Source: Rugalucina vietnamica
Taxonomy: Eukaryota; Mollusca; Bivalvia; Lucinida; Lucinidae
Assembly (NCBI GenBank): GCA_964017185.1
Contig: OZ024876.1
Location: 10,169,726-10,233,725 of the forward strand
Direction of reading: 5' to 3'
Length of the DNA: 64,000 nt
Both the position numbers and the translations under genes were made by a program. Below, piece by piece: positions 1 to 64,000 of this stretch. Within the stretch, counting starts at the first letter, position 1, and each line of letters opens with the position of its first letter. The notes under the pieces were generated by a model. It did not search any database. It saw nothing but the letters and a program-made list of their open reading frames with translations, and had not been told where the DNA came from.

Positions 1-261
1 AACCAGCCATGCCCAATCCTACAACTTAAGAGGTCTTCTTAAAGCCTATATGAAATGAACTCAACACAAAGTCACAACACAATTTCTCAGAAATGGGCAT
101 ATCGTCAGCATATGACGGAAACAGTTAATGAGGAAGTTTAAATTTGGGCTTTTATTGATTTTAACTTACTCGGAAGATTGGACAATGACAATAATTTTAT
201 TTCTAATATAGCTTAACTGCACAAAGTGCAAAAACATGCAGCTAGATATAGCATCTGAAAA

Positions 262-715
262 ACATGTCCATGAAAAGTATACCCCCATAAACCCCATTTT
301 TATATAGTAAACCTTGGCTGTGAAGGGGTATACCATTTAACTTATTTTTAATCCAAAAGATAGATTGAGGGTACTCGTTAGAATCACCTCGTCCAGAAGG
401 TTCTAACAAAATATTTCAGCTGAAAATTTTCATTTCATCATGAAAACAGGTCCGTGCCATGAATACCCCCTTAAACCCCACTTTTATACAACAAAACTGG
501 GGTATGCAGGGGTATTCCTATTTTTCTTATTTTTGCTCCAAAACATAGATTGTGGGTACTCGTTAGAACCGCCTCGTTTTGAGCAAAAATAAGAAAAATA
601 TCAACATTTTTCAGCTGAAAATTTTCAATGTTTAAAGCTAAAAAAATCTCTGTTTATTGCACGGGCAAGTTTTCGTAATCTCTGTATATTGCATTGACAT
701 GTTATCGTAATGGCG
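262..715. repeat. Palindromic MITE family A, two overlapping decayed copies
   Basis: Two partial copies of a short element whose full form runs from a GAAAACATGTCCGTG-type end, through a segment reading ATACCCCCTTAAACCCC and a run like CTTATTTTTGCTC, to a central GAACCGCCTCG, and back to a CATGGGCATGTTTTCGTAAT end. Related copies lie near 25617, 32505, 44475, 45770, 48960, 57011 and 59820. It has no coding capacity, so it is a non-autonomous DNA transposon by structure. Confidence 0.7.
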
Positions 716-1240
716 AGCTTAATTTGTTGATAAAGGGACACAACTCAAAGTTTGACAGAACAAAAGCAAAGTACGAATAGAAGATCATGGCAATAAAATC
801 GTATTTGGAACGGTTAGTAAATAAAAACAATTGCTGGAGGTCCTCAAACCGATTTCTCGGAAACTGCTGCTATCTATAACAAATAGAGGCAACAGAAGCA
901 AATTCGCCTTTATAATAAGTTCGTTAGTTTCGGTTGGCCTAAGCTGCGTTAGGTTCAACAATTCCTTAAGGATGTTCACTGCCAATGATAACTTTTTTCT
1001 AGCAGCTTTTTTTGCTTCCAAAATATAAAACAAGAAATTTAAAAACAAAGATACCATAGGGCAGTATGTATATTTTTCAAAATACATTCATCTGAATGAG
1101 ACCACGTGACTTTGACAATTACATTCAATTTTCATTTCTTTCATACGTATCTTTCTTGAACAACAATACGTGCATCAAGACTGCATTCAAAAGTGTTTTT
1201 GGTTACATAAAACAGACTATTATGAATCAAAAAATATTAT
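716..1240. other. AT-rich DNA without a recognisable gene
   Basis: Only short overlapping reading frames on both strands, with no family motifs, no supported splice sites and no repeat shared with the rest of the window that I could see. Confidence 0.5.
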
Positions 1241-1248
1241 AGAAAGGT

Positions 1249-2050
1249 ACAAGTAGGCAACGATCAGGAAAAGGCGCAATCAGCAAGAGATTCCAACTCC
1301 AAAAACCGAGGTGGGAAAAAACAAATTAAATCAGGTATTTATACCATGAAAACATATCATAAGCCGCATGAGCAGCTATTTTCCCAATTGGTGGCCACCT
1401 AGTTACCTAAACTTAACTTTAAACACCAAGACATAAATCAATAAGAACCACCACAGAAGTATCGCCTTGGAACGATCAGTAATATAAAATTACTGGCGGG
1501 CTTAAATCGATTTTACAGGTACCTAACCTCACCCTCAGCTTCTGCAGTGGTTCACAACATTTAGTTAGTTGTCCGGTCCTTGTGGTGAATCTCTAACTAG
1601 TCAATGAATCATCATGGACAAACAAATAAATTATGATAAACATCATGATGAATATAAACGAGGACTCACTGATTGAGTAAGCTGCCCGACGATGGAGATC
1701 ACTGGGCGCCAAATAACTTACTAACTCCGGAGCAAAAGAAAAACACCAGTTGGACCCCAGTGGGCCAAGGTACAGACAAGAAGCTCCGGCCCTAACCAAT
1801 TAAAATGAATAGCGTTATGTCGGGGTCATCATAGAGTCTGACAACCGACCCAACGGCGTGCAATTAAAGAAGGCAGCATATTTATCAAGCATGATTGGCA
1901 TGCAGACAGTCGCATTACATTTAAGTTATATCCTATACGTCTGTAACGTGTAATGATTTTCCTGATATTTGAAAAGAAAAATCATTCCTTCCTAAGTTTC
2001 TTAAATTTGTAAACCAAGTCACCATAAAATTCTGAAAGGCCCTCGCGTAA
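1249..2050 (-). repeat. LINE family C 3' end, 5'-truncated copy (minus)
   Basis: This shares most of its length with 40892-41835 and 60270-61020. On the minus strand a decayed protein tail (ACLV.NPI, then GRASDSMM in better copies) is followed by about 700 bp of untranslated DNA ending in a sequence complementary to AAGGTACAAGTAGGCAA. Several copies share this end but begin at different places, as expected of 5'-truncated non-LTR retrotransposons. An A-rich run (2155-2215) follows at the truncated side and is not its own tail. Confidence 0.6.
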
Positions 2051-2149
2051 AAGGGCCTTTAGCCCCGAATTAAATTTGGAAATCAATTCAAAAACGCCTT
2101 TGTAACCTGAAGCGAATGACATTTTTACGAAACATTTAACGGCCTCACA

Positions 2150-2154
<5 letters not shown>

Positions 2155-2190
<36 letters not shown>

Positions 2191-2215
2191 AAAAATAAAA
2201 AATAAAATAAATAAA
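2155..2215. repeat. A-rich simple repeat
   Basis: About 34 consecutive A residues, then TAAAAAATAAAAAAT-type sequence. Confidence 0.9.
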
Positions 2216-2475
2216 CGCTGCATGTCCTGTGAAATAGTTAAAAAGAAATTATCAGGAGTTCTTATTATTCGGAATGGCATATTGACTGGCTTCATAGGTT
2301 AATATTTCAATCCAGTATGAATTACAGCTTTTGCTACTATGCTCATACTTAATTTTGTTTCTAAAAAGGAATACTGTAAGTCAGGACGCGCACTGAATCA
2401 TCAAACGACAAATACTACCAAACCGCGCGCGTATCCTTTTATGAACCATAGCTTTAACAGGTAGTATATCGCTAA

Positions 2476-4006
2476 AGCCTAGGTTACATTTGCCCTACGA
2501 TTAGCTTGCGATGATCGTACGATGCCAATTTTTGCATTTTCGCGCAATCTCCGCAGGGTGACCCTACGACGTCCCTACGATTCTACGGCTTCCTACGATC
2601 TCCGTAGCTTCTGCGATTTTGTAGTAGTCTGCACTTTTACAAATCTTTAAAAGTCGTAAGACCGTAGCCCGGACGCCGTACGGAAACCCTGCGACGATCG
2701 TGCGGTCATCGCACGATTTTAAAGAAAATTTTGGGATAAGATTATCGTAGACCTATAGGGTGATCGTACGGCATCCGTACGGCTATATCGCAAGGTTATT
2801 AAAATCGTACAGATATCGTGCGGTCATTATACGGACATACCACCGCGTCCGCACGTTTATCGTGCGGCCGCCAAGTGATTGCTGTGCATTTTTGATGGGT
2901 ATGGTTGCATTTCACCATTAGGTTTCAATAATACCGCTTGCCTTTTTCTTTCTGGGGAGCCATGCTGGACTGTGAGGTTGTACACGTTTGGTCGTACACG
3001 AAAGACAGACGGACACCTAACATCGCACGGCTATCGTAGGGAGGCCGCAAGGGCTCAGTCAGAAATCGTAGGGACTCCTCACGGACATCGCACGGGCTCC
3101 TTACGATTTCCACTTAAAGTGTGCAGAGGCCCTACGATTTCCCTACGATCTTCGTACGGTTCTGACTCGGAACATCGAAGAAAGCCAGAACAAGAAATCG
3201 TATAATGCTCGAATGAGTTGTAAACACCTACGTCGTAGCCCATTATCACCTACGATATCTAAAATATCGTAGGGAAAATCGCAGACCGAAAAATCGTACA
3301 ATGATCGGGGCAAATGTTACCTACTAGGCATGACCCCTTGCGGACACCCTACGATCGCTGTACGATTTTTGTCCCAAAACTATCATACAAAAATCGTGAG
3401 GTGACCGCACGACCATCGCAAGGTCTCCGTGCGGTGCCCGTTTGACGACGTACGACGTGTCTACGGGCTACGGTCTTACGATTTTTAAAATTTGTAATAG
3501 TGCAGACTATTACAAAATCGTAGAGGTTACGGAGATCGTAGGAAGTCGTAGGGACATCGTAGGGTCACCCTGCGGAGACCGCACGAAAATGCAAAAATTG
3601 GCATCGTACGATCATCGCAAGCTTATCGTAGGCCAAATGTAACCAAGGCATCAGTCAGAATTCCAAGGGACTCCGTACGATATCCACTTAAAGTCTGCGG
3701 AGACCCTACGACTACCGTACGACCGCCTTGCGTTTTGTATCCGAACGTGTAGGGACTCCGTAAGGACATTGCACGGGCTTCGTACGATGTCCACGTACAA
3801 TTTGCGGAGACCTACGGCTACCGTACGATCGCCTTGTGTTTTTGTATCAGAAAGTCGACAAAAGGCAGATCAAGAAATCGTACTATGTCCGTATGAATTG
3901 TAAACACATACGACGTAGCCCACGATCACCTACGATGTCAAAAAATCGTAGGGAAAATTGCAGGTCGAAAAATCGTATGATGATCGGGGCAAATGTAACC
4001 TAGGCT
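2476..4006. mobile_element. Foldback element F1, PIF/Harbinger-like MITE with TAA target duplication
   Basis: The ends are exact inverted copies: AGCCTAGGTTACATTTG at the left and CAAATGTAACCTAGGCT at the right. They are flanked by TAA at 2473-2475 and at 4007-4009. Long inner stretches are also inverted: 2480-2680 matches the reverse complement of 3430-3650. The body consists of degenerate CG-rich words such as CCTACGAT, CGTACGATC and ATCGTAGGG. A 3-bp TWA duplication is typical of PIF/Harbinger elements. No transposase is present, so it is non-autonomous. The reading frames inside are repeat artefacts. Confidence 0.75.
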
Positions 4007-4009
4007 TAA

Positions 4010-4590
4010 TTAAGTATATGTAGCGAGTGGCGAGGCTGTACTTGTTGGTAGAGCGGATAAAATTTGCTTCAGGGAAGTTTTGAGAAACTTTCCCAATGTA
4101 TCTAGATGGGACTTGGATGGTACAGCAACCTCTAGACCATACAACAACAAAGGGACTACATATATCTGGAACACATGTACCGCCGTCTGATGATCCAACC
4201 CAGTATTACGGTAGTCCCGCAGGCATCAGACTGTACATGGCTCTTCTGGCTTTTTGTATATCAAGGACTAATTTTCACTGATGATCGTGGTATCCCCATA
4301 TAAGTAACCCGAGGCATAGGTACTCCTCCTAAATTCCATTCTCTGTCAGAGCTACGCGTACATTGTTTCCTTTAATTTGGTCCAGCCACTGCAATGACAC
4401 TTTTTACTGGTTGAAGCAGGTAGTTCTCCATACTGCTGTAGTCGAAGCCCATATCTAGCATAAGCTGCAACTCATCTGTATCATCCGATTTAAACAGCAT
4501 ATCCTCTGCGCATGTCGGAGCACCACAGAATACAGTACCAATGGAAGCACCATATCCAGATCTTTCAACTCGAAGCAAGGCATTATTGGT
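4010..4590 (-). pseudogene. Decayed LINE reverse transcriptase fragment (minus)
   Basis: Two short minus-strand frames resemble parts of a non-LTR reverse transcriptase. The frame at 4372-4578 contains GAPTCAED, a degraded form of the A-x-x-Y-A-D-D active-site block, followed by LQLMLD and YLLQPVKSVI, as seen after the RT active site in LINEs. The frame at 4010-4198 contains a VYVVPLLLYGLEV-like segment typical of the RT thumb/C-terminal region. The frame is broken between them and the catalytic Y and first D are lost, so it is a dead fragment. The LINE family is not established. Confidence 0.55.
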
Positions 4591-4714
4591 ATACAGTTTA
4601 TAGGAATCCGCACTTTACACCCATCTTACTTAAACCCCTGCTTCGCTAAGTCAGTTGATCTAATCACAGAATCGATCTCCCCAACAGACAACATACTTTC
4701 CGGAAACTCAATGG

Positions 4715-5245
4715 AAACATACTGACGTCAATAAAAAACGCCTCATCGAAAATGTTGCATAACTTGGCCAATAGATATACAATATGAACAAAATTTGCAT
4801 TTTCCTTATTTTTATGTTCTCATGGTATAGCATAAACCGAATTTGGTTAACATGCGTACTTTTCTAAAAACTTGCGTGGGTGCACCATTTTTAAAAATTC
4901 ATCCTGACGTCATTGTACAGACGTTTTTGACGTGAAAATTCTTGAAAGCTGTGCAAAGTCGTTTTACAGCCTTAAGAACATCAAAATTTTCAAACGTAAA
5001 ATTACTGGACTATGTGAAGTTGAAATAACGAAAATAACATAGGGACTTTTCACAAGGGAAGAAACAGACGGACCGAAAAATTGATACTGTTCGGTTTCTG
5101 GCGTTCGAACCGACTCCATAGTCCGGGACCATCGTTCGCCTCGGCATAAGATTCCCTCTATCAATTTTTGTTACCGTACCTCTTTCGCCGACGCTTCTGT
5201 AGCAAAATCGTTTTGACGTCGACGTCTTTTATGCTTACGAATTTT
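4715..5245. repeat. Foldback family E copy (partial)
   Basis: It begins with TACTGACGTCAATAAAAAAC and matches, in inverse orientation, most of the right arm of the element at 40088-42363, including the segments around AACATAGGGACTTTTCAC and GACGTCGACGTC. No transposase is visible. Confidence 0.6.
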
Positions 5246-5349
5246 GTCACATTTGTTTAAAGGCTGGCCATGATACTCTTGACTGCTGGTTTAACGGTAG
5301 GAGCAATGGAAGGTCAGACAGAAATAGTAGATAGGAATCCACAGGGCGC

Positions 5350-6027
5350 ATGAAACATGATTGTGAATTTAGTGTTCCTATATATAATACATTTGATTTA
5401 TTATCGGAAACTTCCTTCCTGAATGAAAGTGATTGTTCTAATGACCATCTTTCCACTGCTCCATCCGATGAATCTTTGATCGAAACTGTGGTATATACAA
5501 CTCTGTCTTGTGATGCTAGCAGCTCAGCTTCCTCGGGTTACGAATCAATGCCAAATGTATCAAACGCCCAGATCAACAATTCCGAGTTTGTTTTTAAAAC
5601 AAAGGGTCTGCACATGGCGAACTTAAACATACGCCACATACTACCTAAACTCGATGAGTTACGCATTGTGATGTCAAGTGAAAATGGTCCAGATATACTT
5701 GGACTGTGTGAGACTTTTTTAAATGAAAATATCGCATGTAACGAGTTGACAATAAATGGCTTTGAGTATTTGCGAAAAGATCGCTCTGTTACGATAGATA
5801 AATCGGGAGGCGGTTTAATTTTGTATTTTCGAAATAACATAAACTGTAAACATCGGCCTGAATTCAAAATATCAAAGATAGAAACCATATGGACAGAGAT
5901 ATCTCTACCAAATTCCAAACCTTTTCTTTTATGTACGACATATCGCCCCCAGATGCTAAGTCGAACTGGATCGATCTTTTCGAAGAAGAGCTGTCGGCAG
6001 CACAAACCAGTGGCTTGGAAATAATAT
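5350..6027 (+). pseudogene. LINE endonuclease region, left half (APE-type non-LTR retrotransposon)
   Basis: The frame opens with ATG at 5350. After an N-terminal stretch of about 80 residues, the apurinic-endonuclease-like fold begins: an ANLNIRHILPKLDEL block, the catalytic-type GLCETFL, then GGGLILYFR and a TIWTEI strand. The intact frame shifts at a run of five C (5946-5950): downstream of it the expected protein continues in the next frame, so one base appears lost or mis-assembled. The gene is then cut at 6027 by the LTR element. The rest of the endonuclease (GDIN and SDHFPV motifs) resumes at 21589. The motif set suggests the CR1/Jockey group, by inference. No RT domain remains on either side. 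Confidence 0.8.
6024..6027. other. Target-site duplication (left), atat
   Basis: atat directly precedes the LTR and recurs at 21585-21588 directly after the other LTR. Removing the element and one copy rejoins the LINE endonuclease in a single reading frame. Confidence 0.85.
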
Positions 6028-6397
6028 TGCAACGGGAGCCTAGCGCCGAGATAATCTTGTCAGGATAAACTAGGATCGTCGCATAATTTGCGTAGGTTCG
6101 CCTGGCCTGGTAGCTTAGCTAAGGGTAGTGATATAGAGTCAAGTCTGGAGGGGTTAAATTTCAATTAATTTAATTAAACATACCCTATTAAATGTGAGCA
6201 ATATCTATACATATTTCAACATTTATACAGATGTGCTGGCTTAAACCGATGATTTATAATATTCGGGGGAGTCTCAATCTCAATATAATTTATTACACTA
6301 ATACTTCTAAAGTACCATATCATCAATGCAACATAAGATGGTGCAAACCTAGTATGTTAGATATGAAACCCTATAATGTGTACAAAGTACACCAACA

Positions 6398-7110
6398 ATG
6401 GTGTACACAAGTACGAAGGATGTGTTAATTTATTATTTACTAAAATGCACCAACGATGGTGTGCACCAACGATGGTGTGAGGGATGGTGCGATTGTTATT
6501 CGCTAAGGTGCACCAACGATGGTGTGCACCAACAAGGATGGATGATAGTATTTGATGGTTGTATAACTAAGTGCACCAACGATGGTGTGCACCAACAATG
6601 GTGTGAGGGATGGTGCGATTGTTATTCGTTAAGGTGCACCAACGATGGTGTGCACCAACAAGGATGGATGATAGTATTTGATGGTTGTATAACTAAGTGC
6701 ACCAACGATGGTGTGCACCAACAATGGTGTGAGGGATGGTGCGATTGTTATTCGTTAAGGTGCACCAACGATGGTGTGCACCAACAAGGATGGATGATTG
6801 AGTGATAATCTAAAGTGCACCAACGATGGTGTGCACCAACGATGGTGAGCACCAACAAAGATGTATGATTGAGTGATAATCTAAAGTGCACCAACGATGG
6901 TGTGCACCAACGATGGTGAGCACCAACAAAGATGTATGATTGAGTGATAATCTAAAGTGCACCAACGATGGTGTGCACCAACGATGGTGAGCACCAACAA
7001 AGATGTATGATTGAGTGATAATCTAAAGTGCACCAACGATGGTGTGCACCAACACCAATGGTGAGAGTTTACAAGTTGCACCTTCCAGATGGTATGCACC
7101 AACAATAATG
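6398..7110. repeat. Tandem hairpin array within the LTR
   Basis: Two kinds of repeat unit share the core GTGCACCAACGATGGTGTGC. One is about 125 bp long (units near 6505, 6629 and 6754). The other is 71 bp long (units near 6812, 6882, 6953 and 7024). The core folds on itself: GGTGCACC pairs with GGTG(T)GCACC around AACGAT. In element sense the array lies between the TATA box and the first AATAAA, that is, in the R region of the transcript. The apparent 135-residue frame here is a repeat artefact. Confidence 0.85.
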
Positions 7111-7458
7111 TAATTTACACTAACAAAGTAGTGTATCAAATAAACTCAAATATTCTCCTATATATTTCTTGCTATTTTAGAAAACATACTTTAGAGAAAT
7201 TAATATAAAATTCATGTGCCAACCAGCCTTAAAGTATCAAATGCCAAATAAACACAGCACCAACAAGTCTAAACAACACAAAATGATTATGAGATTACAT
7301 CAAGTGGACCCTTCTGGTGTGGTCTAGGCATGATGGTGCTATAGACTCAGCAAGTGAGAGTTGTTATACGAGAATATTCAAGAACAATGGGCTAAAGCAG
7401 CTCAAGTTGACTATTTGAATCAAATTCAAATAATGCCGCCAGAGCTACTCCGCTCTGC

Positions 7459-7465
7459 TTTTATA
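7459..7465 (-). promoter_or_regulatory. TATA box copy in the downstream LTR
   Basis: TATAAAA on the minus strand, followed by GCAGAGCGGAG. It is the duplicate of the functional position at 21174-21180. Here it would drive transcription out of the element into the left flank. Confidence 0.5.
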
Positions 7466-7871
7466 CCCATGGGTCACATGACCCCAGGGGACGCTACTAC
7501 GGAAGCCCACGAAAGGCGGATGGTGCATTCGGGAATTTCCGTAACGTTGGTGCAGTTTCGGTCGATGCGGACCATTCTGCAATTACAACCAACGGAAAGT
7601 ACCGAAAATATACGATGATGGTGCAGTTTAGAAGACCCGACGATTCGATCGAAAAATCCAAAAATACAGCCGTACAAAGACATAACAACACGCAAATTTG
7701 GTGAAAATGTAAAATATAGAGGTAAATCTAACTGATCATTCACCGATTCCCGTCAATTCAGCGAGGAAGCGAGTAAAATTAGCGAAGAAAGTTGGCACAC
7801 GATGTTTACATAATTTCGACAGTCCTAATACCCGATACAAAGAAGCAGCAATAGCCCTGTTCCGTTACATA

Positions 7872-7882
7872 GCCCCCCATCC
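7872..7882 (-). other. Polypurine tract
   Basis: On the minus strand GGATGGGGGGC lies two or three bases before the LTR start TGTAACGG. This is the expected place for the plus-strand DNA primer of reverse transcription. Confidence 0.7.
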
Positions 7883-7891
7883 ATAAAGGAC

Positions 7892-7914
7892 ATGGACCCC
7901 ATGAGGAGCGCCAG
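7892..7914 (+). CDS. Antisense unit, predicted exon 1 coding part
   Basis: An ATG at 7892 is followed by seven codons and two further bases up to CAG|GTAAGT, a consensus splice donor with the intron starting at 7915. The exon would begin inside the LTR and cross the complement of the polypurine tract. It leaves two bases of a codon, which fits exon 10519-10620. Its start is undefined. The evidence is splice-site quality and phase only. Confidence 0.45.
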
Positions 7915-8938
7915 GTAAGTAAAACAGGTAAAATGATATCAATACTTGAAATTTTGAACATACAAAATTGAAGTTTGGTTTGGTGGCTATTGCTGTTACT
8001 TTCAACTCCCCAGAACAACTAGTAAACAATTAAGTACAGTACATGACCATAAGTTGTGAACAATAAATACATTTTATGACACCCTTAATTGCGGACTTTT
8101 TCTTAAATAAAATAGATGAAATTGAAGATGATTCCGCTTTAAAAATGACTTCAATAATTAACAGATAATTCATAATGAATGAAATTTAACTGAGAGGCTT
8201 AATTAGAAATCAATTTTACATTTAAAACTTTCAAATGTGATTTCATATGAAGATAATTTACATAAACTGCTATTACAGTTGCTGTTCAAAGGTACAGTAA
8301 CAGACTAGAAAAGCGATGTCTACAATTTTCGTTAACAATGACCACATCGGTTAGAGCCTTACTTTCAACTTGGACATGTAAGTATATCATAGGTAAGTGA
8401 CATTATAATTACAAGCCAACTAACAATGCTGCAATTTTCAAGATTGAAACAAGATACCATTTTGACATTTGAATTTTTACATATCATTGGTCTCTTACCT
8501 GGATATGCAAGAACCGACTTAATTCGAACCTATATATACTTTAATTAATGAGTACTTAGATACCATTGCATACTTCCAGGTAAGACTTGCAGCCAGCACA
8601 TCAACAAGTTATACAACAACTTGGCATAAAGATATTCACCATATATACACATAACATCTTTCGCAATTCAAGAATGGAATTTAACATGTTTTGTCAAGTT
8701 GAACATATACAAACTTGCTTGACACAACCTATTCATTGCAATAATATCTATATCAATTCTCATGTAAAATATAGCAGATCATTATGCAGTGCATAACAAT
8801 GGTAAATTGGATATAGTTCTGGTTGTGCACACATTAATCTCAATCAGACTCAAAACAAGCATTTAGTCAAACTAAATTATTGAATCATGACATACAATTA
8901 ACTATAGCTGCATATACATGTATTATCATTCATTTCAG

Positions 8939-9046
8939 GTAGCAAAGACATGACTCTGGCGTTATGGTTACCTAAGGCAGCTATGTGATAGTCCATACTC
9001 AGAAGGCACATGTGATACCAGTCGGCTAATGCTCTACTCTTAAGAG
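8939..9046 (+). other. Antisense unit, possible cassette exon
   Basis: It lies between an ATTCATTTCAG acceptor and an AGAG|GTAAGT donor. The 108-nt length keeps phase, but in the phase set by exon 1 it introduces a TAG at once. If used, it would be a stop-containing (poison) exon or part of a non-coding RNA. Confidence 0.35.
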
Positions 9047-10518
9047 GTAAGTTTCATGACAGTGCACAATATTGGTGCACATTCTGTGCACACACATAAA
9101 ATTTCGTGATTTATACAAAACTAACATTATTCCATTTCAAATCTTTACACATTTATAATTCAGATACAACATAACGCTCATCAAGCTCCTAGCACTCAGT
9201 ATTCATTTGCAAACAGTTTAACCATTGCTTCACAGAAGATAGCTAGAATACCATAAACATACATTTTTCTTTCAATCAATAATCAACCAGAAAAGGTGTT
9301 TCACACCAAAAAAAAAATTTGTGTCATACCTAGTCCAACAAATATCCTTAGGTGAAACATTGCAAATGTGATATCAACAAAAACTTGAGTCATATCTACA
9401 CATGCATTTATTCTTCAAACATTGAAACAGTGAATCAAAAATTTCATAACAACTAGTGATCATTTAGCCTAAAAACATGAGCGTAATACAGCACCTAGTT
9501 ATAGCTCACATGTTTGCGAGACCAAATCTTATACTTTCAGACTTCTCAGACTGCAACATAATTATACTGGGCTTAAAAAGACAATATACCAGTAACTTTA
9601 GAATAATGACCATCAATATGACAAATAGTATGATTGGTGTTATCAAATATCTTATCAGTTCATTCACTCTATTTTGTACATAAAACAGTTGCCTTACATT
9701 GCAGTATCTAATAGATAGCATTACTTATGGGATTGCGACACAGTTACTAGGCTTCAAATATGTAATACTTCAATATGACTGTCTTGTTGACTCAATATAC
9801 ATAACAATACATTTCAACAAGTTACACCATTCATCAAATTTATAGTTGTTCATAAAAATAGTGTCTGACAAATAAAAACTAGTTGGGAGACTGTGCAAAA
9901 TAGCTAAGCTTTTAAATATACTACAATCTTGTTTTCTGGTATGTAAATTCAAGTAATCAATATGCTGATTTCCTAAAATAACCTTACTTTCACAAACTTC
10001 TTTCACTATCATGATATAGAAAAACTGCTAATTGCTAATTTACTTTGACTATGAAATTGTAAGAACATCAACAAAAATATGTACAAGTACAACTACCTCA
10101 AATTACTTCACAATACCTAGAAATTCTATTAAAAATGACAGATTTATTCCTTATGATATTTCAAAAGTAATACTTAGTTCAAATAGCCAAATCTTAATAT
10201 TGCTACGAATGAAATATAGAAGAAAAAGGTCTAAAAATTTATGATTGAAATTTAGAAATTGAAATTTAGTTATAGACTAAGATTTTAACAGTCTCCAAAA
10301 ATATGAAAAATACAATAATTACTTAACATTAATTTCTAACTTAACTAAAACTAAATTCCGCCTTCTTGGTAGAGTAGTCCTTGGTCTTCTGTGGATTGAC
10401 ATCGATTTTATTTATGCTTCAGGAATGTCCATATTTTTCGCGAAATTTGATTTTAATAAATTAATTTTTAATTTTACGCGGGAAATTTCACACGCGATTT
10501 CTTCTTCTGTATTTTCAG

Positions 10519-10620
10519 GCAGATGACGTCCCTGATAGTATCTCAATTGTTGGAGATACTACATCTCAAGTTAGTATCTCAATTGTTGGAGATACTCATC
10601 CATCTCAATAGAATTTCTAG
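10519..10620 (+). CDS. Antisense unit, predicted exon 2
   Basis: The acceptor is very strong (CTTCTTCTGTATTTTCAG, ending 10518) and the donor is perfect (CTAG|GTAAGT). The 102-nt exon is open in the phase set by exon 1 and encodes a leucine-rich segment. That segment includes a 25-bp direct repeat (10536-10560 and 10572-10596, offset 36 bp), so a seven-residue S-Q-L-L-E-I-L block appears twice. The exon lies just past the ORF3 stop codon on the other strand and does not overlap it. There is no recognised family. Confidence 0.5.
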
Positions 10621-10640
10621 GTAAGTTGATGACATCCTTG

Positions 10641-12458
10641 CTAGAACGCAAGCCCAAGGGAAGCATATGTATCTAGCCTTGCTTCCACCAACCTTCTGAG
10701 GCCATCCAGATTATAGTAGATGCACTCATATTTTAATTCCAGCAAATATCTGTTCTCTCGGGGGAGGACGTCCATTGAGATGTTGCAGTCCTCCCTTAGA
10801 AAGTTTAAGATGTATCGAAAATGAGCACCGTCCCTATCTATGAAGTAATGCTTTTGTCCCCTTTTGGCTAGACTGTACAGCTTAGAATTCCCGTCCTTCA
10901 TTAAAGTCATTCGGGTAGTGGCAAAATGCCTCCCACCAACGTCTAGTGTTATTCTGTCTTCCAGCGTGAAACCCACATCATTCTGTTTTCTCTCAAGTTC
11001 AAGGTCTTTTCTTGTTATAATAGGTTCATTCTCATTTTCGGATTCTGCTTCTCTCACAATATTTCTTATCGCTTCATCCATCATTCTCTCCTCTTTAGCT
11101 CTTTTAACATTTCTTTCATTCTCTATCCTCTTTTCCTCCCTTTTTCTCTTTCTTTCTTCTCTCCTTAGAACCTTTTCTTGCTTCCTCAATAACTCTTCTG
11201 ATGTCAATTCTTCACTCTCCTTTACAACCTCTTCCTGTACATTAATCTCATCTTCATTCAGTATTATGATTTCATCTTTCTGTTTTTGTTTCCTTTTAGT
11301 TTTTTTCTCCTTCTTTTCCTTCTTAAGTCTTTCTTCATCATTTTCTTTCTCGTGATTTTCTACTTTCATTTCTACATTCTCAGTACTTTCCTCTTTTTGC
11401 TCTACATTGTCCTCATTTCTTAGAGTTTTCCTTGCTTCTTTAATCTCAATTTCACGCTCAGTGTTCTCAATTTCTACTTCGCTGTCCTTTTCTGTGGATT
11501 GAGTTTCAGTTTTCTCATTGTTCTTCACACTGTCATTCTCTTTATTCTCATTCTTATTTGCTACCTTCATGTTTGCACTTGCTCCTTCAGTTTCAATTTC
11601 TACATTTTTACACACTTCTTTTTCCTTACTTTGTTTCACTACAATTCGACTGTCTTCTACTATATTTTCAGGTGTTGCTGTTGATGAGGTAGTATACCCT
11701 GTAACTGGTAGTCCTTCTGGCTCTACGTGATGTACCGAGGTCATCGACTCCACAATGTTTTGGAGAACATCCGCAGCCATGGCTACCTCTTCTTCAGTAG
11801 GTATAGCAATTTTTAACACAGGAGTGACATGTACGGACGGTGACATTTCTGGCGTGGAAGCCTCCTTCCGAGCCTTCTTCGTTAGGGACTCAATAGACTC
11901 CACATATTCCGGGTCGCCTTGAACAATTTTCACCGGAGAGTTGAACTCAACGTCAGTCAGTATTATCTGCGGATCCTCCCCAAATGGGGACGGCGAGCGA
12001 GGACGTGTTACTGTGGCTGACTTTGTTGGCTTCACTGGCTTCGATAGCGTCCGCCTTTTGGGTGCATGTATCTTTTTGTTTAAGGGGGGTTGTAGTGGCT
12101 TCTCCATCTCCTTCACCGTGGATTCCACCTTCGGTTTCCGGGTCGTGGATTTCTCAAGAGAAACATCCGCATTGGCACTTGGTTTGGGAACATAGCTCCA
12201 GTGGGTGTCACAGCGTTCTCTGATGAACTCCTCTATGTATCTCCTTGCATCGTCTCCCCTGCGACCGGTCTCGGTGTGGATTGGGGTGAATTCATGTGGC
12301 CTGGACCCGCATCTATGTGGTATGGTCTGCCGAGCATACAACTCCCCACAGTTGTGGCACTTCCATTGGATCCCTGTGTGGATGTCTTGCAGGTGCCGCC
12401 GCACCTGCCATATGTGTTGGGAGTACTTGCCACACAGATGGCAGAGGTAGTGGTATCC
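10641..12458 (-). CDS. ORF3: C2H2 zinc finger, charged coiled coil, BTB/T1 (KCTD-like) protein in the env position
   Basis: This is a passenger gene of the LTR element, co-oriented with gag-pol and following it. Numbering from a GTG at 12470, residues 10-31 form C-x2-C-x12-H-x4-H, and 38-54 form a second Cys/His cluster (C-x2-C...H-x-C). Residues 60-290 are low-complexity and proline-rich. Residues 290-500 are a Glu/Lys/Arg-rich probable coiled coil. Residues 506-609 match the BTB_2/T1 potassium-channel tetramerisation fold (LDVGGRHF, TTRMTL, FIDRDGAHFRYILNFLRE, then L.LKYECIYYNLDGL). T1 domains of KCTD proteins oligomerise and many act as Cullin-3 adaptors, so a DNA/RNA-binding, self-assembling regulator is a possible role, by inference. 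The frame is open back to 12503 without an ATG. TTGTGTACTTCCAG ending at 12459 is a plausible acceptor, so expression probably needs splicing from an upstream exon. No signal peptide, transmembrane segment or fusion motif is present in this exon, so it is not an envelope. Confidence 0.88.
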   Translation of the reverse strand, partial: GYHYLCHLCGKYSQHIWQVRRHLQDIHTGIQWKCHNCGELYARQTIPHRCGSRPHEFTPIHTETGRRGDDARRYIEEFIRERCDTHWSYVPKPSANADVSLEKSTTRKPKVESTVKEMEKPLQPPLNKKIHAPKRRTLSKPVKPTKSATVTRPRSPSPFGEDPQIILTDVEFNSPVKIVQGDPEYVESIESLTKKARKEASTPEMSPSVHVTPVLKIAIPTEEEVAMAADVLQNIVESMTSVHHVEPEGLPVTGYTTSSTATPENIVEDSRIVVKQSKEKEVCKNVEIETEGASANMKVANKNENKENDSVKNNEKTETQSTEKDSEVEIENTEREIEIKEARKTLRNEDNVEQKEESTENVEMKVENHEKENDEERLKKEKKEKKTKRKQKQKDEIIILNEDEINVQEEVVKESEELTSEELLRKQEKVLRREERKRKREEKRIENERNVKRAKEERMMDEAIRNIVREAESENENEPIITRKDLELERKQNDVGFTLEDRITLDVGGRHFATTRMTLMKDGNSKLYSLAKRGQKHYFIDRDGAHFRYILNFLREDCNISMDVLPRENRYLLELKYECIYYNLDGLRRLVEARLDTYASLGLAF

Positions 12459-12472
12459 CTGGAAGTACACAA
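12459..12472 (-). promoter_or_regulatory. Candidate splice acceptor of ORF3
   Basis: The minus-strand sequence TTGTGTACTTCCAG directly precedes the zinc-finger coding sequence. A second AG at 12503 is possible but has a poorer pyrimidine tract. An acceptor is needed because no ATG exists between the upstream stop (12504) and the zinc finger. Confidence 0.4.
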
Positions 12473-12580
12473 ATACAATATTGTTTATAGCTAAGATGCT
12501 ACATTAGTCATCTCAATGTTAGAATTCACACCATTCAACTTCTAATTTTCTGTTCTGACAAATTTTTGCATATATTTCAG

Positions 12581-12636
12581 GCGAGCAGAGAAGCTAGAGG
12601 TAGCCAGTCACAAGAGGCGATCTGCCACATGGTACG
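12581..12636 (+). CDS. Antisense unit, predicted exon 3
   Basis: Acceptor TATATTTCAG ends at 12580 and the donor is ACG|GTATGT. The 56-nt exon is open in the phase carried from exon 2 and encodes a basic stretch rich in Arg and Lys. It lies upstream of ORF3 on the opposite strand and does not overlap it. Confidence 0.45.
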
Positions 12637-13021
12637 GTATGTTAGTTATGAACCAACTATCCATCAGATATCTCATTTTAGTGAGTATATTTGGTCATCA
12701 TATAAACTTCCTTATCATTATAATATACTGCACCTAATAATTAATATCACTGAAAAGAAGGTGCCAACTTCAAATGTTCATATAAGTCGTTTAAATACAA
12801 TGTTTCAATACATGTAGATGGTTCATTCATGTAATGACAATTCTTCATGTATGTCACAACATTTCGTCGTGTTCCAATGAACTTTGATTTTCAAAGTATT
12901 TTCAATTTACAAAGCGATTTGCTTGCAAATAATAATCGTCACACAAACTCAAGTGCTAGTACTCAATAATTATGTTTGCTGTCCCATTGGTTTGTGTATC
13001 GACTATGCATATATTTTTCAG

Positions 13022-13084
13022 CTCAATAACCTGATAATTTACACAGACACCACAGCTAGAGTACAGACATCAGAACAACTTGGT
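13022..13084 (+). CDS. Antisense unit, predicted exon 4 with stop
   Basis: Acceptor CATATATTTTTCAG ends at 13021 and the donor is GGT|GTAAGT. In phase, the frame ends eight bases in, at a TAA, giving 62 codons in total. The rest would be 3' untranslated. A stop this far before the final junction could expose the RNA to nonsense-mediated decay. Confidence 0.4.
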
Positions 13085-13390
13085 GTAAGTAATTTATTGC
13101 AAACTTTGTTGTCAGTTTGCAATACCAATTTTCTGTAAATAACAGCATATAACAAATGAGATTCTTTTCAAATCTCATTTGCAATAGTAACAACAGCATG
13201 CAATCATATAATTCTTCAAACCATACATACCTTCCTCGTTCTATAAAAACAAGTAACGAGAACAGAAATAACAACAACATTTCAATAGAATATATGTGTG
13301 GCTGGCTGGCACACTAATCAAATTTTCAAATCAACCATTTGGTTTATCATCATCATTTATTTCTGCAAATTTATTTGCTAGTTGTCTCCC

Positions 13391-16300
13391 TTAGACCAGT
13401 GATTCATCTGTTTTAAACCAAGTTGGTTTATCATCACATAAGTACGGATACATATGATCATGGTGCGCAATCTCAGGTTTAGCTTTTGGACCAGATTTTA
13501 CTCTGTAAAGTACCTCATTTAAACATTCAACAACAACCATTGGTCCCTTCCAGTGCGCCTGGAGTTTAGGATTAAACCCTACTCGTCTTCGCGGTTTAAA
13601 ACACCAAACAGGATCACCAACTTTATACTCATTGTAATTTGTTTTCAAGTCATATTTGCGCTTCATGCTGTCGCTCGCGATGCTCATATGTTTTCTCGCA
13701 AATTCATGTATTTCAATCAATTTTTGTTCTAACTGATATGCATGATCAGTCGCACAAATTCTCTCATCTTTTACAGGACGACCTAAAGCTAAGTCAATAG
13801 GAAGAGTGAGATCACGACCAAACGTCATCATGGCGGGCGAGACACCCAATGTTTCATGAACAGAGGACCTATAGGCTAACATAAGTAATGGTATGTGCTC
13901 GTCCCAGTCATCCTGTTTGTCTGATATGTAGGATGCAATCATATTTTGGATGGTTCTATTTGCACGCTCCACCATACCGTCACTTTGTGGTCTTCTCGGT
14001 GTGGTTCGTGTCTTATCAATACCGAGAAGCTTGCAAACTTCTTGAAAAACTTTGGATTCAAAGTTTGTGGCTCTGTCCGTGTGGAGCTGCAATGGAACCC
14101 CAAATATAGAAATGAATTTCTCTACAAGATTCTCAGCAATATGAGTGGCTTCTTGCGATCGTAACGGAATGGCTTCAGTCCATTTGGTAAAATAATCTGA
14201 GATTACCATCAAATATTTGTTACCATTTTTCGATACTGGGTATGGACCACTCAGATCAATAGCTATTCTTTCCATTGGAAAGCCAACATTATATTGTCTC
14301 ATAGGGGCTTTGGCGCGTCTTGGTGGTAATTTCCTTGAACCACAAGTTGGGCAAATTCTGCACCAATATGCAACATCTCGGTGCATATTGCACCAATAGA
14401 AGCGTCGTTTGAGCTTATCGTAAGTTTTGCTTCTACCAAGATGTCCCCCTGTAATATATTCATGTAAGTGTCTGAAAACTTCCTTCCTCAATGAGGTAGG
14501 AATAATGTACAAGTAATCTGTGCCAGTTACTGTAAACTGCTTCTTACAAAGTATTTCATCTTTGATTTCTATGGTATCCCATTTGTACCAATAGATTTTG
14601 AGCTCTCTACAACAATGTGCTATCATAGCCCAGTCAGGCTTATTTCCGGCTCTCTTCCACTGAAGTAATTGTTGTAATATAGGATCATTCGCTTGCTCAA
14701 AACGAATGCTTTCCTGACTGATTTCTGCTCTGTTTACACTTGCACCATCAACTGCTCTTGAGCTCATCTTTGTGCTCTGATTTGTACACTCATTTACTGT
14801 ATCTTTACAGTTGCTGTCACTGTTTTTGGTACTACAAGAAAGACCAGTTTGAAGAAGATCTGAGGGGTGTCTATTTGAAAGTTTACTCTCACAGGGTAGG
14901 TAATCCTCACCAGGATGGTGCACAGTATCCTCATGAGTTACTTCCCTTGCTGGTAACATGCCTGCATGACCAACATTCTGGCAATCTGATACTCTTTCAA
15001 ATAAGGTGCTTGGTTTTCTCTCAACAGCCCTGTCATGTGACAGCGTGGAACTGTCATCAGTGCTATCAAGTTGAGAGGAGACCTGAGCAACCTCTTGCTG
15101 TTCTGATTCAAATAAGTACCCAATCAAAGGCTCCTCTTCAAATCTGTCAAGCCAGTCATCATGGTGCGCCACCTGGCTGCACCGTATATCAGGACGAACA
15201 CAAGAAACATAATGAATTTTGTGAGTTCTTTCATCCACCGTGTCATTACATGCGTTCCTGACAGGTGAGGGAGCACGATCAGTAAACTCCCTAGGTGCTG
15301 TCTCGTCCGAGACCCCCGATGTAACTCTTTGGCCTAAAGAACTGGTGGTGCATGCTTCTCCACCAGTCAATGTGTCGTCATTAAATATGGGCCCAATACA
15401 AGCATAAGGATCACTGTCCTTGCTACAATATAATCTGGCATCATCATTTTGCATCTCATTAGAGACAATATCATCGGTAGTACCATACCGTCTACATGTC
15501 AGACATTTTATATCAGCAGTGTCAGTTGTCTTGACTTGGGTTTGTGTACATACATAGTCGTGACACTGATATCTACATGGAGCACCATTCTCTGAGCAGT
15601 TTTGCTCTGCGTAACTCAATTTCCGTACACATTCATCACTCTCAATTTTTGCACTTGTTTTAGAGCTACGGTTTTCACTCAAGTCTGGGCAGTATTTGGC
15701 TTCGTATCGTTCACAATACGGACAATTGTCTGCATAACAAGGTCGTCTACTGACGGCGTCAGCATTGGAATTCATTCTGCCTGCACGAAATTTCAGTTTA
15801 AATGAATAGGACGACAGCGTTTCAAGAAAGCGAGCTAACTGCCCTTCACCAGTATTTCTGAAGTTCATAATCCATCGTAAACTTCCGTGATCACTTCTAA
15901 TAACAAATTCTTGGCCGTACAAGAAAGTATGGAAGTGTTTTACTGATGCGACAACTGCCAGAAGTTCCTTCCGTGTTGTGCAATATTTTCTCTCTGCTCT
16001 TGTCAAACATCTACTGAAATAACCAATAACTCTTTCTTCACCATTTTGCAGCTGATGAAGTACAGAGCCTATACCAACATTTGACGCGTCACAGTCTAAC
16101 ACAAAGCCAGTTCCCTCAGGGTCTACGTAGCTGAGAACAGGTGCTGTGGTTAGAAGTCTTTTGATGGTGTCAAAGGCGGACTGAGTCTCATCATTCCAGA
16201 CAAATTTTTGGTCTTTTTCAGTAAGTTTGTGCAGAGGTTTGCACACCGTAGCAAATGAAGGAATGAATTTCCTGTAATAGGATGCCAATCCAACAAATTG

Positions 16301-17959
16301 TCGCACTTCTTTGACAGTTCTGGGCTGTGGCCAATCCTTGATGGCTGCAACTTTCTCAGGGTCGGTTTCTATACCAGCCTCGGAAACCTGATGGCCCAAA
16401 AAGGAAACACGCTCCGCAAAAAGGCTACATTTTTTCGGATTGAGTTTCAAGTTTGCTTGACGAAGCCTCTGAAACACCTCACGCAAATTTTCCAAGTGAG
16501 CCTCAAATGTTTTTGAGTATATGATGATGTCATCTAAATAGATGAGCAGAAACTTGAATGTCAATCTGTCAAATACCCTTTCCATCAGACGCTCGAACAC
16601 ACTTCCCGAGTTTATTAAACCAAAAGGAAGTACGCGGAACTGCCATAAACCACTGCCAGGAATCGAGAAAGCAGTTAGCGGCCTATCAGTTTCTTTTATC
16701 AAGATTTGGTGAAAGCCCGATTTCAAGTCGACAGTCGAGAACCATTTCGATCCTCCGAGCGCTCCCAAGGTGTCTTCTGGGTTAGGTAATGGATGCTTGT
16801 CTGGAATTGTCACCTCATTCAATTTCCTGTAATCAATGCAAAACCTGGTGCTGCCATCTCGTTTTGGTACCAAAACGACTGGCGAACTCCAGGGCGAACA
16901 AGAAGGCTCGATAAGATTTTTCTCTGCCATAAGCTCAATTTCTTTTCTGGCAAATTCTTGCTTTGCTAATGGAATTCTATATGGTCTTTGGTACACAGGT
17001 TTACAGTTTGGTTCTGTTCTAATGGTATGTTCTGCTAACCCAGAAGAACCGAGGTCGTGCGAAGATCGTGAAAATATATCTTTAAATTCACGCAATAGAG
17101 CAGCCATATTTTCTGCTTGCGACACAGAAAGGTTTTCAGAGCTACGAGCAATCAAATCTTCAATGTGTGAGGTATCATTATTCTGGGTATCATCATTTGC
17201 AATGCTCTCTGTACCAAGGGAATTAACTCTCTCAAAAGTTTCTGTTTCCACCGGCTCATATACTGCTGTAATTGTATTTTTATGGAGAAAGCATGGCTTG
17301 TCCTGTACATTCATAATGCGCAAAGGCACTGTTCCCAATTTTGGACTTACTAAAGCTTTCGCCACCATAAGGCCATAACGTGTGGTGAAAGCTTGAGAAG
17401 CCTCCAATACACCAACACTATCTTTGTCAAAACTATCAATTGGCCTGCCCTGCACAATTATTTCACACTCAGGAGGCACCTCAATACTTTCTGTCAAAGC
17501 TATTCTACAGCAAGTAGCTATAGCATCAACGCTGTTGCGAAAACAAGCAATTCTTTCTCCATTCAACATCAAATGATCTTTGCTCAATAGAACATCACAG
17601 CCATATTTACTCAAGAAATCAATGCCCAGTATGCCATCATTTTCAATATCGGCAAACAAAAATTGCTGTTTTAATTTTTGATTTCCTAATGAAATTTCAA
17701 CATCTGCTTTACCATAAAATGGTGAACAGTGACCTGTAGCTGTAACTAATTGTATATTTACAGGTGTCAAGCTGGGAAGATGTTCCTGCGGCAAACTATC
17801 TAAAAGACCATGACGCAAAATAGTAGCATTTGAACCAGTGTCTATCAAAAAGGTAAGAGGCAAATTCCCTATACGAGCTGGTACAAAGTATCCTTCTTCC
17901 ATATTTCTAAGTGCTATCTTTTCGGGCCGGCTTATTGGTGTCGAGTTGTGGCCCCCCAA
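13391..17959 (-). CDS. pol: Pol polyprotein of the Ty3/Gypsy element
   Basis: This 1522-residue frame encodes the replication enzymes. The protease has LIDTGSNATIL (DTG near residue 40). The reverse transcriptase has FCIDYRKLN, LPFGL and the YLDD active site near 475. RNase H has DCDASN near 621 and SDHGSLRW. The integrase has a GGHLGRSKTY / CPTC zinc-binding region near 1170-1215 and a D, D-x35-E triad (IAIDLSGP, HTDRAT, MVERANR), followed by a GPF/Y-like KGPMVVVE segment. No chromodomain follows. A tether of about 400 residues (roughly 750-1150) between RNase H and integrase is far longer than usual and has Cys clusters. The frame starts with TTG at 17959, is -1 relative to gag and overlaps it by 28 nt, so it is probably made by frameshifting. 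No stop codon or missing catalytic residue was found. Confidence 0.95.
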   Translation of the reverse strand: MGGHNSTPISRPEKIALRNMEEGYFVPARIGNLPLTFLIDTGSNATILRHGLLDSLPQEHLPSLTPVNIQLVTATGHCSPFYGKADVEISLGNQKLKQQFLFADIENDGILGIDFLSKYGCDVLLSKDHLMLNGERIACFRNSVDAIATCCRIALTESIEVPPECEIIVQGRPIDSFDKDSVGVLEASQAFTTRYGLMVAKALVSPKLGTVPLRIMNVQDKPCFLHKNTITAVYEPVETETFERVNSLGTESIANDDTQNNDTSHIEDLIARSSENLSVSQAENMAALLREFKDIFSRSSHDLGSSGLAEHTIRTEPNCKPVYQRPYRIPLAKQEFARKEIELMAEKNLIEPSCSPWSSPVVLVPKRDGSTRFCIDYRKLNEVTIPDKHPLPNPEDTLGALGGSKWFSTVDLKSGFHQILIKETDRPLTAFSIPGSGLWQFRVLPFGLINSGSVFERLMERVFDRLTFKFLLIYLDDIIIYSKTFEAHLENLREVFQRLRQANLKLNPKKCSLFAERVSFLGHQVSEAGIETDPEKVAAIKDWPQPRTVKEVRQFVGLASYYRKFIPSFATVCKPLHKLTEKDQKFVWNDETQSAFDTIKRLLTTAPVLSYVDPEGTGFVLDCDASNVGIGSVLHQLQNGEERVIGYFSRCLTRAERKYCTTRKELLAVVASVKHFHTFLYGQEFVIRSDHGSLRWIMNFRNTGEGQLARFLETLSSYSFKLKFRAGRMNSNADAVSRRPCYADNCPYCERYEAKYCPDLSENRSSKTSAKIESDECVRKLSYAEQNCSENGAPCRYQCHDYVCTQTQVKTTDTADIKCLTCRRYGTTDDIVSNEMQNDDARLYCSKDSDPYACIGPIFNDDTLTGGEACTTSSLGQRVTSGVSDETAPREFTDRAPSPVRNACNDTVDERTHKIHYVSCVRPDIRCSQVAHHDDWLDRFEEEPLIGYLFESEQQEVAQVSSQLDSTDDSSTLSHDRAVERKPSTLFERVSDCQNVGHAGMLPAREVTHEDTVHHPGEDYLPCESKLSNRHPSDLLQTGLSCSTKNSDSNCKDTVNECTNQSTKMSSRAVDGASVNRAEISQESIRFEQANDPILQQLLQWKRAGNKPDWAMIAHCCRELKIYWYKWDTIEIKDEILCKKQFTVTGTDYLYIIPTSLRKEVFRHLHEYITGGHLGRSKTYDKLKRRFYWCNMHRDVAYWCRICPTCGSRKLPPRRAKAPMRQYNVGFPMERIAIDLSGPYPVSKNGNKYLMVISDYFTKWTEAIPLRSQEATHIAENLVEKFISIFGVPLQLHTDRATNFESKVFQEVCKLLGIDKTRTTPRRPQSDGMVERANRTIQNMIASYISDKQDDWDEHIPLLMLAYRSSVHETLGVSPAMMTFGRDLTLPIDLALGRPVKDERICATDHAYQLEQKLIEIHEFARKHMSIASDSMKRKYDLKTNYNEYKVGDPVWCFKPRRRVGFNPKLQAHWKGPMVVVECLNEVLYRVKSGPKAKPEIAHHDHMYPYLCDDKPTWFKTDESLV

Positions 17960-19443
17960 TTCGACGGATTCAAGTTTCCCTGGCGATTGTTATCATTCTC
18001 AAAAGAGGTAGCAACGCTTACACCATTGCCATGTGTAAAACCATCATCATTTCTTCTCGAGAAGTTCTGATCATTGCGAGAATTGTGACCTCCAGAATTG
18101 CTCTGTTTTGCTTGGTATGAGTTATTACCCCTATATTGATTGTTGTGATTACCAGATCTTTGGTCATTTCGCCAGTTTTGATTGGTGCGATTGAACCTCT
18201 GAAATCTAGTATTTCTACCATTATTTTTCTGATAACGGTTCCCCTGAGTTTGGTTTGAGGCTTGATTGTAATTTGTACTCTTGGGTCTTTGCTTACTAAT
18301 GTTTTTCACCTCATTTGTAAGAGTTGAAATTGCCTCTGAAAGCGTTTCGATTTGCCCAGGTGATTTATCTCGCTCGTCTTTCTTCTGTTCATCATCGAAA
18401 TCGACGCGACCGACCAAACGAGATCTCTGCTTGTCAGCAATCTTATACGCTTCAATACGCACGGCGGTTTGTTCTGCGTCTTCAAGAGATTTCGGTCCAG
18501 CTTCACGCAAGCGAAGACGTAAGTCTGAATCAGTAATGGCATCAATGAAATAATCAAGAGATAATGTCTCTACTACTTCTTTATTTACCCCTGGATAAGC
18601 TTGTCTTACAAGTTTCTTTATTGCTTGTGCAAGTTCGGGAATTGTCTCCCCTTTATTTCTTATCCTAGATTTCAACTGTGTGCGGTAAATTTCTGATTTA
18701 TTCACCGAGCCAAATCTATTTCTCAATTTCTCTACCAGTGTATTGTAATCTCTTTTACCCTCATGATCAAGCTCATTTAGCAAAGACCTTGCTTCTCCAG
18801 TTAAACAATTTGCCAAATAAAGAGATTTTTCTTTATATTGCCACCCATTGATCTCACAAGTTATTTCATATTGTGAAATAAAGTCATCAAAATCAGTCCC
18901 ATTGAATGTTTGAGGTTTCATTTTGCAGTGGTTGTTATCTCCCTTAGACTGGTCTGAGAATTGGACCTGTCTTGCATTTTGTGAGTTAGAAGAAAAACAA
19001 CTCTGGTTGGATGGTGCAGAAAGCTGTGGCATGTTGTCTCCCCTGTTTTGAGAAATCCTTCCCAAAGTAAAAGGGTCACCACCTGACTCAGTATGTGAAT
19101 TGCTTTGGTGTGTCTGGTTAAACAATGATGTACTTCTATTTGCATTCTGATTTTCTAATTCTGTGCTAGAAGTGATATTGTTTAGTTTCTGTTCAATTTG
19201 CGAAAATTTTCTCTCAAATTGCTCTGTAAGATTTGAGACAGAATTTTGCAAGGAAGCTACGGTGTTTTTCACCATAGTTGCCATTTTAGCCATTTCATTT
19301 TCCAATCTGTTTTCTAACATTGACAATTGAAGTTCACTGGCTGAACTAGTGTCAGATTGTGTGTCTAAGGCCTGGTCATCTATATGATCTCGTAACGGCT
19401 CAATATGCTCATTTGCATCTTGCTGAGAATTATTCTCTGCCAT
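17932..19443 (-). CDS. gag: Gag structural polyprotein of the Ty3/Gypsy element
   Basis: ATG at 19443 is chosen over the GTG five codons upstream, giving 503 residues. Residues 1-40 are acidic and polar. Residues 35-95 look like a coiled coil. Around 165-330 is a capsid-like segment with FNGTDFDDFISQYE and LANCLTGEARSLL, as in retrotransposon Gag domains. The C-terminal 130 residues are rich in Asn, Gln, Arg and Gly with repeated N-R-G-type words and would bind RNA. No CCHC zinc knuckle is present, which is unusual. Gag packages the genomic RNA in the cytoplasm. The end overlaps pol at a six-G run (GGGGGG), the likely shift site. Confidence 0.9.
   Translation of the reverse strand: MAENNSQQDANEHIEPLRDHIDDQALDTQSDTSSASELQLSMLENRLENEMAKMATMVKNTVASLQNSVSNLTEQFERKFSQIEQKLNNITSSTELENQNANRSTSLFNQTHQSNSHTESGGDPFTLGRISQNRGDNMPQLSAPSNQSCFSSNSQNARQVQFSDQSKGDNNHCKMKPQTFNGTDFDDFISQYEITCEINGWQYKEKSLYLANCLTGEARSLLNELDHEGKRDYNTLVEKLRNRFGSVNKSEIYRTQLKSRIRNKGETIPELAQAIKKLVRQAYPGVNKEVVETLSLDYFIDAITDSDLRLRLREAGPKSLEDAEQTAVRIEAYKIADKQRSRLVGRVDFDDEQKKDERDKSPGQIETLSEAISTLTNEVKNISKQRPKSTNYNQASNQTQGNRYQKNNGRNTRFQRFNRTNQNWRNDQRSGNHNNQYRGNNSYQAKQSNSGGHNSRNDQNFSRRNDDGFTHGNGVSVATSFENDNNRQGNLNPSNWGATTRHQ
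17947..17959 (-). promoter_or_regulatory. Gag-pol overlap with candidate -1 frameshift site
   Basis: The minus-strand TTGGGGGGCC lies 20-30 nt before the gag stop. The pol frame is -1 relative to gag. It is not a canonical X-XXY-YYZ heptamer, so slippage on the G run is inferred. Confidence 0.4.
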
Positions 19444-19531
19444 TTTGTTTAGTATCACTACACACTAGCTGTGACCAAAACCAGGATTTACAATGTGGAT
19501 TTATAACAAAATTTATCTTTTATATTTTCAG

Positions 19532-19680
19532 GTTGTCAAATTTCCAACAACAAGAGAAATTCAACTGGAACTCAACAAGTGAAGTGACGTTACAAAACAA
19601 GTTGGAATTATATTGACATCCTGAAATATCTTTGTTTTGAATAAATTGTGAAATAAAATTATCAAAATATGTGTTGCTTA
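19532..19680 (+). other. Antisense unit, terminal exon with polyadenylation signals
   Basis: Acceptor TTTTATATTTTCAG ends at 19531. Two AATAAA signals lie at 19640-19645 and 19652-19657, followed by a GT/T-rich downstream stretch (TGTGTTGCTTATTTTTGG). The transcript would end just before the LTR. The preceding predicted intron (13085-19531) covers the whole of pol and gag. Confidence 0.5.
19640..19657 (+). terminator. Antisense polyadenylation signals
   Basis: Two AATAAA hexamers six bases apart, with a downstream T/GT-rich element. Confidence 0.55.
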
Positions 19681-19722
19681 TTTTTGGTTCCACATACAAT
19701 TTTCTGTTTCAATAGCTAGTAT

Positions 19723-19740
19723 TCCACTCCTCTGACACCA
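19723..19740 (-). other. Primer-binding site, tRNA-Leu-like
   Basis: On the minus strand, two bases after the LTR end, the sequence is TGGTGTCAGAGGAGTGGA. The first nine bases match the complement of the 3' end of common animal tRNA-Leu (...CTGACACCA). The remainder matches with a two-base offset. Confidence 0.6.
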
Positions 19741-20112
19741 AATGCAACGGGAGCCTAGCGCCGAGATAATCTTGTCAGGATAAACTAGGATCGTCGCATA
19801 ATTTGCGTAGGTTCGCCTGGCCTGGTAGCTTAGCTAAGGGTAGTGATATAGAGTCAAGTCTGGAGGGGTTAAATTTCAATTAATTTAATTAAACATACCC
19901 TATTAAATGTGAGCAATATCTATACATATTTCAACATTTATACAGATGTGCTGGCTTAAACCGATGATTTATAATATTCGGGGGAGTCTCAATCTCAATA
20001 TAATTTATTACACTAATACTTCTAAAGTACCATATCATCAATGCAACATAAGATGGTGCAAACCTAGTATGTTAGATATGAAACCCTATAATGTGTACAA
20101 AGTACACCAACA

Positions 20113-20825
20113 ATGGTGTACACAAGTACGAAGGATGTGTTAATTTATTATTTACTAAAATGCACCAACGATGGTGTGCACCAACGATGGTGTGAGGGAT
20201 GGTGCGATTGTTATTCGCTAAGGTGCACCAACGATGGTGTGCACCAACAAGGATGGATGATAGTATTTGATGGTTGTATAACTAAGTGCACCAACGATGG
20301 TGTGCACCAACAATGGTGTGAGGGATGGTGCGATTGTTATTCGTTAAGGTGCACCAACGATGGTGTGCACCAACAAGGATGGATGATAGTATTTGATGGT
20401 TGTATAACTAAGTGCACCAACGATGGTGTGCACCAACAATGGTGTGAGGGATGGTGCGATTGTTATTCGTTAAGGTGCACCAACGATGGTGTGCACCAAC
20501 AAGGATGGATGATTGAGTGATAATCTAAAGTGCACCAACGATGGTGTGCACCAACGATGGTGAGCACCAACAAAGATGTATGATTGAGTGATAATCTAAA
20601 GTGCACCAACGATGGTGTGCACCAACGATGGTGAGCACCAACAAAGATGTATGATTGAGTGATAATCTAAAGTGCACCAACGATGGTGTGCACCAACGAT
20701 GGTGAGCACCAACAAAGATGTATGATTGAGTGATAATCTAAAGTGCACCAACGATGGTGTGCACCAACACCAATGGTGAGAGTTTACAAGTTGCACCTTC
20801 CAGATGGTATGCACCAACAATAATG
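20113..20825. repeat. Tandem hairpin array, second LTR copy
   Basis: Same array as 6398-7110. Here it would be transcribed as the 5' leader of the genomic RNA. Confidence 0.85.
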
Positions 20826-21173
20826 TAATTTACACTAACAAAGTAGTGTATCAAATAAACTCAAATATTCTCCTATATATTTCTTGCTATTTTAGAAAAC
20901 ATACTTTAGAGAAATTAATATAAAATTCATGTGCCAACCAGCCTTAAAGTATCAAATGCCAAATAAACACAGCACCAACAAGTCTAAACAACACAAAATG
21001 ATTATGAGATTACATCAAGTGGACCCTTCTGGTGTGGTCTAGGCATGATGGTGCTATAGACTCAGCAAGTGAGAGTTGTTATACGAGAATATTCAAGAAC
21101 AATGGGCTAAAGCAGCTCAAGTTGACTATTTGAATCAAATTCAAATAATGCCGCCAGAGCTACTCCGCTCTGC

Positions 21174-21180
21174 TTTTATA
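21174..21180 (-). promoter_or_regulatory. LTR core promoter (TATA box)
   Basis: Minus-strand GGGTATAAAAGCAGAG, preceded by the palindrome-like GTCATGTGACCC. It is the only good TATA box found in the LTR in gag-pol orientation. Confidence 0.65.
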
Positions 21181-21584
21181 CCCATGGGTCACATGACCCC
21201 AGGGGACGCTACTACGGAAGCCCACGAAAGGCGGATGGTGCATTCGGGAATTTCCGTAACGTTGGTGCAGTTTCGGTCGATGCGGACCATTCTGCAATTA
21301 CAACCAACGGAAAGTACCGAAAATATACGATGATGGTGCAGTTTAGAAGACCCGACGATTCGATCGAAAAATCCAAAAATACAGCCGTACAAAGACATAA
21401 CAACACGCAAATTTGGTGAAAATGTAAAATATAGAGGTAAATCTAACTGATCATTCACCGATTCCCGTCAATTCAGCGAGGAAGCGAGTAAAATTAGCGA
21501 AGAAAGTTGGCACACGATGTTTACATAATTTCGACAGTCCTAATACCCGATACAAAGAAGCAGCAATAGCCCTGTTCCGTTACA

Positions 21585-21588
21585 ATAT
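21585..21588. other. Target-site duplication (right), atat
   Basis: Pairs with 6024-6027 around the LTR element. Confidence 0.85.
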
Positions 21589-22226
21589 TTATGGGTGACA
21601 TAAATATTGACTATAAGGCATGCTCGAACAGCAAGTGGCTTAATCTTATACAATTGTTTGATCTTTCACAATTGATTACTGACTATACTAGGGTAACCAA
21701 GTCAACTACCACCATTATTGATCATGTATATACATCAAACCCTGAGAATATTGTTGAATGCTTTGTTTCATCGTTCGCGATCAGCGATCACTTCCCGGTT
21801 TGCATAACCAGAAAAATAAATAAGAAAATTGCTAAAAACGAACATACGACCACATCTTATAGGTGTTTTAAAAATTTCAATGAATCTTTGTTCCTCCAAG
21901 ATCTGGGTTCTGATATGGAGTCGTTTTCGCTGTCTGAATTTAATGTCGATAATGATTTTACATCATGGTATTCAATCATCCAAAAGCATATGGATACACA
22001 TGCGCCTATCAGAACTAGGAGAGTAAAATCACAGCGTCTACCCGAATGGTGTACACCTGAAATTCTCTCAGCTAGACGAATGCGTGACAGTTTTAAAAAA
22101 GCTAAAAATTGGTCTCAGTATAAAATATATCGGAACAAAACACAGGATCTTATACGCAAAGCAAAGCGGCATCATTTTTCAGCATCAATTCTTTCTCAAA
22201 AAGACACTAGACTTACTAGTCAATGA
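21589..22226 (+). pseudogene. LINE endonuclease C-terminus and linker, right half
   Basis: This continues the LINE cut at 6027. FMGDINID supplies the D-x-N endonuclease motif and SDHFPV the terminal S-D-H motif. HAPIRTRRVKSQRLPEWCTPEI then begins the usual linker before the RT domain. The frame stops at 22226 where the DNA passes abruptly into a fragment of LINE family C (TAGTCAATGAATCATCAAG from about 22212). The RT is therefore missing: the LINE was already truncated or rearranged when the LTR element landed. Confidence 0.8.
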
Positions 22227-22345
22227 ATCATCAAGAACAAACAAATAAATCGCGATAAACATCCTGATGAATCAAAAACCAGGGCTCACAGATTGAGTAA
22301 GCTGATGATGGAGATCCCTGGGCGCCGAATAAAGCAATCTATCAG
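22212..22345 (-). repeat. LINE family C fragment
   Basis: About 130 bp matching the 3' untranslated part of the copies at 1249 and 40892. It is joined directly to the truncated LINE. Confidence 0.6.
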
Positions 22346-23500
22346 CAGCAAAAATCGCCATTTGCTGATTTTAGCAGAAATACCGAAAAATTGCTATTGA
22401 CAGACGTCTTGTAATAGCACATTCAACGTAAATTTGCTACTGATAGACGTCTGGTGATAGAACATTTACCGAGTATTTGATATTGACAGACGGTTGGCAA
22501 TAGACTCTTCAAAATGAGCAAATATTCGGATTTTTCACAAACATTACAGAAATTTCCTGGCCCCAGTAAATATATTTGCGTTTATTCATGGACTTTGTTT
22601 TTACATTATGTTTTCAACCAGTTGCTTGCTAAGATGTAAGCTGTAAAATGGGTGTCTAAGTTGCTTTCAGACAACACACAGCTATATAATTGAATATGCA
22701 AAAGCAAACATCCGTCTATAGATATTTATTCAAAATATCGTTTTGTGACTGACTTTGCAAAAACCCAACAATTCACTACACCCATTTAACGACACAAATT
22801 TGCTTTTGTTTTCGACAGTTGATTTGGAAACTACAAAGAAGACTCATTCTTTTCGCGAGTAGGCTTACGCTATTCGCAACTCCGATAGTGCTATATTTTC
22901 ATACGCGTTCAGATATTGGACTATTAACCATTTTTTCTCGAATAACAGACTGATTAATGTTATACGGGGATTGTGACTCTCCAGTAGAACTGACGTTATC
23001 ATTAAGGATTGAACAAGTGCGCTTCTAAGAAAGCAATATGGTAAGTATGGTTATTTTTTGTCTTTACACGTATAAAACATTTCAAAACATTTAATCATTA
23101 TATCTTTTAATCATTATATTCTAATATTCACCTATATGATTACTAAGATTCAACTCCAACTGTTTGTTTAGATATTCCTAAATTTCTGGAACTTATGGAA
23201 GCGGCCATCTGGATTATTCATGCGACTTTATGGCGCCATTAAAGCCGTAATTGAACATAAATAATTATTACTGTCGCAGTCATGATCTTGTATTAAATGT
23301 TTACTAAAATGTTTTTCGTTTGTTTTTTTTTTTTTCTCTCTTTTTTTTTTACTTTCAAATTCTTACTGTTTTAAAACATGTTTTACCAATTTAGTTTTGG
23401 AATTTAGCTTATATTAAAATGTTGTTGACTTTTTAGTATTATAATTCAAATTTTAAAAATATTCAAAATGGCGACCAAATATAAGACAACCCTTATCCAA
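22346..23500. other. AT-rich DNA with a short imperfect tandem repeat
   Basis: Three degenerate units of about 50 bp containing TTGCTATTGACAGACGTC lie at 22390-22505. The remainder has no gene I can support. Confidence 0.45.
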
Positions 23501-23504
23501 AGAG

Positions 23505-25525
23505 AACATGTAAGCCGAGTAAGCAGCTATTTCACAATATGCGGCCATTTAGTTACCCGAATTTAACTAAATATACTCATCAAACTAATCTAAGGGCCAG
23601 AAATGTAATTTTGTAGATTTTATGAATGTCAAAAAATTTATTTTATTTTATGGTGTATAATAAATGTTCAATGGGTACCCTATACAATAAACCCCAAAAA
23701 GCTTAAAATCAGTCGACAATAAACTTGTCAGTGATTATGGCACAGCACTACCCTAAAAATATCGCTATTTTACACATGGTGGGTGGGGTAGTAAATTCTA
23801 CAAAAAACTTGTTTTTACAAGAATATGATCATAAACATCAACCCAGTAACGGGCATGTAAGCATGAAGCTGTTTAACATCCATGCAGTCTGACAGGAAGT
23901 TTCAAATTAACTTCCGGATGCCGGCAAGACGAATCCAAGCACATCCTCTTACCATTTCAATTTCCAGACTTTCTCGCGTTCCAGTTTGAAATTTACGAAC
24001 AGGTATGGTTCTCTAAAGACAAACCCACAACAGCTCAACCGATTTGATGCCAAAAGATCCTGCTCGTCAGTCCATAATACGGCTCTAAATGACCTTTTTA
24101 TTGTCAACTTAGCAATCCGACCCATGTTTGACACCGCAAAAACGCTAAAACTCGAGTCCATGATGCTTTCGGGAATCATGTTTGTGGTCAGACGATAAGA
24201 TCTTAAAATTAATGCAAGAAGGCCTCTTGTACCCTCACAGTGACCCAACAATCTAGACTTTGCACATTGACACCAGAGCATTCTACTGGCTCATTTAAGA
24301 CCGCTTCTTTGGTCGGAGGTGTCGAAAATCAGATCAGCTCAGACGTCAGTGACGGAAGGCAACGTGAGTGGTGTCAGACAATTGAGAGTTTCAATGAACG
24401 TTGTGTTGTCGGAACACGATTTGTTTGGCAGACCAAATCTGCTTGTGTGGGGTGGGTATGTTATGTTGGTTCTTTGGAGCTGTGCAGTATTCAGAACAGG
24501 TCGCTGACTGGTATGCAATATGGATATGGAACTTTGGGCATCATTGTTCATCCATTTTCTGGCGCATTGTACCTTGAGTTTATTTTATTGGTCGATAACG
24601 ACCAATTTCGAAGGGCTAGAGGGGTAAGAGGGGTCCTTGGACGCGCCGAGTAAGTTCAGTGTATGGACTGGCTAGCGCGTCTGCTTGAACCCGATTGAGC
24701 ATGTGTGGGATTGTCTACAGAAAAGAATCGTAGCCTCTTATGTTCAGTGTGGGACGCGGAAAAGTCTGGAACGTGTGCTGATAGACGATCAGGTCATGAT
24801 TCTTCTCGCGGACATACGGAAGTTGATTTAGCGCTTCCGGTCCCGTTGCATTGAAGTTATATAAGCCCAAGATAAACTTATTCAATATCAAGCTGACATC
24901 TACGGCCATGATATTGTGAAAAGAAGACAATATCTGAATTTTACTACCCCACCCACAATGTGTAAAATAGCCAATTTTTGTGGGTAGTGTATTGATATGC
25001 TCCCTGACAAGTTAATTGTCGATTGATTTACAACTTCTTGAGGTTAATTGATTAGGTTAGCCATTGAAAATTTATTATACATCATAAAATAAAATGAATT
25101 GTTTGACATTCACAAAATCTGCAAAATTTAATTTCTGGCCCTTAGATTATTTTGAGGAGTATGAAAACTCACATAAGGCGCAAACAGCAGTAAAAGCAAC
25201 ACCAAAACATAAAACGACTAGAACCACGACAGAAGTATCGACTTGGAACGGTCAGTAACATAATAATACTGGGGTGTGGGGATCGATTTTACAGGCGCGT
25301 GACCTCACCCTCAGCTTCTGCATTGGTTCAAAACATTTACTTCGGTACTTGTGGTGAATCTCTAACTAGTCAATGAATCATCAAGCACCAAAAATAAAGT
25401 ATAATACACACCATGATGAATCAGAAACGAGGACTCACAGATACAATAAGCTGCCTGGCGATTGGAGATTCCTTGAAAGCCAAACGACATCACTGAAAAT
25501 CAGCTGGAGCTAACGAAAAACACCA
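23505..25525 (-). repeat. LINE family C copy interrupted by a mariner-like element
   Basis: Family C sequence runs from 23505 to 23575 and resumes at 25160 (ATGAAAACTCACATAAGG), continuing to about 25525. There a second small element (25526-26034) interrupts it, and it resumes again after 26035 with CCCCGGTGGGCCAA. Confidence 0.6.
23576..25159 (+). mobile_element. Tc1/mariner-like element, decayed
   Basis: The 1584-bp element has inverted ends of about 200 bp (left CTCATCAAACTAATCTAAGG, right complement CTCCTCAAAATAATCTAAGG) and is flanked by TA. The interior holds shifted-frame remnants of a Tc1-type transposase on the + strand: LFGRPNLLVWGG near 24420 (compare the usual FGGGSVMVWGG block), a DN..RRAR piece near 24595 and LNPIEHVWDCLQKRI near 24690, the last D/E region. 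Frameshifts and stops make it inactive. Confidence 0.7.
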
Positions 25526-26034
25526 GGGCCCAATTGTTCAAAACATTGTTAGCTTAACGCTGTCGTTAAGCCCTCAATTTGTTAACTAAACTCGTATATC
25601 ACTTCAAAAGCAAACATTACGAAAACATGACCATGCAATAAACAGAGATTTTTTTGGCTTTAAAAATTGAAAATTTTCAGCTGAAAAATTTTGATATTTT
25701 TCTTATTTTTGCTCAAAACATAGATTGTGGGTACACGTTAGAACCGCCTCGCCGATCACAATCTATGTTTTGGAGCAAAAATAAGAAAAATAGGTATACC
25801 CCTGCAAACCCCAGTTTTTCTATATAAAAGTGGGGTTCAAGGGGGTATACATTGCACGGACATGTTTTCCTGATGTACACGGTTATTTTTTGTTGATAAA
25901 ATGTGAGAATCCTTTGCCATGCAAAGGATTCTCACATTTTTTCAACAAAAATAACAGTGTATTTGCAATATTGCCGTTTGAAATTTTAACGAATCGTTAA
26001 CTAACGATATCGTTAATTTTGAACAACTGGGCCC
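25526..26034. mobile_element. Small TIR element with nested MITE A
   Basis: The ends are inverted: GGGCCCAATTGTTCAAAA and TTTTGAACAACTGGGCCC. Further in, GCTTAACG and CGTTAACGATATCGTTAA words recur. A MITE A copy (about 25617-25895) sits inside. There is no coding sequence. Confidence 0.6.
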
Positions 26035-26110
26035 TGATGAACCCCGGTGGGCCAAACAACAGACAAGAAAGCACCCGTCCGGAATAAAAGAGTTATGGCA
26101 CGTTCATTTT

Positions 26111-26509
26111 GAGCCGCATCATGAGGAACTCGACGTTTTGCATGTACGAAAACAGCGACTCATCAGTAACTGCAAAGCTGATCAGCGCCTTTGTTTTCGC
26201 TGAACGGACAGTAAATCTTTTCATTTCAGATCCGAAATTTCAAGGTTCTAGCTTTTATGTAAATGTACTGGCCGGTCTGTGTCGGACCCGGTCGGAAAGC
26301 ACGTGGACCGGTTTTCTCGCGAAAACAGCGACTCATCAGTAACTGCAAAGCTGATCAGCGCCTTTGTTTTCGCTGAACGGACAGTAAATCTTTTCATTTC
26401 AGATCCGAAATTTCAAGTGACGGTTCTAGCTTTTATGTAAATGTAACGGCCGGTCTGTGTCGGACCCGGTCGGAAAGCACGTGGACCGGTTTTCTCGCGT
26501 CGCAGCTCA
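26111..26509. repeat. MITE B copy with internal tandem duplication
   Basis: GAGCCGCATCATGAGGA opens it and GTCGCAGCTCAT closes it. A segment of about 185 bp containing the AAGCTGATCAGCGCCTTTG core is present twice in tandem. Confidence 0.65.
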
Positions 26510-26571
26510 TGTAAAGATAAGTTTCCAGGATCTGTTCAGGAAATGCCAGGAATGTTTAGTAAAGAATATAT

Positions 26572-26805
26572 GAGCCTGTGCGTGAGAAAACCAACAATTT
26601 GGGTTCCGACCAGGTCCGACACAAACCGGCCTGTACAGTCACAGAAGCACGCTAGAAGCTTGAAATTTCAGATTTAAGAAGAAGAGGGATTGTACTATCC
26701 GTGTAGCGAAAACAAAGGCGCTGATCAGCTTCGCAGTTACTGCGAAGCTGATCTGCGCCTTTGTTTTCGCCTATGCAGATTGCTGGTTTTCCCAGGCGGC
26801 GGCTC
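26572..26805. repeat. MITE B copy
   Basis: Ends GAGCCTGTGCGTGAGAAAAC and GGCGGCGGCTC. The central inverted repeat is built from GGCGCTGATCAGCTTCGCAG and its complement. Confidence 0.75.
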
Positions 26806-27254
26806 GTATACGATGGTCTGATTATGTTTACTCTAACACTAATATTTGTTTAAAACTTTTGCAATAAATGTTCTTTAAAGTTTGATTGATTGCGATGCGT
26901 TCTATCTGCTTTCAATCAAACTGATTCTGAAATGTTATCTGAATAAATGAATAGGTGCTTTTAGTGAAATGCCAAACATCGGTTAAACTTAGCAACGGGA
27001 GTCAAACACTGTCAAGTTATCACACTAGTGGGTGAAAGAAAATATGCCTTGGCTTGCTTTGTTTATTTGTTTGATTTGACGCTTTACGTCCCAATTAACA
27101 GCTATGACAATTACGGGACGTTGCCTACATTTATGGTACTTCTACTAAACAATAGGATGACATTTAAAATATGCTATAAAGTAGTTATACCAACTAAGTA
27201 AACGACTTTTACAAATATTCCATTCAAATGATGATAAACAGTTAACTTCTTTGC
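26806..27254. other. AT-rich DNA, no gene seen
   Basis: A TTACGTCCCAATTAACAGC segment at about 27088 resembles sequences near 44310 and 48385, indicating another dispersed repeat. Nothing coding. Confidence 0.4.
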
Positions 27255-27572
27255 GAATTTAAGTTCCGGTCCCACTGAATCGTAAGCAATCGTACGATTG
27301 GCTAATCATAAGTTTATTGATAAGACTGCCTATGCATACGGTTTGTAAAATTCAACATAATCTTAAGTCACAGTCCCACTGCGCATAAGATCGCTTAAGA
27401 TCGCCTAACGATTGTCTTAACATTAATTTGGAGGTCATTTCTTTGACCCCGATATGCAAATAAAGAAAACAGAAGCACATTAGAAAATATTTTACAAATT
27501 TAGCATACGCAGTCTTATCAATAATTTTATGATTAGACAAACGTACGATTGCTTACGGACCGGCACTTCACC
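27255..27572. mobile_element. Foldback MITE with CGTAAGCAATCGTACG ends
   Basis: The left end (TAAGCAATCGTACGATTGG, TAATCATAA) recurs inverted at the right end (CGTACGATTGCTTACGG). The arms span most of the ~320 bp. Confidence 0.6.
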
Positions 27573-28034
27573 AGCAATCTTCATGTGAATAAAGCAAGTG
27601 GATTTAGTGGATCTGACACTTACATTATTACTCGTAGTTGGTTCTCTTCAGTGTTGACTAAAGCAATTGGCAATTTATTTGAATTGTGGAAGAGTTGGAA
27701 GAATAAGGTTTGGCCGAACTGACAAATTCACAGCTCACAAAGAACCATTCGGTTACTTTATCAAAATGTTTCTTCTTTCGCTGTAAATGTCTATCGATAC
27801 CAAATGGCAAGTGTACGCTTCTTGGCTGTTAACACCATTTTATCCAGGGGTCATGGTGGCGATCGACCCCAGGCTTCTCTAGCCTTACAAACGAGTCGCG
27901 TCATAATATCAGCTTTTTGTCCGTGCGAAAACAAGGACGCATATCAACTGTGTAATAAATAATTAGACTTGAGGTCTATCTGGAAACAGTTGCTCACTCG
28001 GCTTGCGATCTGTTTTCTTAGTGTACTAAGTACC

Positions 28035-28130
28035 CGATTTTCAATTTTAGTTTTCCCATCTCGGTTTTTTGGAGTGGGAATTTCTTTCTAATTGTGCCAT
28101 TTCCTGTTCATTGCCTTCTTTTACCTTTTA
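28035..28130 (+). repeat. LINE family C 3' end, short copy
   Basis: Only the last ~95 bp of the element is present (TTTTTGGAGTGGGAAT ... CCTTCTTTTACC), a strongly 5'-truncated copy in + orientation. Confidence 0.55.
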
Positions 28131-28138
28131 ATATAATT

Positions 28139-28765
28139 GAGCCGCCTCATGAGAAAACCAACAATCTGCATATGCGAAAACAAAGACGCAGATCAGCTTC
28201 GCGGTAATTTGTAAATGACTTTGGCCAAGGTCAAATAATGATATTGACCTTGAATACTCACATTACTTCATTAACTCAATAAGTTGTCTGTCTATGACCT
28301 TGACATTGAATACATAACTTCATTGATTCAATAAGTTGTCTGTTTCTACCTACTTTCATGTCACAGGCTACAAAACCTCATTTAAAACAATGTTTTGACT
28401 TTTTATCCAGTGACCTTGCTGTAAAATAGGTCAAGGTCAACCAAAGGTTGTATATACATTGTAATGCACCAGCCACATACCAAGTTTCGTTGAAATCGGT
28501 CCACCGAATCCAGAGAAGATTTTTATAAGGTTTTTACCATGGTGGCCATCTTGGTCATGTGACCTAGACCATTAATACAAACTTTTGTTCCCCCTTCCTG
28601 ATGATGCTCCATAGTAAGTTTGGTTTTAACTGGTCCAGCGGTTTCAGAGTAGAAGATATTTGACCAGTGAGGTCGACAACAACTACAACATCAACTTCAA
28701 CGACGGACGACGGTCGAAGCATGGGTATACTACATGTATAAGCTCACCTTGTGAGCCTAACTAAA
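28139..28765. repeat. Partial MITE B followed by dispersed repeat D
   Basis: MITE B covers 28139-28205. Repeat D (about 28205-28765) has CAAGGTCA-type words, CCATGGTGGCCATCTTGGTC, AAGTTTGGTTTTAACTGG and ACGACGGACGACGG, and ends in GCTCACCTTGTGAGC. It is shared with 35040-35490 and 35495-35975. There is no reading frame. Confidence 0.6.
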
Positions 28766-29255
28766 TTTTCAGATTGTTTTTATGTATAGTTGTAAAGAAA
28801 ATCGACAAAATATAAGTAGTCGGTTAGAAGTTTTGGCTAGTATATATATTTTGTTTATAAAGCGGGTTGGCTGACTTGATACAGGCTATATAGATTCGCT
28901 TGATTTTTTCACACTATCACCCCAATAAATCTTTGTCCAACATGAATTATAACGCGTTCGATTGGTTTTCATTTATTTGAAAACTTGCTCTATAAGCAAA
29001 CTGATATTGGTCTTTTGACCACATGAATATTGAATCACTTAAACCACTCCGTGATAGCTAATCGTTTTGCGTTGTATAGTGTTCTGAAAACCAAAAGTAT
29101 TGCACCACCCTGGTTTCGTTTGTAAATTTTATGATACACCCTATGTACCCGTGATACAATCAATTACCTTACGTCGGAGACTGATACAACTAGACGCGGC
29201 GCGTGGCAGAAGATGGAGTCAGGTGAGTTGACGATTATTTTAATTTTACAGGCAT

Positions 29256-29480
29256 TTATGCGGGGGAGTTTCGGTCAAGAGTCGGCAGAGAAATAAAGTG
29301 TACATACCTCTGTATGTTTGCCATCAACAGTATTCTAAACAACATCTCCTTGCCACAGAAACAATAGTTTTCTCGGCGGAAAATTCCACCATCGTCACGA
29401 AAAATGATTGAATTTGCTAATTTCTCCAATCTTTCGTCACCTATTGACATTTTTAACGTTTCAATATAGACCAAAAACAT
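29256..29480 (-). CDS. Unknown 74-residue ORF, left arm
   Basis: It is the mirror copy of 32098-32322 with only a few substitutions. It starts with ATG and ends at TAG/TAA without a recognised domain. There is a GTATGT donor after codon ~58 (AACAGAG|GTATGT in the other arm; altered here), so it may be a first exon. The sequence is basic with CFCGKEM. I do not recognise the family. Confidence 0.3.
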   Translation of the reverse strand: MFLVYIETLKMSIGDERLEKLANSIIFRDDGGIFRRENYCFCGKEMLFRILLMANIQRYVHFISLPTLDRNSPA

Positions 29481-29931
29481 TCTTTGTTACATACACGCAG
29501 AAAACAATAATGAAGTCAGGCTGGTTTGTTCACAATATGGTGTTGAACACACACAGGGTAGATCGATTAGGATACAACTAACCTATATGAGTCAATTACC
29601 TCGATACAACTCACGTATAAGACATCTGGATAGAAAATGATGCTTCTTACGTCGGAGAATAGAGCAAAAAATGATACTACTTACGTCAAAAGACTATTGT
29701 ACATTGAAAAGCCCACGGACTAGCGAGCACAAGAAAAAGAAAAAAGGGAAATGTCTGCATTGTTCGTTCGTTTGACGTTCTTCACGTAGCCCTCTCCCCC
29801 TCCCCCCCTTACACCTCTAACACGACACGATTTTTTTATTATTTATACTGGCATTCCGTTAGGCCCCTTTCTTGAATGGAACGAAGTACCGATACTAATT
29901 TCCAACATAGATTAAAATACATGTTCATGAT

Positions 29932-29935
<4 letters not shown>

Positions 29936-29984
<49 letters not shown>
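29936..29984. repeat. Poly(A) run
   Basis: 49 consecutive A residues. Confidence 0.95.
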
Positions 29985-29990
<6 letters not shown>

Positions 29991-30083
29991 CTATGCTTTC
30001 CACACATATAGACAGAGAAAGGAACTGTCAACTTGTTCAACTACGACATAGCATGGACATTTGGCTTTTAGGACCTACACATT

Positions 30084-30257
30084 TTATTTGCCCTGTTCAT
30101 CATACCATGTAGGGACAGATTTGAGATGAAAGTTCCGTTCTTTGCTCCGCTCTTGAATGAAGAAAATTTCACTGAAGAAATGTTTTCGTTTGTCAAACCG
30201 CATCAGTTCCCCTGCATGGCGATGGCCATCAAAATGTATATCCTCGCTATTTGCCAT
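30084..30257 (-). CDS. Small ORF of 57 codons, function unknown
   Basis: ATG at 30257. The frame is also open for about 17 codons upstream. The product is basic and His-rich (DIHFDGHRHAGELMRFDKRK). A TTTCTTCAG|TGAAATT acceptor-like site lies within. It may be part of a gene once carried between the inverted arms. Low support. Confidence 0.2.
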   Translation of the reverse strand: MANSEDIHFDGHRHAGELMRFDKRKHFFSEIFFIQERSKERNFHLKSVPTWYDEQGK

Positions 30258-30571
30258 GGTATTCTCAATCCTACCCCGTAGGTGGATTACCCCGGCAGTC
30301 CTAAGAATATTTGCTGAATCTTATGCCCTAGTCCCAGGCCCGGGGAATAGCGGGGACCTTGACGTCAGGCCCAGCAAATCCCCGCTAAAACTCCCGCCCC
30401 ATGGGGACAGCAGGTTGGTAAAATCACAACTAATTTCTTCCGCTGTTTTCTCCGCCCTCTTTGCCTATATGATAGTGGCCCCGCACTGTCGTGGCAAAGC
30501 TTTGGTCCAAAACCCGCGCAATTCCACGACTTACCTCCGCCCTTTCAAGTGTTTGAGACCTCTTAGCATAT

Positions 30572-31355
30572 TATGAGCCGCTTCGAGAGAATCCAACTCC
30601 AACATTGTGATTTCCGACCAGGCCCCGACACGGACCGGGTTGTGCATCGACAAGCTTGAAAGGACTGGGGCGTTTAACGCCTGATTTTGGCCTCAGATTT
30701 TGCTAAAAAATAAATTCTGGAATTTAGGTGAGAAAACTATTCCTTAAAACAGTCATATATCTCCTCTATTAAAAACAAGAACATGTACTTCATTTATCCT
30801 ACAAGCGTTGCCATGGCAACGCCCAGAAGAACCATAGATAGGGCATATTTTGCACTTTTTGTTCTATTTTTGACTATTTCTGAACACATTTTTTAATTGT
30901 TTAGTGCCAGCCCACACTACGAACAAAATGCTACTTAGCATACAATATCTCTGGATGATACTTCATAATTATTTCATAATAAGAAATTGTTCGTCGCGTG
31001 GGCCAGTAGTTGGAAATGATGTTGAACGGTAAAAACTGGACCCGAAATTGCAAAATGTGGTATTTCTACGTTTTTCGGAGCGTTACCATGGCAACACGTG
31101 TAATTTGAATGTGATAGTTGTGCTAGAATTTATAAGCAGGGACCTATACCTGCTATTTGCAATACATCACTCCTCAAAATTCCAAAATTCATTTTTTTAC
31201 CAACACATGAGGCCGAAATCAGGCCTTAAATTCCCTAGGCCTTTACGATTTAAGAAGTAGATAGATTGTACTGTGTAGCGAAAACAAAGGCGCTGATCAG
31301 TTTCGTATGTGTTTTCGCATATACATGCAAGTCGTAAGAGTTTTCTATGAGGCGG
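30572..31355. repeat. MITE B copy split by a nested TIR element
   Basis: MITE B sequence runs from GAGCCGCTTCGAGAG (30572) to GCTTGAAA (30660) and resumes at ATTTAAGAAGTAG (about 31248). The insert (30661-31247) has inverted ends: GGCGTTTAACGCCTGATTTT...GGCCTCA against TGAGGCCGAAATCAGGCCTT. Confidence 0.6.
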
Positions 31356-31507
31356 AGTATTAATCTGAGCATAAAATAGAAAAGATGGGTAAAAACCCTA
31401 TAGACCCCAATTTTACTATAAATTTAGTGGGGTATACATTTTACCAATAGGTTATCCAGATGAGTTATATGATATTAGAATTTTAAAAAGACGTCAAATA
31501 TTGATTC

Positions 31508-31522
31508 AATAATAATAACAAC

Positions 31523-31579
<57 letters not shown>

Positions 31580-31582
31580 TAA
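31508..31582. repeat. (AAT)n microsatellite
   Basis: About 24 AAT units. Confidence 0.95.
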
Positions 31583-32097
31583 ATTCATTAACAAAATTAC
31601 TGGCAAACAGTCAGAAAAAATCGTGACCAGTCAGAAAAATAAATAAAACACACTAAGTAAAACTTCTTGAGCCCTTGGAACATGTTGATATAAGGAACAC
31701 ATGTAAACTTGCCCTGCCTGACACACTCGGGGCTCGCTAGTCCGTGGGTAGACGGAATATTTCCATCGGTGTTCCGTTCAATAACTCCGCACCGACTGTC
31801 ACGGAAGTGGAACGAGGTCACGGAGTGTATCGGAGTGCAGGTTAGACAGCTGATCGAGTCCGTGGGCTTTTCAATGTACAATAGTCTTTTGACGTAAGTA
31901 GTATCATTTTTTGCTCTATTCTCCGACGTAAGAAGCATCATTTTCTATCCAGAAGTCTTATACGTGAGTTGTATCGAGGTAATTGACTCATATAGGTTAG
32001 TTGTATCCTAATCGATCTACCCTGTGTGTGTTCAACACCATATTGTGAACAAACCAGCCTGACTTCATTATTGTTTTCTGTGTGTATGTAACAAAGA

Positions 32098-32322
32098 ATG
32101 TTTTTGGTCTATATTGAAACGTTAAAAATGTCAATAGGTGACGAAAGATTGGAGAAATTAGCAAATTCAATCATTTTTCGTGACGATGGTGGAATTTTCC
32201 GCCGAGAAAACTATTGTTTATGTGGCAAGAAGATGTTGTTTAGAATACTGTTGATGGCAAACAAACAGAGGTATGTACACTTTATTTCTCTGCCAACTCT
32301 TGACCCAAACTCCCCCGCATAA
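32098..32322 (+). CDS. Unknown 74-residue ORF, right arm
   Basis: ATG at 32098. Codon ~58 is followed by AACAGAG|GTATGT, a good splice donor, so the last residues may be intronic. The protein is almost the same as that of 29256-29480: visible changes are C/L, E/K, I/K and R/P. There is no known domain. Retention in both arms may only reflect recent duplication. Confidence 0.3.
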   Translation: MFLVYIETLKMSIGDERLEKLANSIIFRDDGGIFRRENYCLCGKKMLFRILLMANKQRYVHFISLPTLDPNSPA

Positions 32323-32504
32323 ATGCCTGTAAAATTAAAATAATCGTCAACTCACCTGACTCCATCTTCCGCCACGCGCCGCGTCTAGTTGTATCAGTCT
32401 CCGACGTAAGGTAATTAATTGTATCACGGGTACAGAGGGTGTGATAAAAGTATTTGAATTTGTGATATTATGTTTGGTAAATTCCAATAGCAATTCGTTC
32501 AATT

Positions 32505-32730
32505 TCAAAAACATGCCCATGCAATATAAAGATTTTTCTGATGCTGTAAAAATTAAAATCAGTTGAATTTTTTTATATTTACTATTGATTTAGCTCAAAA
32601 CGAGGCAATCTATGTTTAGGAGCAAAACTGAGAAAAATAGGTATATCTCTGCATATCTCTGCATATCTCTGCATATAGTTTTGCTATAATGGAATAGAAT
32701 GGGGTTTATATTACACGGAAATGTTATCCT
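32505..32730. repeat. MITE A copy, degraded
   Basis: AAAACATGCCCATGCAATA opens it. A GCATATCTCT triplet repeat has replaced part of the arm. Confidence 0.55.
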
Positions 32731-33086
32731 GGTGGACTTTGCAGCAAATTCAAGAGTGGAGATGGGAATGTAAAAAGATTGGGTTAAAAAGTTTAAAATT
32801 ATATTTTTTGACAAAGCAGATTATCAAAGAATTTTTACAGTTAGTTTTGAGTGTACGCTCGTAGGTGTTCTGTATGATGTCAGTTTCAGAAAAACAACAA
32901 AAACCCTTTTTAATTTTTGTGCTGGTAAATTTTATACAATTTTGAAAAGTGGCATTTTCTGAAAATTAACCAGTGTTTTAGTAAATTACCTTCAAAAAGC
33001 AAACAAACAAAAACACATGCTAAGGTTAGAAGAATGTGTCCCACATGACTGTTTTGCCGTTTCATAAAATTAGGTAAAATCCGTTA

Positions 33087-34523
33087 TAGCACTGTCACAC
33101 ATTCACGTATCAGCGGCGTATCGCTCACGTATCTAGGAAAATGTCGATACGCCGAGGTCTGAGCCGTATTTTGCTCGAGAGACGTATGTACCACGTACGT
33201 GTGACGTTCCTGCTACGTTTCCGTGGCGTATCCGTGACGTATCTGTATTCGTATGGAATTTCACTTTCGTATGTACGGCGTATCAATGCGTATGTGCTAC
33301 GTACGTGTGACGTATGTATGGCGTATGAAGTGTACGCGTGACGTATCTACGGCGTATGTACTGCGTTCCATTCTTATCTGCGGCGTATCTGTTCTGTACC
33401 AATTGCTTTTTTAATACCTATGAGAACAAACTGTTGTGTTCACTTTGCTCATGCAATTCGCACATTATACTAGTTATCAAATATGAGCCGCCGCATGGAA
33501 AAAACCAACAATCTGCATAGGCGAAAACAAAGGCGCCGATCAGCTTCGCATTAACTGCGGAGCTGATCAGTGCCTTTGTTTTTTTCTACATGGATAGTAC
33601 AATTCCTCTACTTTCTAAATCCAAAATTTCCAGCCTCTTACCATCTTCTGAGACTGTACAGGCCGGTTTGTGTCAGACCTGGTCGGAACCCAAATTGTTG
33701 GTTTTCTCACGCACAGGCTCATAAAAGAGGTCGAAGATGCCACCGGAGAAATCAAGATTATCTAAATTAACACCGAAAAAAAAAAACCGAGGTGTTGGTG
33801 GTGGAGGAGGAACATCTTCAAGCTCTCCATCCTGGTCGTAAGACCACATGAACAAAGACGGAGGCTACACCAAGCGTAGCCATGAAAGAACCCTGCACGA
33901 CACCTCGAACCGTGAGAAACAATTGATCCATGACTTCGGAAAAACGAAAACATACATATAGAAGCATTAAGATTCTCTTGGAACGCCACAAAATATTCAT
34001 AATACTCCTAATACGTCACACATACTCCACAGCAGCGAAACGAACGTAGCACATACGTAGCACATACGCCATTGATACGCGAGATACGCCACACGTACGT
34101 CGCTGATACGCCGTAGATACGAAAAGACATTCGAGGATACGCCACACATACGTAACACATACGTAGCAGATACGAAAGGTACGCTGTACATACGTCACGG
34201 TTACGTGGCATTTTAACCGCTACGTACGTGTGGCGTATCAGGAGTATGAGCTACGTATCTACGACGTACCTGCCACGTTGCTTTCGTATGTACCACGTAT
34301 GTGTGACGTATGTACGGCGTATCGGACCTGCTACGTACGTGCTACGAATTTTTAAGTGCACACATAAAAAAACGTAGCACCTCGGCGTATGAGGAGTATG
34401 AGCTACGTATCGAAGAGTATGAGCTACGTATGCCCACGTATCTACGACGTACGTGTGACGTACCTTTCGTATCTCGATACGCCGTAGATACGTGAGTCGA
34501 TACGCGAATGTGTGACAGCCCTA
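33087..34523. mobile_element. Foldback element F2, PIF/Harbinger-like MITE with TTA target duplication
   Basis: The ends are TAGCACTGTCACACATTC and, inverted, TAGGGCTGTCACACATTC. TTA lies at 33084-33086 and at 34524-34526. The body is made of CG-rich degenerate words (CGTATCTACGGCGTATG, CTACGTACGTGTGACG). MITE B is nested at 33486-33722. It resembles F1 at 2476 in design and duplication type but has different ends. All frames in it are artefacts of the repeat. Confidence 0.75.
33486..33722. repeat. MITE B copy nested in F2
   Basis: Ends GAGCCGCCGCATGG and CACAGGCTC. The core is GCGCCGATCAGCTTCGCA with its inverse. Confidence 0.75.
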
Positions 34524-34683
34524 TTAAATGTTCTTCCGGTTTGTATACAAGAATTTTAAAGTTTGATTATACAACTACCATTTAGTAAATGTTCGATCTT
34601 TTATGAACTAGTGTACCGATGGAAGATTGAACAACTTGTCTCATACACTTATTTGTTAGGAACAAAGCAAATTGTCCCAGCAA

Positions 34684-34885
34684 AGCAGACTATTTTTTTT
34701 TTGATTTAGTTTTACGTCCCTTTCAAGATTATTTCAGCTCATATGAGACGGGCCAATCAGTAAGTGGGGCGAAAACGGGAGAACCCCGAGAAAAACCACC
34801 TGGCACACCCGCAAGCAGAACTTGGCTTGTCTCACATGTGGCTAGAGCGGGGCTCGAACCCGCACCAGACACAGCGGTGACAAAG
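34684..34885 (-). repeat. tRNA-derived SINE
   Basis: The minus-strand reading starts with GCGGGTTCGAGCCCCGCTC, a pol III B box in a T-arm-like hairpin. It passes a conserved-looking TTTCTCGGGGTTCTCCCGTT block and ends in ACGTAAAACTAAATCAAAAAA. An A box was not clear, so the head is probably truncated. Confidence 0.6.
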
Positions 34886-35039
34886 CAGAGTAAAGTTGGT
34901 ACCATTTAAGTGCAGTTTGAACTTGTTTTAAAGCTCTACAAATATAGATGTAGCCATTTGCAGCAGTCAGGTCAACAAATGCATACCAATGTCAGAGGTA
35001 AAACCAGAGGACCAATGATCCTGTAAACGCTTACCTGAG

Positions 35040-35975
35040 ATCTAGGATATATACCAATAAACTTGGCAGACAACCCCACTGAGGTTATTTAAAAAAGATA
35101 AATCTTCTATTCGAATGCGTATTCCCAGCAAGTTTCCCGTCATTAAATGACATTTTCCCACTTTTGCCCATTCAAATACAAAGGGCAAACTAAGTTGACC
35201 TTGCTGTAAAATGGGTCAAGGTCATTCCAAGGTCATAATTTATATAAACTTTGTGGAGCTTCGTTCTCTGATGCTTCAGTCCAAGTTTCAAAATCATACG
35301 AGTAGGCATTCTAGTTCTGAAGAAGAAGAAGATTTTTAGCTCTTTATACCCATGGTGGCCATCTTGGGCAAGTGATCTTGACCATTCATATAAACTGTCA
35401 TTCCTTCTTCCTAATCATGCTCCACATTAAGTTTGGCTTTAATTGGCTAAGCGGTTTCAGAGAAGAAGATGTTTGAATAGTATGGCCATATCAATGTACA
35501 TAGCCCCTAGGCAGGGGCAGACAACCCTCTGGGGACATTTTTTTCATAAACATAAATCGTCTGTCCATTTGCATACTCCCAGCACGTTTACCCCCATTTA
35601 ATTCTATTTTACTAATTTTTCCCATTCAAATGCATAGGCGACCTAAGTTGACATTGCCGTAAAATACGTCAAGGTCATCTCAGGGTCATAATTTAAGCAA
35701 ACTTTGTAGAGCTCTATTCCCTGATGCTTCATGCCAAGTTTCAAAATCATAGGCCTTCCGGTTCTGGAGAAAAAGATTTTAAAGGTCTTTGCTATCTATA
35801 GCCATGGTGGCCATCTCAGTCATGTAACCTGGACCATTTATACAAACTTTAGTTCCCCCTTCCTAAGGATGCTACATATGAAGTTTGGCTTTGATTGGCA
35901 CAGGGGTTTAAGAGACGACAGCAACGACGACGGACGACGGAACATGGGTATACTATAAGCTCACCTTGTAGGTGA
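35040..35975. repeat. Two copies of dispersed repeat D
   Basis: 35040-35490 and 35495-35975 are similar to each other and to 28205-28765 (TGACCTTGCTGTAAAAT, CATGGTGGCCATCT, GGACGACGGAACATGGGTAT). The second ends in GCTCACCTTGTAGGTGAGC. Confidence 0.65.
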
Positions 35976-35984
35976 GCTAAAAAG

Positions 35985-36375
35985 GTACAAGTAGGCAATG
36001 ATGAGGAAAAGGTGCAATCAGAAAAAATTCCCCACTCCAAAAACCGAGGTGGGAAAAAACCAAATTGACAATTAGGTTCTTATACTTAGAAAGCATATCG
36101 TAAGCCGATTGAGTAGCTATTTCCCAATAGGCAGTCACTCAGTTACCCACACTTAATTAAAACTATGAAAACGTACATAAGGTTCAAACAGCACGAAAAT
36201 TCGACTCCAAAACATACAAAAAATAAACCACAACAGAAGTATCGCCTTGGAACGATCGGTAATATAAAACTACTGAGGGCTTAAACCGGTTATACAGAGC
36301 CCTTACCTCATCCTCGTCTTCTGCAGTGGTTCATAATATTTAGTTAGTTGTTCGGTCCTCGTTGTAAATCGAAAT
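35985..36375 (-). repeat. LINE family C 3' end
   Basis: AAGGTACAAGTAGGCAATGA to about TTCGGTCCTCG. Truncated copy. Confidence 0.6.
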
Positions 36376-36438
36376 GCTGAAAGAGAAATCAGACTATAAA
36401 TGATTATTAGAAAGGACACTGTCAATACAATGATATTT

Positions 36439-36672
36439 GAGCCGCCTCGTGGGAAAACCAACAATATGCATAGGCGAAAACAAAGGCGCAGATCAGCTTC
36501 GCGGTAACCGCGAAGCTGATCAGCGCCTTTGTTTTCGCTACTCGGATAGTACAATTCCTCCTCTACTTAACTCCAAAATTTCAAGCTTCTAGTCTGCTTC
36601 TGTGCTTGTACAGCTCGGTTTGTGTCGAACCTGTTCTGAAACCACATTGTTGGTTTTCCCACGAGGCGGCTC
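36439..36672. mobile_element. MITE B, best-preserved copy with target duplication
   Basis: Ends GAGCCGCCTCGTGGGAAAAC and GTTTTCCCACGAGGCGGCTC are exact inverses, flanked by attt on both sides. The inner palindrome GATCAGCTTCGCGG-TAA-CCGCGAAGCTGATC is perfect. Non-autonomous, about 234 bp. Confidence 0.85.
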
Positions 36673-36885
36673 ATTTGTGGAATGTATGTAGACAATGGGT
36701 TCATAGATTCATGAACTTAAGATTCAATAGTTTCCTTGCTGCGATATATTGTCAAATTTACTGTAAATTGTGAATCCTCTGAGTACGATTGAAAGACGAA
36801 AAAGAAATGAAAATAATGATTTTCTGCCTAAATGTGGAAAATAAATATATTTCGTCATTTATTGCAGCGTGTCTATTGATCATAT

Positions 36886-37118
36886 AAGCCGTGTCATAGG
36901 AAAACTAACATTTTACACATGCGAAAACAAAGGCGCTGATCAGCTTCGTAGTAACTGCGAAGCTGATCAGTGCCTTTTTTTTTGCTTCACGGATAGTACA
37001 ATTCCTCTTCTTTCCAATTCCAGAATTTCCAGCCTCTAGCATTTTCTGTGCTTGTACAGCTCGGTTTGTGTTGGACATATTCGGAATCCAGATTGTTGGT
37101 TTTCTCATGACGCGGTTC
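36886..37118. mobile_element. MITE B copy
   Basis: Ends AAGCCGTGTCATAGG and CATGACGCGGTTC, with atat at both sides. Confidence 0.75.
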
Positions 37119-37307
37119 ATATGCCCCCTGCTTCGAGAAAAACTATTTAACGCTATGCCGGCAAACAAGCAACTCCATCTCAAGATCACCTCTTAAGCCT
37201 CAAAAGAATATTTTCTTCTCTTTAACCATAATCTCCGTTGGGCGTGGAGTTTCTGTAAATCAACAGACCGACACCTGTTTATTCGTAGTGAGACCTATTT
37301 TATTATT

Positions 37308-37610
37308 GAGCCACCTCGTGGGAAAACCAACAATCTGCATAGGCGAAAACAAAGACTCAGATCCGCGAAGCTGATCAGCGCCTTTGTTTTCGCTACACGG
37401 ATAGTACACTTCCTCTTCTTCATAAATCCGAAATTTCAAGTTCTAGCCTCCTTCTGTGCTTGTACAGGCCGGTTTGTGCCGACCTGTTCGGAAACCACAT
37501 TGTTGGTTTTCCCACGAGGCGGCTGATTTGTCTGCCTTCTGTGCTTGTACAGGCCGGTTTGTGCCGACCTGTTCGGAAACCACATTGTTGGTTTTCCCAC
37601 GAGGCGGCTG
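37308..37610. mobile_element. MITE B copy with duplicated right end
   Basis: The last ~85 bp (CTTCTGTGCTTGTACAGGCC to GAGGCGGCTG) occurs twice in tandem. Confidence 0.75.
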
Positions 37611-37619
37611 ATTTGTCTG

Positions 37620-38134
37620 CCGGCTGTCCAAAACAGGACATATCAGAATTACAATCAGTATGTCTACTGTTTGCAATGATACAAGAAAACTAATCTAAAG
37701 AATTGAATCCACCGTCCTGAAAATTTATAAAATACCAGTTTGTCACGAACATATGAAAAAGGTAGCACAAAGCACACATCAGAATACAGCCATCTGTGTA
37801 TGTATACTACTCAAATTTTAATAGGGATCAAAATTTTAGTTTTGTTCACAGGATAAACTGGTTATCTAACACCCAAACGTTTGCTTAAAAATGTACAAGA
37901 GCCATCACTGTGCAAACATTCCATTTTTTTCGCGTTGTCTGCAAGCGTTTCTTGTGCACTTTCAGAAACGATAGAACTTCCTGAAATTGAAGTTGTCCCT
38001 GTTGCCTACCGTATCCATTTCTGTCATTCATCCCCTTTTCTGGTTCATTCAACTGCAAAACTGTTTTGATAATCAGAAGTCGATACTTTTATGTCTTATA
38101 TAGACAATAACTTTATTGATTTATTTAATTTCAG
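37620..38134 (+). other. 5' flank of the GPCR gene
   Basis: No repeat was recognised. A splice acceptor TTTAATTTCAG ends at 38134, suggesting that an upstream non-coding exon is joined to the GPCR exon. No clear promoter was seen. Confidence 0.4.
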
Positions 38135-38167
38135 ATTAACCAAACTGTCCTTGACCTCCTTCGAAGC

Positions 38168-39235
38168 ATGCGCAATGTGACAGAAAATGATGAACTTCCG
38201 GTTGCAGACACGACATTGAGGGACGAAGCAGCGATTGTGGACAAGATTATTTCACCGATTCTTTATGTTTTTGGATTTCCAGGAAACATATTTGCTTTCA
38301 TCGTATGGGTTCAGCCGCGCATGCGTCATTCATCTGGGATTTATCTTGCCGCACTGGCTGTGGCAGATCTAGTGTTCCTTGTTTTACACGTGCTGTTCGA
38401 GTTATACAAAGTTTGGAATGTTCAGTTATTCGATGTACCAGTGTTATGTGAATTATTTCCAGTTGTTTTCATGGCGCCACAGTATGTGTCACCCCTGCTG
38501 GTACTCGCTTTTACTGTTGAACGGTTCATAGCGATTTGTATTCCGAGTAAACGGCAATCATACTGCACGTCATTTAGGGCCAAAATCGTCTGTTCACTCA
38601 TAACGATATTTTCGTTCGCCCTGGCGTCGATGCAGGCTTATATTTACAGATACAACAGCAGACACAAATTCTGTGGGATTCGAGTTTCAACTGTTAGCGG
38701 AGGAACTCTGTCATTTTGGTCAATCTGGACATGGATCACAGAGATGCTTGTCTTCATGTTTGTTCCTTTGCTGATTCTGCTATTCAATGTACTGATCATA
38801 CGAGAAATTAAGCGCCACAGCGACACAGATGCTAGTTTAAAGGCAATCTGGCAGACGACAACGTTTTCCTTGCTTGTCGTTTCCTTTTATTTTATTATAA
38901 CGACCCTCCCGGTATCCGTGGTGTACGCCATACGGTACTATTTTATTCCGTCGGCAGAGACTGTTGTTGATGCAAATCGACAGGCGAAATATCTTTTGGC
39001 GAAGACGATAATTGAAGAAATTGGAATAACACATTTTGCATGTAAATTTTATTTATTTTTATTCGCTGAAAGACTCTTTAGAGAGGAATTTGTGAATGTT
39101 GTTCGTCGAGTATTATGTTGTCGGCGGAGGGATACAATAGGTTATATTCAGCAGACGGATCACACGGAAAACACTACTTGGCACGAAACGGAAATATCTC
39201 CGCCAGTAAACGCGGAAGAAACCAATACGGTTTAA
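38168..39235 (+). CDS. Class A (rhodopsin-like) G protein-coupled receptor, orphan peptide-receptor type
   Basis: This 355-residue receptor has seven hydrophobic segments, near 27-48, 57-80, 95-125, 138-160, 186-212, 230-256 and 280-302. Family marks seen are GN at 39-40 (TM1), LAVAD at 63-67 (TM2), the likely disulphide pair C94 and C169, and ERF at 118-120 in place of DRY. TM6 carries P248 but no CWxP. TM7 reads HFACKFYLFLF in place of NPxxY. CC at 317-318 could be palmitoylated and NVT at 3-5 glycosylated. It would signal from the plasma membrane through G proteins. The ligand is unknown; the layout suggests a neuropeptide-type (FMRFamide/TRH receptor-like) group, by inference. Coding is in one exon starting at ATG 38168, 34 nt after a splice acceptor. 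No repeat interrupts it. Confidence 0.88.
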   Translation: MRNVTENDELPVADTTLRDEAAIVDKIISPILYVFGFPGNIFAFIVWVQPRMRHSSGIYLAALAVADLVFLVLHVLFELYKVWNVQLFDVPVLCELFPVVFMAPQYVSPLLVLAFTVERFIAICIPSKRQSYCTSFRAKIVCSLITIFSFALASMQAYIYRYNSRHKFCGIRVSTVSGGTLSFWSIWTWITEMLVFMFVPLLILLFNVLIIREIKRHSDTDASLKAIWQTTTFSLLVVSFYFIITTLPVSVVYAIRYYFIPSAETVVDANRQAKYLLAKTIIEEIGITHFACKFYLFLFAERLFREEFVNVVRRVLCCRRRDTIGYIQQTDHTENTTWHETEISPPVNAEETNTV

Positions 39236-39515
39236 TATCTCTTGATGGTTCCGTTGATAAAACAAAAAACATATTAGCCAAGAGACTCGTATGTTCCATT
39301 AATGCAGCCTAATGTGTGCCAAAACAGTAAAACGATGGTAGAGATTACGCATGAAGTGTTTCATAAATGTTTTATAAAACGCAAAATTTATCCTGGTGAT
39401 TTTTGTTTTGCAATATATAGTGATGTTTTATGAGTTATAGTCATGAAAACATGCATCGTTTTCACGAGCCTTACCACATAAACTGATAAAATTTATAGAA
39501 ATAAAAAAGGAGTAG
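39236..39515 (+). other. Probable GPCR 3' untranslated region
   Basis: Follows the TAA. An AATAAA lies near 39503 (AGAAATAAAAAAGG), just before LINE C sequence begins. Confidence 0.4.
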
Positions 39516-39760
39516 ACAATGATCAGGAAAATGGTAAATCAGCCGCACTCCAAAGCCGAGACTGACAATCAGGTACTAATACAAAAGCCGAGCGAGCAGT
39601 TATATCCAATAGACGATCAATTAGGTAGCCGGACTAAATAAAAATGAAAACGTACATTACATGTGGAGACAGCACAAAAATCCAACACCAAAACATAAAC
39701 ACATAGAACCACAACAGAAGTATCGACTTGCGAGGTCCGAGTATAAAAGATACCTGTAAC
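39515..39760 (-). repeat. LINE family C fragment
   Basis: GTAGACAATGATCAGGAAAA to CGACTTGCGAGG, diverged. Confidence 0.55.
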
Positions 39761-39931
39761 TCCCGCATTACACAAATTATCACAGACACACAAGGCTGAT
39801 CAAAGAAAAGCAGCTCGGTTACTGACCACTCTGCTTTTTAATCACAGCTGTTTGTTTTTAACGAATTTCTGTACATGTATTTTCAATGTGGAGTCTTGTA
39901 AGCGGAAGTCGATGCCAACGAGGTTTCGAAA

Positions 39932-39932
39932 T

Positions 39933-39967
<35 letters not shown>
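39932..39967. repeat. (CA)n microsatellite
   Basis: About 18 CA units. Confidence 0.95.
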
Positions 39968-39968
<1 letters not shown>

Positions 39969-40087
39969 GAATCAACGTTCTATCAACGTCCAACCCTAAA
40001 ACCCATGCTTACCAATTACCCGAATATAACTAACTTGATGCTATTATTATGCCAAAGTCCAATAAAAAATTCTGTTTTCTGTATAAG

Positions 40088-42363
40088 GTATACTGACGTC
40101 AACAAAAAAACGCCTCAGTCAACTTTGACACGTCATACTGCCAAAATTAACGACCTTATTTATTTCAAATATTGGTCATATCTTTTGCCAAACTTTTACG
40201 CATTCGGAAGTGCTGAAATTGAATTATTCAGACTGACATGCTGTTGAAAACATACACCCCTCGCAAAATCCCTATTTTGTTCATGAACCGGTCTATCAGG
40301 CATCACTTCTTTTGATTACTGAAAGTCTCCTCTGCAATACCACCACATAAGCTATAGAGTGGGATATCCATACGTGACGATATGTTTTTGAAATACATTT
40401 TTTGAAAACCGATTTTCGTTCTCTAGCGTTATGGATGTCACTGCAGCTAATGAAGCATGCGCAGCTAATGATCAGTGCTAAAAATGATAATCGCCGTCAA
40501 AATGGCCAAAACGTTTTCAAAGGCTATCCTGGCATGGCTATTTAAAGAGAATAGTTTCTTTAGTTACTTCTCAAGACTTTCAGACGTGCAACGAACGTCC
40601 TTACGGATAACGTGTATTTGACGTATAGGAAAATAAGCATCAGAATACCATTGCTCCATTCTTGGCTATTCATTTGAAATAATGCGACTATGTTATGAAA
40701 ATTAACTCAAGGTGTGCATCCGAATATAATGACATTGTTTCTGAAATGTTTCATCATTAGAATTCGTTTAAGCATAAGAGACGTCGACGTCAAAAAGATT
40801 TTGCTACATAAGCGTCGGCGAAAGAGCAACGGTAACAAAAATCGATAAAGGGAATTTTATGCCGAAGAGAACGATAGTCACAGCCTATGGAAAGGTACAA
40901 GTAGGCAAAGATCAGGAAAAGACGCAATCAGAAAAAGATTCCCACTCCAAAAACCGAGGTGGGAAAAAACCAAAGTAACAATCAGGTACTTTATACCATA
41001 AAACATATCGTAAGCCGAATGAGCAGCTATTTTCCCAATAGGTGGCCACTTAGTTACCTTAACTTAACTAAAAATATGAAAACACACATAAGGCGCCAAC
41101 AGCACAAAAAAAAATTAAACACCAAGACATAAAACAAAAAGAACCACTACAGAAGTATCGACTTGGAACGATCAGTAACACAAAGTTACTGGCGGGCTTA
41201 AACCGGTTTTACAGGTACCTAACCTCACCCTCAGCTTCTGCAGTGGTTCATAACATTTAGTTAGTTATTTGGTCCTTGTGGTGAATCTCTAACTAGTCAA
41301 TGAATCATCAAGAACAAACAAATAAATCATGATAAACATCCTGATGAATCAAAACCCAGGACTCACAGATTGAGTAAGCTGCCCGACGATGGAGATCCCT
41401 GGGCGCCGAATAACCTACTACGGAGCAAAAGAAAAACACCAGTTGGACCCCGGTGGGCCAAGCAACAGACAAGAAACTCCGGCCCCAACCAACTAAAATG
41501 AATAGCTTTAAGTCGGGGCCATCATAGAGTCTGACGCCCGACCCACCGGCGTGCAATTAAAGAAGGCAGCATAGTTATCAACCATGATTGGGTTAAAAAC
41601 TAAGCATGCAGACCGTCTCATAACATTCAAGTTATAACCTATACGTCTGTAACGTGTTATGATTTTTCTGAACTGAAAAGAAAAATCGTTAATTCCTTTA
41701 AGTTTCTTAAATTTGTAAACCAAGTCACCATAAAATTCAGGTTCCGCAAGGCCCTCACTTAAAAGCGTCTTTAACCCAACATTATATTTGGAAATCAACT
41801 CATAGTGTCTACGATAAAATTTAGAAAAGGTTTTTCGAAGTTTATGATACCGATAGCCCTGTTGAAGAAGTTTTGCCGTTAAACATTTATTTCGAGCGTT
41901 AGAGTCGCTTCGAACGCAAGCAACCGAACATTATCATTTTTTCGTTCCGTCTGTTTCTTTTCTTGTGAAAAGTCCCTATGTTATTTTCAGTCAGTTGAAT
42001 ACTGAAAATAACATAGGGACTTTTCACAAAATTTTGAAATGAAACATTACTGGACTACGTGAGACACGTAGTCCAGTAATGTTACATTTCAAAATTTTGA
42101 TGTTCTTAAGTTTGTAAAACGACTTTGCACGGCTTTCAAGAATTTTCACGTCAAAAACGTCTGTATAATGACGTCAGGGTGCATTTTTAAAAATGGTGCA
42201 CCCACGCAAGTTTTGAGAAAAGTGCGCATCTTAACCAAATACGGTTTATGCTATACCATGAGAGAGAACGTAAAATAAGGGAAATGCAAATTTCGTTCAT
42301 ATTGTATATCTATTGGCCAAGTTATGCAACATTTTCGATGAGGCGTTTTTTATTGACGTCAGT
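40088..42363. mobile_element. Foldback family E element with nested LINE C
   Basis: The ends are inverted: TATACTGACGTCAACAAAAA and TTTTTATTGACGTCAGTATA. A second inner palindrome pairs AACATAGGGACTTTTCAC with its complement (about 41965-42030), and TACTGGACTACGTGAGACACGTAGTCCAGTA sits at 42050-42080. LINE C sequence (40892-41835) is inserted within. No transposase. Confidence 0.6.
40892..41835 (-). repeat. LINE family C 3' end, longest copy
   Basis: On the minus strand, 41798-41508 encodes a 96-residue protein tail ending GRASDSMMAPT, then ~600 bp of 3' untranslated DNA. The tail has FYGDLVYKFKK and RYRRIGYNLNVMRR, which I associate with mollusc retroelement ORFs but cannot place in a named domain. 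It is 5'-truncated. Confidence 0.6.
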
Positions 42364-42534
42364 ATATAAGAGTAGCAAAACATAGCTTAAATAAATAGAA
42401 TAGTATGGGCAGCTTCTGTAGTAGTTCAGAGCATCATTTAGTTAGTTGTTCTGTTCTCGTAAAAGTATTTACGTCACAGTTTTATCAGATCGGCTCTGTT
42501 GCTGTTATTGAGGAAGAAGATTAAATGTAATGAC

Positions 42535-42765
42535 TTCTTGCCAAAACGCAACAATCTGTTTATGCGAAAACAAAGGCGCAGATCAGCTTCGCAGTAACTG
42601 CGAAGCTGATCAGCGCCTTTGTTTTCGCTATACGGATAATACAATTCCTCTTCATTCTAAATTCGAAATTTCAAGTTTCTAGCCACCTTCTGTAGCTGCA
42701 CAGACCGGTTTGTGTCGGGCCTGGTCGGAAACCCCGAAGACCGATTCTCTCGCGTCGCGGCTCCA
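42535..42765. repeat. MITE B copy, diverged ends
   Basis: The core GGCGCAGATCAGCTTCGCAG and its inverse are intact; the outer ends are degraded. Confidence 0.65.
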
Positions 42766-42906
42766 ATGTAATCGACTTGTTGCCAAAACGCATGATATAT
42801 GGCATTCGCACATTGATTTGATAGTCGTTAAATACAACTGAAATCATTTTCAGAACGCAATGGGGTCAATATCGAAAAGCAATTCGTTCGTTTCCAAATG
42901 AAATCT

Positions 42907-43655
42907 TCAGTTAAAGTCCAATTCGCATGCGCCATAAATACACGTGCGTAAATATACTCCGGTGTGCAAATTTTACTCAGGGTAAGCAAATGGCGCATGC
43001 GAACGCAAATACACACCGGAGTATATTTACATATGGGTAAATTTACTCCTGGGTCTGACCAGATGCAAATTTTATTTTTACAAATACACAAGTGTAAATG
43101 CGAACGCAAAGTAAAATTACCCATGAGTATTTTTATTTCAAGTCAATATTCTGCTTTTAGATAACAAATTTTCACATTTTTTGATTATATGACAGTTGCT
43201 AAAATTGTGGACATTGTTGCTAAATAAGAGTTTAGTGCCATTCATCATATTTTAGATCATATGTAGTGCAAACAGCCACATTACTTCTTCATCATTCTTG
43301 GTGATGATTTTGGGGCATTTTAACAGTAATTCCTTGTGAAAGGATGATAAAAGGGAACTGTACAACTGCTAAGGTTGTGCCTGACCATTATAAGATTCCC
43401 ATCTGCTGCCAAAGTCTACAGGAACACCTTGAAGCAGCCTCTTCTTGTTTTGCAAACATAGAAAATTAAATGAACAGGTTTTAAATTATAAATCCACAAA
43501 TGATAAATTTACCTACAAAAATACTCCTGGTGATAAAACCCAAGCGAACACAATGTAATTTACTAACAGGTTGATTTGCACAGAGGAGTATATTTACACA
43601 CCGGAGGATATTTACACGTGTGTATTTTTTGCGCATGCGAATTGGACGTATACTT
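42907..43655. mobile_element. TIR element with CATGCGAATTGG ends
   Basis: Left GTCCAATTCGCATGCGC and right GCGCATGCGAATTGGAC are inverted. ATATACTCCGGTGTG-type words recur within both arms. About 750 bp, non-coding. Confidence 0.65.
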
Positions 43656-43699
43656 GAATGAAACCTATCAAATCGTGTTTCTCTAAACTAGGTTGTTGC

Positions 43700-44060
43700 A
43701 ATATGGCGGAACCTTCGACTTGTGAATTCTGTGCGTCTCAAAATTCACCGCGATTCACCGCGAAGCTGACCAGCGCCTTTGTTTCCCATACACGGATGGT
43801 ACACAATTCCTCTACTTCCTAAATACAAAATTTCCAGCCTCTAGCCATCTTCTGTGCTTGTACAGCTCAGTTTGTTGGCTATCAGACCTGTTTGGAAACC
43901 ACATTGTTTGATTTTTTATTTCATGTCGCGGCTCACATACTCTGAGCTAAATCACGAGAAACCCGGCTTTTCGCAAATGCACAAACACAGACGCAGATCG
44001 GCTGTGCAGGAAATACACAACTGATCAGCGTTTTATTTTTCGCGACGAGGGTTGTACAAT
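43700..44060. repeat. Two degraded MITE B copies
   Basis: 43700-43935 and a weaker one at 43950-44060 (GACGCAGATCGGCTGTGCAGG ... CTGATCAGCG). Confidence 0.5.
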
Positions 44061-44474
44061 GCCTGTTCTTCATAAATGAGAAATTCTACCATCGTTTTTA
44101 AAGGTGCATGATGCACTGACTTTGAATGATATGAGCGGCTTCATCACACAACTAGATGAGTGGTCACACTATTCGCTCAGTCTCAGTTACACGATTTTAG
44201 GGCATTTAATTCTTTAGTTTCTCAAATATTTTGACAAACCTCTTCTAGAGGTATTAGCCTCAAAGAATCATATTTTTGTTATATTTTTGTCCAAATTTCT
44301 TGATGTTTAACGTCCCAGTCAACAGCTATGGTCATATCGGGACGTCGCCTCCATTTTAATTTTACCTAAGTAACCAAAAAGGCTTATATTTATATGTATG
44401 GATGGTTTGACTTGAAACCACTCAGTTTCCCGGGCAGGCTAAGACCTGAGCGGTTTACCAGTAGTTAGAATCTA

Positions 44475-44760
44475 ACATTACGAAAACTTGCCCATGCAAT
44501 ACTAGTATATAGATTTTTCTTAAGTTGTAAAAATGGAAGATTTTCAGTAGATTTTTTTTTATTTTTCTTATTCTTGCTCAAAACATAGATTGCGGGCACA
44601 CGTTAGAACCGCCTCGCCGATGCGGTTCTAACGAGTACCTACAATCTATGTTTTGGAGCAAAAATAAGAAAAATAGGTATACCCCTGCATACCCCAGTTT
44701 TACATATAAACGTGGGGTTTAAGGGGGTATTCATTACACGGACATGATTTCGTGATGAAG
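44475..44760. mobile_element. MITE A copy, nearly complete
   Basis: Begins with ATTACGAAAACTTGCCCATG and ends with ACACGGACATGATTTCGTGA. The centre GAACCGCCTCGCCGATGCGGTTC is a palindrome flanked by inverted CATAGATTG arms. Confidence 0.75.
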
Positions 44761-45769
44761 GTGGTCAGTCAATAGCGTATAAGCTTTGCTTGGAGACAAA
44801 AGCAGCCCACCTATTTCTTTAGGCCCCAATTGGCGGGGCCCCTGTGTCTTATAAAAACCCGGTAATTGATTCAGTTTTCCCTCAACCCAGCTTTTGTACT
44901 GTAAAACTGAGGTTATCATCATATGTTCTTACATTGTCTGAAATTGTGGTGTGTCGTTAGAACAACTCAATAGGCGGTTCGAAAATTATTCATTGGTTTC
45001 CACCATCCTTGGTTTGAGGAACAAATATTTGTCTGAGCCAGATAAAATCGCATTTTAGTTGTCGATTATCTTGTAAACTGTGTACGGGTTTACAAGTTTG
45101 ATATTTGAAACTTCCGACAATACACCAAGATATCTTTTGTTTGTTTACAACCCAGAAATAATCCCTAATAGCATGTTTGGTATAAACAAATCTTCAAATT
45201 TAAGCTAATTGGTTTACAATTAGTTTACAATCCGAGGGTGAAGTGCTTCCTTAAAGCCCAATACAAACAATGGCGAGTTTTGATTTTTTTCAGTCTTTGG
45301 AATCATTCGGAAAGTTTGTGTTTTAAATATTTGAGGAACGTTCCCGAGTGCCAAAATTTAATCATAGTTTATTGCTGACGGCATCTCATCATCATTTCAT
45401 ATAGGATTCAGTGCACCAGTAATTTGTATCCCCCTCCTATGATCGGGAATAGAGGGGCCAAGGCGGGGTTTAAGTGCCTGGATTTAACCTCTGATGAGTC
45501 CCGACAGTGCCGGAGATGCATCGTTTTTTTGTTTTTTTTTTTTTAAATATCCCGCTAAATACAAGGTCACATTAATTCAAATTAGATAGCAGTCGTATTT
45601 TGAACAACTCAACTTTATTTAACTCAAGGTTACATTTGTAACATACGAGCATATAGACAGAAACGAAAGACGTAGTGAAACAACAAAGCAGTGGGGAAAG
45701 CATATTACCAACATTCATTAAATTTCCGATTGCCTATAATAATGTATGGAAAGCTATTCTTGCCATTAC
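44761..45769. other. Non-coding DNA
   Basis: No gene I can support. An AGCGTATAAGCTTTGCTTGG segment at 44773 recurs near 49211, so part is repetitive. Confidence 0.4.
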
Positions 45770-45930
45770 GAAAACATGCCCATGCAATAAACAGAGATTT
45801 TTTTAGCTTTGACAATTGAAAATTTTCAGCTGATAAATTTTGATATTTTTCTTATTTTTGCTCAAAACATAGATTGTGGGTACACGTTAGAACCGCCTCG
45901 TTACCCAATGATAGGGTATACCCATGAACA
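45770..45930. repeat. MITE A, half copy
   Basis: Only the ATTACGAAAACATGCCCATG arm up to GAACCGCCTCG is present. Confidence 0.65.
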
Positions 45931-46190
45931 AGTTTTCCTGTTGCTAACGTCCAATGTTTGGCATATAACAGTCATCAATAGTTTCTTATCATACATTTAT
46001 AAATAACTGTAGAACAGAAGATATGGATAAATGAGCAAAAGCATTAGCGCATGTCATTAATGAGCCAAGTTTAGTCAGTGAATGAGATGTTCAATGACTG
46101 CAGTTCTCTTCTTGAGCATGCAATTCATCTATGTACTCTCGTGTGCGAACAGGAACCAACTTTTCGCTCAAGAAGCGCTGCGTCGACTTG

Positions 46191-46198
46191 TATATAAA
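46191..46198 (+). promoter_or_regulatory. Candidate TATA box upstream of the secreted coiled-coil gene
   Basis: TATATAAA followed by GACCCGGCTC. It lies 917 nt before the ATG, so a 5' untranslated intron or long leader would be needed. A weaker ATATTAAAG lies at about 47079, nearer the ATG. Which one is used cannot be told. Confidence 0.3.
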
Positions 46199-47107
46199 GA
46201 CCCGGCTCAGTCATTTTGAACACCGGCTGGTCAGAGTTCTAACCAGCATTCAGTCACTCATAGAGCGGTCCAAAACCAAAATTATTGCCGAAGAAATCTA
46301 GTTTGTGTCTTGTGGTCGTGAAGGTGGTTAGAATAAGTGACGTGACCAAGACTAGATTGTTCGCCGCCTCAATTATACTTTACGCCCCAGACGGTCCTTT
46401 TAGCATTTTAACATTTAGGCCTAATTACTTTTATGGTCCTTATTTAATTTGCAAATGAACATAAAATTAATGTACATTTATATTTACATGCAGAAATTCA
46501 AGACCCTCTCTTATATTTTTTCATAATAACAACTCTCATCTGTTGTTCCACATTATTGTAAGCCTTTGGGGGAGCCAGGGTTTTTAGCAGGGGTTTACCA
46601 CGAATCTGACCTCGCAGTGCCGGGCTTTTAGCAAAAAGAGAGGACAATGATACAAATGACTGGTGCACAAAGGTATTTTGTATTGTACAAATTTCAAAAA
46701 CAACGTAAATTAAGTGGTTAAATTGAGAAACAAAATCAAATTATTGCCCCGCCCCTTGTTTGGTTACCATGTTATCTGTGTAATAGTAAAGGCTGGGCAT
46801 TTTATGCGAGGTGGTGACAAATTGATGACATTATTTTGAAATTCTGGCGCCGGTCATATCTCTGTGGTTTCGGTTGGTTTTCATAGATGACCTAAGCAGT
46901 TATCAGAAGGCAGGGAGAACATAATTGCAATCAAACTCGTCCAGTAACTTTAAAGTAATCCTCTTGTTTAATCAAACCATTTTGAGGCATCCCTTCGTTT
47001 CAAGCTGGACAATAGATCGTTCCTAATTTAAATAAGAAATACAACAAAATACAAAAGTAAAATAATACAGGACTGGATTATATTAAAGAGAAACTTAAAC
47101 AATAAAC

Positions 47108-47342
47108 ATGAAAACCGGAATACTAATTTCATTGATAATCATGGTGACATTAGCAGCTGGGGACCGGATACCAGACGGGTTTATTCCACTGCCCCCTCTT
47201 TACGGGCCGGTCCAGCCAGTCAAACCAAAGACGCCGGCTCCTCTCAAACCGGTAACTCCGTCAACACAGAAGATTTACACACCGAAAACTAAAGCCCCGC
47301 CGAAAACTACACCACCCCCAGTCACAAAGAAACCAGTTACAG
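47108..47342 (+). CDS. Exon 1: signal peptide and stalk
   Basis: ATG at 47108 in ACAATAAACATGAAA. The hydrophobic ILISLIIMVTLAAG is a clear signal peptide. The donor ACAG|GTATGA leaves one base of a codon. Confidence 0.85.
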
Positions 47343-50300
47343 GTATGACGTTCTTTTACAACACTTTATCTATAATGATGACCGTCTCAATTTTCATCGA
47401 AATATTTTTTCGAGCAATATTTTCATCGAAATATTTTTTCGAGCAATAAAATCCTCGAAATTAAATCGTCGCAAGCATGGTGCCCATAGCACAGCGTAAT
47501 TATCTTCAACCTAAAATGTAGTATCTTAGTTCCAACAGTCTTGCAAACAGACCATAGAAGACGTGCATTTGCCACTTCAGTCAAATGCCCTGAAATAATG
47601 CTTCAATTAATTTTCTCTTAATGACGATTTTTTTTTCAACTAAGCATTAAAGCGGAACTCTGTATGTATACATACTGTTTAAACTCTTTTTGCATAACTG
47701 TCCCAAGTGAACCTAAATACTCCGCATTAGAATTCTGCTCGATGTGGAGTATTGGAACAAATCATTCCACGGCGCGCTGAACTCTGCAGAATTCGAATAT
47801 TTGTGGAAAACCCGCTTGATGTGCAAAAGTCTGATGAGATGAAATATTTTATATCTTTATTTCTGAATTACATGGATGAAACCACACACCGCTACACTTA
47901 ATACTCCATTTTCTTTGCCGTTCTGCTTCATCTAGTTAGCTTTGAGTCAGCTTATATGGTATGTTGGTTTAATATAGAACAAGGCATAGTCCACTGGTCC
48001 ACTGGTGATGATAGTTTAGGAATATAATAAAGAAATAGATCAGGGGCTCGTTTCACAAAGCGTTTTAAGACAAATTTTATCCTAAGTGTGAACTTAGGAC
48101 TAATTTCGGGATAAGATATGTCTCATCCTTAAGATGTCCTAACTTTAGCCCTAACAATAGGACTCAACTTATGATTGAACTTATTTAATAGTACACTAAA
48201 AATGGCGGACGTTTTTATGTGAAGGGAAAACACAACAAAATATTACCAAGACCGGATCCGAACTCGGATCGGCTGGACAGAAGACAACATAGCTTACCAC
48301 TGAGCCACCGAGTCTTATCTTTTATAAATTTCTTCAGTATTGATAAAGTCCAACATTTTATTTTGTTTGTTTGTTTGAGTTAATGCTTAACGCCCCATTC
48401 AACAGCTATGTTCAAGCCGAGACGTTGCCTCCTATTCATGAGGCGTTCATACAAAATTAGGATGTCATGGCATCCAAAACATGCTTCAAATATACTCAGT
48501 CAAACTTGTAACGCAACAACGATTTATTTGTTACGTTATACAAATAAACTTTATTTCCACTGGATTAGATTGCCGTGCGATTGACACATCTAACAACATC
48601 TGGTTGTAACATTCTGTATTATGCGTCTTAAGAAATTAATCATTTTTCACGATCCAAAAGGAAGACTGACTTCCAGAATCTCTCAGGAGTCGCATGCCAC
48701 CAAAATAACCACTTTAGCCAATCTCATTCGAGCTCAATGGTCTATACTCTGAAAGCCAAATTGTACCCTACTAAATCATAGGCGATTGCTGACCAGCATA
48801 TATATAGTAGACTGTATTACATTTCATTGAAAAGCGAAAACATGCCATAATCGTGATGCGTTGTGTTTGGCTCAGTATAAAGTACCAAAGTAAGGCTTAT
48901 GTGTATGGATGGTTTTACCTAACCACGGTTTCTAGGCAGGCTCAGACCTGAACGGTTCATCAGGAAAACATGTCCGTGTAATGTTTACCCCCTTGAACCC
49001 AACTTTTATATAGCAAAACTGGGGTTTGCAGGGGTATACCTATTTTTCTTATTTTTGCTGAAAAACATAGATTGTGGGTACTCGTTAGAACCGCCTCGCG
49101 GGTTAGGCGGTTCTAACGTGTACACACAATCTATGTTTTGAGCAAAAATAAGAAAAATATAACAGATTTTCTACTGAAATTGTTCAATTGCCTAATCAGA
49201 TAGCCAGTCAGTAGCGTATAAGCTTTGCTTGGAGCGGTACAAGCAGCCCATCTATCAATTCTCAGGGCCCCAATAGGTCCATTTTTATTTTAACTGCAAA
49301 CATCATGGACAGTATACATAATTGTTAGGATAACTCGACCTAAGTTCAATATGGCTAATTGACTATATTTCCCCAAATGATAAACAGATCGGCCACACGA
49401 TGCATCAGGTACCTGATTGTTAGTTTGTTTTTTTCCCACCTCGGGTTTTTGGAGTGGGAATCTTTTGCTGATTGCGCCTTTTCCTGATCTTTGCCTGCTT
49501 GTACCTTTTTATCATACAGTGTAAAAGGCAAACACTCGTGTTAAAGAGATCTGGTTTCGATTTGCAGACGAAATAGCCTATAACATTACAATGAAACAGT
49601 TGGTAGATCTAAGTGCATGTATTTATATTGAAATAGAAAGAAAAAATTGAAAAAAGAGAGAAAATGGATTCGATCTCGGATCGCCTGGTTCATATTATGG
49701 CAAAAATACTAATTAAATTACTTGTATAGATCCACTGAGCTATGCTAAATCAATTCTATTATTTAACATACTTGAAACTAACTGTTTGTTATGTTTGACC
49801 TTGAATTGAGATAAATCTTATGAACAAGTCACAACCTCAAACATAAGACAAGTCTTACCGTTAAGATAGATCACAAGTCACTCTCAGAGTAGTCTCGATA
49901 ATAAGATAAGATATGTCATAAGAGAGCTTCGTGAAACGAGCTACAGTTCTAGCAGTGAATTGTTGAGTAATATATCACTGTTTGGAGGTCAGTTGTAAAG
50001 CAGATCAAATCACGAGCGCGCAGCAATTAAGACGAGCGAAATTTGGAGAATATTTGCGGATTTATGAGGTAGATTAGCTTGCTTCCTGTAACAAGATACA
50101 CGATACAAGAAACTTTATTTTTCGTCGTTTTTTTTGTATAACAAATCACATTAGCTACAAGAGCTATTTTCCGACAAAACAAGAAAAAAATAACATATAT
50201 TAGCAGCTGTAAAAGAAGAAAATCACATGGTATGGGTACAGGCTGTCAGCCAAGTCTTCTAAAAATATAGGAGTAAATGTAGGAAAATTTTCTTAGCAAT

Positions 50301-53300
50301 ATAGGAGGTTTTAGCTCATTTTGAGGAAAATATAGGAGTTTTTCATGAGAAAATCGCTTCATCCTAAACTCTTATACTAATAATCTTTACCTCCACACTC
50401 ACCTTTTCTACAGGAATCAATGTCTTCAATGAGCCGCCTCGTGGGAAAACCAACAATGTGGTTTCCGAACAGGTCCGACACAAACTGGTCTTTACAAGCA
50501 CAGAAAAGAGCTAGAAGCTTGAAATTTTTAAGTTAAGTAGAGGAGGAATTGTACTATCCGAGTAGCGAAAACAAAGGCGCTGATCAGCTTCGCGGTTACC
50601 GCGAAGCTGATCTGCGCCTTTGTTTTCGCCAATGCAGATTGTTGGCTTTCCCATGGGGCGGCTGAAATGTCTAAATAAAGTAACCATTCAGTTCTACAGC
50701 ATCACAATCCAGACAAGATGTGACCATCCAAGTGATGAACAGATAAAGTTTGCCGAATGTGTGCCGAATTCAGTGTGCCGAATTCAGGATGGTGATGCTA
50801 CACACGACCCCAAGCTGACTCTCACAGAATTAAAGATTTTTATATAAATGCATTCTTTTGGCAAAATAAAGGCTTTTTCATTGAAAATATAACAAAAATA
50901 AAGAGCGAATTAAGGTCATTTTTTCTAGTTCTATACTTTGACCTAATTTTAGATTTTAGTTTTCAATGTTTCTTTATAAAAAGTAGAAAATATAAAAATT
51001 TAATAGTCAAATAGTGAATCACACATCTTTTCCCAATGGCAAAATAAATCCACAACTCCCCAGCCTAACAGAATGGGTATAGAACCTTTACTTATAATGT
51101 ATGTAATACTGCCTCGAAATAAGGCGGGGGTCTGGGGGCCGCCGCCTAGCCCCCTCCCCCCCCCGAAGCTCTAGGGTACATGCCTTTGTCTCCTGTGATC
51201 TCAGCCTTTCCTGGGATCCACTGTACGCTGTACATTTGAATTTACAACAAAAATAGGGCATTGCCACACAGAATGAAAAATCGTAAATAGGTAAAAGAAA
51301 GACACAGTATATAAAATATGACAACTTGGATGTAAACTAGAATATACAATTTATTAATTGTTATGAAAATGGGTCACGCTTTGATACTGAAGACTCTGGC
51401 ATACAAAAGTAATGACCATTAAACACTAGGACGGCAGTGATGTTTTTCTTATACAAATCAAATTAAACTTTAAAAAGGATTGCAACCAAACTGAACCAAC
51501 CTAGGGGACCTGCATTCTATTAACTGAAGAATAAAGGAGCAAATGGCTGTTCAAAGAAATATATTCTATTTGATCATTTATCGGCAACAAATTTTCCTTA
51601 AAATATAGGAAATATTTTCAAAATATAGGAGAATTATAGGAATATAGGAGGTGCTTAAAAATATAGGATTCGAACCCAAATATAGGAGTTTTATAGGAAT
51701 ATAGGAATTGGTTGACAGCCTTTTTAAGGTTATCATAAATAAATGTATACATAAGCGTTTAAGAGTACAATAAGATGATAATAGTTAAAAAAATCCTATT
51801 TGATATTTTCAAGACAAATTTAAATATCTACAGATTTTATATACACTTGCTGTAAAATAAAAATATTATTAATACCTGGTTTGTTGCAATAATATAAAAC
51901 TGATTATACTGAAACTGGTTATAATTTGAAGGACATAAGAGTACTGAAAATGTGTAAGAGTACTTGGTAGATAATCACTCGTCAAGAGTACTGTAAATAC
52001 AATCTTAGAACATTAAACCGCGTATTTGGAATGAAACATAACCATCCCGCGGTGGTAGAATAACTTCTACTTTGATACTGCCCAGGCCCAAAACATCGCG
52101 GACAAGTGACATCATTTGCTTATGCTAAAAACAAAAGAAAATAATTTGCGGCTTTCGCTTGAGACAGTTCATCGCAACGTCAATACAAACAAACAAACAA
52201 AAGTTCATCACAAAGGGTTGATAATAGCATCGTAATCATGGTAAAAGAAATTCAAAATGGTAAAACCTTTTGAACGTGTTTTTCAGTGAAAACAAACAAG
52301 CCGCCGGTAACCAATCCGCCACTGTCCCAGATTTCGACAAGAACGACAACCAAGAACTGTCAGTTTTCCTTCAACGTACCTAACTCAAACTGTCAGGGCG
52401 GTAACTCTGCCGTTCAGCAAACGTTAACGTCACTCCGCCAGCAGTTGGCAACAGCACGGCAACAACACCAAGCCCAGAATGCTGCTCTACAGTCGGTGAT
52501 CTCGACACTTCAGTCACAACAGTCCGGCTACATCACGAAAATTGCCGACCTTCAGAATGAGGTGAAAAGTCTTGTGGCAGCGTTCAATTCATTGGTGTCT
52601 GGCCAGTCATCGACAACTTATGCGCCGGTCATATCAACGGTGTCGAGTATCGGCAGCGGCAACCCGTCGAACCTGAAACAGGAAATCAAGAACATACAAA
52701 CAATCTTGCAGAATGCAATGAATGATTTTGAATCGAAGATTTTCAACCTGTCATCGATCCTCAATCAAAATCAAATACAAGAATCAAAGGTAATTTTATC
52801 ACTTTTTTATTTACAGCATCACTTCAGTCATATACATAATATATATAATTATAAGAAGGTCACTGATTTGAACCAATAAGAAAAAAAAAATATGTTCATA
52901 ACTTAAAAGTTGCTTATTTTCTGTTATAAAATTGGTTCATCTAGAAACTATTTGCCTAGAGAATTGTCTAGGGTTAGTTGTTTACGATATCATGGTCAAA
53001 ATAAGAGAAGTCAAGTTCATTTAAAATCATCGGGCTGGGTGTGTGATGTTGCAAAGAAACAAGTATATATATATGAATTATGTCTCGGTCAACTGCAAGC
53101 TAAGTAGTAATTACCCGCTGAGCGACAGGTGGGTATGATATTTTCCTGACCTGTCCAGCCAAAAGCATGTACCGAGAGCCCGAAGGGCTCGAGGTACATG
53201 CTTTTGGCGGGACAGGTCAGGAAAATATCATGCCCACCTGTCGCGAAGCGGGTAATTAACTTACCTTATGACCCCACATAGTGAAATTTTAGTTTTTAAG

Positions 53301-56300
53301 ATCTACACAACGATAAAGAACACCGGTAAAGTGACTTTTCTCGCGGTGTAACTATTGACCGAACACTGCACGTGCAAAACGAGGAGGCTTGTTAACTGTA
53401 CCGCATCGCTATTGTCAAAAATAGATCTCAATGGAGTATCTTCCCTTGTGCATTTAAAACATTTTGAAACCTATTTTTTATTTTGTATTGACCGTTTCTT
53501 TCTCAAATTGTCTAATCAACAATAGAAATTATCTTTTATTGAAACAGTTAACAAACTGGGAGAGCAAATATAAATTACCTTTTCTTTTATATGCTAAAAC
53601 GTAATACCATTTCGTAATGATTTTCAGATAAGTATATATAGCGTGTGTAGGTTTGTAATTGTAAGGTTTGAAACCGATGGACCTAATTTTCTAAAATCCT
53701 CATAGAAAGTTAGGGGACCAGTGTACAAATGCCCAACTGTATTTAAGGGATACAGCTGGTCGTTTATCATAAACATAATCGCAATGCAAAAATGTGTGAA
53801 ATTGGTTTCTGGTTCATTGTTCTTGCACTTTAACAACAATAACCCACTAACAATAATATGAGAACCAGAAACCAATTCCAACTCAAGAAGACTCTCAGCT
53901 CAGTGTAACTGCCCAGTCCGATCAGTGCACCGCAATTGATATTCATGTGCACTGGTCATGTTGATGACGTAGATTTTTGCAAGGAAGTAAAAGCAGTTAC
54001 GTTGGTGAAGTCTGCATCAGAATGGATACCCACGCTTTAGTGCATTTTTATTCATCAGCTGTCAGAAGGTAGGAAAGTCACTTTCACCACCGATCTGGAA
54101 GTAAGGAAATTACTTTCCTTACCTCCAGGCAGGTGTGAAAGTATTTTCTCTACCTCCATAACTGCCCTAGACACCGCGCATGCGGTAAGGTATGGAAAAT
54201 ATTTCCCCATGATTAACATTGCAGTCATAAGGTAAGAAAAGCTGTCCACCGATATCCTTATGCTTCGAAAAATCACTCTGAAGAACGTCAGTAGGATGTC
54301 TTCAAATAAACGCCATTAACTAATCATTTTTTCTACATGTTTGCATAATCTTCTTCATTTTTATTTAAAAAAAAATGAGCCGCCTCATGGGAAAACCAAC
54401 AATCTGCATAGGCGAAAACAAAGGCGCAGATCAGCTTCGCGGTAACCGCGAAGCTGATCAGCACCTTTGTTTTCGCTACTCGGATAGTATGCAGTACTAT
54501 TCCTCCTCTACTTAACTCCAAAATTTCAAGCTTCTAGCCTGCTTCTGTAGCTGTACAGGCAGGTTTGTGTCAGACCTGTTCGGAAACCACCTTGTTGGTT
54601 TTTCCACGAGGTGGCTCAAATGTTGATAACGGTATCAATGTCTACACTGCAAGAAGTCTTTTGCATCAAGATAGACGCAACTCCATCTCTTTGGTTATGG
54701 TTGTTGTTTTCCACGTAAATGACACAGGGTGCTATATTTGTACTAAAGTGCGATCTTTGTCAAGTTGTTTAAGCAAAGGTAATATGTGTTCTTTAAACTT
54801 TATTTTATTTTACCAGAGCATAGCTTAATAAAGATATCCCCCCCCACTATGGCCGACCATACAATGTAATGAGCAACAATTTGCATATGTCACTGAAAAC
54901 AAAGACGTAGGTGCAGCAATAGAACTGCTGATCAGCGACTTTGTTTATGCTACACATGTTGTGCAATGCACCTTTATTAATTCGAAACTTCAAGCTGCTA
55001 GCCCACTTCTGTGACTGTATGAGCTTGTCTGTGTCAGAAACCAAGATTATTAGTTTTCCCACGTCAGGTTCACCAGACGCTGAATTCCCAGATCTTGAAA
55101 CAGACCTCTGAAATCACCCGGATGTCCCAAGAGATTCGCGCTCTCAATCAGCAGTTACAACAAGTACAATCGAACACGACCGGAAGTGGGGGTGGCATAA
55201 CCAGAGCTGATGTTGCTAGGCTACAGTCACAGATTCAACAGGTAAAGTAGTTTCAGATATACCTGTATGTGAACAGCGACTTTTCTACCGGGCATTGCAC
55301 GTCTGAAACTCTAAATGCCTGCTAAGGGCTTCAGGCGTTTTAAGGGATCGCGATAGTATGACTCAGATGAGATAAAAGAGGGATAAAAACTAACTAAAAC
55401 AACGACAAAAACAATAACAAACAAACTACAACAAACCGGGCGTCGCACGTCTGAAACTTTAAACGCCTGTTAAAACTATGTTGGTCAAACCATTGCTGAG
55501 GGGCTTCAATCAATTATAAAGGTTCGCCGGAATAATACGACTCAGGTGAGCTTAAAGTGTGATCAAAAAGTTTTTTATCAAGAATATTTTGAATCGTAAA
55601 AATGCAACATTTCAATTCAGGTGTCAGCTGAGATAAAACAGTACGACACCAAGCAACAGTCAAATATTACTACTTTGACGTCGGCTACAAGCAGACTTGA
55701 GAATACCGTCAATCAACAAGCGTCAGATGTACGCAACGCAAAGAACGACGCCCAGTTGACACGCACACGACTCACAAAGGCAGAAAAGGATGTAAAGGTA
55801 TGTTAACAATTTGTTAATGCGTCGTAGAACGGAAATGTGGCATATGCACGTTGCGAACACCGTGGCGCAGGCGACCACGTCATGTAAGATATACCATGAG
55901 CTCAAACTATATTTAAACGCATTGATTTGATTTACCCAGTGCTAAGACTGATGAGCGTTTTCAGTACTCGCACAGACTATTTAGTAGATGGCACCGTATA
56001 CGGATCTGTACATAAACGGTACGAAGCAAATGAAAGATTTATAGCATTTTCTCAACTGAAACACACTAATATTAATCGGTTTAGATTTATTTTCTAATCA
56101 ACGTTTGATATATTTGGTCCCATTTGGATAATACTAGTCTTTGTATCGACTACCCTGTTGAAAGTTGCAAAAGTACAGTAATTGTCTTTGGCTTCATGTT
56201 GCCAAATCTAAAGAGTCACTGGCGAGACTTAGGCCTAAGTTGCCGAGAAGCCGAAACAGCGATTTGGCCCATCGCCTTTATCATTATCTTTTTTTTAATT

Positions 56301-59118
56301 GGTTTTAGCGTAAAATTCTAACGTGTCATATTGTCCCATTCGTAGGTAGCTTATCAAATAAGAAATTGTGGCCATACAATATTTTGTTTTCTTCTAGAAT
56401 CTGCATGACGCATTTGCCCAGTTTCGCCAGATTCGAGAACCTCAGATTCTGAAGCTTGACCAAGACGTTAAAGATTTGACCAAGAACCTTACAACAGTCA
56501 ACAAAGGTTTACAGCAGATACAACAAACCACGCTCAACTTCGCACAACAGTCCACGAATAATTCACAAGAATTACTGCCACTTAAAATACGTGTAAGTAA
56601 CCTTGATATCCTTTAAATGTTTTAATTCTGGTTATTGTACTTCCTTTTTGTTAATTAAATTGGCCCATCAACGTCTTAAACCATTTCTGTTTCTCGGAAA
56701 CCATTTCTGTTTCTCGGAAATGGCGTACATGCGTTTCATTTCATTTTTTCATTAAATGTTTATATAAGGTAAAATATAAGCCAAAACCAATGCTACTGTC
56801 AACAGTCAAGCACAAAAAATCAAGGACCACTTTCATCACATAATTTGTAGTACGAATGATCGAAATCAGATACACATTTAAATATATTTATTTCATCTGA
56901 TAATGTATAATACAAATTATTATAAGCACAATCAAACAGGCTCAGTGCGGAAGCATTACTGCTTCCTAAAAACAAATATAAGTCTGACTTCGTACGAATA
57001 TATTCACATCATTACGAAAACACGCCCATGCAATATACAGAAAATTTTTTAATTGTAAAAATGAAAAAATTCACTGGAAAAATTTAGATATTTTTCTTAT
57101 TTTTCCTCAAAACATAGATTGAGGCGGTTCTAACGAGCACCCACAATCTATGTTTTGGAGCAAGAATAAGAAAAATAGGTATACCCCCGCATACCCCAGT
57201 TTTTCTATATAAAAGTGGGATTTAAGGGGGTATACATTTCACGGACATGTTTTTCTGATGTTTAGAAGAGAAAGGTTTTTGTCCAAAAGCCTTGATGAAA
57301 GTGAGTACAGTATATTTTGAACATTAACTCTATGGTTAGTTATGACACACTTGTTTAGAACCATAACATAAACTCGCACGAAAACATCTATACTGAGTTC
57401 CACAGCCAACGCAACTTTATTTTGCCCTGTCATTTCTTAATATGTTAATTTTCTAAAAACTTTTGTGCCCAGCCAAAATAATGCACCCAAAACAAATCTT
57501 TGAATGCCGTTCGATGAGTGTATGGCATTTAAATGTTGTAATCTACAGCTCAACGCCAGGAATTGCCATTGATCTTTAGTACCCGATATTTGCTTGTTTT
57601 TAGGCTATTAATGTCACTTAGTCAGGATGTCGACGTCACTGTAGATGTCATTCATATGCTTCATTTTGTGTTTGCAACCTAGCCTTATTGAATAAAATAT
57701 ATTGCAGCTATGGGAAATCTTATTTTCACCGAGTTTCGTTGCTAAAGTATAGGGTGGATTACACAGTTTAACAAGAAATTCGTCAAAATTGCTGATTTTC
57801 TTCATTTTTCAAAATGACTCCTTCGACCGTTTTTAAGCAAAAGTTTAGGCGAACGGAAGAAGCCTGACGGCTGATTTTTACATTTAATCTTTGCAAATGG
57901 TTGTGCTACATATCTTCGGAATTTTTAATGAATTTAATGAAACCACAGACAGTTATTCAAGTTTAATGACGAGTTGCGTTGGCTGTGGAACTCAGTATAT
58001 TTAAATTGCCGTGGTGTTTTATCTTAAGAGGGATCTGCTTTCATCGAACATTTTGCACAACACCTTCGTTAGTTTTATACCACATTCTACCACGACGTTA
58101 TCGGTTTTCCAATTGAATCTAATAGAAACGCCAACGTGTGCAAAGTAAGAAAGCAGTGAATTGTTGAGTAATATATCACTGTTTGGAGGTCAGTTTGAAA
58201 GCAGAGCAAATTACGTGCGCGCAGCGCGAGTGATTTATCTGCGGACAACTGACCGACAAGCAGTGATATATTACTCAACAATTCCGCACTACAGCTGATC
58301 TATTTCGATTCTAGCACACAATAAACGGAATAGAATCATTTTAAACCTTCAGTTTCTTTAACTTTTCGACCATTGCACTGAAGTGAACATTTGCGGTGCA
58401 GTCAAAACTTTTGACTTATGACTGCACCGCAAATGTTTACATAATGTTTGTTACGTTTTGAACGCGTTGAAATGAACGTCAAGGTAACGTGACTTTTGGG
58501 ATAGCTGACGTCTTAATTTATTCAAAATTGCGTCAAAACAGCGCAAAGTAATGTCACGCTAATCCGCCCAGTGACATATCACTCAATATATCACTGCACT
58601 TTACCATTGGCTTCTGTAGGCAGGGTGTGTTAGAATTTACAATAATTCACTGTAAACAAAATTTCGCGCGCAAGGTGGCGTATTTGCATCGTCGCACAAA
58701 ACATTCATGTCCACCGAGAATGAGTTCACTGGAAAACATTTTAAAATGTAAGCATGTATTTATTAGTCGTATTAGAATCGAAATAACATCCCGAACACAA
58801 ATAGCTCAGTAAAACAGGATCATGCATCTTTTTGTTATCATGTTTTTTTCTCTCCAGACATTAACCCTCCAGTCTAACGTGTCTCAGATTAACTCTGATC
58901 TGGCCAACCAGCGACGGGACATCAGCACCCTTCAGCGGGGTCTCACCAACCTGAAGAAGACGGTACCCCTGTCAACGCTACAGAGCATGAACAACATTGT
59001 ACTGCAGATAATCAACGGCCAGTCGGTGTCCACACAGAGTCTGGTCACACTAAAGAACGGTCTACAAACTCTGGAGCAGAGGTTACGACTCCTGACCTTA
59101 CCACCAGTTAGTGGTTGA
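47108..59118 (+). CDS. Secreted Thr/Pro-rich coiled-coil protein, six exons, 511 residues, function unknown
   Basis: Joining 47108-47342, 52287-52789, 55077-55241, 55621-55797, 56398-56592 and 58858-59118 gives an uninterrupted frame (1536 nt with stop). The first intron is phase 1 and the other four are phase 0. The product has a signal peptide (1-18), a Pro/Thr/Lys stalk with P-x-T-P repeats (about 20-90), a Cys pair ~10 residues apart (NCQFSFNVPNSNCQGG), then about 390 residues of Gln/Leu/Ser/Asn-rich heptad-like coiled coil broken by Ser/Gly linkers, ending in LTLPPVSG. No C1q, fibrinogen or lectin domain follows. It probably forms an extracellular rod or oligomer: mucus, matrix or byssus-type roles are possible but unproven. 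The phase-0 exons of 165, 177 and 195 nt suggest growth by exon duplication. Confidence 0.85.
47460..48042. other. Start of intron 1, no repeat identified
   Basis: AT-rich, no gene or recognised repeat seen. Confidence 0.4.
48250..48318 (-). repeat. tRNA-derived sequence
   Basis: Minus strand: an A-box-like TGGCTCAGTGGTAAG and, ~40 nt on, a B-box-like GAGTTCGGATCC. The arms do not form a full cloverleaf, so this is a SINE head or tRNA relic. A diverged relative lies at 49675-49745. Confidence 0.4.
48960..49195. mobile_element. MITE A copy
   Basis: GAAAACATGTCCGTGTAATG opens it. CGCCTCGCGGGTTAGGCGG is the central palindrome. Confidence 0.7.
49430..49510 (+). repeat. LINE family C 3' end, short copy
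   Basis: GGGTTTTTGGAGTGGGAATC to TTGCCTGCTTGTACCTTT in + orientation. Confidence 0.6.
50235..51725. mobile_element. TIR element rich in ATATAGGAG words
   Basis: GGCTGTCAGCCAAG at the left is matched by TTGGTTGACAGCC at the right. ATATAGGAG recurs about ten times near both ends. MITE B (50431-50664) is nested. No transposase seen. Confidence 0.5.
50431..50664. mobile_element. MITE B copy
   Basis: GAGCCGCCTCGTGGGAAAAC to CCATGGGGCGGCTG, inverse orientation of the core relative to 36439. Confidence 0.8.
51726..52286. other. End of intron 1
   Basis: AT-rich, with no gene. It ends in the acceptor AACGTGTTTTTCAG. Confidence 0.5.
52287..52789 (+). CDS. Exon 2: stalk end, Cys pair and first coiled coil
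   Basis: Acceptor GTTTTTCAG|TG restores the codon split by exon 1. It encodes PPVTNPPLSQ, the NC...NC pair, a heptad-rich coiled coil and a Ser/Thr linker. The donor is AAAG|GTAATT. Confidence 0.85.
53105..53262. repeat. Near-perfect 150-bp palindrome in intron 2
   Basis: ACAGGTGGGTATGATATTTT ... GGCTCGAGGTACATGC ... AAAATATCATGCCCACCTGT. The loop is only a few bases (CCCGAAGGGC). TAATTAC lies on both sides. Confidence 0.8.
53263..54372. other. Intron 2 middle, no gene
   Basis: Includes a small palindromic stretch near 54095-54125 (GGAAGTAAGGAAATTACTTTCC). Otherwise unremarkable. Confidence 0.4.
54377..54617. mobile_element. MITE B copy in intron 2
   Basis: GAGCCGCCTCATGGGAAAAC to CACGAGGTGGCTC, with aaat on both sides. 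Perfect core palindrome around GCGGTAACCGC. Confidence 0.85.
54858..55072. repeat. Degraded MITE B abutting exon 3
   Basis: CAACAATTTGCATATG, GACGTAGG...CTGATCAGCGACTTTG and TTTTCCCACGTCAGGTTCA are diverged MITE B parts. The right end stops four bases before the exon. Confidence 0.6.
55077..55241 (+). CDS. Exon 3: coiled coil
   Basis: 55 codons, phase 0. The acceptor is TTCACCAG and the donor CAACAG|GTAAAG. It encodes Gln/Leu-rich heptads and a GSGGG linker. Confidence 0.8.
55621..55797 (+). CDS. Exon 4: coiled coil
   Basis: 59 codons, phase 0. The acceptor is TTTCAATTCAG and the donor AAAG|GTATGT. Confidence 0.85.
56398..56592 (+). CDS. Exon 5: coiled coil
   Basis: 65 codons, phase 0. The acceptor is TTGTTTTCTTCTAG and the donor CGT|GTAAGT. 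Contains LKLDQDVKDLTKNLTTVNKG. Confidence 0.85.
57011..57262. mobile_element. MITE A copy in intron 5
   Basis: ATTACGAAAACACGCCCATG to TTCACGGACATGTTTTTCTG. The centre lacks part of one arm. Confidence 0.7.
57263..58145. other. Intron 5 middle
   Basis: No gene or clear repeat; small frames on the minus strand lack any family feature. Confidence 0.4.
58148..58300. mobile_element. Small foldback element
   Basis: GCAGTGAATTGTTGAGTAAT and, inverted, ATTACTCAACAATTCCGCAC. One arm also occurs alone at 49951-50010. Immediately after (58375-58445) lies another hairpin, AACATTTGCGGTGCAGTCA and its inverse. Confidence 0.65.
58858..59118 (+). CDS. Exon 6: terminal coiled coil and stop
   Basis: 86 codons plus TGA. 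The acceptor is TTTTTTTCTCTCCAG. Leu heptads around LQRGLTNLKK and LKNGLQTLEQRLRLL. Confidence 0.85.
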   Translation, partial: TLTLQSNVSQINSDLANQRRDISTLQRGLTNLKKTVPLSTLQSMNNIVLQIINGQSVSTQSLVTLKNGLQTLEQRLRLLTLPPVSG

Positions 59119-59419
59119 TGGCCGGATTGTTCAGGACAGTCTTTCATCAAAGGATTTGGAACATAATTTTGCCAAACTCCAGAAGACACCTTAACATTAT
59201 TTGACATACGATTTTGAACATTAAATGCATGGTTAAAGGGAATCAAGTGCATCAAACTTAGGAATTTGTACACCTTTTTACCGTCTCAGTACCATGAAAA
59301 TTTTTAAGGGACAACTTATGTGCAAGTGTTGACGTCAACTTCTGTCGGAACTGCTGGTTTGACTTATGGTTTTATTAATTATCAGTATATTGTCCATTCC
59401 TTGCCAATGACATATTTGA

Positions 59420-59425
59420 AATAAA
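59420..59425 (+). terminator. Polyadenylation signal of the secreted coiled-coil gene
   Basis: AATAAA about 300 nt after the stop, in TTGAAATAAAATTTATT. Confidence 0.6.
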
Positions 59426-59819
59426 ATTTATTTAAGTATCGACTAATTTTTCGAATACTTCCATTCAATATAAATTGAATATAAGTTATACATGTATGTG
59501 TGTACATGTATGTACATTTTTGTCCTTTAGTCAGGTCTGAAGACTATGTCCCTTGGATTAAACACATAATGCACAACCATCGTCTCAAGCCTTGTCAAAG
59601 TATTTCCTTGTCATTAGTTTGGTCTCGAAAATTGTAACAGGCCATCGGTTTATAGTCTCACCCGAAAAATTATCCAAAAACCACGTGATTCAATTTCTTC
59701 CAGCATAAGTGTATAATGCATAAGTCATTGTATCAACGGTTCCTATTGGACCCGGGAATAGCGGTGCTTTAATTTTTAATTTTTGAAACGCTGCTAAAAT
59801 CTCGGCACTGTGAGATCAT

Positions 59820-60083
59820 GAAGTCCTTGAAATGTATACCCCCTTGAACCCCACTTTTATATAGCAAAACTGGGGTTCAAAGGGTTTCCATTTTTATCAT
59901 TTTTGCTCCAAAACATAGACTGTGGGTACTCGTTAGAACCGCCTTGGCAAGGCGGTTCTAACGTGTACCCACAATCTATGTTTTGAGCCAAAATAAGAAA
60001 AATATCATAAATTTTCTACTGAAATTTTCTATTTTCACAGCTGAAAAAAATATCTGTATATTACATGGGCATGTTTTCATAAT
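59820..60083. mobile_element. MITE A copy
   Basis: ATGTATACCCCCTTGAACCCC to TACATGGGCATGTTTTCATAAT. Central CGCCTTGGCAAGGCGG. Confidence 0.7.
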
Positions 60084-60269
60084 GTCAAACTTGTGGTAAA
60101 ATCGCTGCATGAAGCCCTACCCTGTGAAGACTGACAACAATGAGGGGGTTGTTGCTTTACTTCCCAATCAACAGCTATTTTATGGGGCCTTTGGGATGTC
60201 ATGACATGCGCAATGTGTTAAGCAACGTTTCCTGGGCAGACTCGGACCTTCTAAGCTTGGTGGTCGGTT

Positions 60270-61020
60270 ATGAAAAAAGTACAAGTAGGCAATGATCAGG
60301 AAATGGCACAATCAGAAAAAAATCCCACTCTACAAACCGAGATGACACTTAGGTACCATACCAAGAAAACATATCGTATGCCGAGTGAGCAGCTATTCCC
60401 TAATAGACGGCCACTCAGTTACCCGAACTTATTATGATTTAAAATATGAAAACGCACATAAGTCCCAAACAGCACAAAATGGACTCCAAAACACAAAACA
60501 ATTAGAACCACAACAGAAGTATCGCCTTGGAACGATTAGTAATATAAAATTACTGGGCGGCTTAAACCGGTTTCACACGGCCCTGACCTCACCCTCATCT
60601 TCTGCAGTGGTTCACAACATTTAGTTAGTTGTTCGGTCCTCGTGGTGAATCTTTAACTTGTCAATGAATCATCAAGAACATACGAATAAATCATGATAAT
60701 TACCACGATGAATAAAAAACGAGGACTCAACAGATTAATTAAGCTGCCCGACAATGGAGATCCCTGGGCACCGAATAACTTACTGAAAGCCGGAGCAAAA
60801 GAAAAACACCAGTTGAACCCCGGTGGGCCAAGCAGCAGACAAGAAGCTCCAGCCCCAACCAACTAAAAAGAATAGCTTTATGTCGGACCATCATAGAGTC
60901 TGACGCCCGACCTACCGGCGTGCAATAAAAGAAGGTAGCGTAGTTATCAATCATGATTGGGTTACAAACTAAGCATGCAGACTGTCGCATAACATTCAAG
61001 TTATAACCTATACGTCTGTA
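60270..61020 (-). repeat. LINE family C 3' end
   Basis: As 40892. The protein tail is at 61056-60900 (minus) with GRASDSMM. It ends where the GGACATTCC block begins. Confidence 0.6.
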
Positions 61021-62170
61021 GGGGACCGGAATGTCCGCGGCCCGGAATGTCCGCAAAAAAATTAATTTGTTTTAAATATGTATTAAAACATAAATAATCG
61101 TTAAATAAGTCTATTAAATACAAAAATTCTGGGAAATAATTTTCATAAAAACAAAAAAAAAAGAACTTAGAAAAAATTCCTTGCGGACATTCCGGGACGC
61201 CCCAAAGGGACCGAAATGTCCGCAGGCCCGAAATGTCCGTAAATGTTGTTTTCTCTTTAAACCGATATAATACCCATCGATTATGCTTTATCAATGCGAT
61301 AAAACAAGTAAATTTTAAACATAATGACCATTTAACCCACAAACCACGAGTGTCTGATTATAATAAAACATGTTTGACCGTTTGGTCACAATTTCTTCCA
61401 TGTTTACACAATTGTAATTCTGTCGTTTAAATTATTGCATGTCAACGGTAAATTTTAACTCTTAAGTGAGTTTACATCACATAATTCATAGTAATTAACA
61501 GTTTTAATAACTATAGTTTCAATAAAAAAATCTTGCGGGCATCCCGGACCATTTAGACCGCCCCGCAATGTCCGCAACATTTAAAATTTATACTAAATGA
61601 GGAAAACGGTTAATGATTAAAACGCATGGCATATTATTGCGAAAGTTGAAGCAACTAATGTAAATTATGGTCCACAATGCCTATTATAAACAGATCCGAT
61701 GATTTTGGTCCCCACTGATTTTTATTATTGACAGCAAATTATTGATGGCATTATCTTTAAGATATGCTTTGCTTGTGTTTCAAAGAACAGTCAGAACCCT
61801 TTTAGTTTACACCCTTGTAATTCTTACGTAACAAATGCATTTCAACCGGACATCTTCAATGAGTTAACATGACAATATTTATAGTTTTTAACAGATATAA
61901 TAGGGATAGTTTCAATAATAATGTTGCGGACATTCCGGGCCATTTTGGCCGCCCAGCAATGTCCGCAAGATTTAAAGTTTATCACAGATCTGATCACTTT
62001 GTTGTTATGTTATGTTATTTGAATACATCATCTTTAAGATATATATTTCTTGTGTTTCAATAGACAGTCGGGCCTTTTATATGTTTACATGTCTGAATTA
62101 ATAGTTATTAACGGTTTTAAATATTTTTTATCAACATAAAATGTTGATGACATTCCGGGTCACGGGTCAT
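61020..62170. repeat. Cluster of inverted GGACATTCCGG motifs
   Basis: CCGGAATGTCCGC or its complement GCGGACATTCCGG occurs near 61027, 61045, 61183, 61212, 61230, 61540, 61573, 61928, 61963 and 62150, often as head-to-head pairs around GGCC. Spacers of about 300 bp share TTTTAA-rich sequence. The origin is unknown. Confidence 0.55.
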
Positions 62171-62560
62171 AAGTACTCATAAATTTTCAGAGAATTCCAT
62201 TCTTGTAACTTTTATTACGTTTGTTCAATGCCTATCCAATATTAGTCTCTGTATATTAAAAAACACAACGTAATTAGGGGCGAAACGGTAGCATTACATG
62301 AAAAGGTACAAGTATGCAAAGATCAGGAACTGTTTGAAACTGTTTGAAACACTTTTAAGTGTTCAAACTAAATCATATACAATTAATTGACAATGTCCCA
62401 TATTCACATACATGAGCTTTGGTTATCGAAAACGTTACATGGGAAATAAGGGAAATTAAATGCTGAGTGGCTGCGGAACCAGTGTTTGTATTTGTGTATT
62501 GAAAAGGTAAGCGGAATAGTTCTTAGTCGGTGCAATATCCGACTCTGTGTATTCGTAGCA

Positions 62561-62580
62561 GGGGGGGGGGGGGGGGGGGG
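62561..62580. repeat. Poly(G) run
   Basis: Twenty consecutive G residues. Confidence 0.95.
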
Positions 62581-62871
62581 AATACCTGTCATTATCACCC
62601 CTAATAAACAATCCAGGTACAATATCCCATATCAAATTCAAATGCGCATCATAGGTGATTATGAACTCATATGGTTCAAACGACCCGGGGCTATTTACAA
62701 TTGAAGCCTGTGCAATACGGAACATAGACATAATGCATGTAAAGCGGTCGATATAAATAAATTCACTTGTGAAATTTCATCAAAAGCACAAAATTGGCAT
62801 TTTCGCACCAAGTTAGTCGGAAGATTTGTTGCTCCATCACGGCATGACTTAAAATTGACGATTAGGCGCCA

Positions 62872-62877
62872 CACACA

Positions 62878-62942
<65 letters not shown>
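62872..62942. repeat. (CA)n microsatellite
   Basis: About 35 CA units. Confidence 0.95.
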
Positions 62943-62945
<3 letters not shown>

Positions 62946-62995
62946 GTTGCGGTATTGTTTCACCAGTAAACTATTCTGATTCTGAACCATTATGT

Positions 62996-63262
62996 CGAGG
63001 AATCATTAAACATGGGCACGGCCACGTTAAAGCGTCGCAGTATCTTCATCACGGCATGACTGAAAATAGTTGACTAGGACGTTAACCAATAAGTTAAGTT
63101 TATTTTATATATTTCGTGAAAGGCATATGAAACAAACATGCGTGGCATAAGACGTACATATGTCAATTAACCATTAAACATGTGCATAGCGACGATAGCG
63201 GTGCATTATCGTCATCACGGCATGACTGATCATAGTTGACTGACAATAAGTTAAGTTTATTT
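62996..63262. repeat. Diverged tandem duplication
   Basis: Two units of about 150 bp share CATTAAACATG, CATCACGGCATGACTGA and AATAAGTTAAGTTTATTTTA. A third partial match (CATCACGGCATGACTTAAAA) is at 62836. Confidence 0.6.
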
Positions 63263-63454
63263 TATATGCTGATGCTTATATGTTTTAATGGAATTGCCTA
63301 AACCACTTTTCCTGGGTAGGCGTAGTTAACCCGTAATCATATGGTCAGCCTAGCAATTTCTCGTGACCGGACTTGGCGCGGGCCCATATTTCCATCTGAA
63401 TATTTAATTTGTCCATATGTGATATAATTCATTGCTTCTATTATGACAAAAACG

Positions 63455-63915
63455 GTAGGTCTAGATAGCGAAAAGAGGCTTTTTCCCGAAAAGAGGCATT
63501 TTACCATTAAATAGAGACAAAATATGCGTGAATTCCAATTTTTCCATTTATTTAAGATAAAATATTAAAATTGCTTCTTTAAAAAATCACGATATCGATG
63601 ATAATCTTCATTTGTAGAGTCAGTAATGGGTATATTAACCAAGGTGTCATGAGCAATATACGCGTGCCAGCTAACACCTACCGTGATAAGTCACACCTAG
63701 TAATTAAAGATGCCCTGTCACTAAGCCATCGCTCCTTTTTGCCAACATTTAATATTTCAGAAATTCTTGCATTATGGCATGCTGCTACTATCGTACTCTC
63801 TGAAATAACTAATTTATATTGCATCATATGCATCATAAACGACTATTTTGGCATTCAAACACCTCTTTTCGCATCTTTCCGCAAAAAGACCCTCTTTTCG
63901 CTATCTAGTCCCACC
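63455..63915. mobile_element. Small TIR element
   Basis: GGTCTAGATAGCGAAAAGAGG at the left and CCTCTTTTCGCTATCTAGTCC at the right. A second internal pair of CGAAAAGAGG sits inside each end. Non-coding, about 460 bp. Confidence 0.65.
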
Positions 63916-64000
63916 CTGACAAAAACACTGCTGGTAAAACTGAAAAAATATATCAGTTTCTGTGTGGTTTTGAAAGCTGCAGAATTGTTTAACACAATGT

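What the first reader, a model, noticed from the sequence alone, without database searches (positions are those of the whole stretch)
10641..12458. LTR retrotransposon carrying a zinc-finger/coiled-coil/BTB-T1 protein in the env position
Seen: an open frame on the gag-pol strand, inside two LTRs flanked by a target duplication, with C2H2 residues at one end and a clear T1/BTB_2 domain at the other (LDVGGRHF, FIDRDGAHFRYILNF). Known: third ORFs of Ty3/Gypsy elements are usually envelope-like, and T1 domains of KCTD proteins oligomerise and often bind Cullin-3. Inference: a captured host regulator that could act on chromatin, RNA or host defence factors. I know of no described element family with this combination.
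Basis: partly seen in the sequence, partly recalled or inferred. Interest (0 to 1): 0.88.

Follow-up and report, generated by a model that had tools for sequence, protein, structure and literature searches.

The report
Swappable zinc-finger–BTB gene of Gypsy retrotransposons
A young, complete LTR retrotransposon in this genome carries, where a retrovirus would have its envelope gene, a gene for a zinc-finger/BTB protein; relatives of the element carry the same gene, and near-identical elements carry two very different versions of it, as if this one gene were exchanged as a cassette.

Summary
Observation confirmed. On the minus strand lies a complete 15.6-kb Ty3/Gypsy element (identical 1842-bp LTRs, ATAT target duplication, gag, pol). 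Its third ORF encodes an N-terminal C2H2 + C2HC finger module, a charged variable middle and a C-terminal KCTD-like T1/BTB_2 domain.

It is not a one-off capture. The host genome has 54 loci matching ORF3, 37 with a frame of at least 500 aa. ORF3 follows 7 of 7 integrase rows at 90-100% identity, 19 of 20 at 60-89%, 13 of 19 at 50-59% and 0 of 63 below 50%; 3 of 3 sampled exceptions also have it. ORF3 marks one Gypsy clade. A splice acceptor opens it, so a spliced mRNA is likely.

New: elements about 99% identical in gag-pol carry two ORF3 classes, synonymous divergence 1.5-1.7 against 0.01-0.04 in gag, omega 0.13-0.15. The gene is constrained yet apparently exchanged as a cassette.

Likely function (inferred): an oligomeric nuclear nucleic-acid-binding regulator of the element, comparable to CERV of Cer1. 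A Cullin-3 adaptor is less supported. Host species untested.

The parts
19743..21584 (-). 5' LTR, 1842 bp, TG...CA; TATAAA at 21180, AATAAA at 20149 and 20009
   Evidence: identical to the 3' LTR; motifs
6028..7869 (-). 3' LTR, 1842 bp
21585..21588 (.). target site duplication ATAT, 5' side
6024..6027 (.). target site duplication ATAT, 3' side
20100..20790 (-). tandem array in the LTR: 13 copies of GTTGGTGCACACCATCGTTGGTGCAC (up to 3 mismatches); also in the other LTR (6385-7075)
   Evidence: 26 matches in the window, 0.00 expected; same core in the 4 other copies of the family examined
19724..19740 (-). primer-binding-site-like sequence TGGTGTCAGAGGAGTGG, 2 nt after the LTR (label recalled, tRNA not tested)
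17932..19464 (-). gag frame, 510 aa, ATG at 19443; no CCHC knuckle
17974..17980 (-). GGGAAAC, in gag frame as G GGA AAC: -1 slippery-type sequence in the gag-pol overlap (rule recalled)
   Evidence: sequence
13391..17989 (-). pol frame, 1532 aa: protease, RT, RNase H, integrase
   Evidence: Pfam
12459..12478 (-). 3' splice-acceptor-like sequence TTGTATTTGTGTACTTCCAG immediately before the ORF3 exon
   Evidence: rank 5 of 634 AGs scored between 19000 and 10641; CAG|G at the same place in the DNA of L016, L020 and L022 copies; in L044 seen only as protein, LQ|GSMFQC
10641..12458 (-). ORF3 exon (605 aa from the acceptor)
12168..12455 (-). ORF3 N-terminal module: C2H2 finger, C2HC finger, strand-helix-strand extension
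10965..12167 (-). ORF3 middle: E/K-rich, partly helical, most divergent part
10641..10964 (-). ORF3 C-terminal T1/BTB_2 domain (residues 498-604) and stop
10700..12560 (-). approximate limits of the exchanged ORF3 cassette, by comparison with class B copies (left edge about 12560 in two C4 copies, about 12371 in C10)
7870..10640 (-). 2.8-kb region between ORF3 and 3' LTR, no long sense ORF; five antisense 5' splice-site consensus sequences

Best explanation
ORF3 is an old, conserved accessory gene of one clade of Ty3/Gypsy elements, without an envelope-type domain, and not a passenger host fragment (shown). It is most likely translated from a spliced subgenomic mRNA (acceptor-like site shown; donor and start codon not found). 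The protein probably binds nucleic acid with its finger module and is clustered into a tetramer or pentamer by its T1 domain, and so acts in the nucleus as a multivalent regulator of the element's own DNA or RNA: transcription, shielding from silencing, or export of unspliced RNA (inferred, about 50%). Near-identical elements carry two ORF3 classes with near-saturated synonymous sites; a cassette exchange by template switching between co-packaged RNAs explains this best (pattern shown, mechanism inferred). The exchange and the fast-changing middle suggest that part of the protein faces a changing host partner (inferred).
Confidence: 0.55

Rival explanations
1. ORF3 is a Cullin-3 substrate adaptor: T1 recruits Cul3, and fingers or middle bind a host restriction factor, which is then ubiquitinated (a Vif-like counter-defence protein). 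Exchange of the cassette would then change the target.
For: T1 nearest to KCTD proteins, many of which are Cul3 adaptors (PMC5664961, passages). The exchange and variable middle fit an arms race.
Against: The alpha2-beta3 loop, the main Cul3 contact in KCTDs (PMC10856315, section 17), is 8-9 residues shorter than in KCTD1/5/15. The best profile matches are KCTD1, KCTD15 and KCTD16; KCTD16 did not bind Cul3 (PMC5664961, passages) and KCTD1 is called an atypical member that acts as a transcriptional repressor (PMC7618933, search listing). Other ORF3 families have longer loops (L020, L022), so this is not decisive. T1 is C-terminal here.
Confidence: 0.17
2. ORF3 works inside the particle as a nucleocapsid substitute: gag has no CCHC knuckle, so the fingers would package RNA and T1 would multimerise it.
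For: 0 CCHC motifs in gag and pol; C2H2-like and CX2CX10HXC motifs occur only in ORF3 among the three frames scanned.
Against: A spliced gene would probably be made in low amount relative to Gag (inference). Gag has its own R/G/N-rich tail by eye, which could bind RNA. No ORF3-Gag contact is known.
Confidence: 0.1
3. The two ORF3 classes are an old balanced polymorphism kept in one element family while recombination homogenised the rest, rather than a recent introduction of one class.
For: Both classes sit on nearly the same backbone with young LTRs; the broken C17 copy, 83-97% like class B over ORF3 (last bin 42%), already has a diverged version of the family flank (gap 92.5% over a third of it, 3' region 79%); C10 carries a class A-like first finger in front of class B.
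Against: A donor element with a diverged backbone may simply be missing from the assembly. Only 8 ORF3 copies of this family and one further fragment were found.
Confidence: 0.35
4. Ordinary captured host gene fragment without function in the element.
For: T1 is a host-type domain.
Against: Clade-wide presence, omega 0.13-0.15, fixed position and recurring splice acceptor.
Confidence: 0.02

Closest known systems
Cer1 of C. elegans and its CERV protein (PMC10309623; abstract, sections 6 and 15, passages read)
   Same: LTR element with a non-envelope protein encoded by the region between pol and 3' LTR, made from a spliced mRNA; CERV has a domain predicted able to form rings, with a Cys loop, and is needed for export of genomic RNA.
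   Different: The term BTB has 0 occurrences in that paper. CERV exons 1-3 are in the gag frame; here exon 1 is unknown. No CERV sequence was compared.
ORF3s of bdelloid rotifer LTR elements (PMC5408684; abstract and section 3.3 read)
   Same: Acquired, non-envelope third ORFs in the env position.
   Different: Those are GDSL esterase or DEDDy exonuclease ORFs, the DEDDy type acquired at least twice; here one finger-T1 gene marks a whole integrase clade.
Drosophila gypsy insulator with Su(Hw), Mod(mdg4) and CP190 (PMC5666082, search listing only; that gypsy carries the sites is recalled)
   Same: In outline: zinc-finger sites in an element acted on together with BTB proteins.
   Different: Those are host proteins; here fingers and a BTB-type domain are in one element-encoded protein. 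Binding to the LTR array is not shown.
KCTD protein family (PMC5664961 passages; PMC10856315 passages and section 17)
   Different: T1 is C-terminal, behind fingers and a long charged region; shortened alpha2-beta3 loop in the window protein.
Insect endogenous retroviruses, env-F (PMC12992720; passages read)
   Same: Third ORF, and recombination between variants by strand switching in rover.
   Different: There the env-F tree mirrors pol, which the authors take as evidence against exchange between lineages; here ORF3 dS exceeds gag dS of the same copies about 37-fold (C10) and 86-fold (C4).
Plant Retand elements (PMC11963269; passages read)
   Same: Long pol-3'LTR region, family-specific tandem repeats, extra proteins suspected to be regulatory.
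   Different: Their extra ORFs with known domains are antisense (mostly TRP28); here ORF3 is sense, though antisense splice donors occur.

Membership tests
Ty3/Gypsy (Metaviridae) | PR-RT-RH-IN order in pol | tested here: met
   Pfam order protease 36-125, RT 374-535, RNase H 598-728, integrase 1163-1334
Ty3/Gypsy (Metaviridae) | LTRs with TG..CA ends and 4-6 bp target duplication | tested here: met
   ATAT, 4 bp
Ty3/Gypsy (Metaviridae) | GPY/F module after the integrase core | tested here: inconclusive
   HWKGPM seen by eye; Pfam Integrase_p58_C below cut-off
Known named Gypsy clade | placement in an RT tree | not tested
   no named reference elements were fetched
Retroviral or errantivirus envelope | envelope-type domain in the third ORF | tested here: not met
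   only BTB_2 passes a Pfam cut-off in the window protein; transmembrane segments not tested by a tool
KCTD proteins | T1/BTB_2 domain | tested here: met
KCTD proteins | BTB at the N-terminal side with a C-terminal partner domain | tested here: not met
   T1 is residues 498-604 of 604
KCTD-type Cullin-3 adaptors | Cul3 binding | not testable with these tools
   loop length argues against (PMC10856315), not decisive
ZBTB-type transcription factors | C2H2 fingers plus a BTB of the ZBTB (dimerising) type | tested here: not met
   the only BTB model that passes is BTB_2, and the order is fingers first
CERV-like spliced regulators | made from a spliced mRNA | tested here: inconclusive
   recurring acceptor, no donor found, no RNA data
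CERV-like spliced regulators | needed for genomic RNA export | not testable with these tools
   needs an experiment

The most novel reading that the evidence does not exclude
ORF3 is a specificity gene that a retrotransposon clade exchanges as a cassette, much as viruses exchange surface or regulatory genes: old allelic classes (synonymous sites near saturation) are kept by selection on otherwise uniform, freshly moving elements, so that different copies escape or address different host factors, or tell related elements apart. Fingers fused to a T1 ring would be a new architecture for such a gene.
Probability: 0.35. Interest if true: 0.92.

Novelty: new variant of a known kind. Interest (0 to 1): 0.8.

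Why it matters
Env-position genes of Gypsy elements are usually read as envelopes or as chance captures. Here a finger-T1 gene is a lasting mark of an element clade, is under purifying selection over the long term, and differs between otherwise near-identical copies as if swapped. That makes a question testable that is usually only argued: which element proteins are in conflict with the host, and can selection keep alternative versions of one gene in a transposon family. It also gives a non-envelope comparison for CERV of Cer1, and a warning that third ORFs cannot be assumed to share the history of pol.

Tried and rejected
Viral contigs: three scans (two ORF3 alignments, pol) gave no relative. 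Prokaryote genome contigs: none. Protein searches: 3; one search scored only the 8000 candidates sharing most words. P0011 (Kelch-BTB) and P0014-P0016 (multi-BTB) were set aside as different architectures; 12 relatives plus the window form the ORF3 set.

Covariation of the LTR array with ORF3 class: looked for and not seen; both classes have the same core motif. The array as a clade-wide target: no sign in 12 of 12 upstream stretches of diverged copies, which belong to fewer families, and whose LTR limits I did not map; L015 holds only about 1 kb before gag. RNA fold of the array z = -5.75 on 20 shuffles; tandem repetition inflates this, so no structure is claimed.

Splice donor: weight-matrix scans (frequencies recalled) found 2 donors above 4.5 between 21200 and 12600, both in or after pol, and at most 3.1 in leader or gag. 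In one search, 7 of 10 loci have none above 4; L015, L016 and L018 have some, but for L015 and L016 the gag start was probably mis-set. Exon 1 is left open.

Antisense protein: joining predicted antisense exons gave at most 202 aa, mostly the antisense of ORF3's own E/K-rich part; no protein is claimed. The antisense donors look family-specific: 0-1 CTTACCT per 3 kb in 5 diverged copies.

Papers: among the rows listed I saw no paper on an LTR element with a T1/BTB third ORF; several of these searches listed only part of their hits, and subscription journals are mostly not held. Troyka (PMC12440569, abstract and section 12) rejected: no envelope ORF, 3-bp duplications and CG..CG termini. Mollusc and polychaete surveys (PMC6238403, PMC8556966, passages): 0 occurrences of BTB or ORF3.

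Full report
The element. The window carries a complete LTR element on the minus strand, 21584 down to 6028. The LTRs are 1842 bp and identical, end in TG and CA, and are flanked by ATAT. Joining the flanks gives one open LINE endonuclease frame across the site, so the element sits inside an older LINE copy. Two nucleotides after the 5' LTR stands TGGTGTCAGAGGAGTGG, which looks like a primer-binding site (label recalled). Gag (510 aa) overlaps pol (1532 aa); the overlap holds G GGA AAC in the gag frame, a -1 slippery heptamer by recalled rule. Pol has protease, RT, RNase H and integrase by Pfam. Gag and pol hold no CCHC knuckle.

Relatives. Three protein searches gave 12 relatives of the same architecture, 24-97% identical to the window. 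All 11 members of alignment A2 have BTB_2. Of 13 aligned rows, those with the column keep finger-2 ligands C33 in 8 of 8, C36 in 9 of 9, H47 in 9 of 9 and C49 in 8 of 9; four rows (P0001-P0003, P0013) lack these columns because their predicted starts lie downstream. For finger 1 few rows reach that far: C5 in 3 of 3, C8 in 2 of 3, H21 in 4 of 4, H26 in 7 of 7.

Recurrence in the genome. The host assembly (1.09 Gb, 47 contigs) has 76 ORF3 match rows, which I grouped into 54 loci, 37 with a frame of at least 500 aa. The tool scores only its best candidates, and some rows of 28-30% identity may be low-complexity matches. I fetched the 10 kb upstream of 20 loci; 19 have pol pieces on the same strand (E below 1e-8) and 1 (L026) has none. 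A search with the window integrase gave 109 rows with a clear gap in identity between 51% and 45%. An ORF3 match lies within 7.5 kb downstream in 7 of 7 rows at 90-100%, 19 of 20 at 60-89%, 13 of 19 at 50-59% and 0 of 63 below 50%. Of the six 50-59% rows without a match I fetched three; all three carry a finger-T1 ORF3 too diverged for the first search (BTB_2 E 8.1e-11, 1.7e-15, 8e-10; the third lies in two frames). So ORF3 is a trait of one Gypsy clade. From the other side, 38 of 54 ORF3 loci have an integrase row upstream; 16 do not, one of which (C2:71.56M) does have pol in its flank (L028).

Splicing. The same CAG|G acceptor, followed within a few residues by the first finger, stands in L016, L020 and L022 (there CAG|GCC), whose backbones are about 67% identical to the window over the 13-57% that aligns; L044 reads LQ|GSMFQC in protein. 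No good donor was found in leader or gag of the window or of most other loci, so exon 1 and the start codon remain unknown.

Cassette exchange. Class A ORF3 is in the window, C13 and C2 (29.5 Mb); class B in C10, C4 (65.05 Mb), C4 (15.2 Mb), C2 (58.2 Mb) and, in an old broken copy, C17. For the three best class B copies (C10 and the two on C4) identity to the window is 97-99.7% over LTR ends, gag and pol, 93-99.6% over the leader, 82-89% over the repeat array, 97-98% over the pol-ORF3 gap and about 99% over the 0.9 kb after ORF3; their ORF3 is 81-85% (fingers), 65-68% (aligned part of the middle) and 79% (T1) identical in nucleotides. The sliding profile falls at about 12560 in the C4 copies and about 12371 in C10, and returns to 98-100% in the last 50 bp of ORF3. 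Two further differences were seen: C10 has a short local drop just after the stop (53% and 83% in two 60-nt bins), and in the C4 copies part of the later 3' region is only 73-74% identical. Nei-Gojobori dS of ORF3 between the classes is 1.50 (C10) and 1.68 (C4, 65.05 Mb), saturated in T1, against gag dS of 0.040 and 0.020 for the same copies and 0.013 for the other C4 copy, whose ORF3 is frameshifted and was not scored (the gag comparison is ungapped and 0.040 may be inflated). Omega is 0.145 and 0.133 overall, 0.066-0.070 in the fingers and about 0.19 in the middle. Within class A (window and C13) there are 16 nonsynonymous and 3 synonymous changes in the middle, and 0 against 3 in fingers plus T1; omega over the whole exon is 0.60 there and 0.26 within class B (C10 and C4). 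Both classes moved recently: the window LTRs are identical, and LTR pairs of C10 and C4 differ by 0 of 1691 (15 gap columns) and 2 of 1729. A second, weaker mosaic is seen in a distant family: C14 and C9 copies are 97-100% identical over the ORF3 stretch except 43-96% at positions 900-1700, and 98-100% upstream except two 100-nt bins (78%, 84%).

Possible cis target. Each LTR holds 13 copies of GTTGGTGCACACCATCGTTGGTGCAC (26 in the window, none expected). They lie between the TATA box and the second AATAAA signal, so probably in the repeated R part of the RNA. The five copies of the family examined keep the core while spacers and copy number change (9-13). The core does not differ between ORF3 classes, which fits their more conserved fingers. 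It was not found in 12 of 12 upstream stretches of diverged copies, two of which (L015, L019) have other repeats; LTR limits were not mapped there. Binding is therefore only a hypothesis for this family.

How it most likely works. Shown: a conserved, clade-wide third gene with a recurring splice acceptor, fingers at one end and an oligomerising-type domain at the other, differing between near-identical copies. Inferred: it binds nucleic acid, multimerises, and regulates the element in the nucleus. The nearest working model is CERV of Cer1, a spliced env-position protein required for genomic RNA export (PMC10309623). A Cullin-3 adaptor is possible, but the loop that makes most Cul3 contacts is 8-9 residues shorter than in KCTD1/5/15 (PMC10856315). 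A nucleocapsid-like role is possible because gag has no knuckle.

Known or new. Non-envelope third ORFs are a known kind (bdelloid GDSL and DEDDy ORFs, PMC5408684; Cer1 CERV). In insect errantiviruses the env tree mirrors pol (PMC12992720). In the rows listed I saw no description of a finger-T1 third ORF, nor of a third-ORF cassette this diverged on a uniform backbone. I file it as a new variant of a known kind. The host organism was not identified.

Noticed in passing
7915, 8393, 8580, 9047, 10621 (plus strand): Five antisense 5' splice-site consensus sequences AG|GTAAG(T/A) between ORF3 and the 3' LTR; CTTACCT is the most enriched 7-mer there (5 seen, mean 0.09, 0 of 2000 shuffles reach 5). 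5, 3 and 5 CTTACCT in the fetched 3' parts of C13, C10 and C4 copies, 0-1 in 5 diverged copies. A strong plus-strand acceptor lies at 10519. Suggests a spliced antisense transcript.
   Followed up: partly
21585-21588 and other copies: The 5' flank ends in ATAT in 4 of 4 copies with a readable 5' LTR start (window, C10, C4 twice); a target-site preference is possible. The 3' flank of the C13 copy is AATG.
   Followed up: partly
41466-41533 (minus): Rfam SECIS_1 at 39.2 bits (gathering 35); no selenoprotein frame stood out in a look at nearby frames with TGA read through.
   Followed up: partly
5335-6024 and 21570-22226 (plus): A LINE endonuclease region split by the insertion.
   Followed up: yes
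13391-17989, pol residues about 735-1150: A stretch of about 400 aa between RNase H and integrase, first cysteine-rich and then acidic by eye, without a Pfam match.
   Followed up: no
L015 and L019, first 5.2 kb: Other repeats (a unit starting AAAATAATCAAAGGGA, 9 copies; ATCATAAAGAATC, 5 copies) in the upstream stretches of two diverged copies.
   Followed up: no
L044 637-2949, L045 751-2796: ORF3 middles made partly of short tandem peptide repeats, which could change length easily.
   Followed up: no
38129-39235 (plus): Open frame of 368 aa that looks like a GPCR by eye.
   Followed up: no
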